Shown here: positions 1 to 64,000 of the stretch, in pieces | Numbering within the stretch: the stretch's first letter is position 1 | Layout of the letters: each line of letters opens with the position of its first letter | From: Arthrobacter crystallopoietes | GTDB taxonomy: Bacteria > Actinomycetota > Actinomycetes > Actinomycetales > Micrococcaceae | NCBI RefSeq assembly: GCF_017603825.1 | Contig: NZ_CP072014.1 | Span: 2,232,001 to 2,296,000, forward strand | Length of the DNA stretch: 64,000 bases | Direction: 5' to 3' | Program-made: the position numbers and the translations under genes | The notes under the pieces: model-generated | The model's database searches: none | Seen by the model: only the letters and a program-made list of their open reading frames with translations | Told to the model about the DNA's origin: nothing

Positions 1-84
1 CTCGTCTGGCTGGAGCCCGGCGCCGAATTCGGCGGCAGCTGGGGCATCAGTGCCAAGGTCGGTTCGACGAATGTCGGGGCGTGA
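1..84 (+). CDS. C-terminal end of an unidentified protein (partial)
   Basis: Frame 1 is open from the window edge for 27 codons and ends at TGA 82-84. The visible tail ends in the residues ISAKVGSTNVGA. It is too short to recognise a family. It lies 19 bases before the next gene on the same strand, so it could belong to the same transcript. It could also be a chance open frame. Confidence 0.4.
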   Translation, partial: LVWLEPGAEFGGSWGISAKVGSTNVGA

Positions 85-103
85 ATATGAAACTATTGAC
101 ACT

Positions 104-1510
104 ATGACCCGGCCCTTCCCCGACAACCGTCCACCGGCCGCCGGTCCGCGCGCCGGAACCGGTGGTCCGCACCATGTCCGCGAGGACGTGCCGTACGCCC
201 TGAGGATCAGTGCTGCCTGGGCCTGGCGGCTCGGATTGATCATAGTGGTGATCGGGGTGCTGATCTGGCTGCTCAGCTACATTTCGCTCATCATCATCCC
301 GCTGATGGTCGCCGCGCTGCTGGCTGGCCTGCTCCAGCCCGTGGTCCGGTTCCTCCACAAGGCCAAGGTGCCCGGCGGCCTGGCCGTCGCCATCACGATC
401 CTGGGCTTCCTGGGCCTGATGGGCGGGGCCTTGTCCCTGGTGGGGCGCCAACTGTTCTTCGGCTTCCGCGAACTGTGGGACCAGGCGCTTGAGGGTGTGC
501 GTCAGATCCAGGGCTGGCTAACCGACGGTCCCTTGGCGCTGACATCGGCCCAGCTGAACGACTACATCAACGAACTGTTGGACCAACTGCAGGACAACAG
601 CAGCGCCATCCTCTCCAGCGCCCTCTCCGTTGGCTCCACCGCCGGCCACCTTGTGACCGGTCTGCTGCTGGCAATTTTCGCGCTGATTTTCTTCCTGCTC
701 GACGGCGAGCGGATCTGGATGTTCGTCGTCGGTCTGCTGCCCAAGCGGGCCCGCGCGGCAAGCAACGGTGCCGGCCGCAAGGGCTGGTACTCGCTGGTCC
801 AGTACATCCGCGTCCAGGTGTTCGTGGCGTTCGTGGACGCCGTCGGCATTGGTGCCGGCGCAGCCATCATCGGCGTCCCGCTCGCGCTGCCGTTGAGCGT
901 GCTGGTGTTCATCGGCTCCTTCATCCCGATTGTCGGTGCCCTGGTCACCGGCTTCGTGGCGGTGCTGTTGGCCCTTGTCGCCAACGGCTGGGTCAACGCG
1001 CTGATCATGCTGGCCATCGTGCTGGGCGTCCAGCAGTTGGAAAGCCACGTCCTCCAGCCACTGATCATGGGTAAAGCGGTATCCCTGCATCCGCTGGCCG
1101 TGGTGATCGCCGTTGCTGGCGGCACCATGGTGGCGGGCATTCCCGGTGCGCTGTTCGCCGTTCCGCTGCTAGCCATCGTCAACACGGTGGTGAAGTACAT
1201 AGCCGGCCGGGACTGGGAACATGACATCGCAGTCGGCGGGCAGCAGCGGCGCACTGAACCGCTGGCCGAGCCACCGGGCACGAAAGGCGCACGCGGGGCC
1301 GGAGGGTCTGCGCCGGACAGCGATGACGGATCCGGGGACACCGCGAAGAACGACGCCGGGGCCACCGCAAAGCAGGGCACCGCGGTGAAACCTGATGCCA
1401 GGGACGGGGCTGCGGAGGGCGCCGTCGTCGAAAATACAAAGCCCGAAAAGACTGATATTGGGGAACCGGGCGGTAATGCCCCGGAGGATAGGAACGAACT
1501 GCGGAAATGA
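104..1510 (+). CDS. AI-2E family transporter (PerM/YdiK-like membrane protein)
   Basis: A 468-residue polytopic membrane protein. Hydrophobic segments occur at about residues 45-80 (two helices), 92-115, 182-200, 237-325 (several) and 330-366, which is the AI-2E/PerM arrangement: two N-terminal helices, a soluble stretch, then a C-terminal helix bundle. The signature region contains IGSFIPIVGALVTG and a later GIPGALFAVPLLA. Residues 375-468 form a charged, low-complexity cytoplasmic tail. The family exports small molecules in some bacteria, but the substrate here cannot be read from sequence. I chose ATG 104 because the protein begins to look family-like soon after; GTG 50 and ATG 71 are alternatives. 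The stop overlaps the start of ilvA in an ATGA, so the two are probably translationally coupled. M. tuberculosis has an AI-2E gene (Rv1101c) near glpX and fum. Confidence 0.85.
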   Translation: MTRPFPDNRPPAAGPRAGTGGPHHVREDVPYALRISAAWAWRLGLIIVVIGVLIWLLSYISLIIIPLMVAALLAGLLQPVVRFLHKAKVPGGLAVAITILGFLGLMGGALSLVGRQLFFGFRELWDQALEGVRQIQGWLTDGPLALTSAQLNDYINELLDQLQDNSSAILSSALSVGSTAGHLVTGLLLAIFALIFFLLDGERIWMFVVGLLPKRARAASNGAGRKGWYSLVQYIRVQVFVAFVDAVGIGAGAAIIGVPLALPLSVLVFIGSFIPIVGALVTGFVAVLLALVANGWVNALIMLAIVLGVQQLESHVLQPLIMGKAVSLHPLAVVIAVAGGTMVAGIPGALFAVPLLAIVNTVVKYIAGRDWEHDIAVGGQQRRTEPLAEPPGTKGARGAGGSAPDSDDGSGDTAKNDAGATAKQGTAVKPDARDGAAEGAVVENTKPEKTDIGEPGGNAPEDRNELRK

Positions 1511-2745
1511 TAGATCTCAAAGCACTTCCCGTGACCGTTGACGACATCATGGATGCCGCCGAATTGCTCGACGGCGTGATCGAGCTGACCCCGGTGGAAC
1601 AGTCGCGCGCGCTGGGCCGGATGACCGGATCCGACGTCTACTTCAAGTGCGAGAATCTGCAGCGCGCGGGTTCGTTCAAGGTCCGCGGTGCGTATGTGCG
1701 CATGGCCCGCCTGAACGAAGAGGAGCGGGCGCGCGGCGTGGTTGCGGCGTCCGCGGGAAACCACGCCCAGGGCGTCGCCGTGGCTGCGGCCAGGCTTGGC
1801 ATCAAGGCCCGGATTTTCATGCCCATGGGCGTCGCCCTGCCCAAGCTGGCAGCCACCCGCGGCCACGGTGCGGAAGTTGTCCTGCACGGCCACAATGTTG
1901 ACGAAGCCCTGGCCGAGGCCCAGCGTTACGCTGATGAAACCGGCGCCGTCTTCGTCCACCCCTTCGACAACACTGACATCATCGCCGGGCAGGGGACCGT
2001 CGGCCTGGAAGTGCTGGAGCAGATCCCCAACGTGGACACTGTTGTCATGGGTGTCGGCGGCGGCGGGCTGCTGGCCGGCGTGGCGACGGCGATCAAGGCC
2101 CGGGCCAAGGAGCTGGGCCGCGAGATCAGGGTCATCGGCGTACAGGCGGAAAACGCCGCGGCTTACCCGCCGTCGCTGGCCGCTGACGCCCTGGTGCCGC
2201 TGCAGAAAGTATCCACCATGGCGGACGGCATTGCCGTGGGCAGGCCCGGACAGGTGCCGTTTTCCATCATCCGCGAACTGGTCGACGACGTGGTCACCGT
2301 CAGCGAGGATGCCCTCGCGAGGGCCCTGATCTTCCTGATCGAGCGGTCCAAGCTGGTGGTGGAGCCGGCCGGTGCCGTGGGCGTGGCCGCGCTGATGGAA
2401 GGGGTCATCGAGAATCCCGGTACCACGGCAGTCATTCTCTCCGGCGGCAACATCGATCCGATGCTGATGCTCAAGGTGATCCAGCGCGGCCTGTACGCCT
2501 CGGGGCGGTTCATGTCCGTGCGCATCATGCTCGACGACCGGCCTGGTTCGCTGGCCCAGATCTCGCGCATCATCGCCGAATCGGACGCGAACGTCACCCG
2601 CGTGGACCACACCCGCATCGGCGGGTCCATCAGCATGGGCGACGTGGCCATCACCATCGACATCGAAACCAAGGGCCACGAACACTGCAAGCAGGTGCTG
2701 GACAACCTGCGGGCGGAGGGCTTTCAGCCCATCGTCGTGCATTAG
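1507..2745 (+). CDS. ilvA: threonine ammonia-lyase (threonine dehydratase) with ACT domain
   Basis: A pyridoxal-phosphate fold-type II enzyme of 412 residues that deaminates L-threonine to 2-oxobutanoate, the first step toward isoleucine. The PLP lysine is K58 in SFKVRGAY. The glycine loop that holds the cofactor phosphate is GGGGLLAG, about residues 184-191. A single ACT domain fills about residues 338-412 and begins near SVRIMLDDRPGSLAQ. This short form with one ACT domain is the usual actinobacterial type; whether isoleucine or another ligand controls it cannot be decided here. The start ATG overlaps the stop of the upstream transporter (ATGA), and a rhomboid gene follows after two bases, so the three form an operon. 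Confidence 0.93.
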   Translation: MIDLKALPVTVDDIMDAAELLDGVIELTPVEQSRALGRMTGSDVYFKCENLQRAGSFKVRGAYVRMARLNEEERARGVVAASAGNHAQGVAVAAARLGIKARIFMPMGVALPKLAATRGHGAEVVLHGHNVDEALAEAQRYADETGAVFVHPFDNTDIIAGQGTVGLEVLEQIPNVDTVVMGVGGGGLLAGVATAIKARAKELGREIRVIGVQAENAAAYPPSLAADALVPLQKVSTMADGIAVGRPGQVPFSIIRELVDDVVTVSEDALARALIFLIERSKLVVEPAGAVGVAALMEGVIENPGTTAVILSGGNIDPMLMLKVIQRGLYASGRFMSVRIMLDDRPGSLAQISRIIAESDANVTRVDHTRIGGSISMGDVAITIDIETKGHEHCKQVLDNLRAEGFQPIVVH

Positions 2746-2747
2746 CC

Positions 2748-3359
2748 ATGGCTGGCTACCGCGGGCAGGCGCCTCGGACCCAAGCGTCGCGGGCCCGGCG
2801 GGGACTGGTGGTGCTGGGTCTCCTCACCGCCGTGCTGTGGGGCATCCAAATAGTCAACGTGTCGACCGGCCTCGAGCTGAATTTCCTGCTGGGAAACATT
2901 CCACGCTCGCTCTACGGGCTGGACGGCATCATCTTTTCGCCGCTGCTGCACGCGGACTTCAGCCACCTGCTCAGCAATAATCTGCCCTTGGTGGTGCTGG
3001 GCTTCCTGGTGTTCCTGGAGGGTGTGCGCCGATTTGTCGCAGTCCTCGCCTCCAGCTGGCTGGTATCTGGCGTCGGCGTCTGGCTCACCGGCGCCGGCCT
3101 GACGGTCGGCTCGTCCGGACTGGTCTTCGGCTTCCTGACGTACCTGCTGGTGCGCGGGTTCTACAACCGCAGCTGGAAGCAGATTCTGCTGGCCGTGGTG
3201 ATCTTCATGTTCTACGGCTCGGTCCTGTGGGGCGTATTGCCGACGCCGGGGTCCGGCATTTCGTGGCAGGCCCACTTTTTCGGCGCGGTTGGGGGAGTGC
3301 TGGCGGCGGTCCTGCTGCGCAAGGATTCCCGGCGTCGGAACAGCCGCGTGGGCAGCTGA
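2748..3359 (+). CDS. rhomboid family intramembrane serine protease
   Basis: A 203-residue membrane protease with about six transmembrane segments after a basic N-terminus. The catalytic serine is S123 in the GSSG motif (GxSG) and the catalytic histidine is H176 in WQAHFFGAVGG, which give the Ser-His dyad. The first-loop signature HADFSHLLSNN (residues 69-78) is also present. Rhomboids cleave within or next to membrane helices; the substrate is unknown. The gene starts two bases after the ilvA stop with no clear ribosome site of its own, so it is probably read by coupled translation. A strong bidirectional hairpin separates it from convergent greA. Confidence 0.92.
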   Translation: MAGYRGQAPRTQASRARRGLVVLGLLTAVLWGIQIVNVSTGLELNFLLGNIPRSLYGLDGIIFSPLLHADFSHLLSNNLPLVVLGFLVFLEGVRRFVAVLASSWLVSGVGVWLTGAGLTVGSSGLVFGFLTYLLVRGFYNRSWKQILLAVVIFMFYGSVLWGVLPTPGSGISWQAHFFGAVGGVLAAVLLRKDSRRRNSRVGS

Positions 3360-3363
3360 GGAA

Positions 3364-3396
3364 AATGGCGGGCTCCCCGGAGGGGAACCCGCCATT
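3364..3396. terminator. bidirectional terminator between rhomboid gene and greA
   Basis: Inverted repeat with outer arms AATGGCGGG and CCCGCCATT and inner arms CCCC and GGGG. It lies between two genes that converge, so it can end both transcripts. Runs of A precede it, which become U-runs on the minus-strand transcript. Confidence 0.75.
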
Positions 3397-3422
3397 CGAA
3401 TCCGGCCTGGCCGGAAGCTGCT

Positions 3423-3914
3423 TTAGCCCTTGTACGGCTTGGCGGAGATGATCTCCACCGAGATTTCTTTGCCGTTCGGTGCTGTGTAGCTGGTCTTGTC
3501 GCCTGCTTTGAGACCGTGGATAGCGGCGCCAAGGGCGGACCGCTCGCTGTAGACGTCGATGTCGGCATCGCCGGCAACTTCGCGGCTGCCAAGCAGGAAG
3601 GTTTCCTTGTCGCCGGCGACGTTGGCTTCGACAACCATGCCGGGTTCGACAACGCCGTCATCGGCAGGTGCTTCCCCCACGTGCGCGTTGCGAAGCAGCT
3701 CGGTCAGCTGCCGGATGCGTGCCTCTGCTTTGCCCTGTTCCTCTTTGGCTGCATGGTAACCGCCGTTTTCCTTGAGGTCTCCCTCTGAACGGGCCTGCTC
3801 AATACGGGCAACAATCTCCGTACGGCCGGGGCCGGAGAGATGATCCAGTTCAGCCTTCAGGCGGTCGTAGGACTCCTGGGTGAGCCAGGCGACGGATGCG
3901 CTGGATGTAGACAC
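3423..3914 (-). CDS. greA: transcription elongation factor GreA
   Basis: A 163-residue factor that enters the RNA polymerase secondary channel and stimulates cleavage of backtracked RNA. The N-terminal coiled coil carries the acidic tip in SEGDLKENGGYHAAKEEQ. The C-terminal FKBP-like domain ends in SVEIISAKPYKG. The start is GTG 3914, because AAGGAG lies seven bases upstream; an in-frame ATG at 3944 would add ten residues with no family match and lies upstream of that ribosome site. It is the first member of a block in the order greA, DUF4307, mca, small membrane protein, DUF255, hemolysin III, isoprenyl synthase, which matches M. tuberculosis Rv1080c-Rv1086 as I recall it. Confidence 0.95.
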   Translation of the reverse strand: MSTSSASVAWLTQESYDRLKAELDHLSGPGRTEIVARIEQARSEGDLKENGGYHAAKEEQGKAEARIRQLTELLRNAHVGEAPADDGVVEPGMVVEANVAGDKETFLLGSREVAGDADIDVYSERSALGAAIHGLKAGDKTSYTAPNGKEISVEIISAKPYKG

Positions 3915-4015
3915 GTACTTCTCCTTAGTTACTGCCGGTTTCAAAGCTGAGACTCCGGCACGGTTACTTATTGCAGGAAACGGCCGCCGGGTTGGCAGCC
4001 GCTTCCATGCAAAGA

Positions 4016-4071
4016 CCCCGCCATACGGGTGACTCGTCTAGCGAATTTCCTTAGTCACCTGATGGGCGGGG
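4016..4071 (-). terminator. long hairpin, probable terminator of the DUF4307 gene
   Basis: Two 19-base arms (4016-4034 and 4053-4071) are complementary at about 16 positions around an 18-base loop: outer arms CCCCGCC/GGCGGGG and inner arms GGTGACT/AGTCACC. On the minus strand the hairpin is followed by TCTTTGC. It sits downstream of the DUF4307 gene and about 100 bases upstream of the greA start, so it could also act in a greA leader. Confidence 0.6.
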
Positions 4072-4197
4072 CGGAATGTATTTGAACAAGTCTAGTCAAT
4101 CACAGAAGCAAATCCCAATAACCGAGACCGAGCTGCAACATTCGCTTCGGACTTCGACCCCCGTTTGGGCAGGGGCATCGGAGAGCTACCGGCGCGG

Positions 4198-4650
4198 TCA
4201 GTCCACAATCCAGCAGCTGTTGACGCCGCCTGTTGTCGCGGGGGATTCCGTTCGCAGTTCAATGCGATGGGCCGTCGTGCGGCCGCTGGCTGCTCCCTCG
4301 TCCTCGGCGTTGGGGCCCACGGTGACTACCTTCCAGCCGACGATCGCGTAGGTTTCGCTCAAGGCTTGGACCGCGCACTCCGCCGTGGCGTCCGGATCCT
4401 TTATGACCTGGAAGTCCACCACCACTGTTCCGTCGTCGCTAAGATTGAACCCGACGTCGGTGCTAGAGACGTCGTCGGAGCCCTGGATGGAGAAGGACAT
4501 CCATCCAGCGATGACGACGGCGACAGCCAGCGCGGCGACGGCCATCCACTTTTTGGCTTTCCCACTGAGCCCGCGCTTTGGGGCGCCGTAGCGATTGGCT
4601 ACGCTTAACCCGGACGAGGTGTCCGTGGGAGTGGGTCCGGTGGTGCTCAC
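4198..4650 (-). CDS. DUF4307 domain-containing membrane protein
   Basis: A 150-residue protein with a short cytoplasmic N-terminus, one transmembrane helix at about residues 35-52 (MAVAALAVAVVIAGWMSFSI) and an outer domain that contains two cysteines (in AECAVQ and NSCWIVD) that may form a disulfide. DUF4307 proteins are conserved in actinobacteria next to mca; the function is unknown. The start is GTG 4650. TAAAGT lies six bases before it and there is no ribosome site, which suggests a leaderless mRNA. It is divergent from mca with 84 bases between the starts. Confidence 0.85.
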   Translation of the reverse strand: MSTTGPTPTDTSSGLSVANRYGAPKRGLSGKAKKWMAVAALAVAVVIAGWMSFSIQGSDDVSSTDVGFNLSDDGTVVVDFQVIKDPDATAECAVQALSETYAIVGWKVVTVGPNAEDEGAASGRTTAHRIELRTESPATTGGVNSCWIVD

Positions 4651-4734
4651 ACCACCACTTTATCGTGTCCCGGGGTCGCCCCGGTCCCTTCAGAATTCAG
4701 TCATAGTCCGTTCGTAGATCATCAGGAGTTTTTC

Positions 4735-5667
4735 GTGAGCATCCCCGCACAGCCCGGCGTGGCCCCCAAGGGAAGCAGTTCCGGGAGCCGGCTTCGCCTG
4801 CTCGCGGTCCATGCGCACCCCGACGATGAGTCGAGCAAGGGTGCGGCGACGATGGCCAGCTACGCCGCGGCCGGCGTCGATGTCATGGTCGTCACCTGCA
4901 CCGGCGGTGAGCGCGGCGACATCCTGAACGCGGAGGTCGCCTCGGTCCCGCACGCCCTGCGCGATCTGCCCGGCCTGCGCCGGCTGGAAATGGCCGACGC
5001 CGCCAAGGAGCTCGGCGTCGCGCATCGCTGGCTTGGCTTCGTCGACTCGGGTCTGCCGCAGGGCGACCCGCTGCCGCCGCTGCCCTTCGGCAGCTTTGCC
5101 ACGCTGCCGCTCGAGCGTGCCGCGGCGCCGTTGGTCCGCCTGGTCCGCGAGTTCCAGCCACATGTGATCATCAGCTACGACGAAAACGGCGGCTATCCGC
5201 ACCCGGACCACATCATGGCGCACAAGGTAGCGGTGGAGGCCTACAACGCCGCCGGCGTCGCCGAAAGCTATCCCGAGGCCGGCGAACCCTGGACCCCGTT
5301 GAAGCTTTACTTCGACCGTGCCTTCAACCCCGAGCGGTTCCGCGCCCTGCACTTCGCCCTCGAAGAGGCTGGCCTGCAGTCGCCGTATGCCGCGCGCATT
5401 GCCGCTTGGCAGGAGGCGGATGCCGAGGGGCATCAGCCGCCTATGCCGGTTCACCGGACCACTACGCAGATCGACTGCGGGGACTTCTTCGAGCACCGCG
5501 ACCGCGCCCTGCTGGCCCACCGCACGCAGATCGAGCCCAACGGTTTCTTCTTCGCGGTGTCGCCGGATATGCAGCGCAAGGTGTGGCCATGGGAGGACTA
5601 CACGCTGGTTGACGCCCGGGTGGAAACCTCGGTACCTGAAACGGACTTCTTTGCTGGCATACGATAG
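4735..5667 (+). CDS. mca: mycothiol S-conjugate amidase
   Basis: A 310-residue zinc amidase of the LmbE/MshB family. It cleaves mycothiol S-conjugates of toxins to give a mercapturic acid for export plus GlcN-inositol for recycling. Metal-binding motifs are AHPDDE at residues 27-32 and HPDH at about 156-159; the first is followed by SSKGAAT, typical of Mca rather than of the deacetylase MshB. The GTG start has AGGAG eight bases upstream. The presence of this gene shows that the organism makes mycothiol, so it is an actinobacterium. The next two genes follow on the same strand. Confidence 0.94.
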   Translation: MSIPAQPGVAPKGSSSGSRLRLLAVHAHPDDESSKGAATMASYAAAGVDVMVVTCTGGERGDILNAEVASVPHALRDLPGLRRLEMADAAKELGVAHRWLGFVDSGLPQGDPLPPLPFGSFATLPLERAAAPLVRLVREFQPHVIISYDENGGYPHPDHIMAHKVAVEAYNAAGVAESYPEAGEPWTPLKLYFDRAFNPERFRALHFALEEAGLQSPYAARIAAWQEADAEGHQPPMPVHRTTTQIDCGDFFEHRDRALLAHRTQIEPNGFFFAVSPDMQRKVWPWEDYTLVDARVETSVPETDFFAGIR

Positions 5668-5749
5668 AGACAGCGCAACCTGATTTTCCGGGCACCTTGT
5701 GCCTATTCCGGGGAACATGTCCCGGGTTCTGCCAGAAAGAGACTGACCT

Positions 5750-6139
5750 TTGCACCTGTTGCACGTATTTGCCGCCGCAGCCCCGAACGACGAGCCCTCG
5801 CTGCGTCCGGGCCTTGACCCCGACCAGGTCACACCCGGTGCCTGGGGCTTTTTCGCCACTTTCTTCCTGGCTGCCGCCATCATCCTGCTGATCTGGGATA
5901 TGGCCCGGCGGATCCGGCGGGTGCGTTACCGCCAGCAGGTAGAGGAAGCCGCCGTGCTCGACGCAGCGGAGCGGAAGGCAGCAGACCAGAACGACGACGG
6001 CGAAGGCCGGCCGCGTGGCTCGGCTGCGGACACGGGACGCGAGTTCCGGCTGCAGGACGGGCTCGACGAAAGGATCACCGGCAGCAAGCGTCCGGATGAA
6101 TCCCGCGGGGACAAGTCCGGCCCGGATCGCGTGGGGTAG
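5750..6139 (+). CDS. small single-pass membrane protein, Rv1083-like position
   Basis: A 129-residue protein with a short N-terminus, one transmembrane helix at about residues 32-50 (WGFFATFFLAAAIILLIW), then a basic and highly charged cytoplasmic tail. I recognise no functional domain. Its place between mca and the DUF255 gene is kept in other actinobacteria. The start is TTG 5750; the nearest ribosome-like sequence is GAAAGAG. The 82-base gap upstream contains an inverted repeat CCGGG-N8-CCCGG at about 5708-5725. The DUF255 gene starts seven bases after the stop codon. Confidence 0.7.
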   Translation: MHLLHVFAAAAPNDEPSLRPGLDPDQVTPGAWGFFATFFLAAAIILLIWDMARRIRRVRYRQQVEEAAVLDAAERKAADQNDDGEGRPRGSAADTGREFRLQDGLDERITGSKRPDESRGDKSGPDRVG

Positions 6140-6145
6140 CTGATC

Positions 6146-8262
<2,117 letters not shown>

Positions 8263-8266
<4 letters not shown>

Positions 8267-9006
8267 GAAGCGGCGCCGTTGCCCATGACGGCCATCATGA
8301 TGGCGGCGAAGTGGCAGCTGAAGCCGACCACAGTGAACGCGTGGAACAGTTCATGGAAGCCGAACCACGCGGCCGAAAGGTTCGGCTTCTTCAAACCGTA
8401 GAACACCGCGCCGGCAATATAGAAGGCACCGCCCACACAGATGAGGATGGCGGCGGTGGGGTCCGCGGCGTAGAAGTCCGGGAGATAGAAAAGCGCGGCC
8501 AGACCAAGGCCGATGTAGACCGGCACATAGAGCCAGCGGGGCGCATGTGGCCACAGCACCCGGAAGGCGACCCCGGCGAGGGCTGCGCACCAGATCAGCC
8601 ACAGCAGCAGCGTGGCCTTGGGCCGTTCCAGCAATGCCCAGGCCAGCGGGGTGTAGGAGCCGGCGATGACCAGCATGATGTTGGTATGGTCCATCCGCTT
8701 GAGGATCAGCTTGGTCTTCGGCTCCCAGTTGCCCCGGTGGTAGACGGCGCTGACACCGAACAGCAGTAGGCCCGTCACAGCGTAGATGGCGGAGGTCAGC
8801 TTCCCGGCCGATGTGGGCGCCATGCTAACCAGGATGATGCCTGCGATCAACGCGAGCGGCGTGGCTCCGGCGTGCAGCCAGCCGCGAAGCTTGGGCTTGA
8901 TGTTCAGCGCATCGGCGACTTCTTCGACGGCAGACTCGAGGGGTCTGTCGTTTTGTTCCGGATCCCGGTCGTAGGAGTCGGGAGGCAAGGTACCGCGAGG
9001 AGTCAT
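8263..9006 (-). CDS. hemolysin III family protein (PAQR-like membrane protein)
   Basis: A 247-residue protein with seven predicted transmembrane helices after a soluble 40-residue N-terminus. Conserved family motifs are visible: AVYHRGNW, DHTNIMLVIAGSYTP and FHELFHAFTVVG, which carry the histidines and aspartate that bind metal in PAQR proteins. The name comes from a Bacillus protein; haemolysis should not be assumed. TAGAAT lies six bases before the ATG, so the mRNA may be leaderless. It is convergent with the DUF255 gene (4-base overlap) and divergent from the isoprenyl synthase, as in Rv1085c-Rv1086. Confidence 0.9.
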
Positions 9007-9167
9007 ATGCGCATTCTATTCCAGTGGGATGTGTCACCTCGCCGCCACGTGGAGCAGCATTGCCGCTGCATGAAAGCCCCGCCGCAGGCAACCTGGAACG
9101 TGGACCGGCAGCGGAAGCGATAGTATTTTCTCCGTTGGTTGCTGACGAGGAAAGGGCGGGTGCACAG

Positions 9168-9929
9168 TTGAGACTTCCGGCTGTGGTGTACCGCCTCTAC
9201 GAACGCAAGCTCCAGCGAACCTTGGCACAGGAGCGGATTCCAGGCCACATCGGCGTCGTCGTGGACGGCAACCGCCGCTGGGCCAAGCTCGCCGGCACCC
9301 CCACGCGCGAAGGCCATCAGGCCGGTGCGGAGAAGATTCTCGAGTTCCTCGGCTGGTGCGATGAGCTCGGGGTCAAAGTCGTGACCCTCTACATGCTCTC
9401 CACCGACAACATGAACCGTTCCGGTGAGGAACTGGAACAGCTCATGGGGATCATCGCCAACACCCTGGACCGGCTCGGCGAGGGGAAGAACGTCCGGGTG
9501 AGCCCGGTCGGCGCGCTCGAAACGCTGCCGGAATACCTCAGCGACAAGGTCTGCCGGCTGGCGGAACAAACCAAGGACGTCGACGGCGTACACGTCAATG
9601 TTGCCATCGGCTACGGTGGCCGCCAGGAGATTGTGGACGCGGTCAAGGGCCTGCTCTACACCGCGGCCCGGGACGGCCGGGACCTGAACACCGTGGCGGA
9701 CGGGCTCGATGTGGATGACATCTCCCGCTACCTCTACACGCGCGGGCTGCCGGACCCTGATCTGGTCATCCGTACCTCCGGCGAACAGCGGCTTTCGGGC
9801 TTCCTGATGTGGCAGAGCGCCTACAGCGAGTTCTACTTCTGCGAGGCACTCTGGCCCGATTTCCGGCGCCTGGATTTCCTGCGCGCACTGCGCGACTACG
9901 CGAGCCGGCAGCGCCGTTTCGGCGCATAA
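9168..9929 (+). CDS. uppS: cis-prenyltransferase (Z-isoprenyl diphosphate synthase)
   Basis: A 253-residue enzyme that condenses isopentenyl diphosphate onto an allylic primer with Z geometry. The catalytic aspartate is D33 in VVVDGNRRWAK. The C-terminal substrate region contains RTSGEQRLSGFLMWQSAYSE. I set the start at TTG 9168 (MRLPAVVYRLYERKL), where the family similarity begins; an in-frame start at 9024 adds 48 residues without family character. By position next to hemolysin III it matches Rv1086, a short-chain Z-farnesyl diphosphate synthase that primes polyprenyl phosphate synthesis. Whether it makes C15 or long-chain product cannot be told from the sequence by eye. Confidence 0.9.
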   Translation: MRLPAVVYRLYERKLQRTLAQERIPGHIGVVVDGNRRWAKLAGTPTREGHQAGAEKILEFLGWCDELGVKVVTLYMLSTDNMNRSGEELEQLMGIIANTLDRLGEGKNVRVSPVGALETLPEYLSDKVCRLAEQTKDVDGVHVNVAIGYGGRQEIVDAVKGLLYTAARDGRDLNTVADGLDVDDISRYLYTRGLPDPDLVIRTSGEQRLSGFLMWQSAYSEFYFCEALWPDFRRLDFLRALRDYASRQRRFGA

Positions 9930-10069
9930 ACAAGCCGGCCGCGCGCCGTCGTCGTTCGTTCACTTTGAGTTATCCACCAGGTTGCCCCAAGTAGTTGTGC
10001 GGTAAATAACAGGGGCGTAGTTTTGACCTATCAGTCAGCAAGACCGCAGATTGATCGGGAGGCCACCAT

Positions 10070-10177
10070 ATGCCGCTTTTCACGAAGCAGCGGGGGAGGC
10101 CGGTAACGGCCAGGTGGCCGGACCGTCTCACCCTGACCCAGATCATTCGGAGCGCCAGCGCTCCGGACGGGAGCTAA
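10070..10177 (+). CDS. 35-residue small open reading frame coupled to phoH2
   Basis: An ATG with GGGAGG seven bases upstream opens a 35-codon frame that stops (TAA) one base before the GTG of phoH2. The peptide starts [13 protein letters not shown] and contains [12 protein letters not shown]. It is basic (several Arg and Lys). An in-frame TGA at 10052 shows it cannot extend upstream. I recognise no family. In mycobacteria a small gene, phoAT, precedes phoH2 and forms a toxin-antitoxin-like pair with it, so a similar role is possible, but I see no clear sequence match. It could instead be a leader peptide that controls phoH2 translation. Confidence 0.5.
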
Positions 10178-10178
10178 A

Positions 10179-11603
10179 GTGGCCACCACTGAGAACATGA
10201 GTCAAGTCGCCGAGACCGGACGCCAGGCAAACGAAACAGATGTTTCTGCTGCGGCGGACGGTCTTTCTGTTGCTGCCCGGACGGCGGCAGAACCGGCCGG
10301 CGGAACACCGGAACCTGCGCAGTCCTTTGTGCTGGACACCTCCGTTCTGCTGTCCGATCCGCGGGCGCTGATGCGCTTTGCCGAACATGAAGTCATCCTG
10401 CCGGTAGTGGTCATTACCGAGCTGGAAGGTAAGCGGCACGACCCCGAGCTGGGCTACTTCGCCCGCAAGGCGCTGCGGCTGCTGGATGATCTGCGGATTG
10501 AACACGGCGGGCTCAATACGGCGATCCCACTTGGGGAAGAGGGCGGATCGCTGCGCGTGGAGCTGAACCACATTTCCCCCGAAGTGCTGCCGGCGGGTTT
10601 CCGGGGCGGGGACAATGACAGCCGGATCCTGGCGGTGGCCAAGAACCTGGCGGACGAAGGCAAGAACGTCACTGTGGTCTCCAAGGACCTGCCGATGCGC
10701 GTCAAGGCGTCGGCCATGGGGCTGCAGGCGGACGAGTACCGCAACGAGCTGGTCAAGGACTCCGGCTGGACCGGGGTGGCCGAGCTGGACGTGCTCGAAG
10801 ACGACGTCAACAACCTCTACAACCATGAACCGGTGTTCATTCCGGCGGCCGCGGAAATGCCGGCCAACACCGGCCTAGTCATGCTCTCCAACCGCGGTTC
10901 GGCGCTCGGCCGGGTGGGGGCGGACAAGCAGGTCCGGCTGGTCAAGGGGGACCGTGACGTCTTCGGGCTGCACGGCCGGTCCGCGGAGCAGCGGCTGGCG
11001 ATCGACCTGCTGATGGACCCGGAGGTCGGCATTGTCTCTTTGGGCGGGCGGGCCGGAACCGGCAAGTCGGCGCTGGCGCTCTGCGCCGGGCTGGAGGCGG
11101 TGCTGGAGCGGCGCGAGCACCGCAAGGTCGTGGTGTTCCGGCCGCTGTATGCGGTGGGTGGCCAGGAACTGGGTTACCTGCCCGGTTCCGAGTCGGAAAA
11201 GATGAACCCGTGGGCGCAGGCTGTCTTCGACACGCTCGGTGCCCTGGTTTCCACCGAGGTGGTGGAGGAAGTGATGGACCGCGGCATGCTGGAGGTGCTG
11301 CCGCTGACGCACATCCGGGGACGCTCGCTGCATGACTCGTACGTGATAGTGGACGAGGCCCAGTCGCTGGAGAAGAACGTCCTGCTCACGGTGATGAGCC
11401 GGATCGGGCAAAACTCCAAGATCGTCCTCACCCACGATGTGGCCCAGCGCGACAATCTGCGGGTTGGCCGCCACGACGGCATCGCCGCTGTGGTGGAGAC
11501 GCTCAAGGGCCACCCGCTCTTCGCCCACATCACGCTGACCAGGTCCGAGCGCTCGCCGATCGCGGCGCTGGTCACGGAACTGCTGGAAGGGGCGGAGATC
11601 TAG
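10179..11603 (+). CDS. phoH2: PhoH2 family PIN-domain RNase / ATPase
   Basis: A 474-residue fusion of a PIN nuclease domain and a PhoH ATPase domain. The PIN domain begins with [12 protein letters not shown] (first acidic residue D53) and continues with ITELEGKR and a [10 protein letters not shown] motif. The ATPase has Walker A GRAGTGKS at about residues 289-296 and Walker B VIVDEAQS at about 388-395. PhoH2 proteins unwind and cleave RNA in an ATP-dependent way. The GTG start has GGGAG nearby and lies one base past a 35-codon frame with its own strong ribosome site, so translation is probably coupled. The first 45 residues are low complexity. Confidence 0.92.
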
Positions 11604-11627
11604 GGGAGTACCTGCGAGGCCGCCGTG

Positions 11628-12284
11628 TCAGGCGTCTTCGAGTCCGAGGAAGCGGGCCGCCGCGCGGTGGCCCGCTGTCTCCAGACTCCAATCCGGGCGG
11701 CGGAATAGATCCGGTGTCAGTCGCATGCGCTGCATGGTGCGCACGTGGTCCCGGCCGGAGGAATGCCGCCAGACGCCGTTGGGCTCATAACCCAGCGACC
11801 GGGAGACACCCAGGGACGCGGTGTTGAAGTCGAAGGCCTCCGACTCGGCCACCTCGGCGCCGAGGAAATCAAAGGCATAAAGAACGACGGCGCTGCGCAT
11901 CTCCTTGCCGAGCCCTTGCCCTTGCGCGGACTGCTTGAGCCACGAACCCGTGCTCACGGTCCGGGTTTCGGCGAAGCTGGTGGCCAGCAGTTCCTGGCAG
12001 CCGGCAAAATCGTCCCCCTGCCAGACGCCGAACAGCAGCGACCAGCTGCCGGCCGTGGTCTTGGCCCGCTGGTGCCAGACATGCGCAGCAGTAGTGCGCG
12101 GCAGCTCCTCGCGCGGCGCATCTGTCCAGGGGAAGGAGAAGGGCGAGACATCCGGATCATGGATCCCGCTCAACACCGCGTCGACCATCGCCGGGATGTG
12201 CTCATCGGCAACCGGACGCAGCTGCAGCCGAGGCGTGGTCAGAGTCAGGCCGAGCACGGGCCAGATATCGGTCAGCTGCGTCAT
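11628..12284 (-). CDS. GNAT family N-acetyltransferase (RimJ/RimL type)
   Basis: A 218-residue acetyltransferase that transfers an acetyl group from acetyl-CoA to an amine. It opens with TTPRLQLRPVADEH, typical of the RimJ/RimL branch. The acetyl-CoA loop is QGQGLGKEMR (Q/RxxGxG/A motif), followed by EAFDFNTASLGVSRSLGYEPNG, the usual asparagine-containing motif near the end of the fold. The substrate is unknown. The gene is convergent with phoH2 with 24 bases between stops, and about 86 bases separate it from the end of the histidine kinase gene on the same strand. Confidence 0.87.
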   Translation of the reverse strand: MTQLTDIWPVLGLTLTTPRLQLRPVADEHIPAMVDAVLSGIHDPDVSPFSFPWTDAPREELPRTTAAHVWHQRAKTTAGSWSLLFGVWQGDDFAGCQELLATSFAETRTVSTGSWLKQSAQGQGLGKEMRSAVVLYAFDFLGAEVAESEAFDFNTASLGVSRSLGYEPNGVWRHSSGRDHVRTMQRMRLTPDLFRRPDWSLETAGHRAAARFLGLEDA

Positions 12285-12370
12285 TGGTCTTGTCTACCAC
12301 ACCGGTCCTTCCGCGGCCGCCCAGTTCCGCCAGGTGTCCAGGCTGCCCATTCAGACGGGAGGCGGCCGGC

Positions 12371-13963
12371 TTAGACGGGCAGGCTGACCAGGACCTCGGT
12401 ACCCTGCCTCGGAGCGGTGCGCAGATCCAGACGCCCACCGGCGGCCGACACGGTGTCCTGCAGGATCTGCAGTCCAAGGTGGCCTTCCGGGGCTCCGGCC
12501 GCCCGCTCGAAGCCTTCGCCGTCGTCGTACACCGCCAGCTGGAGCCGGTCACCGCTTAGGCTGAGTTCGACGCTGATCACGCTGGCACGGGCATGTTTGA
12601 TGGCATTGGTGATGGCTTCGCGTGCCGCACGGTACAGCAGGGCCGCCTGCTGCGCGTCCGGTGCGGGGTCGCCGACGACCCGCAGGTGCCACTCGAGCCC
12701 GCGGGCACGGACCGGATCACCGAGGCGTTCAAGGGCGCCGGCCAGACCCAGGTCGGCAAGATCCGGCGGGTACAGCTCGGTGGTGATGCCGCGCAGAGCG
12801 CTGATGTTGTCTTGGACCAGCGCCCGGGTCCGGGCGAGGAACTCCTTGGACGGCGGCTGGTCCTGCAGTTCGAAGGACTCCAGCGCGTAGGCCACGCCGG
12901 ACAGATCCTGGATGACATCATCGTGCAGGTCGCGGGCGAGCCTCTGGCGTTCAAGTTCAGAGGATTCGATGGCGCGCTGGAGCAGCTGACGTCGCGTGGC
13001 GCTGTCCCGCTGCAGGCGGCGGGCCATCCGCAGAGCCGGGACCAGCTGGACGAGCTGGAGCACTGCGAGGGCACCGAGCACCGGCGGCAGGATTCCGAGC
13101 ATCATCTCCCGCTCGTCGGCGCGCACTTCGTCGGGCTGGTAGTACGTCTCGTACAGCACAGGCTCACTGCCGGCGGTCCCGGTGGCTACATAGACTTCCA
13201 GCATCTCGCCCTGACCGCTCTCGAAGGTGTTTTCAAAACCGGTCTGGGGTTCGAAGTGGGCGATGCCGGGGTGGCTACCGGCGAGAAGCTCCTGCTGCCA
13301 GGGCTGCAGATCGAACTGCTGGCCGATCAGCGAGCGTTCGTCCGAGTAGATGATGAGGCCATCGGAACTCCACACCTTGATCCGCAGTATGCGGTGGCGT
13401 TCAAACCGTGGCTGAAGCAGCCGGTCCAGCCGGTCCAGCGCACCGGGCTCGCCGGCCAGCAACCGCTCATCGATGAACGGGGCCACGGCGAAGTCAGCCG
13501 TGCTTTGGGTTCTTTCGATCGCATGGTCGATGGCTTGCTGGCGTGAGATGGCGCTGGCGCCGATGACCACGGGAACCACCACAATCAGCAGCGTCGCCAG
13601 GCTGCCGATGAGGAACTTCCAGATCGCCCGCCGCATCTCGGAGTTCTCCGGAACCAGATGGGGCGCCTCCGGGTTATTCGTGCCGGTGGCGCCCAAGGCC
13701 GCCGCCGCCAATGGCCATCGCCGTATTCTCGTCCGGCGGCCGGAAGCGGGCGCAACGGTAACGCGCTCGGGCGAAAACGGTCTTGCCGAAGCAGGGCTCA
13801 CGGAAGCGGGCGCTGGTGATGGCGGCGCTGCCGAAGCGGACTTCGTCGGAGCGGACTCTGTCGGAGCGGACTCTGTCGAAGCGGACTCCGCCGAGAACGG
13901 GACTTCAGCACTGATCTCGTCCGCGGAGGCTGCGTCGCTTACCCCGCGGGCCCGGCTAGCCAT
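12371..13963 (-). CDS. NarL-type sensor histidine kinase
   Basis: A 530-residue membrane kinase. TM1 is at about residues 117-138 and TM2 at about 283-305; the 145 residues between them form an extracytoplasmic sensor domain. The phosphoacceptor is about H347 in RLARDLHDDVIQDL (HisKA_3). The ATPase domain follows, with REAITNAIKHA (N box) and DDGEGF. The start overlaps the end of the response regulator by eight bases. The first 109 residues are rich in Ser, Ala and Pro and include a tandem repeat. ATG 13636 (MRRAIWKFLIG), with GGAG nine bases upstream, is a credible alternative start that would give a normal-sized sensor; with it, 319 bases would be untranslated. The ligand is unknown. Confidence 0.88.
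   Translation of the reverse strand: MASRARGVSDAASADEISAEVPFSAESASTESAPTESAPTKSASAAPPSPAPASVSPASARPFSPERVTVAPASGRRTRIRRWPLAAAALGATGTNNPEAPHLVPENSEMRRAIWKFLIGSLATLLIVVVPVVIGASAISRQQAIDHAIERTQSTADFAVAPFIDERLLAGEPGALDRLDRLLQPRFERHRILRIKVWSSDGLIIYSDERSLIGQQFDLQPWQQELLAGSHPGIAHFEPQTGFENTFESGQGEMLEVYVATGTAGSEPVLYETYYQPDEVRADEREMMLGILPPVLGALAVLQLVQLVPALRMARRLQRDSATRRQLLQRAIESSELERQRLARDLHDDVIQDLSGVAYALESFELQDQPPSKEFLARTRALVQDNISALRGITTELYPPDLADLGLAGALERLGDPVRARGLEWHLRVVGDPAPDAQQAALLYRAAREAITNAIKHARASVISVELSLSGDRLQLAVYDDGEGFERAAGAPEGHLGLQILQDTVSAAGGRLDLRTAPRQGTEVLVSLPV
13836..13895 (-). repeat. four tandem 15-bp repeats in the kinase N-terminus
   Basis: Four consecutive 15-base units (13836, 13851, 13866, 13881) read GCGGACTCTGTCGGA on the plus strand with few changes. 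On the coding strand they give the pentapeptide series ESAST-ESAPT-ESAPT-KSA. The unit keeps the frame, so copy number can change without breaking the gene. This fits a variable linker rather than a folded domain. Confidence 0.85.
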
Positions 13964-14621
13964 CCCTGTCCGCCGTCAGGAGCCCCAGACGTCCGGCGAC
14001 GGCCACGGCTTCAAGCTGCGTGTGCGCGTCCAGCTTGGCCAGGATGGATTTCACATAGCCGCGGCACGTGTTTTCCGTGATGCCCAGATGCTTCGCGTTG
14101 GCCCGCACGTCGTGGCCGGCCGCCATCAGCCCCAGTACCTGACGCTCCCGCTCGGTCAGCGACGGCGTGTCCGCGGGCTGGGAAGTGGAAGCCCTGCTGG
14201 CGATCGCCAGCAGGGACGGATGGATCACCAGGGAACCTGTGCGGGCATGCCGCAGGGTGTCCAGCAAGGTGGCCAGCGAGCCGTCCTTCGGCAGGAAGCC
14301 GCAGATTCCGGTGATGGCCGCACGTCCGAGGATTTCCGGTGACGGATCCCCTGTGAGCACGATAACGCGCGTCAAAGGATTGTGCGCCAGTATCTGCTCT
14401 GCAGCGTCCAGCCCGTTGCCATCCGGCAGGTGGTAATCCATCACCACCACGTCTGGTTCCAGCGAGCGGCACAGTTCGACGCCGTCTTTGGCGCTGCCCG
14501 CGATGCCCGCGTTCTCCAGATCTTCCTGCCGGTCCAACGCATCCGACAACAGTTCCGCAAATGTTGTGTGATCATCAACAACTACAACACGGGCTATATC
14601 CCGTGCTTTTTCTTCGGTCAT
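13956..14621 (-). CDS. NarL/FixJ-type response regulator
   Basis: A 221-residue regulator. The receiver domain has the acidic pair D16-D17, phosphoacceptor D62 in VVVMDYHLPDG and the conserved lysine in GFLPKDGS. The LuxR-type helix-turn-helix domain fills about residues 155-221 and contains SLTERERQVLGLMAAG and ITENTCRGYVKSILAKL. It lies upstream of its partner kinase with an eight-base overlap, so the pair is cotranscribed and coupled. A 20-base inverted repeat 36 bases upstream of the ATG may be an autoregulatory site. The target genes are not evident from the window. Confidence 0.92.
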   Translation of the reverse strand: MTEEKARDIARVVVVDDHTTFAELLSDALDRQEDLENAGIAGSAKDGVELCRSLEPDVVVMDYHLPDGNGLDAAEQILAHNPLTRVIVLTGDPSPEILGRAAITGICGFLPKDGSLATLLDTLRHARTGSLVIHPSLLAIASRASTSQPADTPSLTERERQVLGLMAAGHDVRANAKHLGITENTCRGYVKSILAKLDAHTQLEAVAVAGRLGLLTADRDG

Positions 14622-14656
14622 AGCAGTGTCCCCAACCCAAGCCCCCCGACACGGTC

Positions 14657-14676
14657 ATAGAGTGAGTATGCTCTAT
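14657..14676. promoter_or_regulatory. inverted repeat upstream of the response regulator
   Basis: ATAGAG and CTCTAT, perfect six-base arms around an eight-base spacer, 36 bases upstream of the regulator ATG (minus strand). Its place in the presumed promoter suggests an operator, possibly for the regulator itself. No protein assignment is possible from sequence alone. Confidence 0.4.
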
Positions 14677-14784
14677 CAGCGTGCGCTTGTACATAGCTTC
14701 TTTGCGGCAGCACCGTGGTTCTGCACCGCCGCCAGGGGTCTGTTACAGACTTTGACGACGGCGCAGCCTGCCTGTTGCCGCGCT

Positions 14785-14802
14785 CGCACCGTCAGCGGTG
14801 CG
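14785..14802. terminator. short hairpin after the SARP-like gene
   Basis: CGCACCG and CGGTGCG around TCAG form a perfect seven-base-pair hairpin ten bases past the stop of the minus-strand SARP-like gene. There is no U-run, so termination strength is doubtful. Confidence 0.35.
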
Positions 14803-14812
14803 GACCTGGTGC

Positions 14813-15772
14813 TCAGCTAACCGCGAGTGCTTTGTTCAGGAACGAATTGATGACCCTGCTGGCCGATTCGTGGTTGCTGCCGGTCCTGAAGCCGCGCGTC
14901 CGCGAGTTCGCCGCTGCCATCGCGCTCTCGCGCAACGACTGGGCACGCATCCGCTCGTTCAGGTACAGCAGAGCCTCCAGGACCTCGGACAGTTCGCCGT
15001 CGGTCTCTGCGGTTTTCTGCAGCAGCCGCACGTGCGCGTCCCGGAGGGCGGGGCCAGGGGCGCAGCCGAGGTCACGGTCCAGCAGCCGCCGGCACTTGTC
15101 GTAGGCTTGCAGGCCTTCGGCGTAACGGCCGGCGCTTTCCAAGCTGGTGACCAATGCGGACCAGGCCCGTTCGTTCAGCGGCTCCGATGCCACCGCGTGT
15201 TCGGACCACTGGACAGCTTCGTGTGCCTGCCCCAGGCCGGCGGCGATTTCGGCCGCCCGGATCTGGGCAGCGGTTACAGCGGCCGTGTGGTGGTCGCGTG
15301 CGTCTTCGGCCCATTCCGGGGTGAGCTCGTCGCTGAGCAACGTTCCGGAACCGGAGTTCAGCGCCTGCGTCAGCGCGGCGTAGGCCTGCTGCGGGCTGCT
15401 GTGCTCAGCGAGGTCCACCAGGTCATTGAAACGAGCCAGGTCGAGTTCCACCAGGGACGGTTCCAGCAGGTAGCCGCCGTTGGCGGTACGCAGCGGGCCG
15501 GTCTTGGCGCAGCCTGGCTGCAGATTGCGTCGCAGGACGCTGACGTAGCTTTCGAGTGTGGCCAGGGCCTCGCCCGGAGGCCGGCCGCCCCACAGCAGCT
15601 CAACGAGTCGGTCTTTGGAAACCGGAGTACCCAGTTTCAACAGCAGAATTTCGAAGATCTGCCTGGGCTTCGGACCGCCCAGCGTGGCTGCCGTCAGAAC
15701 GGCGTCGCCGCGGCGGACTTGAAGATTACCGATGATCCGAACAGAAATGGGCATGCAATGCCCGGCTAACAT
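14813..15772 (-). CDS. SARP/AfsR-type regulator with BTAD domain
   Basis: A 319-residue regulator. The N-terminal winged helix of the OmpR type spans about residues 7-95 (ISVRIIGNLQVRRGD, PKPRQIFEILLL, DRLVELLWGGRPP), followed by a bacterial transcriptional activator domain (BTAD) with helical repeats to about residue 245. There is no NB-ARC ATPase, so it is a small SARP. I chose ATG 15772 because GGAG sits five bases upstream; ATG 15754 (MPISVRI) and ATG 15826 are alternatives. In Arthrobacter such regulators often sit near pilus genes, and a prepilin peptidase is 1.3 kb away, but a link is inference. A perfect inverted repeat lies 88 bases upstream. Confidence 0.83.
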   Translation of the reverse strand: MLAGHCMPISVRIIGNLQVRRGDAVLTAATLGGPKPRQIFEILLLKLGTPVSKDRLVELLWGGRPPGEALATLESYVSVLRRNLQPGCAKTGPLRTANGGYLLEPSLVELDLARFNDLVDLAEHSSPQQAYAALTQALNSGSGTLLSDELTPEWAEDARDHHTAAVTAAQIRAAEIAAGLGQAHEAVQWSEHAVASEPLNERAWSALVTSLESAGRYAEGLQAYDKCRRLLDRDLGCAPGPALRDAHVRLLQKTAETDGELSEVLEALLYLNERMRAQSLRESAMAAANSRTRGFRTGSNHESASRVINSFLNKALAVS

Positions 15773-15859
15773 TTGCTCCACGATGTCCCCCTCGTAGGTA
15801 GCACCCCCAACGAATGCTGGTTCCATCCTCCAGTGCGTCCCTATTCTGCAACAGCCCTG

Positions 15860-15884
15860 ATTGGGGTTAGTCCATTACCCCAAT
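15860..15884. promoter_or_regulatory. perfect inverted repeat upstream of the SARP-like gene
   Basis: ATTGGGGT and ACCCCAAT are perfect eight-base arms around nine bases. A third similar half-site, TTTTGGGGGT, follows immediately. Multiple CCCCA half-sites within 35 bases of the presumed promoter suggest a binding site for a regulator, perhaps the SARP-like protein or the adjacent NarL-type regulator. The rest of the gap 15773-16131 holds only this site and the hairpin cluster. Confidence 0.45.
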
Positions 15885-15987
15885 TTTGGGGGTGGTGTAC
15901 GTCACATCCCGTTTCGAGGTTTTTCCCAAGCCTGTCCAGCGAGAGTGGCTCTACACCTTGATCCTGCAAACGGCCCACGGATGGCCC

Positions 15988-16123
15988 GGCGCCGGCTCAG
16001 GGTGCGGCGCCTGAGAGCGCCATCCTGGTAAGACCCCGGACCCCGGTTGCCCGCCCCCAACAGCCGGGGTCCGGGCCTGCCTGTACGGCAGGCGACCCCC
16101 CAAGATCTGGCAGTGCCTGCCAG
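15988..16123. other. cluster of four consecutive hairpins in a 359-base gap
   Basis: Four inverted repeats follow each other: 15988-16021 (CTCAGG/CCTGAG inside GGCGC/GCGCC), 16035-16075 (12 perfect pairs, CCCGGACCCCGG with CCGGGGTCCGGG, 17-base loop rich in C), 16075-16093 (GCCTGCC/GGCAGGC) and 16107-16123 (CTGGCAG/CTGCCAG). The last lies just past the stop of the minus-strand gene at 16132, so one or more may act as terminator. The number is more than a terminator needs, so a structured RNA is possible. Confidence 0.5.
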
Positions 16124-16131
16124 GCGTGCGG

Positions 16132-16980
16132 TCACGCGGTGTGCGGTTGCAGCGGCCAAGGGATGTGCTCGCGCACATCGGTCAGGTTCATGCTGACCTC
16201 AACGAAAAGGTCATCGAGCATGTATTCGTCGACGCCAAGGATGCGGAGGGTGTGGCCGCTGCCGGCATCCGGCCCATCCAGTGCCGCCGCGGAAACGCAG
16301 ACACCGGTCTGCCAGTCGATCCGTACCAGCGAGCGGCCCGGCCCGATCAGCGGGTGCGCAGGGTCAAAGGGCTTGTAGGTCCGGTTCGGCGAGACGACGG
16401 CTTCGAGCGCCTTGCGGCCGTTGTAGTCCACTTCCGCAAGCGAGAGTATTTCCACGACGTTGGCGTAGGGGACTTCGAACGACACGGGTGCATTGCCTGC
16501 CAGCTCCACCGGATCCAGCATCGCGGACCAGCGCCCGTTGCCGAACACCGGCTCACCATAAGCGGCCTCCGGTCGCCGTCGGACGAGGTTGATGTCGTTG
16601 TACACCGGTGTCACCAGATGCGGCGGCAGCAACCAGGACTTGCGGGTAGCGCTGACGTAGAAGCCGCCCTTGGAGTCGTTGATGCCCGTGGTGCTGAAGA
16701 GCAACCGGCCATCCGTCGTCTCCACCCGGAGGGCGGACGGTCGGCGGGTCCAGGCGCGGAGCCCGGAGCCGGTGCCGTCGTCGGCAGTAGTGGGACTGGT
16801 CGCGGTGCCTGTGTCGGGGGTTTCGGCGTCGTCGTTGGCGTGTACCGCGGGGTCATGCGCGAAGACTTCGAAGCGCAGCGTTTCCCATTTCCACGGCGAG
16901 GACCGGCACAGGCAGCGGAAAAGCTCCGCGCCCTCGGCAGAGACATCGTCGACACGGTTCAGAATCTCCCCGGCATCCAT
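16132..16980 (-). CDS. conserved hypothetical protein
   Basis: A 282-residue protein with no signal peptide or membrane segment that I can see and no domain I can name. It is rich in beta-strand-like segments (for example APVSFEVPYANVVEI and KALEAVVSPNRTYKP), and the N-terminal part begins MDAGEILNRVDDV. A Thr/Asp-rich linker lies at about residues 48-75. I chose ATG 16980 because TACACT lies six bases upstream (leaderless pattern); longer in-frame starts run into the divergent prepilin peptidase gene. Function unknown. Confidence 0.65.
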   Translation of the reverse strand: MDAGEILNRVDDVSAEGAELFRCLCRSSPWKWETLRFEVFAHDPAVHANDDAETPDTGTATSPTTADDGTGSGLRAWTRRPSALRVETTDGRLLFSTTGINDSKGGFYVSATRKSWLLPPHLVTPVYNDINLVRRRPEAAYGEPVFGNGRWSAMLDPVELAGNAPVSFEVPYANVVEILSLAEVDYNGRKALEAVVSPNRTYKPFDPAHPLIGPGRSLVRIDWQTGVCVSAAALDGPDAGSGHTLRILGVDEYMLDDLFVEVSMNLTDVREHIPWPLQPHTA

Positions 16981-17040
16981 ATCCACAGTGTAAGACTTCA
17001 CACTGCACCGCGGGCCGGGCGGTGAAGTACGTTGGGAGCT

Positions 17041-17553
17041 ATGATCCAGGAACTGGCCCGGCTGTGGAGCGTCCACCCGCTGGCTTTCGCCGCGCTGCTG
17101 GTTGCCGCGGTCTACCTGGTGGCTACCGGCGCCCTGCTGAGCTGGATCGATCTGCGCACCCACCGGCTGCCCAACCGCATCGTCTTCCCGGCCTACGGGG
17201 TGGCGGGAATACTGCTAACGACGGCGGCGCTCGCCGCGGGCGAGCCGGGCCGGCTGGTGCGGTTGCTCGCCGGGGGAGCGTTGCTGTGGATCTTCTACTT
17301 CGCGGTTCGTTTCGTATACCCCTCAGGGATGGGGTTCGGTGACGTCAAGCTGGCCGGGGTGTTGGGGCTGTATCTGGGCTACTTCGGCTGGGGGCACCTC
17401 CTGGGCGGGACCTTCGCCGCGTTCCTGCTGGGCAGCCTGTACGGCGTGGCCCTGCTGCTGGTCCGGCGCGGAACCCTGAAGTCCAACATCCCCTTCGGCC
17501 CGTTCATGATCCTCGGCGCCCTCGCGGCGGTGGCGGTCCCGCTCGGCTTATAG
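17041..17553 (+). CDS. prepilin peptidase (A24 family)
   Basis: A 171-residue polytopic membrane aspartic protease that trims leader peptides of type IV or Flp pilins. The two catalytic aspartates are visible: one in WIDLRTHRLPN and one in the GxGD motif MGFGDVKLAG. The N-terminal methyltransferase domain of longer homologues is absent, as in Flp/Tad-type enzymes. The start is ATG 17041; GGGAG lies close to it and TACGTT is seven bases upstream. No pilin or secretion ATPase gene is in the window, so the substrates are elsewhere. Confidence 0.88.
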   Translation: MIQELARLWSVHPLAFAALLVAAVYLVATGALLSWIDLRTHRLPNRIVFPAYGVAGILLTTAALAAGEPGRLVRLLAGGALLWIFYFAVRFVYPSGMGFGDVKLAGVLGLYLGYFGWGHLLGGTFAAFLLGSLYGVALLLVRRGTLKSNIPFGPFMILGALAAVAVPLGL

Positions 17554-17563
17554 GCTTGGAACC

Positions 17564-18034
17564 ATGCCTACACCGGACTTCATTCTGCAACTGCGCGAAA
17601 AAATCGGCCAGGACCTGTTGTGGCTGCCCGGCGCCACCGCGGTCGTGCTGGATGACAACAACCGGGTGCTGCTAGGGCGGCGCGCGGATAACGGCATCTG
17701 GACGCTGATCACCGGGATCCTGGAGCCGGGGGAACAGCCCGCTGTCGGGATCGTCCGGGAAGTGTTCGAGGAAACCGGCGTGGTGGCGGAAGTGGAGCAT
17801 CTGGCCGAGGTGTTCGCCGGCGGTCCCATGGAGTTCGTCAACGGCGACCAGGCCCAGTTCCTGACACTGAATTTCCGCTGCCGGTACGTCTCGGGTGAGG
17901 CACGGGTGAACGACGACGAGTCCTCCGAAGTGGGCTGGTTCGCCTTGGATGACCTGCCGGAGCTGCCCGACTACCACCGTGCCCGGCTGAGAGCTGCCAT
18001 GCGGGCTAACGGCGTGCCGGAATTCGTGCGCTGA
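17564..18034 (+). CDS. Nudix hydrolase
   Basis: A 156-residue hydrolase of nucleoside diphosphate derivatives. The Nudix box spans about residues 51-73 and reads G51-x5-E-x7-R65-E66-x2-E69-E70-x-G72, the complete metal-binding signature. FILQLREKIGQDLLWLPGATAVV at the N-terminus is typical of actinobacterial MutT-like proteins with unknown substrate. TAGGCT lies seven bases before the ATG. The gene starts ten bases after the prepilin peptidase stop, so transcription from either an own promoter or read-through is possible. Confidence 0.9.
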   Translation: MPTPDFILQLREKIGQDLLWLPGATAVVLDDNNRVLLGRRADNGIWTLITGILEPGEQPAVGIVREVFEETGVVAEVEHLAEVFAGGPMEFVNGDQAQFLTLNFRCRYVSGEARVNDDESSEVGWFALDDLPELPDYHRARLRAAMRANGVPEFVR

Positions 18035-18084
18035 GCGTGCTGGCCGTTGGGCCGCAGGCCGTCCGGCGGCGAGCCCGGCCCGTG

Positions 18085-19842
<1,758 letters not shown>

Positions 19843-19869
19843 TCAGGGTTGCCTGCGGCGACTGGGCGG

Positions 19870-20529
19870 TCAGGTGGTTGTCGTGTGGGCTGCCGGGTGG
19901 ATGATTGCGCGGACGGCGTCTACCGCATCGGTCAGGACCTCGCGGTAGCTGCGGGTGTTCCAGGGCGCGAAAAACTCTTCGCCGGCCTGCTTGGAGATGG
20001 CGGTCATTACGCCGACGGCGAGCCGGATCCGCAGGTCTTGAGGCAGCAGGCGTTCCCGCGCTGCCAGCAGTTGGGCGAAGGCTTCCTCGGCCTTCTGGGA
20101 CCCGTGGACGGCCTTGTCCAGAAGTTTAGGTTCGGCCGTGATGGCCTCCCGGAGCCGGACGACGTCATCCCGGCTCATGGCCAGGCGGTCCATCATGGCG
20201 CAGGCGAGTTCGATGAAATCGGGCAGCATGGTCGGCGAGATTTCGTCGGCGGGAAAACCGGCTCCACCTTCGACGAACACACGCGCCAGCGCTTCCGGGA
20301 TGTGGTCCATCGGGTCGCCGAGGATGGCGTCCTCTTTGCCAGGAAAGTAGTTGAAGAACGTGCGTCGGGAGATGCCGACGTCTTCGCAGAGTTGCTCGAT
20401 GGTAAATCCGTTGACGCCGTGCGCGGCGGTGAGGGAGCGCGCGGCGTCGGTGATGGCCATGCGCGTTGTCGCGCGTTTGCGCTCGCGTCTCCCGCCGCCG
20501 TCGTCCCTTGTACTCTCTGCCACCGTCAA
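19870..20529 (-). CDS. TetR family transcriptional regulator
   Basis: A 219-residue repressor. The N-terminal helix-turn-helix is clear: ITDAARSLTAAHGVNGFTIE followed by LCEDVGISRRTFFNYFPGKED at about residues 25-65. The C-terminal ligand domain is divergent and resembles the TetR_C group in mycobacterial-type regulators. Start TTG 20529 or GTG 20523; neither has a clear ribosome site. An inverted repeat just upstream of the start is the likely operator. It probably controls itself and the efflux gene downstream. Confidence 0.9.
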   Translation of the reverse strand: MTVAESTRDDGGGRRERKRATTRMAITDAARSLTAAHGVNGFTIEQLCEDVGISRRTFFNYFPGKEDAILGDPMDHIPEALARVFVEGGAGFPADEISPTMLPDFIELACAMMDRLAMSRDDVVRLREAITAEPKLLDKAVHGSQKAEEAFAQLLAARERLLPQDLRIRLAVGVMTAISKQAGEEFFAPWNTRSYREVLTDAVDAVRAIIHPAAHTTTT

Positions 20530-20533
20530 ATTT

Positions 20534-20558
20534 TTGCACTTTTAGCGTGATAGTGCAA
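20534..20558. promoter_or_regulatory. probable TetR operator
   Basis: TTGCACT and AGTGCAA, perfect seven-base arms around eleven bases, end five bases before the TTG start of the tetR gene. Flanking A/T runs extend the symmetry partly (AAATT on both sides). The position over the start region fits autorepression. Confidence 0.6.
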
Positions 20559-20655
20559 TTTAGTGGGATGCGCCACAACAGCAGTGAAAGAGCGAAGCAC
20601 GCGACAGTACAGCAGGGGGTCGGGCAGCACTATAGGGCGTCAGGCGGCACAGCAA

Positions 20656-20688
20656 AGCGCCCCCGGTCCGGTGTGGACCAGGGGCGCT
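20656..20688 (-). terminator. fumC terminator
   Basis: AGCGCCCC/GGGGCGCT outer arms and GGTCC/GGACC inner arms form a strong hairpin 44 bases past the fumC stop. On the minus strand it is followed by TTTGCTG. Confidence 0.7.
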
Positions 20689-20731
20689 GCCAGGTTGCGC
20701 CGGTGGCGCTATCTGTTGTGCTTGCTTGAGC

Positions 20732-22162
20732 TTACTTCTGGGGCGGGGTGGTCATGGAAAGTACGTCCAGGGCCTTGTCCAGCTGCTCTTCGGTCAGTTC
20801 GCCGCGCTCGAGGAAGCCCAGGGCCACGACGGCCTCGCGGACGGTCAGGCCTTCCTTGACCGCGTGCTTGGCGATCTTGGCAGCGTTCTCGTAACCGATG
20901 TACTTGTTCAACGGGGTCACGATGGACGGCGAAGCCTCGGCCAGGAAGCGGGCGCGCTCCACGTTGGCGGTCAGGCCGTCGATCATCTTGTCCGCCATGA
21001 CGCGGCTGGTGTTGGTCAGCAGGCGGATGGACTCGAGCAGGTTGGCCGCCATGACCGGGATGCCCACGTTCAGCTCGAAGGCGCCGTTGGTGGAGGACAG
21101 GGCGATGGTGGTGTCATTGCCGATGACCTGGGCGGAAACCATGATGGCGGCCTCGCAGATGACCGGGTTGACCTTGCCGGGCATGATCGAGGAGCCGGGC
21201 TGCAGATCCGGGATGGCGATTTCGCCGAGACCGGTGTTGGGGCCGGAGCCCATCCAGCGCAGATCGTTGTTGATCTTCATGAACGAGTAGGCGATGTTGC
21301 GCAGCTGGCCGGAGGCTTCGACCAGGCCGTCGCGGTTGGCCTGGGCCTCGAAGTGGTCGCGGGCCTCGAGCAGCGGCAGGCCGGTGTCGGCAGCGAGCAG
21401 CTCGATCACGCGGGCGGAGAAGCCGGCGGGGGTGTTGATGCCGGTGCCGACGGCGGTGCCGCCCAGCGGGACCTCGGCGACACGGGGGAGCGAGGCGTTG
21501 ATGCGCTCGATGCCGTAGCGGACCTGCGCGGCGTAGCCGCCGAACTCCTGGCCCAGGGTGACCGGGGTGGCGTCCATCAGGTGGGTGCGGCCGGACTTGA
21601 CGACGTCCTTGAACTCCACGGCCTTGCGCTCCAGTGAAGCGGCCAGGTAGTCGAGTGCCGGGATCAGGTCATTGATCAGTGCGGACGTGGCGGCAACGTG
21701 CACCGAGGTGGGGAACACGTCGTTGGAGGACTGCGAGGCGTTGACGTGGTCGTTGGGGTGGACCACCTTGTCGCTGCCGGACTCCTTGAGCGAGCGCGAA
21801 GCCAGCTCGGCGAGGACCTCGTTGGTGTTCATGTTCGAGGACGTGCCGGAACCGGTCTGGAACACATCGATGGGGAAGTCGCCGTCATACTTGCCGGAGG
21901 CGACCTCGTCGGCAGCGGCTTCGATCGCCTTGGCCAGCTCGCCGTCGAGCACGCCGAGTTCGGCGTTGGCGGTAGCGGCGGCCTTCTTGATCCGGGCCAG
22001 CGCCTCGATGTGTGCGCGCTCGAGCGTCTTGCCGGAGATCGGGAAGTTCTCGACGGCACGCTGGGTCTGCGCGCGGTAGAGAGCGTTTACCGGGACGCGG
22101 ACCTCGCCCATGGTGTCGTGTTCAATGCGGTACTCAACGGAGTCGGCAGTAGTGGAAGTCAT
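20732..22162 (-). CDS. fumC: class II fumarate hydratase
   Basis: A 476-residue TCA-cycle enzyme that interconverts fumarate and L-malate, an iron-free homotetramer in this class. The superfamily signature with the catalytic serine loop, [11 protein letters not shown], is at about residues 321-331. The substrate motif [14 protein letters not shown] is also present. I start it at ATG 22162 ([16 protein letters not shown]), where family similarity starts, rather than at an in-frame start 32 codons upstream. It follows the carbonic anhydrase gene by 22 bases and is probably cotranscribed. The set fumC, DUF4245 and glpX matches the neighbourhood Rv1098c-Rv1100. Confidence 0.95.
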
Positions 22163-22184
22163 GCCCTCAGTTTCTCCCACGGCG

Positions 22185-22799
22185 TTAGAGCGCACCAAAT
22201 CCTGAGACAAGCTCGGCCCGGCCTTCGGCGAGCCGGTAGGTGACGCCGATGACGGCAACTTCGCCCTTGTCGACGGACTCGGAGATGACGCGCGAACTGT
22301 CCACCAGCCGCTCCGCCACCTGCTGCACGTGCTCGACCACTATGTCGTTGACTTCCTCGAAGCCGTTCCGCCGGGCGGCGAGGACCGAGGGAGTGATGCG
22401 TTCGACCAGGTCACGCAGGAATCCCTTAGGCATTTCGCCCGTGTCCACGGTCTGTTTGGCGGCGGTCACCGCGCCGCAACTGTCGTGGCCGAGCACCACG
22501 ATCAGCGGGACATCCAGCAGGCTGACGCTGTACTCCAGCGAACCGAGGACCGCGTCGTCGATGACCTGGCCGGCGGTACGGACCACGAACGCGTCGCCGA
22601 GGCCCAGATCGAAGATGATTTCGGCGGCCAGCCGGGAATCCGAGCAACCGAATATTACGGCGAAGGGATGCTGCTGGTTGACCAGCGAACTGCGGCGGGA
22701 GGCGTCCTGGTTCGGGTGGTTCGAGGAGCCGGAAACGAAGCGCTCATTGCCTTCGCGGAGCTTTTGCCACGCCAATGCGGGGGTGAGGTCAGTAGTCAC
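22185..22799 (-). CDS. beta-class carbonic anhydrase
   Basis: A 204-residue zinc enzyme for reversible CO2 hydration. Zinc ligands: C52 in GCSDSR, H105 and C108 in GHDSCGA. The Asp-Arg dyad D54-R56 is present. Together these are the full active site. The start is GTG 22799 with TAAAGT seven bases upstream (leaderless pattern). It lies between DUF4245 and fumC on the same strand. Supply of bicarbonate to carboxylases is a plausible role next to TCA-cycle genes, but that is inference. Confidence 0.93.
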
Positions 22800-22859
22800 C
22801 CTGCTTACTTTACTGACCCGAGCCCGAGGGGGTGGTTCCGTTGCAGTGCATTACGCCGG

Positions 22860-23471
22860 TTACTTTTCGGCCGGCTCGCTCTGGGCCAGCTCCTCCACGA
22901 CGGCAGTGCCGAGGGTGTCGAACTCGTCAAGGTCCGCACCGCCGCTGAGGATCACGGTGAAACCGTTCTGCTCCAGCACCAGGTGCTTGCGGTCGTCGCC
23001 GCGGTCGCGCAGTTCCCAGCTTTCCCCGCCGGCTTGGCGATCGCTCGTGATGGGCGCGTTGTCGGTTGTCTGCGCGATCCAGGTGGGATTGGCTTTGTCC
23101 GTCTGGGTCAGGGCGATGTGCTGGCCCTTGGGCGTGAGGTAGCCGACCTCCCATGCGGGGACTGCTCCGGTGCCGCCGGTGCTCCAGCGGGCGTAGTTGG
23201 CGCGCCATGGCTCCGGCAGTTCGAGCGCCAGCGGCTCGTAGCCTGCGGTGGCCGCGGCCTGCGATGCCGTGCCGGGAACGTCAATGTTACGTTCGTAAAC
23301 CTCGGACTTACTGGCCGGGTTCAGGAAGAAGATCGGCAGGAAGATCGCGATGGTCAGGCCCAGGGCAATCAGCATGCCGGTCACGGTGGCATTAGCGCGT
23401 TTGGCCTGTTTTGCCGTCAGAACCGGGGTTGCGGCAGGCTGGGCTGAATCTTCGGGGCGTACTTCACTCAC
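22860..23471 (-). CDS. DUF4245 domain-containing membrane protein
   Basis: A protein of 203 residues with a cytoplasmic N-terminus, one transmembrane helix at about residues 30-52 (VTGMLIALGLTIAIFLPIFF) and an extracytoplasmic domain typical of DUF4245 (WRANYARWSTGG, WEVGYLTPKGQHIALTQTD). The function is unknown; the family is conserved next to glpX and fum in actinobacteria. I chose GTG 23471 because GAGGGG lies just upstream; an in-frame start at 23507 would add twelve residues. It is divergent from glpX with 196 bases between. Confidence 0.85.
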   Translation of the reverse strand: MSEVRPEDSAQPAATPVLTAKQAKRANATVTGMLIALGLTIAIFLPIFFLNPASKSEVYERNIDVPGTASQAAATAGYEPLALELPEPWRANYARWSTGGTGAVPAWEVGYLTPKGQHIALTQTDKANPTWIAQTTDNAPITSDRQAGGESWELRDRGDDRKHLVLEQNGFTVILSGGADLDEFDTLGTAVVEELAQSEPAEK

Positions 23472-23667
23472 CCCTCTATCGTCTCTTAAACTACGGCACC
23501 CTCGCACCGCCGTCGTGCTTTGAAGGGGTTTGGGCTGCGCTGGATAAGTCGGACGTGCCTGTCATCACAGAGTCGGCGGGCGCCCCGGCGACTATGATCA
23601 GAAGTACAGGAAAACCGATGCAGTCCCGATCGGAACTGCGCCCAAGCCACTCGAAGATGAGGTTCTC

Positions 23668-24705
23668 GTGTCCAAAGCCGCACCGGCCGCCCAGTATTCA
23701 ACGCTTTCCCCGTCCCTGGCTGTCGCCGACGATGGGCCGGACCGCAACCTGGCCCTGGAGCTCGTCCGCGTGACCGAAGCCGCCGCCATCGCCGGCGGCC
23801 ACTGGGTTGGCTACGGGGACAAAAACACCGCAGACGGCGCCGCCGTGGACGCCATGCGTTCCTTCCTCTCCACCGTCCACTTCAACGGTGTTGTGGTGAT
23901 CGGCGAGGGTGAAAAAGACGAAGCACCCATGCTCTACAACGGCGAGAAGGTCGGCGACGGCTCCGGTCCCGAGGTGGACGTGGCCGTGGACCCGATCGAC
24001 GGCACCCGCCTGACCGCGCTGGGCATCAACAACGCGCTGTCCGTGCTGGCCGTGTCCGAGCGTGGCAGCATGTTCGACCCCTCGGCCGTGTTCTATATGG
24101 AGAAGCTGGTCACCGGTCCCGAGGCCGCGGACCTGGTGGACCTGCGCCTGCCGATCAAGCAGAACCTGCACCTGATCGCCAAGGCCAAGAACAAGAAGGT
24201 CAACCAGATCAACGTGATGATCCTGGACCGCGACCGCCACAAGCCGATGGTCGAAGAGATCCGCGCAGCCGGCGCCCGCACCCGCTTCATCATGGACGGC
24301 GACGTGGCCGGCGGTATTGCGGCCGCCCGCGAAGGCACGGGCATCGATGTCCTGATGGGCATCGGCGGCACCCCGGAGGGAATCGTCACGGCGTGCGCCA
24401 TCAAGTCCCTCGGCGGTGTCATCCAGGGCCGGCTGTGGCCCACCAACGACGAGGAAAAGCAGAAGGCGATCGACGCCGGCCACGACCTGGACCGCGTGCT
24501 GACCACCAATGACCTCGTCACCAGCGACAACTGCTACTTCGCCGCCACCGGCATCACCGACGGCGACCTGCTGCGCGGCGTCCGCTACGCGCCCAACACC
24601 GTGCGCACCCAGTCCATCGTGATGCGCTCCAAGTCCGGCACCATCCGCTTTATCGACGGGGAGCACCGCGCCGACAAGTGGGAAGGCTACGAGCGCAAGC
24701 ACTAG
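23668..24705 (+). CDS. glpX: class II fructose-1,6-bisphosphatase
   Basis: A 345-residue metal-dependent phosphatase that hydrolyses fructose-1,6-bisphosphate for gluconeogenesis; the main FBPase in many actinobacteria. Metal-site motifs: [12 protein letters not shown] (about 78-89) and VDPIDGT (about 107-113). [12 protein letters not shown] and [16 protein letters not shown] are also typical. The start is GTG 23668, preceded by GAGG. TATGAT at 23593-23598 may be a -10 element. A strong terminator follows the gene. Confidence 0.95.
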
Positions 24706-24729
24706 GCTGCCACGGCGCTCCCGCACCCA

Positions 24730-24767
24730 GAAAACCCGCTCCGGCTCAGGCCGGGGCGGGTTTTCTT
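24730..24767 (+). terminator. glpX terminator
   Basis: A 16-pair stem (24730-24745 with 24750-24765) around TCAG, with arms GAAAACCCGC and GCGGGTTTTC at the base, followed by TT. The A-run and U-run on the two sides make it bidirectional in principle. Confidence 0.9.
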
Positions 24768-24787
24768 ATGGTGGCGGAGCTTATCTG

Positions 24788-24874
24788 CCCACGTTTAGGC
24801 CTAACTGTCCAAGTTTAGGCTTCAAGCAACGCGCTGACCTGCAGCGATGTTTTGGCGCCGTTTTAAACATGGGT
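24788..24874 (+). repeat. 87-bp dispersed intergenic element, copy A
   Basis: This copy aligns without gaps with 60964-61050 and with the reverse complement of 41766-41852. All three start with the same 13 bases, CCCACGTTTAGGC. They share TTTAG at positions 27-31, TTCAAG at 34-39, CTGAC and CGATG further on, and end in a GGG-containing box whose reverse complement resembles the start (ACCCATGTT against CCCACGTT). A second TTTAGGC lies inside this copy. It sits between the glpX terminator and the 3' end of the FemX gene. No open frame is conserved. Confidence 0.75.
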
Positions 24875-24941
24875 CGCTAGCGGGGTAGCGGCCGCCCAGC
24901 GCAGGAGCTGAGGGGCCGGGAGCCCCGTCAGCGGACGGCAG

Positions 24942-25991
24942 TCAGCGGCCGAGCTTGGCGCGCACCTTGTCCAGCGCCGGACCGGCTGCGGAACGTGCCT
25001 TCTCCAGCACGGGGCCGGCTCCGGTGCGTGCCTTGTGCAGGGCCGGCACTGCGGTATCGCGCAGCTTGCGGGCCAGGCCGTAGGCGGAGTACATCAGCTT
25101 GTTGACCGGCAGGTCCCAGGAGCCCGGGTAAGCCACCTCGAAACCGCCGAACGAGCGCTTGAAGCGGGAGAAGCCGGCCCAGGCATGGTCCGGTTCGTCC
25201 TCGGGGGAAACGCCCCACATATCGAAGCGGGTCATGCCGGAGGCCTTGGCGTCCATCATCATGGTGACCACCAGCGGGATGCCCGCGTTGAGCTTTCGGT
25301 AGGTGTCGTCGGCGGCCGCATGGGCGTAGACGCGCGTAGTCTCCGTGTCGTAGGACAGGGCCGCGGCGATCGGAGTGCCCTCCAGCTTGGCGATGAAAAG
25401 CTTGGCATTGCCGGCCGGGACCAGGGCCTCGGCGGCGCGGGTGAGGTAGTCATCGGACTGCGCCTTGAAGTCGGCCCGCTCCGACACGTCATGCAGGAAG
25501 CCCAGCAGGATGGAGATGTCCTTCGGATCGGTGGAGATCTCGAAGGTCACGCCCTTCTTGTGGATATTCCGGTAGAGGTTCCGGCTGGTGCTGCGCATGT
25601 CGGCCAGGATCTTGTCTTCGTCCTGGGTCAGATCCACCATCCAAGTCAGGTGCGGCTGGACGTCGGTGGGCGCCTTGACGAGTCCCAGTCCTGCCAGCTC
25701 GGCCTCGGCGTCGGTGCCTGGGCCGGAGGCCAGACCCGAGTGGATCGGTTCCACGCGCACGTAGTGGGCGCCCTCGGCCTTTGCCAGCGCGGCCAGGGCG
25801 TCGAGCGCGCGGGTCAGGGCCTGCTTGTCCTCGGCGGCGGGTCCGTACGGCACGTAGAGGTAACTGCCCAGCGGGGTCTTCTCGTGGATGGCCAGAAAGG
25901 AGTAGCCGTCCCCGGTGGACTCGAAGACTTTCTTCCCGAGACTGCGCTGGAACTCGGCCCAGGCGGCGGACTGCAGGATGGAGGAACTCAT
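24942..25991 (-). CDS. FemX/FemABX family peptidoglycan bridge aminoacyltransferase
   Basis: A 349-residue non-ribosomal peptidyltransferase that uses aminoacyl-tRNA to add residues to the stem-peptide lysine of lipid II. The two GNAT-like subdomains are recognisable (LQSAAWAEFQRSLG near the start; MRSTSRNLYRNIHKKGV; LNAGIPLVVTMMMDAKASG; FDMWGVSPEDEPDHAWAGFSRFKRSFGG split across about 255-285). The C-terminal 45 residues hold a repeat, KARTGAGPVLEKARSAAGP, likely a helical extension. I start at ATG 25991 (MSSSILQSAAW) because this is where the family begins. It is 32 bases downstream of manA on the same strand. An interpeptide bridge (A3-alpha type) fits Arthrobacter relatives. Confidence 0.88.
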   Translation of the reverse strand: MSSSILQSAAWAEFQRSLGKKVFESTGDGYSFLAIHEKTPLGSYLYVPYGPAAEDKQALTRALDALAALAKAEGAHYVRVEPIHSGLASGPGTDAEAELAGLGLVKAPTDVQPHLTWMVDLTQDEDKILADMRSTSRNLYRNIHKKGVTFEISTDPKDISILLGFLHDVSERADFKAQSDDYLTRAAEALVPAGNAKLFIAKLEGTPIAAALSYDTETTRVYAHAAADDTYRKLNAGIPLVVTMMMDAKASGMTRFDMWGVSPEDEPDHAWAGFSRFKRSFGGFEVAYPGSWDLPVNKLMYSAYGLARKLRDTAVPALHKARTGAGPVLEKARSAAGPALDKVRAKLGR

Positions 25992-26023
25992 GCGTCGATA
26001 TCCGTTCGTTGATTCACTGAACT

Positions 26024-27298
26024 TCATAGACTTTCATAAAACTCGGCGAATTCGCTGGCATTACCTGCGCAGGTGACCGCGAAAAGGACGGCGGGGGAGT
26101 CCGTGTTGAGCACCGGATGGACCAGCACGGGCTGTTCCGAAGCCGGGATGAACGCCGAATCTCCGCGGTGCAGGGTCAGATCCGTAACGGGCGAGTCCAG
26201 CAGTGCGCTGCCGCTGACGGCCAGCACCACAACGGGACCATGCTGGGCCAGCGGTACGGGCGTGTCGCCGTCGTTAATCTCGATGCGCTGGAGCTGGAAC
26301 TCGGCGAACGGCGGGCAGTAGAGTTCCTGGCCGGCGTCCGTCAGCTTCCGTTCCACCCGGGGAGGTTCGATCGGGCGGAAATCCGTGATCTTGAGCAGCT
26401 CGGGGATGTTGATGTGCTTGGGAGTCAGCCCGCCGCGGAGCACGTTGTCGCTGGTGGCCATGACCTCGATGCCGAGGCCGCGCAGGTAGGCATGCACATT
26501 GCCGGCCGGCAGGCTCAGGGCCTGGCCCGGCTGCAGCGTGGTCAGGTTCAGCAGCAGCGAAATCAGCGTGCCCGGGTCCTGCGGGTAGAGCTCGGCCAGC
26601 CAGCGTACCGCGGCGAATTCCGGCCCGGTTTGCTCTTCGGGGACGGCCGCCAGCACCGCGGCCGTGTTGTCGACCAAGGCAGCGGACTCGGCGCCGCCTT
26701 CGAGCAGTGTCACGAAGGCGCCGCGGATGGCCGCGGATTCATCCGGGCCCTCGAGCGACTTGATCACCCGTTCCAGCAGGGCGGTGTCCGCGTCCGCGGC
26801 ACTGAGCTTGCCATGGAGTCCACGGAAAAACCGGACGGAATCCTGCGGGTGCCGGAAGCCGCACAGGGCCTGGAACTCAGTCAGGGCGAAGAGCATTTCC
26901 GGCTTGTGGTTGTCGTCGCGGTAGCTGCGTTCGGGGGATGACAGCGGGACCTTGGCGGCGTTCTCGGCCGCGAAGCCCTGGCGTGCCTGCTCCAGCGTGG
27001 GGTGGACCTGCAGCGAGAGCGCCTCATCGGCGGCCAGGACCTTGGTCAGGAACGGCAGCTTGGCGCCGAACAGGGCGAGCGCGTTCTGGCCGAGCGCCAA
27101 CCCGGGGCCGTCGTCTATGAAGTCCGTGAGGGGCTGCTCATCGCCGTCGGGCAAATGGACCGACGACGGCGAGTCCGGGTGGGCTCCGATCCACAACTCC
27201 GCCTCGGGACTGCCTGAGGGTTCGCGGCCGAACAACTCGGCAATCGCCATCGGCGATCCCCAGGCATAGGGCCGCAGAACATTGGTCAGCCGGTACAT
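26024..27298 (-). CDS. manA: mannose-6-phosphate isomerase, class I
   Basis: A 424-residue zinc enzyme that interconverts fructose-6-phosphate and mannose-6-phosphate, the entry to GDP-mannose. Zinc ligands of the type I family are visible: Q97 and H99 in SLQVHP, E134 in DDNHKPEML, and a later histidine in the cupin region. The gene lies upstream of femX. Its product feeds mannosyl donors that the Pmt mannosyltransferase (48974-50617) and other envelope glycosyltransferases would need. GAGG lies about seven bases before the ATG. Confidence 0.94.
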   Translation of the reverse strand: MYRLTNVLRPYAWGSPMAIAELFGREPSGSPEAELWIGAHPDSPSSVHLPDGDEQPLTDFIDDGPGLALGQNALALFGAKLPFLTKVLAADEALSLQVHPTLEQARQGFAAENAAKVPLSSPERSYRDDNHKPEMLFALTEFQALCGFRHPQDSVRFFRGLHGKLSAADADTALLERVIKSLEGPDESAAIRGAFVTLLEGGAESAALVDNTAAVLAAVPEEQTGPEFAAVRWLAELYPQDPGTLISLLLNLTTLQPGQALSLPAGNVHAYLRGLGIEVMATSDNVLRGGLTPKHINIPELLKITDFRPIEPPRVERKLTDAGQELYCPPFAEFQLQRIEINDGDTPVPLAQHGPVVVLAVSGSALLDSPVTDLTLHRGDSAFIPASEQPVLVHPVLNTDSPAVLFAVTCAGNASEFAEFYESL

Positions 27299-27354
27299 TG
27301 TGGAGCCTCTTCTCTATGCAGGTACCTGAACGTGCTGGTGCGGCGTCTTCGATG

Positions 27355-29031
27355 CTAGGGCACCGAGCATTCCCCGTTCCCGCGCACGATCGACGAAAGC
27401 GTTGCCGAGTCGCCGATGACGGCCAGTTGTTGCAGGTACTCCTCGGTGATCTCCGGAGTCTGTTCAGCCGGTGTCTCGGCCGGGGCGGCTTCGGCGCCGC
27501 CGTCGTTAGCCGAAGTGTCCTCCGCGGTGCCGCCCGAATCCGCGCCGCCGTCGTTGTTTTCCCCGGCGCCGGAGTCCGAACCGCTGTCCGGCTTGGAGCC
27601 CGCGTCGCCGCCAGCTTCCTTAGTCTCCTCTTCCTGGATGAACATCTCCTGAACACGAGGGTGGATCTGGCTGAAGTCCGGGAAGGTGACGAAGTTGTCC
27701 GAGGGGGTGCCGAAGTCCGGCGGGCCGATGGTCAGCCGCTTGATCTTCTGCCCCTTGGCGTCCGCCGCCAGGGATACGAAGCTGCCGAGCTGTTCGCTGG
27801 GAATGTCCGTCTCCACGACCTCTTCGCCGGCGGAGGCCAGCTGCTGGAAGCGGGTCAGCACGGTGGCAGGGTCAAGCTGCTTGACCATCGCGGACATCAC
27901 GCACTGCTGGCGCTGCACGCGGTCATAGTCGGTGGCGAATTCGCGCGAGCGGGCGTACCAAAGCGCGTGGTAGCCGTCCAGCTCCTGCACGCCGGGGGCG
28001 ATCCAGCCCTTCGGCGGGTAGTGCTGGTTGGTGCCGGGGATGGTGCGGTCAGAGATGGGCACCCAGCCGCCGGCGTCCACGGTGATGCCGCCCATGGCGT
28101 CCACGAGGGCCTCGAAGCCGCCCATGTCCACCAGCGCGTAAGCCTGGATTTCGATGCCGAGGATTCCGCTGACCGCATCCTTCATGGCTTCGGCACCCGG
28201 GTTTTTGGCGTCCGGGTAGAGGTCCGCATGGTTCTGCTCCACGTCCACGTAGAGCGCGTTGATGATGCACTCGTCGCCGCAGTTGAAGCCCTCCGGGTAG
28301 ACCGCATGCATCGGCGAGTCCTCGGGGAACGGGGCGTTCTGGAAGTTGCGCGGGATGCCGAACATGACGGTCTGGCCGGTCTTGGCGTCCACGCTCACCA
28401 CCTGGATGCTGTCCGGGCGCAGGCCCACACGGCCGGCCCCGGCGTCGCCGCCCATCAGCAGGAAGTTGTAGCGCCCGTCCACCGGATCGAAAGCCGGGCG
28501 GGTCTCGAAGATGGTGCCCAGCGTGCTGCGTCCCACGTTCATCAGGTAGGCGCCGTAGCCCAGCGTGCCGGTGGTCAGCGCCATCAGCGCCACCAGGCAG
28601 ACCGCCACAATGGGACGCATGCCCGGCGCGAGCAGGCCGGGCCGGATGATCCGCAGCGTGTCCAGGAACAGGAACCCCCAGAACAGCGCCAGCGCCGCCA
28701 GCACGATGACCAGTACCAGCGAGCCCCAGGGGTGGGTGGCGATGTTGACCAGCGTCGGCCAATTCACCAGGGCCACGATGCCCGCGGCGATCAGCAGCGC
28801 CCACACGGTAAAGGTCACCCGCAGCGCTTTGTGGCCGAGATTGCGGTTGCCCGCCACCAGCTGCGCGCTGCCCGGGATGAACAGAGTCAGCAGCAGCAGG
28901 ATGAACGCGCGCTTGGTCCGGACCGGGGCGGGCGCGCTCTGCGGGTAGCGGACCGGATCGGTGACGCCGTAGCCATCGTCGCCGCGATTGCCGCGGCGCG
29001 GACTGTCCTGTGGGGCGATGCGCGGCGTCAT
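27355..29031 (-). CDS. LytR-CpsA-Psr (LCP) family wall-polymer ligase
   Basis: A 558-residue membrane protein. Three or four helices occupy about residues 40-165, and the LCP domain lies outside the membrane at about 185-420: [10 protein letters not shown] (with the conserved Asp), [21 protein letters not shown], then [22 protein letters not shown] split over 345-365, which carries the catalytic arginines. A Ser/Asp/Gly/Ala-rich linker follows (about 455-530) with the repeated element NDGGA. The enzyme transfers glycopolymers from a lipid carrier to peptidoglycan. The start overlaps the purE stop by four bases. Confidence 0.92.
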
Positions 29032-29540
29032 GACAATTTTGCCCGCAGGGCTTCACCCTTGTCGTACGCGCTTTGGCGCAGCTCAGCGGCGAAGTCAGCC
29101 AGCTGCGGCTGCAGCCGGGCGGCAAGGTCATCGGTTCCGGCGGCCAGCATCCGGACCGCCAGGAGCCCGGCGTTGCGGGCACCGCCGATCGAGACGGTGG
29201 CCACGGGAACACCGGCGGGCATCTGCACGATGGACAGCAGCGAATCCATGCCGTCCAGCATCTTCAGCGGCACCGGGACACCGATGACCGGCAGTGTGGT
29301 GACCGATGCCAGCATGCCCGGCAGGTGCGCGGCGCCCCCGGCCCCGGCGATGATGGCGCGCAACCCGCGGCCCTGGGCCTCCTTGCCGTAGCGGATCATG
29401 TCCTCGGGCATGCGGTGCGCGGAGACCACATCGGCCTCGTACGGGATGCCGAATTCTTCCAGCGCCGCGGCTGCAGCCTGCATGACGGGCCAGTCCGAAT
29501 CGGAGCCCATTACGACGCCGACAATCGGGTTTTCGCTCAT
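29028..29540 (-). CDS. purE: 5-(carboxyamino)imidazole ribonucleotide mutase
   Basis: A 170-residue class I PurE that moves the carboxylate from N5-CAIR to give CAIR in purine synthesis. Motifs: GSDSDW at residues 12-17, SAHR at 40-43, and [11 protein letters not shown] near 65-75. It overlaps purK upstream (ATGA) and the LCP gene downstream (ATGA), so the three are coupled. Confidence 0.95.
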
Positions 29541-30730
29541 AAGTTGCCTTCCTGCGGGTCTGCCCCGGCGCGCTGCGGGTCTACCCCGTCGCGGATGATC
29601 GCGGCCACCCTTGCGGCCTTGGTGCGCAGCACGTCTACGTCCGAAGCGTGCCGGCCCACCACATTAACATGTCCGATTTTGCGGCCCGGACGCACCGACT
29701 TGCCGTAGCCGTGGACCTTGACGTCCGGTTCGGCCGCCAGCGCCTGCGGGTAGGCGCCGAACAGATCCGTGTTGGCTCCGCCCAGGTAGTTCTTCATAAC
29801 GACGACGGCGCCCAGTGCCGTCGTATCGCCCAGCGGCAGGTCCAGGACCGCGCGCAGGTGCTGCTCGAACTGGCTGGTCACGCAGCCGTCCATCGTCCAG
29901 TGGCCGGTGTTGTGCGGGCGCATGGCCAGCTCGTTGATGACGAAGCCCTGGCCCTGGCCGGGGGTCTCGAACAGTTCGGCGGCCATCACGCCGGTGACTC
30001 CGAGCTCCTCGGCGAGGCGCAGCGCGGCCTGCTGGGCGGCCTCGGCCACCTCGGCGGAAAGTTCCTGGGCCGGGGCGATGACCTCGTCGCAGACGCCGTC
30101 CACCTGGATGGTGTGGGCCACCGGCCAGGGCTTGGCTTCGCCGGAAGGCGTGCGGGCCACCAGCGCGGAGAGCTCGCGGCTGAAATCCACCTTGTCCTCG
30201 GCCAGCAGCGGTGTCCCGGTGAACCAGTCAGCGGCAGCCGCGGCAGCGCTGGCGTCGTCAATCATGCGCACGCCCTTGCCGTCATAGCCGCCGCGCGGAG
30301 TCTTGAGCACCACAGGCCAGCCCGTCTGCTCGCCGAACGCGACCAGCTCCTCGACGGTGGAAACTGCTGCCCAGGCCGGGTTGGGCAGGCCGAGCTTTTC
30401 GACGACGCCGCGCATGATGAGCTTGTCCTGTGCGTGGATCAGGGCATCCGGTTGCGGCTGGACATTGACGCCCTCGCCGATCAGGGTCTGCAGGTGCTCG
30501 GTGGGGACGTGTTCGTGATCGAAGGTCATCACATCCAGGCCCTGGGCGAACTGGCGCAGCGTGTCCAGATCCTTGTAGTCGCCGACCGGAGCGTTGGCCA
30601 CGGCCGCGACCGCGGAGACGTCTTCTGCCTCGGCCAGGACACGGAGTTCGAAGCCAAGGGCTACTGCACAGGGGGCCATCATGCGGGCTAGCTGGCCGCC
30701 GCCAACAACGCCAATTACTGGGAAAGTCAC
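29537..30730 (-). CDS. purK: 5-(carboxyamino)imidazole ribonucleotide synthase
   Basis: An ATP-grasp enzyme of 397 residues that makes N5-CAIR from AIR, bicarbonate and ATP, the substrate of PurE. The N-terminal motif [14 protein letters not shown] binds [16 protein letters not shown] is the ATP-grasp loop; [12 protein letters not shown] is the metal and substrate region. I chose GTG 30730, where family similarity starts and where TACGCT lies six bases upstream (leaderless pattern). GTG 30751 is the alternative. It is the first gene of the purK-purE-LCP run. Confidence 0.93.
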
Positions 30731-30902
30731 GTAGTTAGCGTACCGAACCACATCCCCGATAGCCCTATCCCCGGCCGTGCGGCACTGCTAACCTTCGCTG
30801 ACCCGGCCCGATGTCCTAGGAAACATTCAGCCGCCCGACTTAGAATGGGGCCTCGGTGCCATCCGGTGCTGCCCGTTGAGGAAAAGGATCCCGCTGAAGC
30901 TC

Positions 30903-31598
30903 ATGCAGATAACGATCGCCGACCGTATCCGGGGCCTGATCTCCCTGTTCTGGCGGGAGGTGGCGAAGTTCGGGACCGTCGGCGGCGTGGCTTTCGTCAT
31001 CGACAACGGCCTCTACTGGTGGCTGATCAACGGCCCCATGTCGGACAGCGAGGTCAAGGCGCGCCTGGTTTCGGCGTCGGTGGCCACACTGTTTTCCTGG
31101 GTGGCCAACCGCTACTGGACGTTCCGCGACCGGCGCCAGCCCAACCCCGTCCGCGAACTGATCATGTTTGTAGTGATTAACGTCATCGGCATGCTCATTT
31201 CGGCCGGGTGTGTCTGGATCGCCAAGTACCCGCTGGACATCGAAGGCCGTACCGAGCTGCTCATCGCCGGCATCTTCGGCACCGTGGTCGCCACGGTCAT
31301 GCGCTTCTTTGCCTACCGCTTCCTGGTCTTCAATGCCGAACTGGATGCCGAGCCGGAGTTTGCGCACGACCACGAGATCTTCGAGCACGAGCATGCCGGT
31401 GCAGGGCATGACCGCGTTGAAGAACGCGGCGGCCGCGGGCACGGCGGAGCTGCAGGCGGCGGAACCGCCACCGGTGGAATCAGCCCAAGCGAGAATGAGC
31501 GTCGCGGATTCAGCTCTGACGATCAGTCACTCGACAGCCAGGCCCGCGATGGACACGTGGCCGGCCCCGGCCCCCGGCGCCCCCAGCCGCCGATCTAG
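30903..31598 (+). CDS. GtrA family membrane protein
   Basis: A 231-residue protein with the GtrA fold: four transmembrane helices between about residues 18 and 142 (VAKFGTVGGVAFVIDNGLY in the first; ANRYWTFRD after the second; VMRFFAYRFLVF in the last). GtrA proteins are thought to flip or shuttle lipid-linked sugars. The C-terminal 85 residues are hydrophilic and rich in His, Gly and Glu. I use ATG 30903; TTG 30876 is in frame and would add nine residues. TAGAAT at 30841-30846 may be the -10 element. It is divergent from purK, as Rv3277 is from Rv3276c. Confidence 0.87.
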   Translation: MQITIADRIRGLISLFWREVAKFGTVGGVAFVIDNGLYWWLINGPMSDSEVKARLVSASVATLFSWVANRYWTFRDRRQPNPVRELIMFVVINVIGMLISAGCVWIAKYPLDIEGRTELLIAGIFGTVVATVMRFFAYRFLVFNAELDAEPEFAHDHEIFEHEHAGAGHDRVEERGGRGHGGAAGGGTATGGISPSENERRGFSSDDQSLDSQARDGHVAGPGPRRPQPPI

Positions 31599-32299
31599 AG
31601 CTGCTCGGTGATCCGTTCGTTGGCCACCAGCTTCGCCGTGTCGTGCACCGACTGGTGGCACAGCACCACGGTTCCGCCGCCGAGCCAGGTGGCCACGGCC
31701 TCGGTCAAGGTGGTGAACCAGTCCGACTTCGTGGGAATCAGGATGTTGCGGCTGACAGGCTCGCGGTGCAGCAGCGCATCAAAGGTGAGCGAGCCGCCGT
31801 CGTACTCCAAGGCCGTTGCCGAGTTCTCGGCCGAGCCCATTCCCATAAACACGTCGCCGTAGGAACGCACTTCGGCTGCGTAATCCAGCACGCCCTCGGG
31901 CAGCGCACCCGGCCAGCCCAGCGCCAGCGCGCCCTCGGCCACAGCAACCTGGTACGCCGGGCCGCCGCCCAGCCGGTCCAACTCATTGCTTACGACGACG
32001 TCGGGCTCCGTGCCGCCGTCGTCTCCGGCTGCGTCCACGGTCAGCGTGGCGCCGGTCTGCCAGCCGGCCAGCGCCCACACCACGGACCGCCAATGCGGCG
32101 GCATGGCCAGCCGGATGACCGTCCCGGGCTCGGCGTCCAGTTCCTCCGAGAGCAGGTTCGCCGTCTTCGCAACCCAGTTGTCCAGCACCCGGCCGGAGAG
32201 CTCCACTCGTTCGCCATCCGGGCCGTACCAGATGAGCGCGGGGGAGGAGTCCGGGCGCAGGACTGCCAGCAGTTGGTCGATGGTGCTCACTGAATGCAC
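31595..32299 (-). CDS. TIGR03089 family protein
   Basis: A 234-residue protein related to the N-terminal part of AMP-forming acyl-CoA synthetases but too short to contain the C-terminal catalytic lid. Segments such as LSGRVLDNWVAKTANLL, VIRLAMPPHWRSVVWALAGWQ (split) and SDWFTTLTEAVATWLGGGTVV correspond to ligase core elements. Function unknown; a regulatory or substrate-binding role is possible. GTG 32299 has AGGAG five bases upstream, which decides the start. The stop overlaps the convergent GtrA stop by four bases. Confidence 0.85.
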   Translation of the reverse strand: MHSVSTIDQLLAVLRPDSSPALIWYGPDGERVELSGRVLDNWVAKTANLLSEELDAEPGTVIRLAMPPHWRSVVWALAGWQTGATLTVDAAGDDGGTEPDVVVSNELDRLGGGPAYQVAVAEGALALGWPGALPEGVLDYAAEVRSYGDVFMGMGSAENSATALEYDGGSLTFDALLHREPVSRNILIPTKSDWFTTLTEAVATWLGGGTVVLCHQSVHDTAKLVANERITEQL

Positions 32300-32420
32300 G
32301 GGTGCTCCTGAAGGTGGGTCGGTACGGTTGGGCTTGCTTCCAGCGTATCTGCAGGCACTCGAGCGGGCATCGGGGCGGGACTGCTTCACCGCCCGCTTTC
32401 CACACATCACATCCGCCCCG

Positions 32421-32449
32421 CTGACACCACAAGCCACGAGTAGTAAATT
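32421..32449 (+). promoter_or_regulatory. promoter of the candidate small RNA
   Basis: CTGACA (32421-32426), a 17-base spacer and TAAATT (32444-32449) match the housekeeping sigma consensus at five of six and four or five of six positions. Transcription would start near 32456. Confidence 0.45.
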
Positions 32450-32455
32450 GGGCTG

Positions 32456-32542
32456 CAGCTTGCGTATTCCTTGAGCTGACGGGCCTTCCGGCGCGCCGGG
32501 CAAACCCACCCACGCTTTCGGGCGTGGCGTACACGCTTTTTT
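32456..32542 (+). ncRNA. candidate small RNA upstream of whiB
   Basis: A predicted transcript of about 87 bases from the promoter at 32421-32449 to an intrinsic terminator. The terminator is GCGTG-GCGTA-CACGC followed by six T (32522-32542). An upstream hairpin, CCACGC/GCGTGG (32510-32527), shares GCGTG with it, so the two are mutually exclusive, like an attenuator pair. A 12-base palindrome CCGGCGCGCCGG is at 32488-32499. The segment between is C-rich and single-stranded (CAAACCCACCC). No open frame is convincing. It may be an independent small RNA or an attenuated leader for whiB from a distal promoter. Confidence 0.4.
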
Positions 32543-32574
32543 GCCGTCGGAGTCGATAAGATTCCCGCTTTGGC

Positions 32575-32603
32575 TTGACTTGCACGACTTACACCAATGT
32601 AAT
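32575..32603 (+). promoter_or_regulatory. whiB promoter with overlapping inverted repeat
   Basis: TTGACT (32575-32580), 17 bases, TGTAAT (32598-32603). Transcription would start near 32610, which leaves a leader of about 88 bases. TTACA-CCAA-TGTAA (32589-32602) is a perfect inverted repeat that covers the -10 element and could be an operator. The remaining gap from 32300 to 32420 shows nothing I can name. Confidence 0.55.
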
Positions 32604-32697
32604 TAGGTATCGGATTTGTAACAGCAATGAAGACGCAGCGGCTGTTCAGGCCATTGCATTTCTGGCACACGCTGGGACAACGACACCGGGAGGGCTC

Positions 32698-33252
32698 ATG
32701 GGGCAGGCAGAGCGTATAACGGACCGTACGGAATTAGAGGCACAGGCTTCAATCCGGTACGGTTCCCGCGGCGTACCAGCGGACTGGTATGTGGATCCGG
32801 CTGATCCCGCAGCGGCAGAGCGTTACCACGAAACAAGCCAGCAGTCTCTGGAAAACCAGGCCACCGCATTCCTCGCCGCGCATCAGGCACTTGCTGCCGA
32901 TGTCGAGGATCTGCAGGCCGACGAAACACACGAAGTGGCCGCGCCGCGCATGCTGCATGAGGTCGCGCCGCCGAAGGAACAGCCCGTCTGGATCGGTCTG
33001 CCCGGATTCGGTTCGGACTTTGACGATGAGGGCGAGCTGGGCTGGCAGGCGGATGCCTTGTGCGCCCAGACGGACCCGGAGGCGTTCTTCCCCGAAAAGG
33101 GCGGCTCAACCCGGGATGCCAAGAAGGTCTGCGGAGCGTGCACCGTGCGCGCCCAGTGCCTGGAGTATGCCCTGGCCAATGACGAACGCTTTGGAATCTG
33201 GGGCGGCCTTTCGGAGCGCGAGCGCCGACGCCTGAGGAAGCGGGCAGTCTAA
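32698..33252 (+). CDS. WhiB family iron-sulfur transcription regulator
   Basis: A 184-residue regulator. The [4Fe-4S] ligands are C122, C145, C148 and C154 (spacing 22, 2 and 5), followed by FGIWGGLSERERRRLRKRA, the G(V/I)WGG turn and basic DNA-binding tail. WhiB proteins bind the housekeeping sigma factor; the position before cell-envelope genes matches whiB2 (WhmD, WhiB of sporulation and septation). It carries an unusual N-terminal extension of about 115 residues, rich in Ala, Glu and Gln. ATG 32698 has GGGAGGG five bases upstream, which decides the start. The stop overlaps the proposed start of the GT2 gene. Confidence 0.92.
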   Translation: MGQAERITDRTELEAQASIRYGSRGVPADWYVDPADPAAAERYHETSQQSLENQATAFLAAHQALAADVEDLQADETHEVAAPRMLHEVAPPKEQPVWIGLPGFGSDFDDEGELGWQADALCAQTDPEAFFPEKGGSTRDAKKVCGACTVRAQCLEYALANDERFGIWGGLSERERRRLRKRAV

Positions 33253-36200
33253 TTCACCAGCAAGTTCGCGTTACCGCCGTTGTAGTCGCCCACAACGGCG
33301 CCGAATACCTGTCCGAGACGCTCGCTGCCCTCAACGCGCAAACCCGGCCGGCTGACTTCCATATTGGCGTGGACACCGGCTCCACCGACACCTCGGTTTC
33401 GCTCCTGGAACAGACCTTGCCGGCGGGCAGTCCCGTGGTCAAGACCTCTGCGCGGGCCGGATTCGGCACGGCGGTGCGCGTTGCCCTGGACGAGCTCAAG
33501 AACCAGAAGAACGGCGACGGCGTGCCGGCCTCCGTTGCGCCTGCCGTCTCCGTCTCCGTTCCGTCCCCGGCTTCGGGCCAGGCGGACGAGTTGGCCGAGG
33601 CTTCCCGCCCGGCCGCCACAGGCCGGGGGGATTCCCGTGCTGCGGCGGGGACTGCCGGCGGCGCCACTACACGCCCAACCGCTTCCGGCGCTACCGCTCC
33701 CGCGGCCATGGCTGCTGCCGGCGGCCGCGTGCAGGAATGGGTGTGGCTGCTGCATGATGACTCCGCGCCGGAACCGGATGCGCTGGAAGAACTGCTGCTC
33801 GCCGTGGAGACCGCCCCGTCGGTCACCATCGCCGGCTGCAAGCAGGTGGACTGGGAGAATCCGCGCAAGCTGATCGACGTCGGGCTGACGGTAACGCGCG
33901 GCGCCGAACGGCTGACCATGATCGACCTGGACGAGATGGACCAGGGCCAGTACAACGGCCGCAGCGACTTCTTCGCCGTGAACTCCGCGGGCATGCTCAT
34001 CCGCCGCGATGCGTTCGAGGAACTGGGAGGGTTCGACCCGGCGCTGCCCGGCATCGGCGACGACGTAGACCTCTGCTGGCGCAACAGGCTGGCCGGCAAC
34101 CGCGTAGTCGTGGTGCCGACGGCGACAATGCGGCATGCGACCTCACGCGGCAACCCGCATGCTGCGGCCATGGCAGCCCGGCGCTCCCAGATCCACCTGC
34201 GGCTCAAACACGCGGCGTGGTGGCAATTACCCCTCCTGTGGATCGGTACGCTGCTCGGCGGTTTCTTCAGCTTCATTATCAGCACCGTTGCCAAGGACCC
34301 CGGCCACGGCCTGCGGCAACTCCTGGCCACGCTGTCCGCCCTGTTCCGGCCACGGGAATTCCTGCAGGCGCGCAAGCAGGCCGGCGCCACCCGCAGGTCA
34401 TCCAGAAGCATCATCAAGCCGCTGATGGTCAAGCGGCAGGATGTCTTCGCCTACCGCCGCTCGCTGATGGAATCCGTCAGCGCCGAGCATGTGCTCGGGG
34501 ACGGTACGGGCACCGACACCATCGGCAGCTACGAACCCACGGGTGGTTCGGACGAATTCGCGTCCATGGCCTCGCCGCTGCGGACCTGGGTAGGCACCGG
34601 CGCCGTGGTTGCCACCCTGGTGCTGGCGCTCGTGTCCATCATCGGCATGTTCGGCTTCCTCGGCGTTCCGGCGCTGGCCGGCGGCGCCCTGCTTCCGGTC
34701 TCCGCGGATCTGGCCGAGATCTGGCACAACGCCTCCGCCTGGTGGATCAGTCTCGGCTCGGGCATGCCCGGCCACGGCGACCCGTTCGGCTATGTGCTGG
34801 CCGTACTGGCAATCCTCGCGCTGGGCAACGGCTCCGCCGCGGTCCTCACCCTGATCCTGCTGGCGATGCCGCTGGCCGGTCTCGCCGCGTGGGTGGCTGC
34901 CGGTGCCTTCACCCAGCGCCGCTCGCTGCGCTTGTGGGCCGCTTTCTTCTGGGCCAGCCTGCCGGTTCTCCAAGTGGCTCTCGGCTCAGGCCGGCTCGGC
35001 GCGCTGATCGCCCATCTGATGATTCCGTGGGCCGTGCTGGGGCTGGTCCGCGCAACCGGCTCTGCGGTACAGCGGCTGAATCCGGATCCGCTCAAGCCGC
35101 GGCCCGAGGTCATCCACAAGCCGGGCATCAACGGCATTCCATCCTGGACCGCTGCCGCTGCCGCAGGTCTCTGCCTGGCCGTCATCACCGCTTCCGCTCC
35201 GGCACTGCTGCCGGTCTTTATCATTTTCGTCGGCATTATTTGCCTCAAGCGCGGCCGGCGCGCCAAAACCGTGTGGTGGTCGCTGGTGCCGCCCCTGGTA
35301 CTCGCCCTGCCGATGCTCCTGACTGCGATGGACAACCCTCGGGCACTGCTCGGCGACCCGGGCGTGCCGCTGTCCTTCGACGGCGCCCCGCTCTGGCAGC
35401 AGATCATGGGCTTCCCCGTGGCGTTCGACACCTTCGCCGGTCTGAGTGCCTTAGGCTTCCTCGAGTCGCTGGGCCAAGGCCCATGGGCACTGGTCTTCGC
35501 ACTGCTCACCGGCGTGCCGATGCTGGTGCTGGCCGCCGTCGGCGTGCTGCTTCCCGGCAGCAGCGCCGGCGTTGCCCGGTTGTCCTGGCTGGGCGCGATC
35601 GTGACTCTGGCCGCCAGCTGGGTCTCCGCCATGATCGCTACCGCAATCGCCCCGGGTGCCATGGTGCCTCCGTTCACCGGCCCGTTCGTTTCGCTGGCGC
35701 TGTTCCTGCTCCTGGCCGCGGCCCTGGTCGGCGGGGACAGCGGCATGCAGCGCCTGCACACCCTGAACGAGCCGCGGAAGGAACGCAAGGGTGCCTTCCG
35801 CGCCATAGCCGTTGCCGCCGTCGTTGTTCTGGCTGCCGGCCCGGTGCTGAATCTGGCGCACTGGCTCCTGCCGCAGCTGATCGCCGAGGAAACAGTTGCC
35901 GCCGAAGGGCGCGCCCTGACCGACTTCGGTGCTGAAATGCAGCTCGAGCCGGGCCAGGCTCGGATCCTTCCGGCCACGGCCACGGACCGGGGCACCGGGC
36001 CCGAACGCACCCGCTCGCTGGTGCTGAGCAGCGAGAGCGGTTCGATCAGCGCCGCCGTGATGCACAGCGGCGGGACCACCATGGATCAGTTGTCCCCGAT
36101 CTACGCGGCCCGGTCCATTACCGGCGGCCTCTTCGACGCTGAACGGCGGGAGGACGACGACGCCACCGCGGCCGCACGGAACGCAGTCGCCGTGATCGCC

Positions 36201-36884
36201 GCCGGCACCGGAGTGGACCCGCGGGAGGAACTGGCACGGCTCGGCGTCGGCTTCGTGGTGCTGCAGCAGACGGACAGTTCCGCCGAACTGCTGGCCAACA
36301 GGATCGACGCCGTGCCCGGACTCAGCGCCGTGGGACGCACGGATTCGGGCTGGCTGTGGCGCGTGGTTCCGGACCGGAGCGGCGAAGACGACACCAGCAG
36401 CACGCTGACCAGCCGCGTGCGCGTGATCGACAGTACGGGAGCGCTGCTGCAGACGGTGCCGTCCTCCTGGACCAGCGCCGGAACCACCATTCCCGAAGGC
36501 AATGCCGGACGCATGGTGGTCCTGGCCGAACGGATGAACCCGGGCTGGACTGCAACCCTTAACGGCCAGCCGCTCGAGCAGGCGGAGAACGGTTGGGCGC
36601 AGGCGTTCAAGGTGCCCGAAACCGGCGGCGAACTGCGGATCAGCTACACCAACCCGTGGGGCATTTGGGTAGCCATTGTGCAGATCATCTTCCTCGGCAT
36701 CACCGTCCTGCTGGCCATTCCGATCCCGTCCCGGCAGCGCTTCGTGCCCCGGCGGGTCGACCACATCAGAACCACCGGCACGGACAGCAGCCCCGAAGAA
36801 CTGCGGATCGCCGCACACGAGATCGACCGCGCCGACAGTCACCACGCCGACGCGGCACCTGCCACGGCAGGGAAGGAACCGTAG
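33252..36884 (+). CDS. large membrane glycosyltransferase family 2 protein with proposed ATT start
   Basis: About 1210 residues. The N-terminal GT-A domain begins VRVTAVVVAHNGAEYL and shows LLHDDSAPEPDALEE (donor-site aspartates) and DDVDLCWRNRLAGNRVVVV at about 269-287. A 70-residue Ala/Pro/Ser-rich insertion (about 90-160) interrupts it. About twelve or more transmembrane helices follow (about 310-330 and 440-870), then an outer domain of about 300 residues and a last helix near 1135-1160. Coding similarity starts upstream of the first ATG, GTG or TTG in frame (GTG 33369), which would remove the first strand of the fold. The first plausible codon is ATT 33252, which overlaps the whiB TAA. 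It probably transfers sugars to an envelope polymer. Confidence 0.82.
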   Translation: MHQQVRVTAVVVAHNGAEYLSETLAALNAQTRPADFHIGVDTGSTDTSVSLLEQTLPAGSPVVKTSARAGFGTAVRVALDELKNQKNGDGVPASVAPAVSVSVPSPASGQADELAEASRPAATGRGDSRAAAGTAGGATTRPTASGATAPAAMAAAGGRVQEWVWLLHDDSAPEPDALEELLLAVETAPSVTIAGCKQVDWENPRKLIDVGLTVTRGAERLTMIDLDEMDQGQYNGRSDFFAVNSAGMLIRRDAFEELGGFDPALPGIGDDVDLCWRNRLAGNRVVVVPTATMRHATSRGNPHAAAMAARRSQIHLRLKHAAWWQLPLLWIGTLLGGFFSFIISTVAKDPGHGLRQLLATLSALFRPREFLQARKQAGATRRSSRSIIKPLMVKRQDVFAYRRSLMESVSAEHVLGDGTGTDTIGSYEPTGGSDEFASMASPLRTWVGTGAVVATLVLALVSIIGMFGFLGVPALAGGALLPVSADLAEIWHNASAWWISLGSGMPGHGDPFGYVLAVLAILALGNGSAAVLTLILLAMPLAGLAAWVAAGAFTQRRSLRLWAAFFWASLPVLQVALGSGRLGALIAHLMIPWAVLGLVRATGSAVQRLNPDPLKPRPEVIHKPGINGIPSWTAAAAAGLCLAVITASAPALLPVFIIFVGIICLKRGRRAKTVWWSLVPPLVLALPMLLTAMDNPRALLGDPGVPLSFDGAPLWQQIMGFPVAFDTFAGLSALGFLESLGQGPWALVFALLTGVPMLVLAAVGVLLPGSSAGVARLSWLGAIVTLAASWVSAMIATAIAPGAMVPPFTGPFVSLALFLLLAAALVGGDSGMQRLHTLNEPRKERKGAFRAIAVAAVVVLAAGPVLNLAHWLLPQLIAEETVAAEGRALTDFGAEMQLEPGQARILPATATDRGTGPERTRSLVLSSESGSISAAVMHSGGTTMDQLSPIYAARSITGGLFDAERREDDDATAAARNAVAVIAAGTGVDPREELARLGVGFVVLQQTDSSAELLANRIDAVPGLSAVGRTDSGWLWRVVPDRSGEDDTSSTLTSRVRVIDSTGALLQTVPSSWTSAGTTIPEGNAGRMVVLAERMNPGWTATLNGQPLEQAENGWAQAFKVPETGGELRISYTNPWGIWVAIVQIIFLGITVLLAIPIPSRQRFVPRRVDHIRTTGTDSSPEELRIAAHEIDRADSHHADAAPATAGKEP

Positions 36885-36886
36885 CC

Positions 36887-38722
36887 ATGGCAGACACGCC
36901 TGACAACCAGCCCGACGAGCACTCCGCCCCTGCGGATCCGCAGGACGCTGTGCCCGGCAAGGCCAAACGCGGGACCCGCAAGGGGCCCCGCGCGGCGAGG
37001 GCCGCCAAGGCTGAAGCAGCCGCGGCAGCAAAGTCATCGGCTGCAAATTCGTCCCCGGCAACCAAGAAGGCTGCGGCTCCCGCTGCCGGTACGACGGCGG
37101 ATGCAACGCCGCGCCCGGACAGCCGGGAAGACAATCCTGCAGTCGGGAAGAAGAACGGCCGCCTGGTTGGCCTTGCCGCCGGGCTAGGCATCCTCGTTCT
37201 CGGCACCGGTGGCGTCGTAGCCGGCAGCGTCATGCAGCCGCCGCGGGCTGCCGCCGAACTGCCGCCGGTTTCGGCTGCCGTTCCGGCGGGCGAGTACACC
37301 GGCGTCTGCCCCGAGCCGCTGAAACTCTTGGACAGCTCGGCCGAAGAGGTGGATCCCGAGTTCAGCCCTCTCTCCACGACGGCGGAAACCCGGGCACGCG
37401 CCGTCGTACTTAGTGATTTGGGTGGAACGGTGCCGGGCAGCGCACTGTATGAACTCGGCTCCGACTCTCCGCTGCGCGAAATCGCGGAGTTCACCGGTGA
37501 GGCCGGCAGCACCGGCCGAAGCGAAGCGGGGGAGACCAAGGTCCTGGCCGAAGTGGTGCCGAGCCAGGACATTTCTGCGGCTACCGTACTGACGGTGGAG
37601 CCGATGGGGCAGCAGCACCCGCAGGCGGGGGCGACCATGACCTACACCGCCGAAGACGGTGACCTGCGCGGTTTGGCCGCGGCCAACTGCATGACGCCAT
37701 CGAACGATTTCTGGCTGCTCGGCGCCTCCACCACGGTGGGCAGCAGCGCCGTGCTGAACCTTTACAACGCCACCGAAACCGCGTCCACGGTGGACCTTAA
37801 ACTAGTCGGCGCCGAAGGGCCGATCCAGGCCGCCGGCAGCCGGGGGCTGCTCATCGCCCCGGGCGAATCGAAGTCCATTGTGCTGGCGGGCCTGGCCGCC
37901 AACCAGGAATCGCTGGCCGTGCATGTCAGTTCCTCCGGCGGTCCGATTGTCGGGACCATCCAGCAGAGCATCCTGCGCGAACTGACCCCTGGCGGCGTGG
38001 AACTGCTGCAGCCGTCGGCCGGAGCGGGCCTGAGCCAGGTGCTCACCGGGATTGCCGTGCAGGACGAAAAAACTGCGCAGCAGATCCGCGGGCAGGCCGG
38101 GTACGAGAATGCCTCGCCTGCGCTGAACGTTGTGGTTCCGGGCGCCAGTGACGCCACGGTTCAAGTACGGGTTTTCGGTCCGAAGGGCCAGGTGGCCCTT
38201 CCCGGCGGGGGAGTGTTCAACGCGGCGGCGGGAACGGTGTCGGCTATCCCGCTCGACTCGCTTCCGCAGGGAACGTACTCGGTGGAAGTGACCTCGGACG
38301 TCTCCGTGGTGGCTTCGGCACGAGCGAGCCGGGGCACGGGCGAGGGCGACCCCGTCGATTTCGGCTGGGCTCCGTCCACCGACCGGTTGGGCAGCGAACA
38401 CCTGGCCCTCGTGCCCGGCGGCGTCAGCTCCCGGTTCTCCTTCATCGCCCCGGAAGGCAACGCAAAGGTCAGCCTGACGCCGATCAGCGCGAACGGCCGG
38501 CTCGGCACCGAACGGGTGGTCGATGTGCCGGGCGGAAGCACCGTCTCGCTGGATCCGAAGGCTAACGGTGCGGATCCGGCGGCCCTCCTGATCGGCGCCA
38601 CCGGGGACCCGGTCTACGGCTCGCTGGTGGTCTTCAACGGCAGCTCGCCGAACGTCTCGGTGCTGCCTGTTCCGCCGGGAACGCAGGGCCGGCAGAGCGT
38701 GCCGGTCTTCCTGGGCTACTGA
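36887..38722 (+). CDS. DUF5719 family membrane-anchored protein
   Basis: A 611-residue protein. The first 85 residues are Ala/Lys-rich and cytoplasmic; one transmembrane helix lies at about 88-112 (LVGLAAGLGILVLGTGGVVAG). The rest is an extracytoplasmic beta-rich region with repeated immunoglobulin-like segments (for example NLYNATETASTVDLKLVG and VQVRVFGPKGQVALPGGG). The family always follows a large GT2 gene in related actinobacteria, so they may work together at the envelope. AAGGAA lies about nine bases before the ATG, which is two bases after the GT2 stop. Confidence 0.83.
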   Translation: MADTPDNQPDEHSAPADPQDAVPGKAKRGTRKGPRAARAAKAEAAAAAKSSAANSSPATKKAAAPAAGTTADATPRPDSREDNPAVGKKNGRLVGLAAGLGILVLGTGGVVAGSVMQPPRAAAELPPVSAAVPAGEYTGVCPEPLKLLDSSAEEVDPEFSPLSTTAETRARAVVLSDLGGTVPGSALYELGSDSPLREIAEFTGEAGSTGRSEAGETKVLAEVVPSQDISAATVLTVEPMGQQHPQAGATMTYTAEDGDLRGLAAANCMTPSNDFWLLGASTTVGSSAVLNLYNATETASTVDLKLVGAEGPIQAAGSRGLLIAPGESKSIVLAGLAANQESLAVHVSSSGGPIVGTIQQSILRELTPGGVELLQPSAGAGLSQVLTGIAVQDEKTAQQIRGQAGYENASPALNVVVPGASDATVQVRVFGPKGQVALPGGGVFNAAAGTVSAIPLDSLPQGTYSVEVTSDVSVVASARASRGTGEGDPVDFGWAPSTDRLGSEHLALVPGGVSSRFSFIAPEGNAKVSLTPISANGRLGTERVVDVPGGSTVSLDPKANGADPAALLIGATGDPVYGSLVVFNGSSPNVSVLPVPPGTQGRQSVPVFLGY

Positions 38723-38758
38723 GCCGGCTGGCCTGCTGAGGCAGTTGGGCCGACCAGG

Positions 38759-39250
38759 TCAGGAGCGGGTGCGGCCGTAGCTGGGGTCAACGGCCTCGGG
38801 CGCCATGCCGAGCAGCTCGGCGGCTTGTTCCACCACGACATCGTGAACCAGTTCCGGCAGCTCCTCCCTGCTGTCCGCCTCCCGTTCCACCGGACGCCGG
38901 AAGACAGTAACGACGGCGGGCCGTCCCGGAGCCGCAGGAGTGAAGCTGCCAAGGGGCGCGGGGCCGCCTGCAGCAACCAGTTCCTCCAGGTTCGGCGGGA
39001 TTTCGGCGACCACGAATTGGGTGGCTTCGATGGGGTCCCCCCACAAATAATGAAGCCGTTCCGCGGAGTCCGAGACCCAGCCTTCAAAGCGCTCTTCCCG
39101 GGTGTGGTTGCCCGGCAGGTGGGCGGGCAGAAGCTCACCGCGCAGTCCGCGCCCGTGGCGGTTCCGCCGTCGTTGTTCGAACGGCTTTGATTTGCCGCCG
39201 GACTGCGCTGCACCACTCAGCCTGACGTCGAGCGATGGTCCGTTTTTCAT
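38759..39250 (-). CDS. zincin-like metallopeptidase family protein without an HExxH motif
   Basis: A 163-residue protein of the family in the position of Rv3259. The family start RRRNRHGRGLRGELLPAHLPG lies at about 27-47. The C-terminal region, where typical members have HExxH, reads LVHDVVVEQAAELLG, so the metal site is not intact and catalytic activity is doubtful. TAGAGT lies six bases before the ATG (leaderless pattern). It is divergent from the DUF3499 gene with 90 bases between the starts, as in Rv3259-Rv3258c. Role unknown. Confidence 0.75.
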   Translation of the reverse strand: MKNGPSLDVRLSGAAQSGGKSKPFEQRRRNRHGRGLRGELLPAHLPGNHTREERFEGWVSDSAERLHYLWGDPIEATQFVVAEIPPNLEELVAAGGPAPLGSFTPAAPGRPAVVTVFRRPVEREADSREELPELVHDVVVEQAAELLGMAPEAVDPSYGRTRS

Positions 39251-39340
39251 ATATTGACTCTAATCCTGTGCGCCGCCAAAAGCACGGCGAAGCGTGCCGT
39301 TGCACGTTCTTCAGGCCTGAGGCGGGTAGGATGCATAGTC

Positions 39341-39730
39341 GTGGGATCCATACGCCAATGTTCACGCTCGGCCTGTCAACGGTCGGCCATCGCTACTTTG
39401 ACGTACGTGTATGCCGATTCCACGGCTGTCCTCGGGCCGCTGGCCACCTATGCCGAACCGCACTGCTACGACCTGTGCGCCGAGCACGCGGAGCGGCTGA
39501 CCGTACCGCGCGGCTGGGAAGTCATGCGGCTGGCCCTGCCCGAGCAGCCTCCGGTCCCGAACACCGATGACCTGATGGCCCTGGCCAAGGCGGTCCGCGA
39601 GGCAGGAACCGTGCCCGCCGGTCCGGACGAAGCTCCGGCCCAGCGCGGCCTGCGCGAACCGATCGAGCCGCCGGCCGAGCCCGGCGGAGCCCGCCGCGGT
39701 CACCTGCGCATTCTGCGCGGACAGCAGTAG
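39341..39730 (+). CDS. DUF3499 family protein
   Basis: A 129-residue protein. The family core CSRSACQRSAIATLTYVYADS continues into GPLATYAEPHCYDLCAEHAERLTVPRGW (given here in parts), with cysteines and histidines that could bind zinc: C7, C12, then H-C-x3-C. The C-terminal 60 residues are Pro/Glu-rich. GTG 39341 is the start by homology; TAGGAT lies eight bases upstream and no ribosome site is visible, so a leaderless mRNA is likely. Trm112 and ahcY follow on the same strand. Confidence 0.85.
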   Translation: MGSIRQCSRSACQRSAIATLTYVYADSTAVLGPLATYAEPHCYDLCAEHAERLTVPRGWEVMRLALPEQPPVPNTDDLMALAKAVREAGTVPAGPDEAPAQRGLREPIEPPAEPGGARRGHLRILRGQQ

Positions 39731-39834
39731 GGCGATAACCTGAAGTGAAGAAATCCGCGCCGCCGGCCAGCCCGGGCCGTCTGCGTGCCGGTATGTCCTG
39801 ACGCCAGGATCACAGGATCAAAGGAACTATCACC

Positions 39835-40089
39835 ATGGCCCATCTTTCCCCTGAATTGCTTGCCGTCCTGCGCTGTCCGGTGACCGGCTCGTCGCTGGTC
39901 CAGGAAGGCGAGGAACTGGTTTCCAGCGCGAAGGACGCCAGCGGCCGGCAGCTGCGCTACCGCATCGACGAGGGCATCCCCGTCCTGCTTCCGCCGGCGC
40001 TGCAGGAAGCCGGCCAGGCCGGCGCCCAGCCCGCCAAAGAGCAGCCCGCCACCGACAATTCCCCGAATACCCCGGCAACCGACGCCTAA
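39835..40089 (+). CDS. Trm112 family protein (UPF0434)
   Basis: An 84-residue protein. The Trm112 core is visible: [15 protein letters not shown], then [16 protein letters not shown]. Only one cysteine of the usual zinc site remains. The family activates methyltransferases in eukaryotes and archaea; the bacterial role is less clear. The gene directly precedes ahcY, whose product removes the S-adenosylhomocysteine that methyltransferases release, so a link to methylation is plausible. AAGGAA lies about eight bases before the ATG. The Gln/Ala/Pro tail is disordered. Confidence 0.87.
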
Positions 40090-40108
40090 CCAACGCCCAG
40101 GAGAACAC

Positions 40109-41611
40109 ATGTCATTCGATTACAAGGTCAAGGACCTTTCCCTGGCCGAGGCCGGCCGCCACCAGATCCGCCTCGCCGAGCACGAGATGCCGGGCCTGAT
40201 GGCCCTGCGCGAGGAGTTCGGCGCCAGCCAGCCGCTCAAGGGCGCCCGCATCGCCGGGTCCCTGCACATGACCGTGCAGACCGCCGTGCTGATCGAGACG
40301 CTGACCGCGCTCGGCGCAGAGGTCCGCTGGGCCTCGTGCAACATCTTCTCCACGCAGGACGAGGCCGCGGCCGCCATCGTCGTCGGCAAGGGAACTGTTG
40401 AAGATCCGCAGGGTGTGCCCGTGTTCGCCTGGAAGGGCGAGACGCTCGAAGAATACTGGTGGACCGCCACGCAGATCCTCAACTGGCCCGGCGCTGCCGA
40501 GAACCCCGAGCTCGGCCCCAACATGATTCTCGACGACGGCGGCGACGCCACCCTCCTGCTGCACAAGGGCGTCGAGTTCGAGGCCGCCGGCGCCGTTCCG
40601 GACGCCACCGCCGATGATGCCCACGAGTACACGATCATCCTCGACGTGCTGCGCAAGTCGCTGGCCGAGGACTCGCAGCGGTGGACCCGCATTGCCGGCG
40701 GCATCCTGGGCGTGACCGAGGAAACCACCACCGGCGTTCACCGCCTGTACCAGCTGGCCGAACAGGGCAAGCTGCTCTTCCCGGCCATCAACGTCAACGA
40801 CTCGGTCACCAAGTCCAAGTTCGACAACAAGTACGGCATCCGCCACTCCCTGCCGGACGGCATCAACCGCGCCACCGACGTCCTCATGGGCGGCAAGGTC
40901 GCCGTCGTCTGCGGTTACGGCGATGTGGGCAAGGGTGCCGCGGAGGCGCTGCGCGGCCAGGGCTCGCGCGTGATCGTCACCGAGATCGACCCGATCTGCG
41001 CGCTGCAGGCCGCGATGGACGGCTACCAGGTCACCACGCTGGAGAAGGTGGTGGACCAGGGCGACATCTTCATCACCACCACCGGCAACAAGGACGTCAT
41101 CATGGCCTCCGACATGCTCAAGATGAAGAACAAGGCCATCGTCGGCAACATCGGTCACTTCGACAATGAGATCGACATGGCCGGGCTCGAGAAGATCGAC
41201 GGCGTGCAGAAGGTCGAGATCAAGCCGCAGGTCCACGAGTGGGTCTTCGACGCTGACCCCGCCGCAGGCAAGGAGGGGCGCTCCATCATCGTGCTCTCCG
41301 AGGGCCGCCTGCTGAACCTGGGCAACGCCACCGGCCACCCGTCCTTCGTCATGAGCAACTCCTTCGCCAACCAGACCATCGCGCAGATCGAGCTGTTCAC
41401 CAAGGCCGGCAAGCCTGCCGCGGACTCGACCACCGGCGAACCGGAATACGCCAAGCAGGTCTACGTGCTGCCGAAGATCCTGGACGAGAAGGTTGCCCGC
41501 CTGCACCTGGGCGCCCTTGGCGTGGAGTTGACGGAACTGAACAAGGAGCAGGCGGAGTACCTGGACGTGGACGTGGCGGGGCCATACAAGCCGGAGCACT
41601 ACCGCTACTAA
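40109..41611 (+). CDS. ahcY: adenosylhomocysteinase
   Basis: A 500-residue NAD-dependent enzyme that hydrolyses S-adenosylhomocysteine to adenosine and homocysteine. The NAD site GYGDVGKG is at about 270-277. Other conserved parts are [20 protein letters not shown] (includes catalytic Lys/Asp neighbours) and [11 protein letters not shown]. The C-terminus KPEHYRY closes the active site of the partner subunit. It contains the extra segment near residues 150-190 seen in the longer mycobacterial-type enzymes. AGGAG lies six bases before the ATG. No S-adenosylhomocysteine riboswitch is seen upstream. Confidence 0.96.
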
Positions 41612-41646
41612 GTCCCAACGCACCACCGCTCTCCAGCGAACGACGG

Positions 41647-41684
41647 CGGGCCGGTCACCTTCGGGTGCCCGGCCCGCGGTTTTT
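41647..41684 (+). terminator. ahcY terminator with TTCG tetraloop
   Basis: A 13-position stem with one mismatch (CGGGCCGG-T-CACC against GGTG-C-CCGGCCCG) is closed by C(TTCG)G, the stable tetraloop, and is followed by CGG and five T. Confidence 0.92.
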
Positions 41685-41765
41685 CGTGGGCCCTGCTGCT
41701 GCTGACGGCGGTGCGACGTTTCTGTAGCCGCCCGATCCCATGTGAAGTTGCCCTAGCCCCTTCGA

Positions 41766-41852
41766 GCCCAGGTACTAAACGGGCCGCCGGCATCGCCGCA
41801 GGTCAGAGCATTGCTTGAATGCTAAAGCGGAGAAAAAGTGCCTAAACGTGGG
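41766..41852 (-). repeat. 87-bp dispersed intergenic element, copy C (reverse)
   Basis: The reverse complement aligns without gaps to copies A and B over 87 bases. It begins CCCACGTTTAGGC and contains TTCAAGCAATGCTCTGACCT, which differs from copy A at two positions in 20. It lies in the 408-base gap between the ahcY terminator and the aminotransferase gene. Apart from the terminator and the -10-like TAGGAT at 42005, nothing else is recognised in this gap. Confidence 0.75.
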
Positions 41853-42019
41853 CGCGAACGGACTCCCGAAGGACCGAACCACCGAAATCACCGCTCGCAG
41901 CGCTGCGCCGTGCCGCCCGTTCCCCGTGGCGGGCGAAAGCCGGACCGGCTGGCATGATGAAGTGAGGCGTGCAGCCAGGCTGCACCGAGAACCGCTCACA
42001 ACGTTAGGATGCAGACGTC

Positions 42020-43129
42020 ATGACCATGAGTCCGGATCGGATCATTCCCACCCGTCATCTGTTTGGGCCGGGGCCATGCAACCCCTACCCGGAGGCGACC
42101 GCGGCGCTGGGCCTGCCGCTGATCGGGCACCTGGACCCGGAATTCATCGCACGGATGGACCGGACCAACGAGGGGCTGCGGGTGCTCTGGGGAACCCGGA
42201 ACGCCCGGACCCTGCCGCTGAGCGCCACCGGCTCGGCCGGCATGGAAGCCGCTTTCGTCAATACCGTGCAGTCGGGCGACGTCGCCGTCATCGCGGTGAA
42301 CGGCCTCTTCGGCGAGCGGATGTGCGAGGTCGCCTCGCGCGCAGGCGCCGAGGTTGTGCGCGTAGACCACGAATGGGGCACGCCGGTGGACGCCGAGCGG
42401 GTTGCCGCTGCGTATCCGAACCCCACGGTGATCGGTGCCGTCCACGCAGAGACGAGCACCGGCGTCCTGAGCGATATCGCTGCGCTCGGCGCCATCAAGG
42501 GTGACGCCCTGCTGATTACCGATGCCGTGACATCCATCGGCGGCATGCCCCTCCGCGCGGACGATTGGGGCATCGACGTCGGTTATGCCGGCACGCAGAA
42601 GTGCCTCGGCGTGGCTCCGGGACTCGCACCGTTCACCATCTCGGACCGCGCCTTCGAACGCCGTGTGCCCAAGCCGCAGTCCTGGTACCTGGATCTGGGG
42701 CTGCTCGGCGGCTATGCCAATGGTGCACCCGGCGGACAGCGCGCCTACCACCACACCGCTCCGGTGGGCATGGTTGCCAGCCTCGAAGCGGGCATCAACC
42801 GCATCCTGGCGGAGGGGCTCGACGCGGTGACCGAACGCCACCGCTCGGCCGGCAAGGCTTTGCAGGACGGGCTGCAGGAGATGGGCCTGGAGCTGTTCGC
42901 GGCCGAGGGTCACCGGCTGCCGCAACTGACCACGGTGAAGGTTCCCGAGGGGGTCGACGCCGCGGCGGTCCGTGGCTACCTGCTGGAGAATTTCAACGTC
43001 GAGATCGGTGCGGGGGCCGGCGAGTTCACGTCTACCGTCTGGCGCATCGGGCTCATGGGTCCCAACGCCAACCCGGCCTCCGTGGCGCTGCTGCTGGGCG
43101 CCCTCAAGGAAGCCATCGCCAAGGCCTGA
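42020..43129 (+). CDS. class V aminotransferase (alanine/serine-glyoxylate type)
   Basis: A 369-residue pyridoxal-phosphate enzyme. The cofactor lysine is K194 in AGTQKCLGV. Early motif FGPGPCNPYPEA and the Ala/Gly-rich ATGSAGMEAAF loop, plus DAVTSIGGM before the lysine, place it in the alanine-glyoxylate / serine-glyoxylate aminotransferase group. It would use glyoxylate or pyruvate as acceptor; the exact pair cannot be decided. TAGGAT lies nine bases before the ATG and no ribosome site is clear. Confidence 0.88.
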   Translation: MTMSPDRIIPTRHLFGPGPCNPYPEATAALGLPLIGHLDPEFIARMDRTNEGLRVLWGTRNARTLPLSATGSAGMEAAFVNTVQSGDVAVIAVNGLFGERMCEVASRAGAEVVRVDHEWGTPVDAERVAAAYPNPTVIGAVHAETSTGVLSDIAALGAIKGDALLITDAVTSIGGMPLRADDWGIDVGYAGTQKCLGVAPGLAPFTISDRAFERRVPKPQSWYLDLGLLGGYANGAPGGQRAYHHTAPVGMVASLEAGINRILAEGLDAVTERHRSAGKALQDGLQEMGLELFAAEGHRLPQLTTVKVPEGVDAAAVRGYLLENFNVEIGAGAGEFTSTVWRIGLMGPNANPASVALLLGALKEAIAKA

Positions 43130-43136
43130 CCTGATT

Positions 43137-43177
43137 GCGGTTTCGGTTCCAAGCCGTTGGTCCGGAACCGAAACCGC
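43137..43177. terminator. bidirectional terminator between aminotransferase and RDD gene
   Basis: A perfect 14-pair stem (GCGGTTTCGGTTCC with GGAACCGAAACCGC) with a 13-base loop ends directly at the RDD stop codon. The two genes converge here. Confidence 0.88.
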
Positions 43178-43981
43178 TCAGTCCTGGAACGGGAGCGAGT
43201 GCAGCCGCCGGCTTTGGGCCTGGGACCGTTCGTACTGGCGGCTGAGCCGGACGAAGTCGCGTTCCCGGCGTTCGGCCATGACCGCGATCAGGAACATTTC
43301 CGGCGCGGTCCCGGCTGGCGGCGGGGGAGAAACAAAGCCCGAGGTCTCGTTCGCCAGATCGATCGCCAGCCGTTCCCGCGAGGCCGGAATCATCTTGGGC
43401 GACTGGACGATGAACTGGGAGATCCGGCGGGCCAGCGGCTCCGGCAGCCGCCCCATGTCGGTCAGCTTCACCCACGGCACCAGCTGGGGCGGAATGTGCG
43501 GAAGTTCCTGCGGGATGACTCCCACGCGTTCGCGCATGCTGTAGGTCCCGGCGAGCAGATCGCCCAGCCGCTTGGACCGGTCATTGAAGAGTGCGACGAC
43601 GAACGCCACGGAACCGAGCAGCAGGTACAGCTCGAACACGCCCACCAGCCCACGGATCAAGGCATGCCGGAAGCGGATGGAGCCGCCATCGTCGCGCACT
43701 ATCCGCAGTCCCATGATCAGCCGGCCGATCGACTTGCCGCGGGTGAGCGTCTCAAAGGTCACGGGCACGATCACGAGGAAAAACACCACCATGGTCAGCA
43801 CCAGGGCCTGCGCCGCCGCAGGGTCGAAGCCGATCTGCACGGTTTCCGCCAGGAACGCGGTGGTGAGGATCAGCAGCAGGAAGTTGATGATGCAATCGAT
43901 CATCGAGCTCAGCGCGCGCACCCCGAACGACGCCGGACGCAGTTCCAGGACGACGGCCTCGCCCGTGACGATGTTGCTCAT
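43178..43981 (-). CDS. RDD family membrane protein
   Basis: A 267-residue protein. The RDD domain spans about residues 12-150 with three helices; the family residues appear in SFGVRALSSMID (Arg and Asp) and GRLIMGLRIVRDDG. The C-terminal 115 residues are hydrophilic. TAGAGT lies six bases before the ATG. It is divergent from the SpoIIM-like gene (91 bases). In M. tuberculosis RDD, SpoIIM, DUF58 and MoxR genes are together (Rv3692-Rv3695); here the pair is about 8 kb away from the DUF58-MoxR set. Function unknown; transport or envelope stress is possible. Confidence 0.88.
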   Translation of the reverse strand: MSNIVTGEAVVLELRPASFGVRALSSMIDCIINFLLLILTTAFLAETVQIGFDPAAAQALVLTMVVFFLVIVPVTFETLTRGKSIGRLIMGLRIVRDDGGSIRFRHALIRGLVGVFELYLLLGSVAFVVALFNDRSKRLGDLLAGTYSMRERVGVIPQELPHIPPQLVPWVKLTDMGRLPEPLARRISQFIVQSPKMIPASRERLAIDLANETSGFVSPPPPAGTAPEMFLIAVMAERRERDFVRLSRQYERSQAQSRRLHSLPFQD

Positions 43982-44072
43982 GCCACCACTCTACCGAGCA
44001 CGCGGTCAGCCAACCGAGCGCCCGGCGGCCAAACCCAGCTCTCGCGCGGCCGTAGACCGATAGGCTGGAGGC

Positions 44073-45065
44073 GTGGATATCGATGCCTTCACCGCGGTGC
44101 ACCAGCATGACTGGAAACGCCTGGACGAGCTCAGCGCCAAGCGCCGCCTGACCGGCGAGGAAGCCGACGAGCTGCTTGTGCTGTACCAGCGCACCTCCAC
44201 GCACCTGTCGATGATCCGCTCGATCGCGCCCGAAAGCCAGATCTCCGGCGCGCTCTCCACGCGGCTGTCCCGCGCGCGCACCAAATTTACCGGCGCGCGT
44301 TCCAACTTCGCCGAGGATGTTGCAGGATTCTTTGTGCTCTCGCTGCCCGCGGCGTTCTACAGGATCCGCTGGCTGACGGTCGTCATCGGCGTCGTTTTTA
44401 TCCTGGTGTCCTGGCTCTTCGGCGCCTGGGTTACCGGCAACCCCGAGGTCATCAAGGCCATCGGTTCCGATGAAGAGCTGCGCCAGTACGTCGAAGAGGA
44501 CTTCGTCAACTACTACAAGGAAAACCCCAACGCCTCCTTCGCCGGCATGGTCTGGACCAACAACGCGTGGATCGCCGCCCAGTGCGTTGCCTTCGGCGTG
44601 ACCGGTCTCTGGGTCCCGTACGTGCTCTACATGAACGCCCAGGGCGTGGGCATGGCCGGCGGAATGATGGCCGCCTACGACCAGTTGGACACCTTTTTCC
44701 TCTACATCCTGCCGCACGGCCTGATGGAGATGACCGCCATTTTCATTGCCGGCGCCGCTGGCCTGCGGATCTTCTGGTCCTGGATCTCGCCCGGGCGGAT
44801 GACCCGCGCCGCGTCGCTCGCGCAAGAAGGCCGTTCGCTGATCACCGTGGCCCTGGGGCTGGTGCTGGTCCTGTTCATCTCCGGCCTCGTGGAGGGCTTC
44901 GTGACGCCGAGCGACCTGCCGCACTGGGCCCGCATCGGCATCGGCGCGCTGGTGCTCGCCGCGTACTGGACCTACACCCTGGTGCTCGGCCGCCGCGCCT
45001 ACAACGCCGGGGAACGCGGCGATCTGGGCCGCTTCGATGCCGGCGAGGTTGCCCGGACCAGCTGA
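44073..45065 (+). CDS. SpoIIM (DUF95) family membrane protein
   Basis: A 330-residue protein with a soluble 95-residue N-terminus and six predicted helices. Conserved SpoIIM residues occur in LPHGLMEMTAIFIAGAAG. Outside spore formers the family is coupled to RDD and MoxR-DUF58 genes. The start is GTG 44073; it has both GGAGG directly upstream and TAGGCT six bases before it, so the leaderless reading is uncertain. Function unknown. Confidence 0.88.
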   Translation: MDIDAFTAVHQHDWKRLDELSAKRRLTGEEADELLVLYQRTSTHLSMIRSIAPESQISGALSTRLSRARTKFTGARSNFAEDVAGFFVLSLPAAFYRIRWLTVVIGVVFILVSWLFGAWVTGNPEVIKAIGSDEELRQYVEEDFVNYYKENPNASFAGMVWTNNAWIAAQCVAFGVTGLWVPYVLYMNAQGVGMAGGMMAAYDQLDTFFLYILPHGLMEMTAIFIAGAAGLRIFWSWISPGRMTRAASLAQEGRSLITVALGLVLVLFISGLVEGFVTPSDLPHWARIGIGALVLAAYWTYTLVLGRRAYNAGERGDLGRFDAGEVARTS

Positions 45066-45226
45066 GCCGCTCCCTGAACTGGGTCCGGCCGCCAGCGACG
45101 ACTTCCGCCGGAGCCGCCGGTAACCCGGCGACTCATCAGGTGCCGTCGGGGTGGCATCCGCAGCCGGAACCCTACCGGCGGTACTGTCTTTAACAGACGT
45201 GCCCAGCGCGAGGAAAGAGGGAGAAC

Positions 45227-47044
45227 GTGGCAGGCGAGGACCGGATCTCCGGCAACTTTGAGAACCCCCGTACGGATCGTACGCCGGATACCGACAGCGA
45301 CCCCGTCGAGGTGCCCGCGCCTCCGGTCCCGGCCAGCGGCCGGTTCCTTGACGAGTCCAACCGGCTGCCGATGCGCAAGGCCAGCCGCTTGCCCGATCTG
45401 AGCGCCTTCAACAAGGAATCCCGCGGCACGGCAAAGAATAACGACGGCGGTGCCTCCTCAGCGAATAACGACGGCGGTGTTCCAGCCGCCTCGCGCTTCA
45501 AACCGGACGCCGTCCCCGGCTGGGGGAGCCCCGCGCCGAAGCCGACTGACTCGGCGCAGGTCGACGCTTCCCCGAAGCCGGGCCAGCCGGGAGCAGATCG
45601 GATAGCGACAGAGCACTCCGGAGCAGAACAGCCCCGGTCAGATCGACCGGCGCCAGCCAAGCCGCGGACAGGCTCAACCCGTATCGCAGAGTCAAAGAAT
45701 GGGAAGGAGCCGGAGCCGCGGGCCGCTCAGGTTATCGGCGCGGCTGCCCAGGCAGAGCGAAAATCCACTGACGGCGCGGCTCCCTCGGCGGGCCCGGTGT
45801 CTGCGGATGAAGCTGCTCCCTCGACGAAGGTGGCCCCGACGGTTGCGACACCTGCTGATAGCAAGGCTTCGCCAAGCACAGCTACCGCCGCGGTCCCGCC
45901 CGACTCCGCTGTTCCGCCGGCCTCCCAGGACGAACAGCAGGAAGACATGCAGTCTTCAACAGAGCCGGCCCCCGGACCGAACCCGGAGCCGGCCCCCGAA
46001 CCGACCCCGGAGCAGAACCCTGCGAACCCCCGGGCGGATCGGGCGTCGGAATGGCAGTCGAGCCCAGCCGAGACAGTGCGGGCGGAGAAGACCCGCACCC
46101 GTCCCGGAGATAAAGGTGGCGGCGCAACCTCGGTGGCGGCAGCAGCGGCGTCGTCCGCGGTTGTGGGCGGGGCCGAAGGCGGAGCTGCCAAGGGAGCTGG
46201 CAACGGGCCCGGCGCGAAGCATGCCGCCGGGAAGCAGGCCGCCTCGAAACCGAACCGGCCGGTGCTTTCAGACGTGGAGCGCCGGGCGGCCGAGCGCGAG
46301 GAAGCCGTCAACGCGAAGCCTCCGGCGGGCCGGATCCTGCAGGTGATGCTCGCCGTCTTATTCCCGTTCCTGCTGATCATCGGGGCAATCCGTGCGGTGT
46401 GCACGCCGCTGTTTCTGTGGATCGAGTACAACCGGCCGGGGTTCCCGGCGGACAGTTTCGGGTTCAGCACCGAGGACCGGATGACCTACGGCTCGTACGC
46501 GGTGGATTACCTGCTGAACTGGGCCGGGCCGCGCTACCTCGGCGGGCTCGTGGGGCCGGACGGGGAACAGTTGTTCCTCGACAGCGAGGTCGGGCACATG
46601 GCGGACGTGAAGACCGTGATCATGGGCGCGTGGATTGCGGGAGCGGCCATGCTGGTCCTGAGCGTGCTCGCGGTGATTTACCTGGCGCGCAAGTATCCCG
46701 GCGGCATCCGGCGCGGCCTGTTCGCCGGCTCCGCCGCTACCCTGATCCTGATTATCGTGCTCGGCGTGCTGGGCGCGTTGAACTGGCAGGGGTTCTTCAC
46801 CGCGTTCCACGGGGTCTTCTTCGCGGACGGTACCTGGACGTTCTTTGTGGACGACACGCTGATCCGGCTGTTCCCCGCCCAGTTCTGGATGGATGCGGGC
46901 ATCGTGATCGCGGTGCTGGTGCTGATGGTGTCCTCGCTGGTGCTGGCCTTCACCTGGCCGACCAAGTCCAGGCGGGAACGCAGCTCCGAGAAGCTCGCAG
47001 CCGCGCGCGCCCGCTACCTGCAGGACCTGCGCGAGGACTTCTAA
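45227..47044 (+). CDS. TIGR01906/DUF1461 family membrane protein with a very long disordered N-terminus
   Basis: A 605-residue protein. The C-terminal 235 residues are the DUF1461 domain with five predicted helices and the motif FFVDDTLIRLFPAQFW before the last one. The first 370 residues are Pro/Ala/Ser/Glu-rich, with no fold, and include a 16-base direct repeat (AATAACGACGGCGGTG at 45437 and 45463) that gives NNDGG twice. Typical family members are much shorter, so the extension is an oddity. The GTG start has GGGAG six bases upstream, which supports translation of the whole frame. Function unknown. Confidence 0.82.
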   Translation: MAGEDRISGNFENPRTDRTPDTDSDPVEVPAPPVPASGRFLDESNRLPMRKASRLPDLSAFNKESRGTAKNNDGGASSANNDGGVPAASRFKPDAVPGWGSPAPKPTDSAQVDASPKPGQPGADRIATEHSGAEQPRSDRPAPAKPRTGSTRIAESKNGKEPEPRAAQVIGAAAQAERKSTDGAAPSAGPVSADEAAPSTKVAPTVATPADSKASPSTATAAVPPDSAVPPASQDEQQEDMQSSTEPAPGPNPEPAPEPTPEQNPANPRADRASEWQSSPAETVRAEKTRTRPGDKGGGATSVAAAAASSAVVGGAEGGAAKGAGNGPGAKHAAGKQAASKPNRPVLSDVERRAAEREEAVNAKPPAGRILQVMLAVLFPFLLIIGAIRAVCTPLFLWIEYNRPGFPADSFGFSTEDRMTYGSYAVDYLLNWAGPRYLGGLVGPDGEQLFLDSEVGHMADVKTVIMGAWIAGAAMLVLSVLAVIYLARKYPGGIRRGLFAGSAATLILIIVLGVLGALNWQGFFTAFHGVFFADGTWTFFVDDTLIRLFPAQFWMDAGIVIAVLVLMVSSLVLAFTWPTKSRRERSSEKLAAARARYLQDLREDF

Positions 47045-47046
47045 AT

Positions 47047-47076
47047 ATCTGGCGCCCCACACGCGGGGCGCCAGAT
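47047..47076. terminator. bidirectional terminator between DUF1461 gene and fadD
   Basis: Perfect 12-pair stem ATCTGGCGCCCC with GGGGCGCCAGAT around ACACGC, three bases past the stop of the plus-strand gene and before the stop of the minus-strand gene. Confidence 0.88.
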
Positions 47077-47087
47077 CAGCCGTCAGA

Positions 47088-48977
47088 TCAGCTGTAGAGA
47101 CGCTCGATCTCTTCGGTGAAGTCCTCGATGACCTGGGTCCGCTTGAGCTTCAGCGACGGGGTCATGTGTCCGGAGGCCTCGGTCAGTTCCTGCTGGAGCA
47201 CAGTGAACTTCCGGATCTGCTCGGCGCGGGAGACCAGGTTGTTGGCATAGTCCACCGCTCCCTGCAGTTCCGCCAGTATCTCCGGGTCCGCACCGGCCTG
47301 GGCAACGCTGAGGCCAGCGCGTGAGCGGGACTTGCACCAGGCAGCCAGACCCTCCGGATCAAGGCACAGCAGCGCTGCCACAAAGGGTTTCCCTTCGCCG
47401 ACCACCACGGCCTGCGACACCAACTGGTGCTCGCGCAGGGCATCCTCCAGGGGACCCGGGGCCACGTTCTTGCCGCCGGCCGTAACCAGCAGGTCCTTCT
47501 TCCGCCCCGAAATGGTGAGGAAGCCGTCGTCGTCAATCGTGCCCAGATCGCCGGTCCGGAAGAAGCCGTCCGTGAAGTTCGCCCGGTTGGCGACCTCGTT
47601 GTTGTGGTAGCCCGGGGTGATGCCGATGCCCTTGATCAGGACCTCGCCGTCGTCCGCGATGCGGATGGTGGTGCCCGGCAGCGGCAGGCCGACGGTGCCG
47701 ATCCGGTTGCGGCCCGGCAGGTTCACGGCGGCGGGCGCGGTGGATTCAGTCAGCCCATAGCCCTCGAGCACGGGAATGCCGATGCCGGTGAAAAAGTGCG
47801 CCAGCTGCGGATTCAGGGCGCTCGCGCCGGAGACCGTGAAGCCGACCCGGCCGCCGAAGACCGCGCGCAGCTTGGCGTAGACCAGCTTGTCGAAGACGGC
47901 GTGCTTGAGCTTCAGGACCGTGCCCGGGCCGGAGCCGATGCCGCAGTCCCGCGCGTCGGCCGCCCGCGAATAGGCGACGGCGGTGTCGGCGGCCGCGTCG
48001 AAAATCCGGCCCTTGCCGTCGTCGTGCGCCTTTTGCTTGGCGGATGCGTAGACCTTCTCGAACACGCGCGGCACCACCAGCAAAAAGGTGGGGTTGTACG
48101 TGCGGAGGTCATCGATCAGGTCGGCCATGCTGGCCGTGTGGCCCATTTTCACGCCGGCGGCGAGGCAGATGACCTGGACGGCGCGGGCGAGGACGTGGGC
48201 CAGCGGCAGGAACATCAGCGACTTGGCGCCCGGCTCCTTGAGGATGGCGGGCAGAAACTCGGTGGTGTTCAGGGCGAGCTCGGCGAAGTTGCCGTGGGTG
48301 ATGATGCAGCCGCGCGGGCGTCCCGTGGTGCCGGAGGTGTAAACCAACGACGCCGCATCCTCCAGGGTGCGCGAGGTGCGGGCCTGCTCCAGTTCCTCAT
48401 CCGATACGGCTGCGCCCTGCGCCCGCAGTTCGGCCAGGCCCGGGCTGGCTCCGGCCATGGTCCAGACCGGCAGCGGGGCGGGCAGCTCCTGCATGGCCGT
48501 ACCGACCACGGCGGCCTTGGACTCGTCCTCCACAAAGACGAGCTTGGCGCCGGAATCGGAGAGGATCCACTGCACCTGGTGCGCCGAGGACGTCTCGTAA
48601 ATGGGGACCACGACGGCGCCGGCAAACCAGCCCGCGAGGTCCACCACGGTCCATTCGAAACGGTTTTTGGACATCACCGCGATCTTGTCCCCGGGCCGAA
48701 TGCCCGCGTTGATCAACCCCTTGGCCAACGAGGAAACCTGGCCGAGGAGTTCGGCGGCGGACACATCCGTCCACACGCCGGCCCGCTTCACGGCATACAG
48801 GGCATGCTGCGGATTGCGCTTGTGCCGCGCCATGAGAATGTCCGTGATGTTGGAGCCGTCCGGCATGCGCTCCAGCAGTTCGGTTGACGCTTCGCGCACC
48901 GCGTTCTCGCTTTCCTCGTTGGTGTTGCTCGAGTTTTTTGTTGCCCGGGTTCCCTGTGGTCCGGCCCGTCTGCTCAT
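47088..48977 (-). CDS. long-chain fatty-acid-CoA ligase (AMP-forming)
   Basis: A 629-residue acyl-CoA synthetase. Signature motifs: YTSGTTGRPRGCIITHG (AMP binding), EGYGLTEST, and GFFRTGDLGTIDDDGFLTI before RKKDLLVTAGGKNVAP. It activates fatty acids with ATP and CoA. I start at ATG 48977 (MSRRAGPQG). Its start overlaps the stop of the mannosyltransferase gene upstream in an ATGA, so the two are translationally coupled. That pairing is unusual and may hint at lipid modification linked to the mannosyl pathway, but this is inference. Confidence 0.9.
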   Translation of the reverse strand: MSRRAGPQGTRATKNSSNTNEESENAVREASTELLERMPDGSNITDILMARHKRNPQHALYAVKRAGVWTDVSAAELLGQVSSLAKGLINAGIRPGDKIAVMSKNRFEWTVVDLAGWFAGAVVVPIYETSSAHQVQWILSDSGAKLVFVEDESKAAVVGTAMQELPAPLPVWTMAGASPGLAELRAQGAAVSDEELEQARTSRTLEDAASLVYTSGTTGRPRGCIITHGNFAELALNTTEFLPAILKEPGAKSLMFLPLAHVLARAVQVICLAAGVKMGHTASMADLIDDLRTYNPTFLLVVPRVFEKVYASAKQKAHDDGKGRIFDAAADTAVAYSRAADARDCGIGSGPGTVLKLKHAVFDKLVYAKLRAVFGGRVGFTVSGASALNPQLAHFFTGIGIPVLEGYGLTESTAPAAVNLPGRNRIGTVGLPLPGTTIRIADDGEVLIKGIGITPGYHNNEVANRANFTDGFFRTGDLGTIDDDGFLTISGRKKDLLVTAGGKNVAPGPLEDALREHQLVSQAVVVGEGKPFVAALLCLDPEGLAAWCKSRSRAGLSVAQAGADPEILAELQGAVDYANNLVSRAEQIRKFTVLQQELTEASGHMTPSLKLKRTQVIEDFTEEIERLYS

Positions 48978-50617
48978 ACCCAGCTGGGCATCCACATCCG
49001 CCACCGCCACTGATCGTAGGGGATCTGCTCAGCCGTCCAGACCGGCATGAAATACGCCGAGACCAGCAGCACGGCAATGATGAATCCGCCGACGACAACC
49101 AGCCCCTGGCGGCGCCGCCAGACCGGATCGGTCCGTCTGCCGAGGAAGAGGCCGAGCACATAGGTCAGGGCCAGGACCAGGAACGGCTGGAAGGAGATGG
49201 CGTAGAAGAAGAACGTGGTGCGGTCCGGGAACAGGAACCACGGGAGATAGCCTGCGGCCAGGCCTGCCAGGATCGCGCCGGCGCGCCAGTCACGGCGGCC
49301 TAGCCAGGCGAAGGCGACGGCGACCAGCGCCAGCGCCGCAGCCCACCAGATGAGCGGGTTGCCCACCACGGTCACGGCAGTGGAACAGGTGTCGACGGCG
49401 CATCCGTTCACACCGTTTTCATCCGAGTGGTAGTAGAAAGAGGTGGGCCGGCCCATGAAAAGCCAGGTCCATGCATTGGACTGGTACGGGTGCTCGGAAT
49501 CCAGCCCGTTGTGGAAGGTGTAGGCGCTGCGGTGGTACTCGGCAAGGGAGCGCAGCGGATCCGGCACCCAGCCCCAGATGCCGCCGGCATTGTCGCGGGC
49601 CCATTGCCGGTGGTAGGCGTCTTCGGACAGGAACCAGCCCGTCCAGGTGGCCAGATAGGTTGCGGCCGCCAGCGGCATCATGGTGAAGAACGCGGGGACG
49701 CCGTCGCGGAAGACCCCGCCGGAGAGCCAACCGCGGATTCCGGCAACGCGGCGTGCATTGACATCCCACAGCACGGCCATCACGCAGAACACCGCGACGA
49801 AGGACAGTGCTGACCACTTCGTTCCTACGGCGAGACCCATGCAGACCGCGGCCACCAGCCGCCACGGCCGCCACAGCACGAACGGGCCGTAGAGCAGTTG
49901 CAGTTTATTAGGTACGCCGGACGGCCCGGCGAGGGCCGCCACTTTGCCGGCCAGCCGCCGTCGTCCGTAGTCGCGGTCCAGCAGCAGCGCGCCGAACGCC
50001 GCGACCACCCAGAAGGTGAGGAAGATATCCAGCAGCGAGGTGCGTGAATGGACCAGATGGTGGCCGTCGACGGCGGTCAGCAGGCCGGCGATGCCGCCCA
50101 GGACGGGGGACTTGAACAGTTTCTGGGCGATCAGCGCGATCATCAGGATGGACAGCGTGCCGGCCAGCGCCGCGCCGAACCGCCAGCCGAAGCCGTTGTC
50201 CGAGCCGAACAGCCACATACCGAACGCGATCATCCACTTGCCGACCGGCGGGTGAACCACATACTCGGGGGAGTCCAGCAGGATGTCCGGGTTGCCCGCG
50301 TTGAATGAATCGTTGGCGTCTTCCGGCCACTCCCGCTCGTAGCCGGATTGCAGGTAGGAGTAGGCGTCTTTGACGTAGTAGGTCTCGTCGAAAACCAGCG
50401 AGCCGGGTTCGCCCAAGCGGTAGAACCGCAGGATTCCGCCGATCGCCGCGGCCAGCACGGGGACCAGCCAGCCCCAGATCCCGAAGACTGCGGGCGCGCC
50501 CAGCAGACGCCGCTTCAGCACTTTTTCTTTGAAGGCATACGCCGGCGCCTGAAGCCAGTGCGCCGGGCGGTCCGGCACCTGCAGCGGCTGGCTGGTGGTC
50601 TGCGTCACGGCGAACAT
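48974..50617 (-). CDS. pmt: dolichyl-phosphate-mannose-protein mannosyltransferase (Pmt, GT39)
   Basis: A 547-residue GT-C membrane enzyme that transfers mannose from polyprenyl-phosphate mannose to exported proteins during Sec transport. The catalytic DE pair is D77-E78 in LVFDETYYVKDAYS. VHPPVGKWMIAFG and LDIFLTFWVV are further family motifs. About eleven helices are predicted. The gene is divergent from rsmI, exactly as Rv1002c and Rv1003. A GTTACC-TGCT-GGTAAC inverted repeat abuts the start. It overlaps fadD downstream. manA could supply its donor pathway. Confidence 0.93.
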   Translation of the reverse strand: MFAVTQTTSQPLQVPDRPAHWLQAPAYAFKEKVLKRRLLGAPAVFGIWGWLVPVLAAAIGGILRFYRLGEPGSLVFDETYYVKDAYSYLQSGYEREWPEDANDSFNAGNPDILLDSPEYVVHPPVGKWMIAFGMWLFGSDNGFGWRFGAALAGTLSILMIALIAQKLFKSPVLGGIAGLLTAVDGHHLVHSRTSLLDIFLTFWVVAAFGALLLDRDYGRRRLAGKVAALAGPSGVPNKLQLLYGPFVLWRPWRLVAAVCMGLAVGTKWSALSFVAVFCVMAVLWDVNARRVAGIRGWLSGGVFRDGVPAFFTMMPLAAATYLATWTGWFLSEDAYHRQWARDNAGGIWGWVPDPLRSLAEYHRSAYTFHNGLDSEHPYQSNAWTWLFMGRPTSFYYHSDENGVNGCAVDTCSTAVTVVGNPLIWWAAALALVAVAFAWLGRRDWRAGAILAGLAAGYLPWFLFPDRTTFFFYAISFQPFLVLALTYVLGLFLGRRTDPVWRRRQGLVVVGGFIIAVLLVSAYFMPVWTAEQIPYDQWRWRMWMPSWV

Positions 50618-50633
50618 GTTACCTGCTGGTAAC
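50618..50633. promoter_or_regulatory. inverted repeat at the pmt start
   Basis: GTTACC-TGCT-GGTAAC, perfect six-base arms, directly next to the ATG of pmt (minus strand). It could be an operator or an mRNA hairpin that controls access to the start. Confidence 0.45.
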
Positions 50634-50796
50634 TTGCGGGGTGCGGGTCAGTGTGGTGCGACCTTGTGGGCGCTGTGGGCAGGGCTGACTGTTCAATGAA
50701 GCCACATACTGACCTTATCTACCGGGCTGTGAAACGTCGCCATTGTGCACATGTGAAGGTTCCGTCTCTTTGCTGGCGGGGCGGTAGGGTTGTAGC

Positions 50797-51663
50797 GTGA
50801 ATGAGCAGGAAAAGCCGGACAGCGCGGGCCGCGGACAAATTGTGCTGGCGGGCACGCCCATCGGCAACATCGGGGATGCCTCGACTCGCCTGGTCGAGCT
50901 GCTGCAGACCGCCGACATCGTGGCCGCGGAAGATACCCGCCGGCTCCACAAACTCCTGCACGCCCTGGGCATCACCGCCGCCGGGAAAATCATCAGCTAC
51001 CACGAGCACAACGAAGCCACCCGGACCGCCGAGCTGCTGGAGCTAATCCGCGGGGGCAAAACGCTGATCATGGTGACCGATGCCGGCATGCCGGCGGTGT
51101 CGGACCCGGGCTTCCGCCTGGTCGAAGCCGCCGTAGAGGACGGTGTGGTGGTCACTGCCATCCCGGGGCCGTCCGCAGTACTGACGGCGCTTGCCCTGTC
51201 GGGCCTGCCGACGGACCGCTTCACATTCGAAGGCTTCCTGCCGCGCAAGGCAGGGGAGCGCAGCGCCAGACTCTCTGACCTGGCGGACGAAAAGCGGACC
51301 ATGGTGTTCTTCGAAGCGCCGCACCGCCTTGAGCCAATGCTGCGGGCGCTGGACACCTCGTTCGGGCCGGACCGGCGTGTGGCAGTCTGCCGCGAACTGA
51401 CCAAGCTGCACGAGGAAGTGCTCCGAGGCCCGGTGCGCGAGCTGCTGGAGTGGGCGGAGTCCTCCGAGGTGCGCGGTGAAATCGCCGTCGTTGTCGCCGG
51501 AGCTCCGGACGCAGAGCCCGAGCAGGCGGAAGGCCATGTTGCAGCAGTGAATGAGCTGATCAGCCAGGGCTCGCGCCTGAAGGACGCCGTCGCGGCGGTC
51601 GCAGCGGACGCGCGGATCAGCAAGCGCGAGCTCTACTCGGCGGTCCTGGCTGCGCGTTCCTGA
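50797..51663 (+). CDS. rsmI: 16S rRNA (cytidine1402-2'-O)-methyltransferase
   Basis: A 288-residue SAM-dependent enzyme of the tetrapyrrole-methylase fold that methylates the ribose of C1402 in 16S rRNA. Motifs: VLAGTPIGNIGDAS at the start, AAEDTRRLHKLL, VTDAGMPAVSDPG and PGPSAVLTALALSGLPTDRF. The C-terminal helical extension RLKDAVAAVAADARISKRELYS is the RsmI domain. The start is GTG 50797 with TAGGGT six bases upstream. Confidence 0.95.
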   Translation: MNEQEKPDSAGRGQIVLAGTPIGNIGDASTRLVELLQTADIVAAEDTRRLHKLLHALGITAAGKIISYHEHNEATRTAELLELIRGGKTLIMVTDAGMPAVSDPGFRLVEAAVEDGVVVTAIPGPSAVLTALALSGLPTDRFTFEGFLPRKAGERSARLSDLADEKRTMVFFEAPHRLEPMLRALDTSFGPDRRVAVCRELTKLHEEVLRGPVRELLEWAESSEVRGEIAVVVAGAPDAEPEQAEGHVAAVNELISQGSRLKDAVAAVAADARISKRELYSAVLAARS

Positions 51664-51697
51664 CCAGGCCCTGCCGGAGCTATCGAACTAATCACCC

Positions 51698-51744
51698 TTG
51701 TACACCTGCACAGACGTAATAAAGTGACCTAGTGCAGTCCTGCA
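51698..51744 (+). promoter_or_regulatory. gabD promoter with palindrome
   Basis: TTGTAC (51698-51703), 16 bases, TAAAGT (51720-51725), then the perfect inverted repeat TGCAG-TC-CTGCA (51733-51744) at the expected start of transcription. The palindrome could be an operator for a catabolic regulator. The leader to ATG 51832 is about 100 bases and shows nothing else. Confidence 0.45.
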
Positions 51745-51831
51745 TTTACAGCCGTGAGCGCCAACACCTACCGTAAAAACAGTTGGGCAGCTCGCCCGTC
51801 GATTCAATGCTGAAAAATTGGAGGCACCGCT

Positions 51832-53319
51832 ATGGGTGAAACCGCAACCCGCGAGGCAGAACTGCTCGCCAAGGTTCCCACAGGTCTGTTGATCAATGGC
51901 GAGTGGCGCGACGCCGCCGGCGGCCAGACGCTCGACGTTGAGGATCCCGCCACGGGCAAGGTCCTGCTCACCATCGCCAACGCCCAGCCCGAAGACGGCG
52001 CCGCCGCACTGGATGCCGCCGCAGCAGCACAGGCCGACTGGGCCAAGACCTCCCCCCGCGAGCGTGGCGAGATCCTGCGCCGCGCCTTCGAGCTTGTCAC
52101 CGAGCGCACCGAAGACTTCGCCCTCCTGATGACCATGGAAATGGGCAAGCCCCTGGCTGAAGCCCGCGGCGAGGTTACCTACGGCGCCGAGTTCCTGCGC
52201 TGGTTCTCCGAAGAGGCCGTGCGCGTCAACGGCCGCTACGCCACCGCCCCGGACGGCAAGAACCGCCTGCTGGTGCAGAAGAAGCCGGTGGGCCCCTGCC
52301 TGCTGATCACCCCGTGGAACTTCCCGCTGGCCATGGCAACCCGCAAGATCGCACCCGCGATCGCCGCCGGTTGCACGGCCATCCTTAAGCCGGCCACCCT
52401 GACCCCGCTGACCAGCCTGCTCTTCGCCCAGGTCATGATCGAGGCCGGCGTGCCTGCCGGCGTGCTGAACGTCATCCAGACCTCCACCGCCGGCAAGGTC
52501 ACCGGTCCGCTGATCAAGGATGACCGCCTGCGCAAGCTCTCGTTCACCGGCTCCACCCCGGTGGGCCAGGCCCTGATCCGCGACTCCGCCGACAAGGTCC
52601 TGCGCACCTCCATGGAGCTCGGCGGCAACGCCCCGTTCGTGGTCTTCGATGACGCCGATCTGGACAAAGCCGTCGAAGGCGCGCTCGCCGCCAAGATGCG
52701 CAACATGGGCGAGGCCTGCACCGCAGCCAACCGCTTCATCGTGCAGGACACCATCTCCGAGGCTTTCTCCGAGAAGTTCGCCGCCCGCATCGCCGAGCTA
52801 ACCCCGGCCCGCGGCACCGAGGAGCACTCCAAGGTCGGTCCGCTGATCGACGGCAAGGCCCGCGACGGCGTGCACGAGCTTGTGACGGACGCGATTGCCA
52901 ACGGTGCGACTGCCGTGACCGGCGGCGCTCCGGTGGACGGCCCCGGCTACTTCTACCAGCCGACCGTCCTCACCAACGTGTCGCCGAAGTCGCGCATCCT
53001 CGCCGAGGAAATCTTCGGCCCGGTGGCTCCCATCGTCACGTTCCGCGATGAGGACGAAGCCGTGGCCCTGGCCAACGGCAGCGAGTACGGCCTGGTTGCC
53101 TACGTCTACACCAAGGACCTCAACCGCGGCCTGCGCGTGAGCGAAAAGATGGAGACCGGCATGCTCGGACTCAACGCCGGCGTCATCTCCAATGCCGCCG
53201 CTCCTTTCGGTGGCGTTAAGCAGTCCGGCCTCGGCCGCGAAGGCGGCTCCGAGGGCATCGAGGAATACCTCTACACCCAGTACGTCGGCATCGCCGATCC
53301 GTACGCGGACCAGCTCTAA
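51832..53319 (+). CDS. gabD: NAD(P)-dependent succinate-semialdehyde dehydrogenase
   Basis: A 495-residue aldehyde dehydrogenase that oxidises succinate semialdehyde to succinate. The catalytic cysteine is C296 in MGEACTAANRF and the general base E262 in SMELGGNAP. The coenzyme loop SFTGSTPVGQ is present. Family members of this length with PWNFPLAMATRKIAPA are usually annotated GabD, but other semialdehydes are possible. No gabT is adjacent. GGAGG lies eight bases before the ATG. A perfect hairpin follows the stop. Confidence 0.9.
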   Translation: MGETATREAELLAKVPTGLLINGEWRDAAGGQTLDVEDPATGKVLLTIANAQPEDGAAALDAAAAAQADWAKTSPRERGEILRRAFELVTERTEDFALLMTMEMGKPLAEARGEVTYGAEFLRWFSEEAVRVNGRYATAPDGKNRLLVQKKPVGPCLLITPWNFPLAMATRKIAPAIAAGCTAILKPATLTPLTSLLFAQVMIEAGVPAGVLNVIQTSTAGKVTGPLIKDDRLRKLSFTGSTPVGQALIRDSADKVLRTSMELGGNAPFVVFDDADLDKAVEGALAAKMRNMGEACTAANRFIVQDTISEAFSEKFAARIAELTPARGTEEHSKVGPLIDGKARDGVHELVTDAIANGATAVTGGAPVDGPGYFYQPTVLTNVSPKSRILAEEIFGPVAPIVTFRDEDEAVALANGSEYGLVAYVYTKDLNRGLRVSEKMETGMLGLNAGVISNAAAPFGGVKQSGLGREGGSEGIEEYLYTQYVGIADPYADQL

Positions 53320-53329
53320 CCTGCTCTAG

Positions 53330-53365
53330 AGCGGGGCGGCAGGCCGGTTGGCCTGCCGCCCCGCT
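53330..53365. terminator. terminator between gabD and the transglutaminase gene
   Basis: A perfect 16-pair stem, AGCGGGGCGGCAGGCC with its complement, around GGTT. It is followed by GCGCTTT. It separates two convergent genes. Confidence 0.85.
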
Positions 53366-53412
53366 GCGCTTTAACTGCCCGTACCGTCAATACCAACGAC
53401 GACGGGGGCATG

Positions 53413-55767
53413 TCACCGGCGGCGGAAGAGCGACTGCGGCAGGAACCGCCCCAGCAGGCGTTGCTGCCACGAGCTTCTGGCCTTGAGCTGCTCTGACACG
53501 GCCGTTACGTCCTCCCAGCGGCGGCTGTTCACCGGCGGCCGGGCAGGAGTTTGCGGATTGGCGTAGGCCGCGTGTTCGTACCCGGTGCGCAGCCGTTCCA
53601 GCGCTGCCGCAGGTTCGCCGTCGAGGGTGCCGCTGACAGCCAGCCGCTGGTTGAAGGCCCGGGCGGATTCCTCCGGCGCTGACGGGGCTCCATAGTCCGC
53701 GGCGACGTCGAGGGTTTCCTCCCAGGCGAGCAGGGCCGACTGGCGCTCCGGCACGGCCGGTGCCAGCAGCTGGTTGCGGCGTTTCCGCGTGCGCGAGGTG
53801 CGCAGCAGCATCGGGGACAAGAGGGCCAGCAGCAGTGCGGCCGCGCCGGCTGCACTCCACAGCCGCGGCGCCAGGCTTTCCACCTCGGTGCCGGTTCCGG
53901 CTTCCGGTTCGGCGCCTGCCGAGGGCAGCGGCAAGGTGGGCCCGGCACGCGGATTGAGGTTTTCTTGCTCCGCCGGATTCGGAACGGGCGCCGCTTCCGC
54001 CTGCGCATAGTCAGGCACGGCGCCGCGCCCCGGCGTCGGCTCGAACGCCACCCAGCCAAGGTCTTCGAAGTACAGCTCGGGCCAGGCATGGGCGTCGCGG
54101 GAATCGATCTCGTATTCGGTCAGCTCCCGGCCGTCCATCTCGACAACTTCGCCGGTCTCATCACCGGGCGCGTAGCCGACGGCAATTCGGCTGGGGATGC
54201 CGGCGGTGCGTGCCATGATCGCCATGGTCGAGGCGTAGTGCGTGCAGTAGCCGGACTTTTCCTCCAGGAAGGCGCCCACAACATCGAAGCCGCTCTGGTC
54301 GTACCCGCCGTCCACCGGGGCGTCTTCGGAGTAGACGAAATCAGGACCGCGCAGGTAGCTCTGGATCGCCATGGCCTGCTCATAGGGTTCGGTCAGGCCG
54401 TCGAGCACACTGGCGGTGGTTTCCTCGATGATGTCCGGCATACTGTCCGGCAGCTCGATGAAAATGTTATCCACCACCGGGGCGTCGATCGAATCGGCTG
54501 ACTCCAGGCCTTCCCTGGTCAATACTGGTTCGACGCTGCGAACGGTGTACTCCTGGTCCGCGCTGGTGGTGTTGCCGGTGCCGCGGATGGCCAGCGTGCG
54601 CGGATCCCAGGTCCAGTTGCCGCTCAGCCCGTCCACTTCGGCGGGCGCGTAGGGGGCCGGGAGCCAGGGACTGGTGAAGGAGCCCGTGCTGATGATGGTG
54701 GTGGTCACCTCGCCGCGCTCCATCAGGTCGCGGGTGCTCCGCGTGCCGATCCGTTCGACCCCCGGGCGCTGTACGCCGTCGGAATCGGTGGGCCGCCAGC
54801 GGGCGCCGGCAAGGTTCTCCAGCGTCACGGACCGGATGTACAGCGGGTCCTCGGAATCGGTGGCATAGGTCATCCGGCCGAAGGCGCCGGGCCGGCGCAG
54901 ATTGTCGCCCAGGCTGACGATGGGATTGAGCCCGGTGGGCGCGCCCAGCCAGTTCAACCGGGAGCCCTGCGGAAAGGCTCCGCTGGTGAAGCCCGGAATG
55001 GCCAGCGGCAGCAGCAGTGTCACGGCCAGGCCCGCGGCGCCAATGGAAGCGGCCCGGGTGAACTGCCCGGCCCGGACGGTGCCCGCGGGAGCCTGGTCGT
55101 CGCCGGCCAGCCATTGTGCACAGCCGAGGATCAGCAGGAAGCCGATGGCTGCGGCCACGAAGCCCACCGCTCCGAGGCTGTTGGGCTTGATGATTGCCGG
55201 CACCATCAGCACGGCGAGCAGGCCGCCCCCGGCAGTGGCAGGCATCTGCAGCGGGACCGCCACGGTATCGACGAGCAGCGCGACCAGCCCGACGCCGACA
55301 CACGCGACCATGACGATGCCGGGCGTTGCGAGCACTGGCGCCACCTGCGAGATGACGGTCTCCTGCGCCTGGTCGACCATCGGGCCCAAGGCCCGGAAGG
55401 TTCCCGGGCCGGGAACCACTCCCAGGAAACCCGTGGACGCGAAGAACATCAGCGTAACGGAACCAATCAGGCCCGCCAGCCCCAACAGCGTGGCTGCGAC
55501 CGCCGGCCAGTTCAGCACCCGTCCCAGCGCCGTGCCGGCTTCGATGCAGAGGACGGTGAAAAAGATATTGCCCAGCCAGGCCCAGCCTTCGATGACGCCG
55601 TTCAGGTTGGCGGCGGTGAGAACCACGGCCGCGGCGATTGCGGCGGACATGAGCCAGGGCCCGGAGCCGGTTGGGAGCCGCCGTCGTGAGCCGTTGTCCG
55701 GTGCGAGGTATTCCGGCCTCCCGGAGCGGGTGCCGTCTCCCCGGCCGCGGTGCAAGGTGGCGGTCAT
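53413..55767 (-). CDS. transglutaminase-like protein (TgpA/DUF3488 type)
   Basis: A 784-residue membrane protein. About six helices lie in residues 30-215. The outer transglutaminase core has C508 in SGYCTHYAST and H560 in DAHAWPE, with FEPTPG at the third triad position (Glu where many families have Asp, common in actinobacterial members). A single helix near 640-660 precedes a cytoplasmic DUF4129-like tail. The start ATG 55767 has GGGGAGG seven bases upstream and overlaps the DUF58 stop (ATGA). The natural substrate is unknown; protein crosslinking or wall maintenance is proposed for the family. Confidence 0.9.
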   Translation of the reverse strand: MTATLHRGRGDGTRSGRPEYLAPDNGSRRRLPTGSGPWLMSAAIAAAVVLTAANLNGVIEGWAWLGNIFFTVLCIEAGTALGRVLNWPAVAATLLGLAGLIGSVTLMFFASTGFLGVVPGPGTFRALGPMVDQAQETVISQVAPVLATPGIVMVACVGVGLVALLVDTVAVPLQMPATAGGGLLAVLMVPAIIKPNSLGAVGFVAAAIGFLLILGCAQWLAGDDQAPAGTVRAGQFTRAASIGAAGLAVTLLLPLAIPGFTSGAFPQGSRLNWLGAPTGLNPIVSLGDNLRRPGAFGRMTYATDSEDPLYIRSVTLENLAGARWRPTDSDGVQRPGVERIGTRSTRDLMERGEVTTTIISTGSFTSPWLPAPYAPAEVDGLSGNWTWDPRTLAIRGTGNTTSADQEYTVRSVEPVLTREGLESADSIDAPVVDNIFIELPDSMPDIIEETTASVLDGLTEPYEQAMAIQSYLRGPDFVYSEDAPVDGGYDQSGFDVVGAFLEEKSGYCTHYASTMAIMARTAGIPSRIAVGYAPGDETGEVVEMDGRELTEYEIDSRDAHAWPELYFEDLGWVAFEPTPGRGAVPDYAQAEAAPVPNPAEQENLNPRAGPTLPLPSAGAEPEAGTGTEVESLAPRLWSAAGAAALLLALLSPMLLRTSRTRKRRNQLLAPAVPERQSALLAWEETLDVAADYGAPSAPEESARAFNQRLAVSGTLDGEPAAALERLRTGYEHAAYANPQTPARPPVNSRRWEDVTAVSEQLKARSSWQQRLLGRFLPQSLFRRR

Positions 55768-57161
55768 CGCCGGCCTCCCCGGGAAGCGGGGCCGGACCGG
55801 GCGGTGGACGCCGTGACCGGTGCCTGCGCATCGAAGTAGCTCCACGCCGCCGGCAGCGAAGCCTGGGCATTGACCGCCACCGCTCGCCAGCCGCCATTGC
55901 GCAGGGCCTCAAGCACCGGCGAGGAATCGTGCGGGTGCTCGGTGACCAGGATAGCGAAGGCATGCGAGCCGAACTCGGCGGCCGGGGCCAGCAGGCGGGC
56001 TTCGGCCGCGGAGATATTGCCCAGCAGGGCCAGCAGCGGGCCCTTGAGTTTGTGCGCGGCGAGCTTGTCCATCAGCCGGTCCCCGAACGTCTCCGATCCC
56101 GGCTGCGGCCGGTCCGACCTGCGGTGCGGGTCCTCCGCGAGCCCCAGCGCGGCCAGGCCCTCCGCGAGGTTCTGGTAGCCGGCAGGGCCGACGAAGCTTT
56201 CGTCTTCGGGCCACGACGCCGAAGGGGAGCGCAGCAGGCCGGGTTCGGCATGGACGTCGAGCAACCGCACGGTGTAGTTGCGCTGGATGAAGTCATGCGC
56301 GGCCGAGGCCACCGCCGTGACTGCCCATTCGAATGCGGGCGAGCTGTGCAGCAGCTCTCCGCCGTCGTGCTCCGCGGACAGCGACGGCAGCAGCCCGCTG
56401 CCGAATGTATGCACCCGCTGGTCAAGAATGATGGTGGCCTGCGGGGTGGTGACCGATTCCTCCTGCCGGACCATGAGCTCGCCCTGCCGCGCGGTGGCCG
56501 CCCAATGCACCCGCCGCATCGGATCCCCGTGCCGGTATTCGCGCGTCATCACGTCGTCGTCACTCGGGTTCGCCTGCCGCCGGGTGCTGGCCGTGCCGTC
56601 CGTGCCGCGGGCACCCGTCAACGACGTCGGCGGCAGTTCTAACGGGGCCGGCGTGACGATGAGCGCGGAGACCTCGCCCAGGTTGTGCCGGTGCCGGGCC
56701 AGCCCGAACGGGTCCTCGAAGTCCGCGGTGACGGGGCCGATCCCGAACATCCCGCGCTTGCCGGAGCGCAACCGGTATTCGTAGATGCTCTCGCCTGTCC
56801 GCGTGGGGTAGCGCGCCGGGAAGCGGAACGTGGGGGAGCGGCCGAACCGGTGCGGCAGCTGCTCCTCCATATACGCGATGCCGCCGAAGCTGCCGGTGCG
56901 CCGGACGGAGAGCTGGACGTGCGTGATCAGCCCCGTTTCCACGGAGGCTGGCCGGAATTTGCGTTCGACGGCGAAGCGCGGCTTGAGCACCACCATTACC
57001 GCCGCGGCGAGCAGGGGGAGGGCAATAAGGAAGACCGCTAGGCTCAGCAGGTCGCGGCGCCCGAAGATCTGGGCCAGCAGCAGGGCGACGACGCCGGCGG
57101 CGAGCAGTCCCCAGCCGCGCATCGTCACATAGCGGGTGGGTAGCCAGCCGAACCGGTCCAT
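55764..57161 (-). CDS. DUF58 domain-containing protein
   Basis: A 465-residue protein. Two hydrophobic helices at about residues 12-55 anchor it, and the DUF58 core contains REYRHGDPMRRVHWAATARQ (about 208-228), the family hallmark, followed by a von Willebrand-A-like region. DUF58 proteins work with MoxR ATPases as chaperone or metal-dependent adhesion partners. It lies ten bases downstream of moxR and overlaps the transglutaminase gene, so moxR, DUF58 and tgpA-like form one operon. Confidence 0.9.
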   Translation of the reverse strand: MDRFGWLPTRYVTMRGWGLLAAGVVALLLAQIFGRRDLLSLAVFLIALPLLAAAVMVVLKPRFAVERKFRPASVETGLITHVQLSVRRTGSFGGIAYMEEQLPHRFGRSPTFRFPARYPTRTGESIYEYRLRSGKRGMFGIGPVTADFEDPFGLARHRHNLGEVSALIVTPAPLELPPTSLTGARGTDGTASTRRQANPSDDDVMTREYRHGDPMRRVHWAATARQGELMVRQEESVTTPQATIILDQRVHTFGSGLLPSLSAEHDGGELLHSSPAFEWAVTAVASAAHDFIQRNYTVRLLDVHAEPGLLRSPSASWPEDESFVGPAGYQNLAEGLAALGLAEDPHRRSDRPQPGSETFGDRLMDKLAAHKLKGPLLALLGNISAAEARLLAPAAEFGSHAFAILVTEHPHDSSPVLEALRNGGWRAVAVNAQASLPAAWSYFDAQAPVTASTARSGPASRGGRR

Positions 57162-57171
57162 GGCGCTTTAC

Positions 57172-58254
57172 CTACACAGCGGGACGGCGGGATTCGCCGT
57201 TGACCGGGACCTTGGCCAGGATCGACGCCACGATCCCCGGCGCGTCCTCGCCGGCGGTCACGGCTTTGCGGTCCAGCATCAGCCGGTGCGAGAGCACCGC
57301 CTCGGAGACCGCTGCGATGTCATCCGGGAGCACAAAGTCGCGGCCATCCAGTGCCGCGGCGGCCTTCGCGGCCCGGAGCAGCTGTAGGAGTGCGCGGGGG
57401 CTGGCGCCGAGCCGTAGGTACGGGTGCTCGCGGGTGGCCCGGCCGATGTTTACGGTGTACTCCTTGACGGCGGGGGAGACGTAGACGTCCTGCACCGTGG
57501 CCACCATGGCGCGTACGTCCGCCATGCCTACCACCGGGCGGACGTCGGCCAGCGGGGAGGTGGACTGGTGGTTTTCCAGCATGTCCATCTCCGCCCGCGG
57601 GTCCGGGTAGCCCATGGAAATCCGCGCCATGAAGCGATCGCGCTGGGCCTCCGGCAACGGGTAGGTGCCTTCCATCTCGATCGGGTTCTGGGTGGCCACC
57701 ACCATGAACGGCGGCTCCAACCGGTAGGAGCGCCCGTCCACGGTGACCTGGTGTTCCTCCATGCACTCCAGCAGCGCGGACTGCGTCTTGGCCGATGCGC
57801 GGTTGATCTCGTCCCCGATGACGATGTTGGCAAAAACCGGCCCCGGCCGGAACTCAAAGCTGTGCTTGTCCTGGTTGTAGATGGAGACGCCGGTGACGTC
57901 CGAGGGCAGCAGATCGGGCGTGAACTGGATGCGGTGCACGCTGCAGTCGATGGTGCGCGCGAGCGTTTTGGCCAGCATGGTTTTGCCGACGCCGGGCACG
58001 TCCTCCACGAGCAGGTGGCCTTGGGCCAGCAGTACGGTCAGCGCCAGCCGGGCGGCCTCTTCCTTGCCGTCGATCACCGTGTTGATCGCCGAAAGGATGC
58101 GCCCGCACGCCTCGTGGAAGTCCACCAGCGCCAACCGGCCGACGTCGTTATTCACCTGTCCGTTGGGGGCCGTGCCAGCAGCAGCAGCGGTTGCCCCGCC
58201 TGCACCTGCCTGCCGCGCGGGGTCCGATACTGCCGCCTGCTGCTGGATGTCCAT
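57172..58254 (-). CDS. MoxR family AAA+ ATPase
   Basis: A 360-residue ATPase. Walker A: DVPGVGKTMLAKT; Walker B: VIGDEINRA; sensor 1 lies in VVATQNPIEMEGTYPLPEAQ, and the arginine finger in the following RDRF. The C-terminal lid contains VLSHRLML. MoxR proteins remodel or activate partners, here most likely the DUF58 protein encoded next. The first 25 residues are Ala/Gly-rich. It is divergent from tatD. Confidence 0.94.
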   Translation of the reverse strand: MDIQQQAAVSDPARQAGAGGATAAAAGTAPNGQVNNDVGRLALVDFHEACGRILSAINTVIDGKEEAARLALTVLLAQGHLLVEDVPGVGKTMLAKTLARTIDCSVHRIQFTPDLLPSDVTGVSIYNQDKHSFEFRPGPVFANIVIGDEINRASAKTQSALLECMEEHQVTVDGRSYRLEPPFMVVATQNPIEMEGTYPLPEAQRDRFMARISMGYPDPRAEMDMLENHQSTSPLADVRPVVGMADVRAMVATVQDVYVSPAVKEYTVNIGRATREHPYLRLGASPRALLQLLRAAKAAAALDGRDFVLPDDIAAVSEAVLSHRLMLDRKAVTAGEDAPGIVASILAKVPVNGESRRPAV

Positions 58255-58368
58255 GGAAACCTTCCGCTAGCCTTCCCCCGGGGCCGGATGTACCAACACT
58301 ACTGGCAGAACTTTCCGGACGGTAGGGCCTGAAACGTTTCTTTCGGGCGCCGGCGATAACCTAGATGC

Positions 58369-59316
58369 ATGCCGAACAACCCCGCAGTCCAGCCCGGAGA
58401 AACGCCCGCCTCATATGTCGCCGAAGCACAGCAGCCGGCGGAAGGACGCGCCCGCAGCGCTGAAGAGGAAAACAGCGGACGACGGCGGCAGCTGCAGTAT
58501 CCGCCGGCGCCCGAACCCCTGCCGGTGCCGGTGATGGACAACCACACGCATCTGGATTTCCGCGACGGCGACGTACAGGTCAGCGTCACGGAGGCACTCG
58601 ACGCCGCGGAGGCCCTGGGCGTCCACGGTGCCGTCCAGGTCGGCTGCGACCTGGAGTCCTCCCGGTTCACCATCGAAGCGGTAGAAGCAGACGCAAGGCT
58701 GCTGGGCGCCGTCGCGCTCCATCCCAATGACGCCCCGGCTTTGGGGGAGGCGGGCACCCTTGAGGACGCGCTTGCCGAGATCGAAGCGCTGGCTGCGCAT
58801 CCGCGCGTGCGGGCCATCGGCGAAACCGGCCTGGACTACTTCCGCACGGAGGGGCCGGGCCTGAAAACGCAGGAGTATTCCTTCCGACGGCACATCGACA
58901 TGGCCAAGCGGCTGGGCCTGGCCCTGCAGATCCATGACCGCGACGCGCACGATGATGTGGTCCGGGTCCTGCGCGAGGAAGGAGCGCCCGAAAAGGTGGT
59001 GTTCCACTGCTTCTCCGGTGACGCGGAACTGGCCCGGATCTGCAACGAGAACGGGTGGAGCATGTCCTTCGCCGGGACCGTAACCTTTAAGAACGCCGGC
59101 GACCTGCGCGAGGCCCTGGCCATCGCCGATCCCGACCTGGTTCTGGTGGAAACCGACGCTCCGTTCCTGACCCCGCACCCCTACCGGGGCAGGCCCAACG
59201 CGAGCTACATGATTCCCTACACAATGCGTGCTATGGCCGAGGTTTTGGACAAGGATTTGGCGAAGTTATGCACAGAAGTGTCACGAAACACAGAAAAAAT
59301 TTACGGCACTTTGTGA
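58369..59316 (+). CDS. tatD: TatD family metal-dependent DNase/hydrolase
   Basis: A 315-residue TIM-barrel hydrolase. The metal site HxH is H59 and H61 in MDNHTHLDF; IGETGLDYF, LQIHDRDAHDD, FHCFSGDAELA and ETDAPFLTPHPYRG complete it. TatD enzymes are 3'-exonucleases that act in DNA repair or RNA quality control. The first 55 residues are a Pro/Glu/Ala-rich extension not found in E. coli TatD; in-frame ATG 58534 (MDNHTHLD) is an alternative start. TAACCT lies six bases before ATG 58369, which favours the long form. Confidence 0.92.
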   Translation: MPNNPAVQPGETPASYVAEAQQPAEGRARSAEEENSGRRRQLQYPPAPEPLPVPVMDNHTHLDFRDGDVQVSVTEALDAAEALGVHGAVQVGCDLESSRFTIEAVEADARLLGAVALHPNDAPALGEAGTLEDALAEIEALAAHPRVRAIGETGLDYFRTEGPGLKTQEYSFRRHIDMAKRLGLALQIHDRDAHDDVVRVLREEGAPEKVVFHCFSGDAELARICNENGWSMSFAGTVTFKNAGDLREALAIADPDLVLVETDAPFLTPHPYRGRPNASYMIPYTMRAMAEVLDKDLAKLCTEVSRNTEKIYGTL

Positions 59317-59344
59317 GCTAAGTTACTGCCAAGTATTTTTCCTA

Positions 59345-59381
59345 GTCAGCCCCGGTTTTCCGACGTTTCACCGGGGTTGAC
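59345..59381. terminator. hairpin after tatD
   Basis: GTCAGCCCCGGT and ACCGGGGTTGAC pair over 12 positions with one G-T pair and a 13-base loop. It lies 28 bases past the tatD stop. No T-run follows, so it may be weak or work with Rho. Confidence 0.5.
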
Positions 59382-59428
59382 TTGGGGCGTTCCGGCGTCA
59401 CCAAAACGAGATTTTGGCCGCACTCGAG

Positions 59429-59457
59429 TTGGAGATGCATCACGGTTCGGTTACGGT
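59429..59457 (+). promoter_or_regulatory. probable rpfB promoter
   Basis: TTGGAG (59429-59434), 17 bases, TACGGT (59452-59457). Transcription would begin near 59464, about 190 bases before the rpfB start codon. Confidence 0.45.
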
Positions 59458-59463
59458 GGGGAG

Positions 59464-59653
59464 CTAATGGCCGGGGTCGGGGAAGGCAACCGGACATGAA
59501 ATCACTCGCTTGAGGCAAGTTGGACGTTCCGTTCGTACGCCCAAACCCTCTCGTCTAGTGCTGCCTGCACAAAGCATCGTGCCGTGCGATTCGGCGCGCG
59601 ACTGCTCGTGTCCAAGTCCCCGTGCCCGGGGAACTTTAAAAAAGTTGGGTACC
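59464..59653 (+). ncRNA. candidate structured leader of rpfB
   Basis: The inferred 5' leader is unusually long and lacks any open frame I can support. AACTTT-AAA-AAAGTT (59632-59646) is a hairpin eight bases before the GTG that could hide the start region; a C/G-rich stretch CCCCGTGCCCGGGG precedes it. In M. tuberculosis an RNA switch in the rpfB leader controls rpfB, ksgA and ispE, so a comparable device is plausible. I cannot match it to a known riboswitch class; the c-di-AMP riboswitch core is not recognisable. Confidence 0.35.
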
Positions 59654-60790
59654 GTGGCAAACGCACTGAAAAACCGCTGGGTAAAAATTGCCGGGCAAAT
59701 GGTCGTGATGACCGCACTCGTTCTGGGGCTCGTGGCCTTCGTCGGCAACAACAAGTCGGTGACCCTGACCGTGGACGGCCAGGCCAGCAGCGTCTCGACC
59801 TTCGGCAGCACCGTTCAGGACGTCCTGAACGACGCCGATGTCCAGGTGGGCGAGCTGGACGAAATCACTCCGTCCGCCAGCGCCGAGATCACCGACGGCA
59901 GCACCATCCAGGTCATCACCGCCAAGCCGGTCAAGCTGACCCTGGACGGCACCAGCAAGACAGTGCACTCCACCTCCGCCACCGTTGAGGACCTCCTCCA
60001 CGAGCTCGGCGTCGAAGAGGACTCCGAACTTTCCGCCCCGCTGGATGCCGAACTGGCCAGCGTGAGCACGGTGACCATCACCACCCCGAAGACCGTTTCC
60101 ATCACGGTGGACGGCGACACCAAGAAGAAGATTACGACGGCGGCCACCATCGGTGATCTGCTGAAGGAACAGAAGATCAAGCTGGGCAAGGACGACGAGC
60201 TCTCCGACCCGAAGTCGACCGAGATCAAGGACAACCTGAAGCTCAAGATCACCCGCATCGACCGGGACCAGAAGATCGAGGTCACCGAGCCGATCGAGTT
60301 CGAGACCGAGACCAAGAAGGACTCCTCGATGTACGAGGGCGAGCAGGAGATCACCCGCTCCGGCGTTACCGGTGAGCGCACCAAGACCTACGCCCTGGTC
60401 CTGGTTGACGGCGAAGAAACCGAGCGCGAGCTGGTCAGCAACGAAATCACCCGCGAACCTGTCAATCAGCAGGTCAGCGTCGGCACCAAGGAACGCCCGG
60501 CGCCCAAGCCCAAGGCATCCTCCGGCAGCAACAACACCAACGTTGGCGGCACCTGGCAGGCCCTCGCCCAGTGCGAGTCCGGCGGCAACTGGGCCATCAA
60601 CACCGGCAACGGCTACTACGGCGGCCTGCAGTTCAGCCAGAGCTCCTGGATCGGCGCCGGCGGCGGCAAGTACGCCCCGCTGCCGCACATGGCCAGCGCT
60701 TCCGAGCAGATTGCCACCGCAGAGGTCCTGCGCAGCAACGGCGGCTGGGGCCACTGGCCGGCCTGCTCAGCCAAGCTGGGCCTGCTCTAA
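59654..60790 (+). CDS. rpfB: resuscitation-promoting factor RpfB
   Basis: A 378-residue secreted or membrane-anchored peptidoglycan hydrolase. A signal or anchor helix spans about residues 13-30. Three DUF348 (ubiquitin-like) repeats follow: SVTLTVDGQASSVSTFGST, KLTLDGTSKTVHSTSAT and SITVDGDTKKKITTAAT mark their starts. A G5 domain lies at about 205-275, and the lysozyme-like Rpf domain at about 300-378 with catalytic E307 in AQCESGGNW. It cleaves glycan strands and wakes dormant cells. I chose GTG 59654 because the hydrophobic segment begins close by; there is no strong ribosome site. A terminator follows. Confidence 0.94.
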   Translation: MANALKNRWVKIAGQMVVMTALVLGLVAFVGNNKSVTLTVDGQASSVSTFGSTVQDVLNDADVQVGELDEITPSASAEITDGSTIQVITAKPVKLTLDGTSKTVHSTSATVEDLLHELGVEEDSELSAPLDAELASVSTVTITTPKTVSITVDGDTKKKITTAATIGDLLKEQKIKLGKDDELSDPKSTEIKDNLKLKITRIDRDQKIEVTEPIEFETETKKDSSMYEGEQEITRSGVTGERTKTYALVLVDGEETERELVSNEITREPVNQQVSVGTKERPAPKPKASSGSNNTNVGGTWQALAQCESGGNWAINTGNGYYGGLQFSQSSWIGAGGGKYAPLPHMASASEQIATAEVLRSNGGWGHWPACSAKLGLL

Positions 60791-60810
60791 CCGCAGCAGC
60801 ATCACTCCAT

Positions 60811-60850
60811 CGGCAGGACCCGGGCACTAACCCGGGTCCTGCCGGCGTTT
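60811..60850 (+). terminator. rpfB terminator
   Basis: A perfect 14-pair stem, CGGCAGGACCCGGG with CCCGGGTCCTGCCG, around CACTAA, then GCG and TTTT. It implies that rpfB and rsmA are not simply one operon here. Confidence 0.9.
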
Positions 60851-60963
60851 TAAGGGCGGGCGACGCTCCGGTCCAGCCCTTGCAAATCCCGCCGGCCAGC
60901 GTCTGTTCCCCGCTCCAGCAGGCCCATATGCCGCAGGGTGAGACCCACGTTCAGGCGTTCGGA

Positions 60964-61050
60964 CCCACGTTTAGGCGCTTCGTGCGGTTTTTAGCTTTCA
61001 AGTAACGCCCTGACGTGGGCCGATGTTGCCGGCCGATTCAGAACATGGGT
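60964..61050 (+). repeat. 87-bp dispersed intergenic element, copy B
   Basis: Aligns without gaps to copies A (24788-24874) and C (41766-41852, reversed). An extra half-copy of the first box, CCCACGTTCAGGC, stands at 60944-60956, 20 bases upstream. Inside this copy CCCACGT can pair with ACGTGGG, but that pairing is not kept in the other copies. It lies in the 398-base gap between rpfB and rsmA. The rest of the gap (61051-61176) shows no further feature except the -10-like TACGAT before rsmA. Confidence 0.75.
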
Positions 61051-61188
61051 TTGAAGCCCCTGCTTTGCTCGCCGCGGGCTGCGGCCACTGTCTCATCGAT
61101 GCTCGAGCGTCTCCCCGGGGCGGCCGGATCCGTCACGGTGCCGCCGGGCGTTTAAGGTGCGGCACAGATCAGCGGCTACGATGGCACA

Positions 61189-62151
61189 GTGACAGAAGCG
61201 AATTCTTCCTCAGGGCTGGCCGACGACGGCTCGGCGTCGCCAACCCGCGAGGGTTCGGCAATGTCCGCCAACGACGGCGACCGCCCGGCTGCTGCGGGCA
61301 CGGCACCTTTGCTGGGGGCCGCCGACATCAGGCGGCTCGCGGACGAACTGGATGTCCGTCCCACCAAGACCCTTGGACAGAACTTTGTTATCGACGGCAA
61401 CACCATTCGCCGGATTGTTGCCGCAGCACATATCGATCCGCAGGAGACCGTGCTGGAGGTGGGCCCGGGCCTGGGCTCGCTGACGCTGGGCCTGCTGGAC
61501 GCGGCCAAGCATGTGGTCGCCGTCGAGATTGATCCCAAACTTGCGGCCAAGCTGCCGGACACCGCCGGCCGGCTCCGTCCGAATGCGGCCTCCCGGCTCG
61601 ACGTCGTACTTGCGGATGCCATGAAGGTAACCGAGCTGCCGCAGCAGCCCACGGCCTTAGTGGCCAACCTCCCGTACAACGTGGCCGTGCCTGTGGTGCT
61701 GCACCTGCTGGAGCATTTCCCTTCGCTGGAGCACGGGCTGGTCATGGTGCAGGACGAGGTGGCGGACCGGCTCGCGGCGAAACCGGGCTCGAAGATTTAC
61801 GGCGTGCCCAGCGTCAAGGCCGCCTGGTACTCGCAGATGCGCAAGGCCGGCGTGATCGGCATGAACGTGTTCTGGCCCGCGCCGAAGATCGCCTCCGGAC
61901 TCGTGGAGTTCACCCGGCACGAACCGCCCGAAACGAGGGCCACGCGCAAGGAAGTCTTCGCCGTGATCGACGCAGCCTTCGCCCAGCGCCGCAAGACCCT
62001 GCGCGCCGCCCTCGCCGGTTGGGCCGGCAGCCCGGCCGCTGCCGAGGATGCCCTGCGCGCGGCGAACGTGGACCCGAGCGCGCGCGGCGAGGTGCTGGAT
62101 GTCCAGGCCTTCGCACGGATTGCCGAATTCAAACAGCCCTTGATGGCGTGA
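61189..62151 (+). CDS. rsmA: 16S rRNA (adenine1518-N6/adenine1519-N6)-dimethyltransferase
   Basis: A 320-residue KsgA/Dim1 enzyme that dimethylates two adenines near the 3' end of 16S rRNA. Motifs: [21 protein letters not shown] site [11 protein letters not shown], and the catalytic NLPYN in [13 protein letters not shown]. The first 40 residues are a variable extension. TACGAT lies six bases before the GTG, which supports 61189 and a leaderless mRNA; ATG 61261 is an alternative. The gene order rpfB, rsmA, ispE matches Rv1009-Rv1011. Confidence 0.95.
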
Positions 62152-62174
62152 GCTAAGACCCGGTGGAGGAGGCA

Positions 62175-63116
62175 ATGAGCATGTCCAGAAAGCGTTCGGT
62201 TCGGGTGATGGCCCCGGGCAAGATCAACGTGTCCTTCCGGATGGGCCCGCAGCGCCTGGACGGCTACCACTCCGTGGCCAGTGTCTATCTGGCCGTGTCG
62301 CTCTACGAGGAAGTCACCGCTACGGTGCGCGACGACGACCGGATCACCGTGAGCGTGCGCAACGGCTCCACGCTGCCGCTGGAACTCGACGACATCCCGC
62401 TGGATGAGTCCAACCTCGCCGTCCAGGCCGCTCAGCTGATGCGGTCCATGGCCGACCGGCCCACCGGCGTGCATCTGGACATCACCAAACGCGTTCCGAT
62501 CGCCGGCGGCATGGGCGGGGGATCGGCGGACGCCGCGGCCGCGCTGGTCGCCTGCAGCGCGCTCTGGGATACGGGCTTTTCCCGCGAAGAGCTCGTCCGC
62601 GTTGCCGCGGACCTCGGAGCCGATGTGCCCTTCGCCATCCTCGGCGGGGTCGCCGTCGGGCTTGGCATCGGGGACCAGTTGACGCCGGCGCTGGCCCGCA
62701 AGGACATGAACTGGGTCCTGGTGCCAGCGAGCTTCGGACTCTCCACCCCAAAGGTCTACGCCATGGCAGACCAGCTGCGCGAAGAGGCCGGATTCGAGGC
62801 CACCGAGCCGGAGGGCGTGGACCCGGCAGTGCTGAAGGCCATGCATGCCGGGGACGTGGACTCGCTGGCGAACGCCGTGGGCAACGATTTGCAGGCTGCC
62901 GCAATGGCGCTGGCGCCGGAGCTGGCCGATATCCTTGAACTGGGCGTCGCCGAGGGTGCGCTGGCCGGGCTGGTCTCCGGGTCCGGGCCGACGCTGGCCT
63001 TCCTCGTGCCGGACCGGCTCGAAGCCGAGGACCTTGCCCAGCGGCTCTCCGACGTTGCCGGCGTGGCGGCGCTGCCCGTCCACGGCCCGGTCCACGGCGC
63101 GCGCATCATGGCCTGA
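62175..63116 (+). CDS. ispE: 4-(cytidine 5'-diphospho)-2-C-methyl-D-erythritol kinase
   Basis: A 313-residue GHMP kinase of the MEP isoprenoid pathway. It phosphorylates CDP-ME at the 2-hydroxyl. Motifs: VMAPGKINVSFRMG at the start with the catalytic lysine, IPIAGGMGGGSADAAAAL type ATP loop at about 108-123 (here VPIAGG...), and VSGSGPTLAFLV near the end. GGAGG five bases upstream decides ATG 62175 over GTG 62163. It supplies precursors to the isoprenyl synthase at 9168-9929. Confidence 0.95.
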   Translation: MSMSRKRSVRVMAPGKINVSFRMGPQRLDGYHSVASVYLAVSLYEEVTATVRDDDRITVSVRNGSTLPLELDDIPLDESNLAVQAAQLMRSMADRPTGVHLDITKRVPIAGGMGGGSADAAAALVACSALWDTGFSREELVRVAADLGADVPFAILGGVAVGLGIGDQLTPALARKDMNWVLVPASFGLSTPKVYAMADQLREEAGFEATEPEGVDPAVLKAMHAGDVDSLANAVGNDLQAAAMALAPELADILELGVAEGALAGLVSGSGPTLAFLVPDRLEAEDLAQRLSDVAGVAALPVHGPVHGARIMA

Positions 63117-63177
63117 ACCGGCCGGCCGGCCCCGCCCCGATAACTTCACCTACACAGCAACAGAAAGTATCTTCACC

Positions 63178-64000
63178 TTGGCCCACCTGCTTGGCGCGGA
63201 AAACATCAGCGTCTCCTTTGCCACCCGCACCGTCCTGGACTCGGTTTCCCTTGGCCTGAACGAGGGCGACCGGATCGGCATGGTCGGCCGCAACGGCGAC
63301 GGCAAATCCACGCTGATGCGGCTGCTCGCGCAGCGCACGACGCCGGACGAGGGCCGGGTAACCAAGCGCGGCGACGTGAATATCGGCTACCTGGACCAGC
63401 AGGACGTGCTCAACGGCGACCTGCCCGTGGGCGAGGCCATTGTCGGCGACCAGGCGGACCACGAGTGGGCGTCCACCCCGCGCATCCGCGAAATCATGGG
63501 CGGCCTCGTCGGCGACGTGGACTGGCACGCCAAGGTCTCCCTGCTCTCCGGCGGGCAGCGGCGCCGCGTTGCCCTGGCGAAGCTGCTGATCGAAGACCAC
63601 GACGTCATCATGCTGGACGAGCCCACCAACCACCTGGACGTGGAGGGCGTGGCCTGGCTGGCCCGGCACCTGAAGGAACGCTGGCGTCCCACCGAGGGCG
63701 CGTTCCTGGTGGTCACCCACGACCGTTGGTTCCTCGATGAAGTGTGCACCCGGACGTGGGAGATCCATGACGGCATCGTGGACCCGTTCGACGGCGGGTA
63801 CGCGGCCTACGTCCTGGCCCGCGCCGAACGCGACCGCATGAACGCCGTCGTTGAAAGCAAACGCCAGCAGCTGGTCAAGAAGGAACTGGCCTGGCTTCGC
63901 CGTGGCGCACCCGCCCGCACGGCCAAGCCCAAGTTCCGGATTGAGGCGGCCAACGAGCTGATCGCCGATGTTCCGGAGCCGCGCGATACGGTGGCGCTGA
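63178..64000 (+). CDS. ABC-F family ATP-binding protein (partial, 3' end outside window)
   Basis: 274 codons of a soluble ABC protein with no membrane domain. First ATPase: Walker A GRNGDGKST at residues 37-45, signature LSGGQRRRV near 122, Walker B VIMLDEPTNHLD near 142-153. The interdomain linker begins near residue 205 (YVLARAERDRMNAVVESKRQQ in parts), and the second ATPase lies beyond the window. ABC-F proteins act on the ribosome. TTG 63178 is the start by alignment (MAHLLGAENISVSF); no strong ribosome site is visible, so an alternative start cannot be excluded. It follows ispE by 61 bases. Confidence 0.9.
   Translation, partial: MAHLLGAENISVSFATRTVLDSVSLGLNEGDRIGMVGRNGDGKSTLMRLLAQRTTPDEGRVTKRGDVNIGYLDQQDVLNGDLPVGEAIVGDQADHEWASTPRIREIMGGLVGDVDWHAKVSLLSGGQRRRVALAKLLIEDHDVIMLDEPTNHLDVEGVAWLARHLKERWRPTEGAFLVVTHDRWFLDEVCTRTWEIHDGIVDPFDGGYAAYVLARAERDRMNAVVESKRQQLVKKELAWLRRGAPARTAKPKFRIEAANELIADVPEPRDTVAL

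Follow-up and report, generated by a model that had tools for sequence, protein, structure and literature searches.

The window, a 64,000-nucleotide stretch of Arthrobacter crystallopoietes DNA (contig NZ_CP072014.1, positions 2,232,001 to 2,296,000), contains three copies of a short repeated element, each in a gap between genes. Copy A (24788..24873, plus strand) occupies the gap in which glpX (+) and a FemX-like gene (−) converge, copy C (41767..41852, minus strand) the gap between ahcY (+) and an aminotransferase gene (+), in an orientation opposite to both, and copy B (60964..61049, plus strand) the gap between an rpf-like gene (+) and rsmA/ksgA (+). The glpX, ahcY and rsmA assignments scored above curated family cut-offs, and the FemX, Rpf and aminotransferase matches below theirs. 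Plus-strand terminator-like hairpins, read from the sequence, were located behind glpX (24731..24765, with a T run, upstream of copy A), ahcY (41642..41684, with a T run, adjoining copy C) and the rpf-like gene (60811..60852, upstream of copy B). The original prediction had placed all three copies past the terminators of these genes; a hairpin is present at each, the exception being that copy C points against ahcY.

The predicted coordinates and gap-free alignment of the three copies were reproduced, as were their imperfect inverted ends and the invariant blocks CCCACGTTTAGGC, TTTAG (positions 27–31), TTCAAG (34–39), CTGAC and CGATG. The length, put at 87 bp, is indeed fixed, but the symmetrical unit measures 86 bp and base 87 lies outside it; free variation of the middle 20 bases, also proposed, holds for the linkers and not beyond them. 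The box CCCACGTTTAGGC, with two or fewer mismatches, occurred seven times in the window vs. 1.41 expected, a count reached in none of 100 shuffles, and the three window copies are real and beyond chance.

In the window's genus, the layout comprises left box 1 (positions 1–13), left box 2 (21–33), the core TTCAAGCAACGCNCTGACCTGCGGCGATG (34–62), and an inverted box extending up to position 86. The left boxes are 20–21 bp apart, core length is nearly constant, the right box is inverted, and the ends are complementary. The right half exists in two forms, ending in GTTTTAAACGTGGG or GCTTGAAGCCTAAAGCTGTAC, both of which keep the span of 86 in most copies. Left box 2 of copy A (24808..24820, plus strand) lies 20 bp after box 1 and differs from it by two mismatches, and the additional half-box predicted for copy B was located at 60944..60956 (plus strand), one 20-bp period upstream, with one mismatch. 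Box sequence varies among the copies of one genome, yet left and right boxes agree within a copy. What is preserved is the palindrome, the box register and the core length; the element is short, non-coding and intergenic, conserved in length and bounded by terminal inverted repeats. In one relative (G003), three consecutive copies with different box types are found within about 400 bp of the rpf–rsmA gap (L044:3801-4203).

A sequence model built from the three window copies (R1) produced seven matches in the source genome at E ≤ 10. Besides the window copies these were copy D (E = 3.4e-19), which adjoins a gene resembling thiD (its top HMP-P kinase score is 202.1 bits vs. a cut-off of 204.95), the full-length copy E (E = 0.0075), and two partial matches (E = 0.14 and 0.30). 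Over 99 genomes at E ≤ 0.01, R1 matched 13, comprising the ten of the window's genus plus three further genomes that each gave a single weak match. A repeat search of 54 fetched sources gave 70 matches, 64 of which were listed after excluding two loci present twice, a copy in a relative that was identical to C, another truncated at a contig end, another from outside the genus, and one weak match. Fifty-four of the listed copies were aligned (omitting ten with changed length or only a partial match), resulting in a MAFFT alignment of 106 columns with zero gaps. These copies trained a second model (R2), with the terminal helix included, which returned 94 rows at E ≤ 0.05 over the genus, with 3 to 19 rows in each of its ten genomes, several weaker rows being opposite-strand matches to the same palindrome. 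E-values of R1, R2 and the R3 model introduced below are rough, and training copies match by construction; with that reading, 79 R2 matches counted from the list fell at E ≤ 1e-5 in the genus. The profile searches that had been proposed as a check thus detected the element in all ten genomes examined from the genus and, in the source genome, exceeded both the original three copies and the chance level, R1 adding copy D and the 54-copy model totaling six copies at E ≤ 1e-5. Searching genome contigs with the core pattern gave 28 stretches, nine in Arthrobacter records and 19 scattered ones taken as chance.

The sixth copy of the source genome (L016:1491-1587, genome position 1,101,877) has a shorter core and a span of 77. 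Similar 98-base matches occur in G002, G004, and G005, each about 25 kb from the counterpart of copy E, so this short-core form seems to have been inherited at one place. With dnaA at 921,982, all six source-genome copies lie on one side of it, at +0.18 to +1.37 Mb, and together with all five G002 rows they occupy 0.18 to 1.42 Mb on that side; because sites are shared, the one-sidedness in these two genomes is not independent. Complete genomes of the second genus described below have no consistent side, and nothing was inferred about clustering near the replication terminus. Within the window, positions ∼25,000–43,950 share 98.7% identity with the relative G005 over 19.9 kb, vs. ∼93–94% on both sides. 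On its left this tract begins in the gap that separates glpX from the FemX-like gene, just past copy A, with 173 of 201 fourfold sites matching G005 in glpX and 207 of 210 in the FemX-like gene. From these identities, the stretch looks like a recent recombination tract that carried copy C along.

Applied to 295 genomes of the family at E ≤ 1e-3, R2 matched 16, ten from the window's genus and six from one other genus. These six, each with one weak match, were the only ones among the 285 family genomes outside the window's genus, and have the boxes and inverted box in common. A model built from the six matches (R3) detected 12 of the 15 second-genus genomes at E ≤ 1e-3, the largest count for a single genome being 33 rows, many of them the two strands of one palindrome. 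At 1e-5, R3 matched 12 of the 295 family genomes, all of the second genus and none from the window's genus. Given the six R2 matches and the range of R3, these are, as judged from sequence comparison, two sister families in two genera, linked by weak but structured similarity.

From 115 rows we took 75 second-genus places, in 52 of which the inner boxes were 69–72 bases apart; in the remaining 23 the script picked a neighboring box or the length differs. Extra boxes in the second genus extend outward, spaced 21–23 bp in the left arm and mostly 21 bp in the right. Among the 52 copies, 29 had none, 11 had them on one arm only, and 12 on both arms, and the numbers on left and right were correlated (Spearman 0.64, p = 3e-7, n = 52, orthologous pairs kept in). 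At one locus (L235:1385-1740), between DNA-glycosylase-like and apt-like genes (read by eye), a single core has 7.2 repeats of a 21-bp unit to its left and, to its right, 6.7 repeats of an inverted unit; the units are homogeneous within each arm and different between arms.

Gene context was assigned with a crude GC-based gene caller, by which 63 of 65 copies were classifiable: convergent gaps held 24, tandem gaps 34 (15 oriented with the genes, 19 against), and divergent gaps five. Element-free gaps of at least 120 bp at 13 loci comprised 12 convergent, 40 tandem, and 14 divergent. Convergent gaps were over-used (Fisher p = 0.018) and divergent gaps under-used (p = 0.046); copies likely prefer gene 3′ ends, the effect being modest.

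Clustering of the 65 copies by tblastx of masked flanks yielded 30 sites, 10 of them common to two to six genomes and 20 in single genomes; sites A and D were each used by six genomes, E by five, C by four, and B by three. At site A, the element had zero indels among four close species, and its flanks many. Its identity among these species (0.80–0.93) compares with 0.86–0.93 at glpX fourfold sites, and between clades it is higher (0.71–0.81 vs. 0.64–0.67). Slow substitution at site A was rejected: among close species the element changes no more slowly than the fourfold sites, and its identity is higher only between clades. In a comparison of 26 copies at five sites, over 86 positions, copies from different sites within the window's clade agreed on average at 59.4 of 86 positions (45 pairs), vs. 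53.4 for the same site in different clades (35 pairs) and 51.0 for different sites and clades (130 pairs). When clade labels were permuted within sites, the observed contrast was reached in 0 of 5000 permutations. The other clade had no such clade-wise effect, with 51 positions agreeing for different sites (88 pairs) and 55.9 for the same site (17 pairs). Sites therefore recur and sequence follows clade in one clade, a pattern that points to concerted evolution or to the same gaps having been occupied repeatedly.

Site B provides the one presence/absence comparison with a clear empty allele. The rpf–rsmA gap of three relatives lacks the copies: about 300 bp of the stretch around copy B (60842..61157) is missing, with near-copies of GGCGTTTAAGG at both junctions. 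The difference is thus ∼300 bp rather than 86, and the junction near-repeat is 11–14 bp. Since two other genomes carry copies at site B, gain and loss are equally likely there. In two relatives, the place of copy C is taken by unrelated sequence.

The original prediction offered a protein-binding array or a miniature mobile element. Its description of a single dispersed element, intergenic and fixed in length, with inverted ends and repeated boxes, stands, and both readings are live; direct repeats, recent copies and an 86-bp empty allele, which would speak for mobility, were not found. The target-site duplication that had been suggested as a check failed to appear: the copies are not bordered by a direct repeat of fixed length, and of the many offsets tried none gave a convincing one (best z 3.0). 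Among copies with unrelated flanks, the closest pair from different genomes has 12 differences and the closest pair in the same genome 13, and within a genome copies differ at at least 13 of 86 positions unless duplicated together with their flanks (52 copies). A Y1 transposase (PF01797) was present in only one of 25 genomes of the two genera and had no link to the element, and a REP/RAYT system was rejected on this count. Transposase_20 genes occur in nine of ten genomes of the window's genus, and a scan for parent-element ends near them (30 loci of 50 rows) gave one weak match with four mismatches. Searched with blastn against 72,556 plasmid and 50,697 phage records, copy A with its flanks (131 bases) matched nothing at E ≤ 1, on which basis we rejected a plasmid or phage origin. 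The 18-base pattern CCCAGCTTTAGGCTTCAA in one viral contig, without the remainder of the element, was taken as chance, and integron attC sites were dropped because the end motifs are in the wrong orientation.

In one genome (G009), four contigs (C10, C13, C17, and C65; L154, L120, L121, and L119) end at the identical core base, position 53, and four others (C5, C14, C20, and C22; L159, L164, L153, and L170) start inside the core or in the right half of the element, which would fit several insertions of a repeated sequence in the core; this genome's short contigs are masked. The end of C5 may resemble an IS30-type end. The Transposase_20 loci did not support an IS110-type insertion as the cause of these breaks.

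Complementarity of the two arms extends beyond the boxes. Positions −8 to 0 and 87 to 95 were paired in 56.4% of cells, vs. 37.0 ± 2.2% with shuffled partners (maximum 45.3% in 2000 shuffles; 52 copies), and 42 thinned copies gave 219 paired flank cells vs. 143.1 ± 9.3. These statistics concern related sequences rather than independent events, and most of the tests ignore phylogeny. The 20-pair terminal helix was paired in 68.9% of cells vs. 57.1 ± 1.1% (54 copies). A check for covariation, also proposed at the outset, was positive: the terminal helix scored 0.355 vs. 0.183 ± 0.014 (0.105 to 0.139 for slid versions; 54 copies), with the signal extending into copy-specific flanks. One of the five helix measures, the number of pairs changed on both sides, was without excess (17 vs. 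17.4 shuffled; 54 copies). Second-genus flanks were also paired (293 vs. 248.7 ± 11.4; 47 copies, 14 positions), more weakly than in the window's genus.

We tentatively favor, at a little less than even confidence, an old, lineage-specific family of non-autonomous palindromic intergenic elements of ERIC/IRU type, maintained as palindromes. Such a family would have spread long ago, moved by a putative trans-acting factor, and would not have moved recently. In its favor are the presence in all ten genomes of the genus, the ungapped alignment of 54 copies, the span of 86 in most of them, the paired flanks and covarying terminal helix, the sister family with its constant inner distance, the bias among gap types, and the 20 sites confined to single genomes. 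Movement is only inferred, because there is no target duplication, no recent copy and, among Y1 and Transposase_20 genes, no linked mobile gene. The helix measure without excess, the weaker second-genus pairing and the uneven folding of single copies also count against this reading. The palindrome itself may be kept as a single-strand hairpin, in transcript or DNA, or as a symmetrical target, and placement behind terminators would do little harm or some good.

A possible but rather less probable alternative is that a putative lineage-specific DNA-binding protein recognizes, on each arm, boxes separated by two helical turns and spans the core between them, the elements being fixed chromosomal sites that serve as landmark, roadblock, or insulator at gene ends. 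Box spacing of 20–21 bp, a core constant in length though differing in sequence, the correlated extra-box numbers of the two arms (Spearman 0.64, n = 52), the sharing of sites between species, and a box type that follows clade within the window's clade all agree with such a protein. A single protein, however, has no need of boxes that vary from copy to copy in one genome yet match between the two arms of each copy. Copy number also ranges from 3 to 19 rows among species, and in the other clade different-site copies are no more alike than copies across clades (51 of 86 both ways).

A structured RNA or transcript hairpin, acting in 3′ end protection, in termination, or as a small RNA, appears doubtful. 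The covarying terminal helix and the location behind genes are in its favor, as is a lean to the plus strand in the flanks of the window's genus, where G.T cells numbered 59 vs. 60.9 expected and A.C cells 29 vs. 41.0 (positions −12 to 0, 42 thinned copies). This asymmetry is absent over positions −8 to 10 (G.T and A.C 66 cells each; 52 copies) and from the second genus (G.T 79 of 80.5, A.C 56 of 59.0). Folding of seven stretches was uneven (z from −0.13 to −4.56), copies A and C folding no better than shuffles, and tandem-gap copies run against their genes slightly more often than with them (19 vs. 15). Rfam gave zero matches in the window at gathering scores and, at four loci, one match far under the gathering score and outside the element, and a known RNA family was rejected. 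The original verdict, "rather than a conserved RNA," is nonetheless weaker than stated: the ends covary strongly and G.T is less depleted than A.C in the window's genus, though not in the second.

We consider it still more doubtful that the element is an ancient functionless repeat whose arms are held complementary by template switching in replication. Arms that match each other better than they match other copies, the lack of strand asymmetry in the second genus, and site A divergence close to that of glpX fourfold sites among close species would fit such a neutral palindrome. Against it, core length and box register at site A are free of indels while the flanks have many, and extra boxes are balanced across arms although arm units were homogenized separately in one locus. 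Chance similarity of three intergenic stretches, which the modest identity of the three copies and nothing else favors, is virtually impossible, being ruled out by the box excess, the R1 and R2 genome matches (the R2 search refuting it directly), and the sister family.

Balanced arms and clade-wise sequence change are the strange parts of these data, and they leave room for a dedicated recognizing factor. On a more specific proposal, which we regard as unlikely though worth stating, the elements would be symmetrical nucleoprotein platforms of a putative lineage-specific system, in which inward-facing box arrays in helical register flank a core of measured length and are re-established at the same gene ends across species, being re-tuned in concert within a clade as the recognizing factor changes. 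If true, this would make them a new class of dispersed site on bacterial chromosomes, or else substrates for an undescribed mobile system. Two sister families with shared sites, countable boxes, and paired arms form a comparative system on which the three readings (mobile, protein, and RNA) differ in their predictions. For annotators of these genomes, the element is a recurrent non-coding feature behind many terminators.

The literature, as far as our search extended into it, contained no report of the element. It is like the MITEs of known insertion sequences in having terminal inverted repeats and a fixed length and in being gene-free; unlike them, it has no target duplication, no parent element at the Transposase_20 loci scanned, and a variable box number outside a fixed core, whereas transposon ends would be fixed on the outside. 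REP/BIME elements (cf. PMC12306157), which are associated with RAYT (Y1) transposases, are palindromic, extragenic, and dispersed. The element shares these three properties but differs in the rarity of Y1 transposases (one of 25 genomes) and in arms set far apart around a long core, vs. one short hairpin in REP. Closest are the enterobacterial ERIC and RU-1, RU-2, and RU-3 repeats, which, in the description given by PMC2759123, are likewise ∼100 bp, non-coding, intergenic, multicopy, bounded by terminal inverted repeats, and located at gene ends. That paper names TA ends and TA duplications for ERIC/RU repeats; the element has neither, a conserved TA being absent from both ends in the alignment of 54 copies, and for this reason we describe it as working like ERIC/IRU without classing it as one. 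A stable stem-loop is a further ERIC/RU trait, against which the seven folded stretches gave z from −0.13 to −4.56. Also unlike ERIC/RU, as described there, are its 20–21 bp box register, its fixed-length core, and, in the sister family, extra boxes outside the core. Enterobacterial intergenic palindromic repeats have long been known; the element resembles these repeats of gut bacteria but has an architecture of its own.
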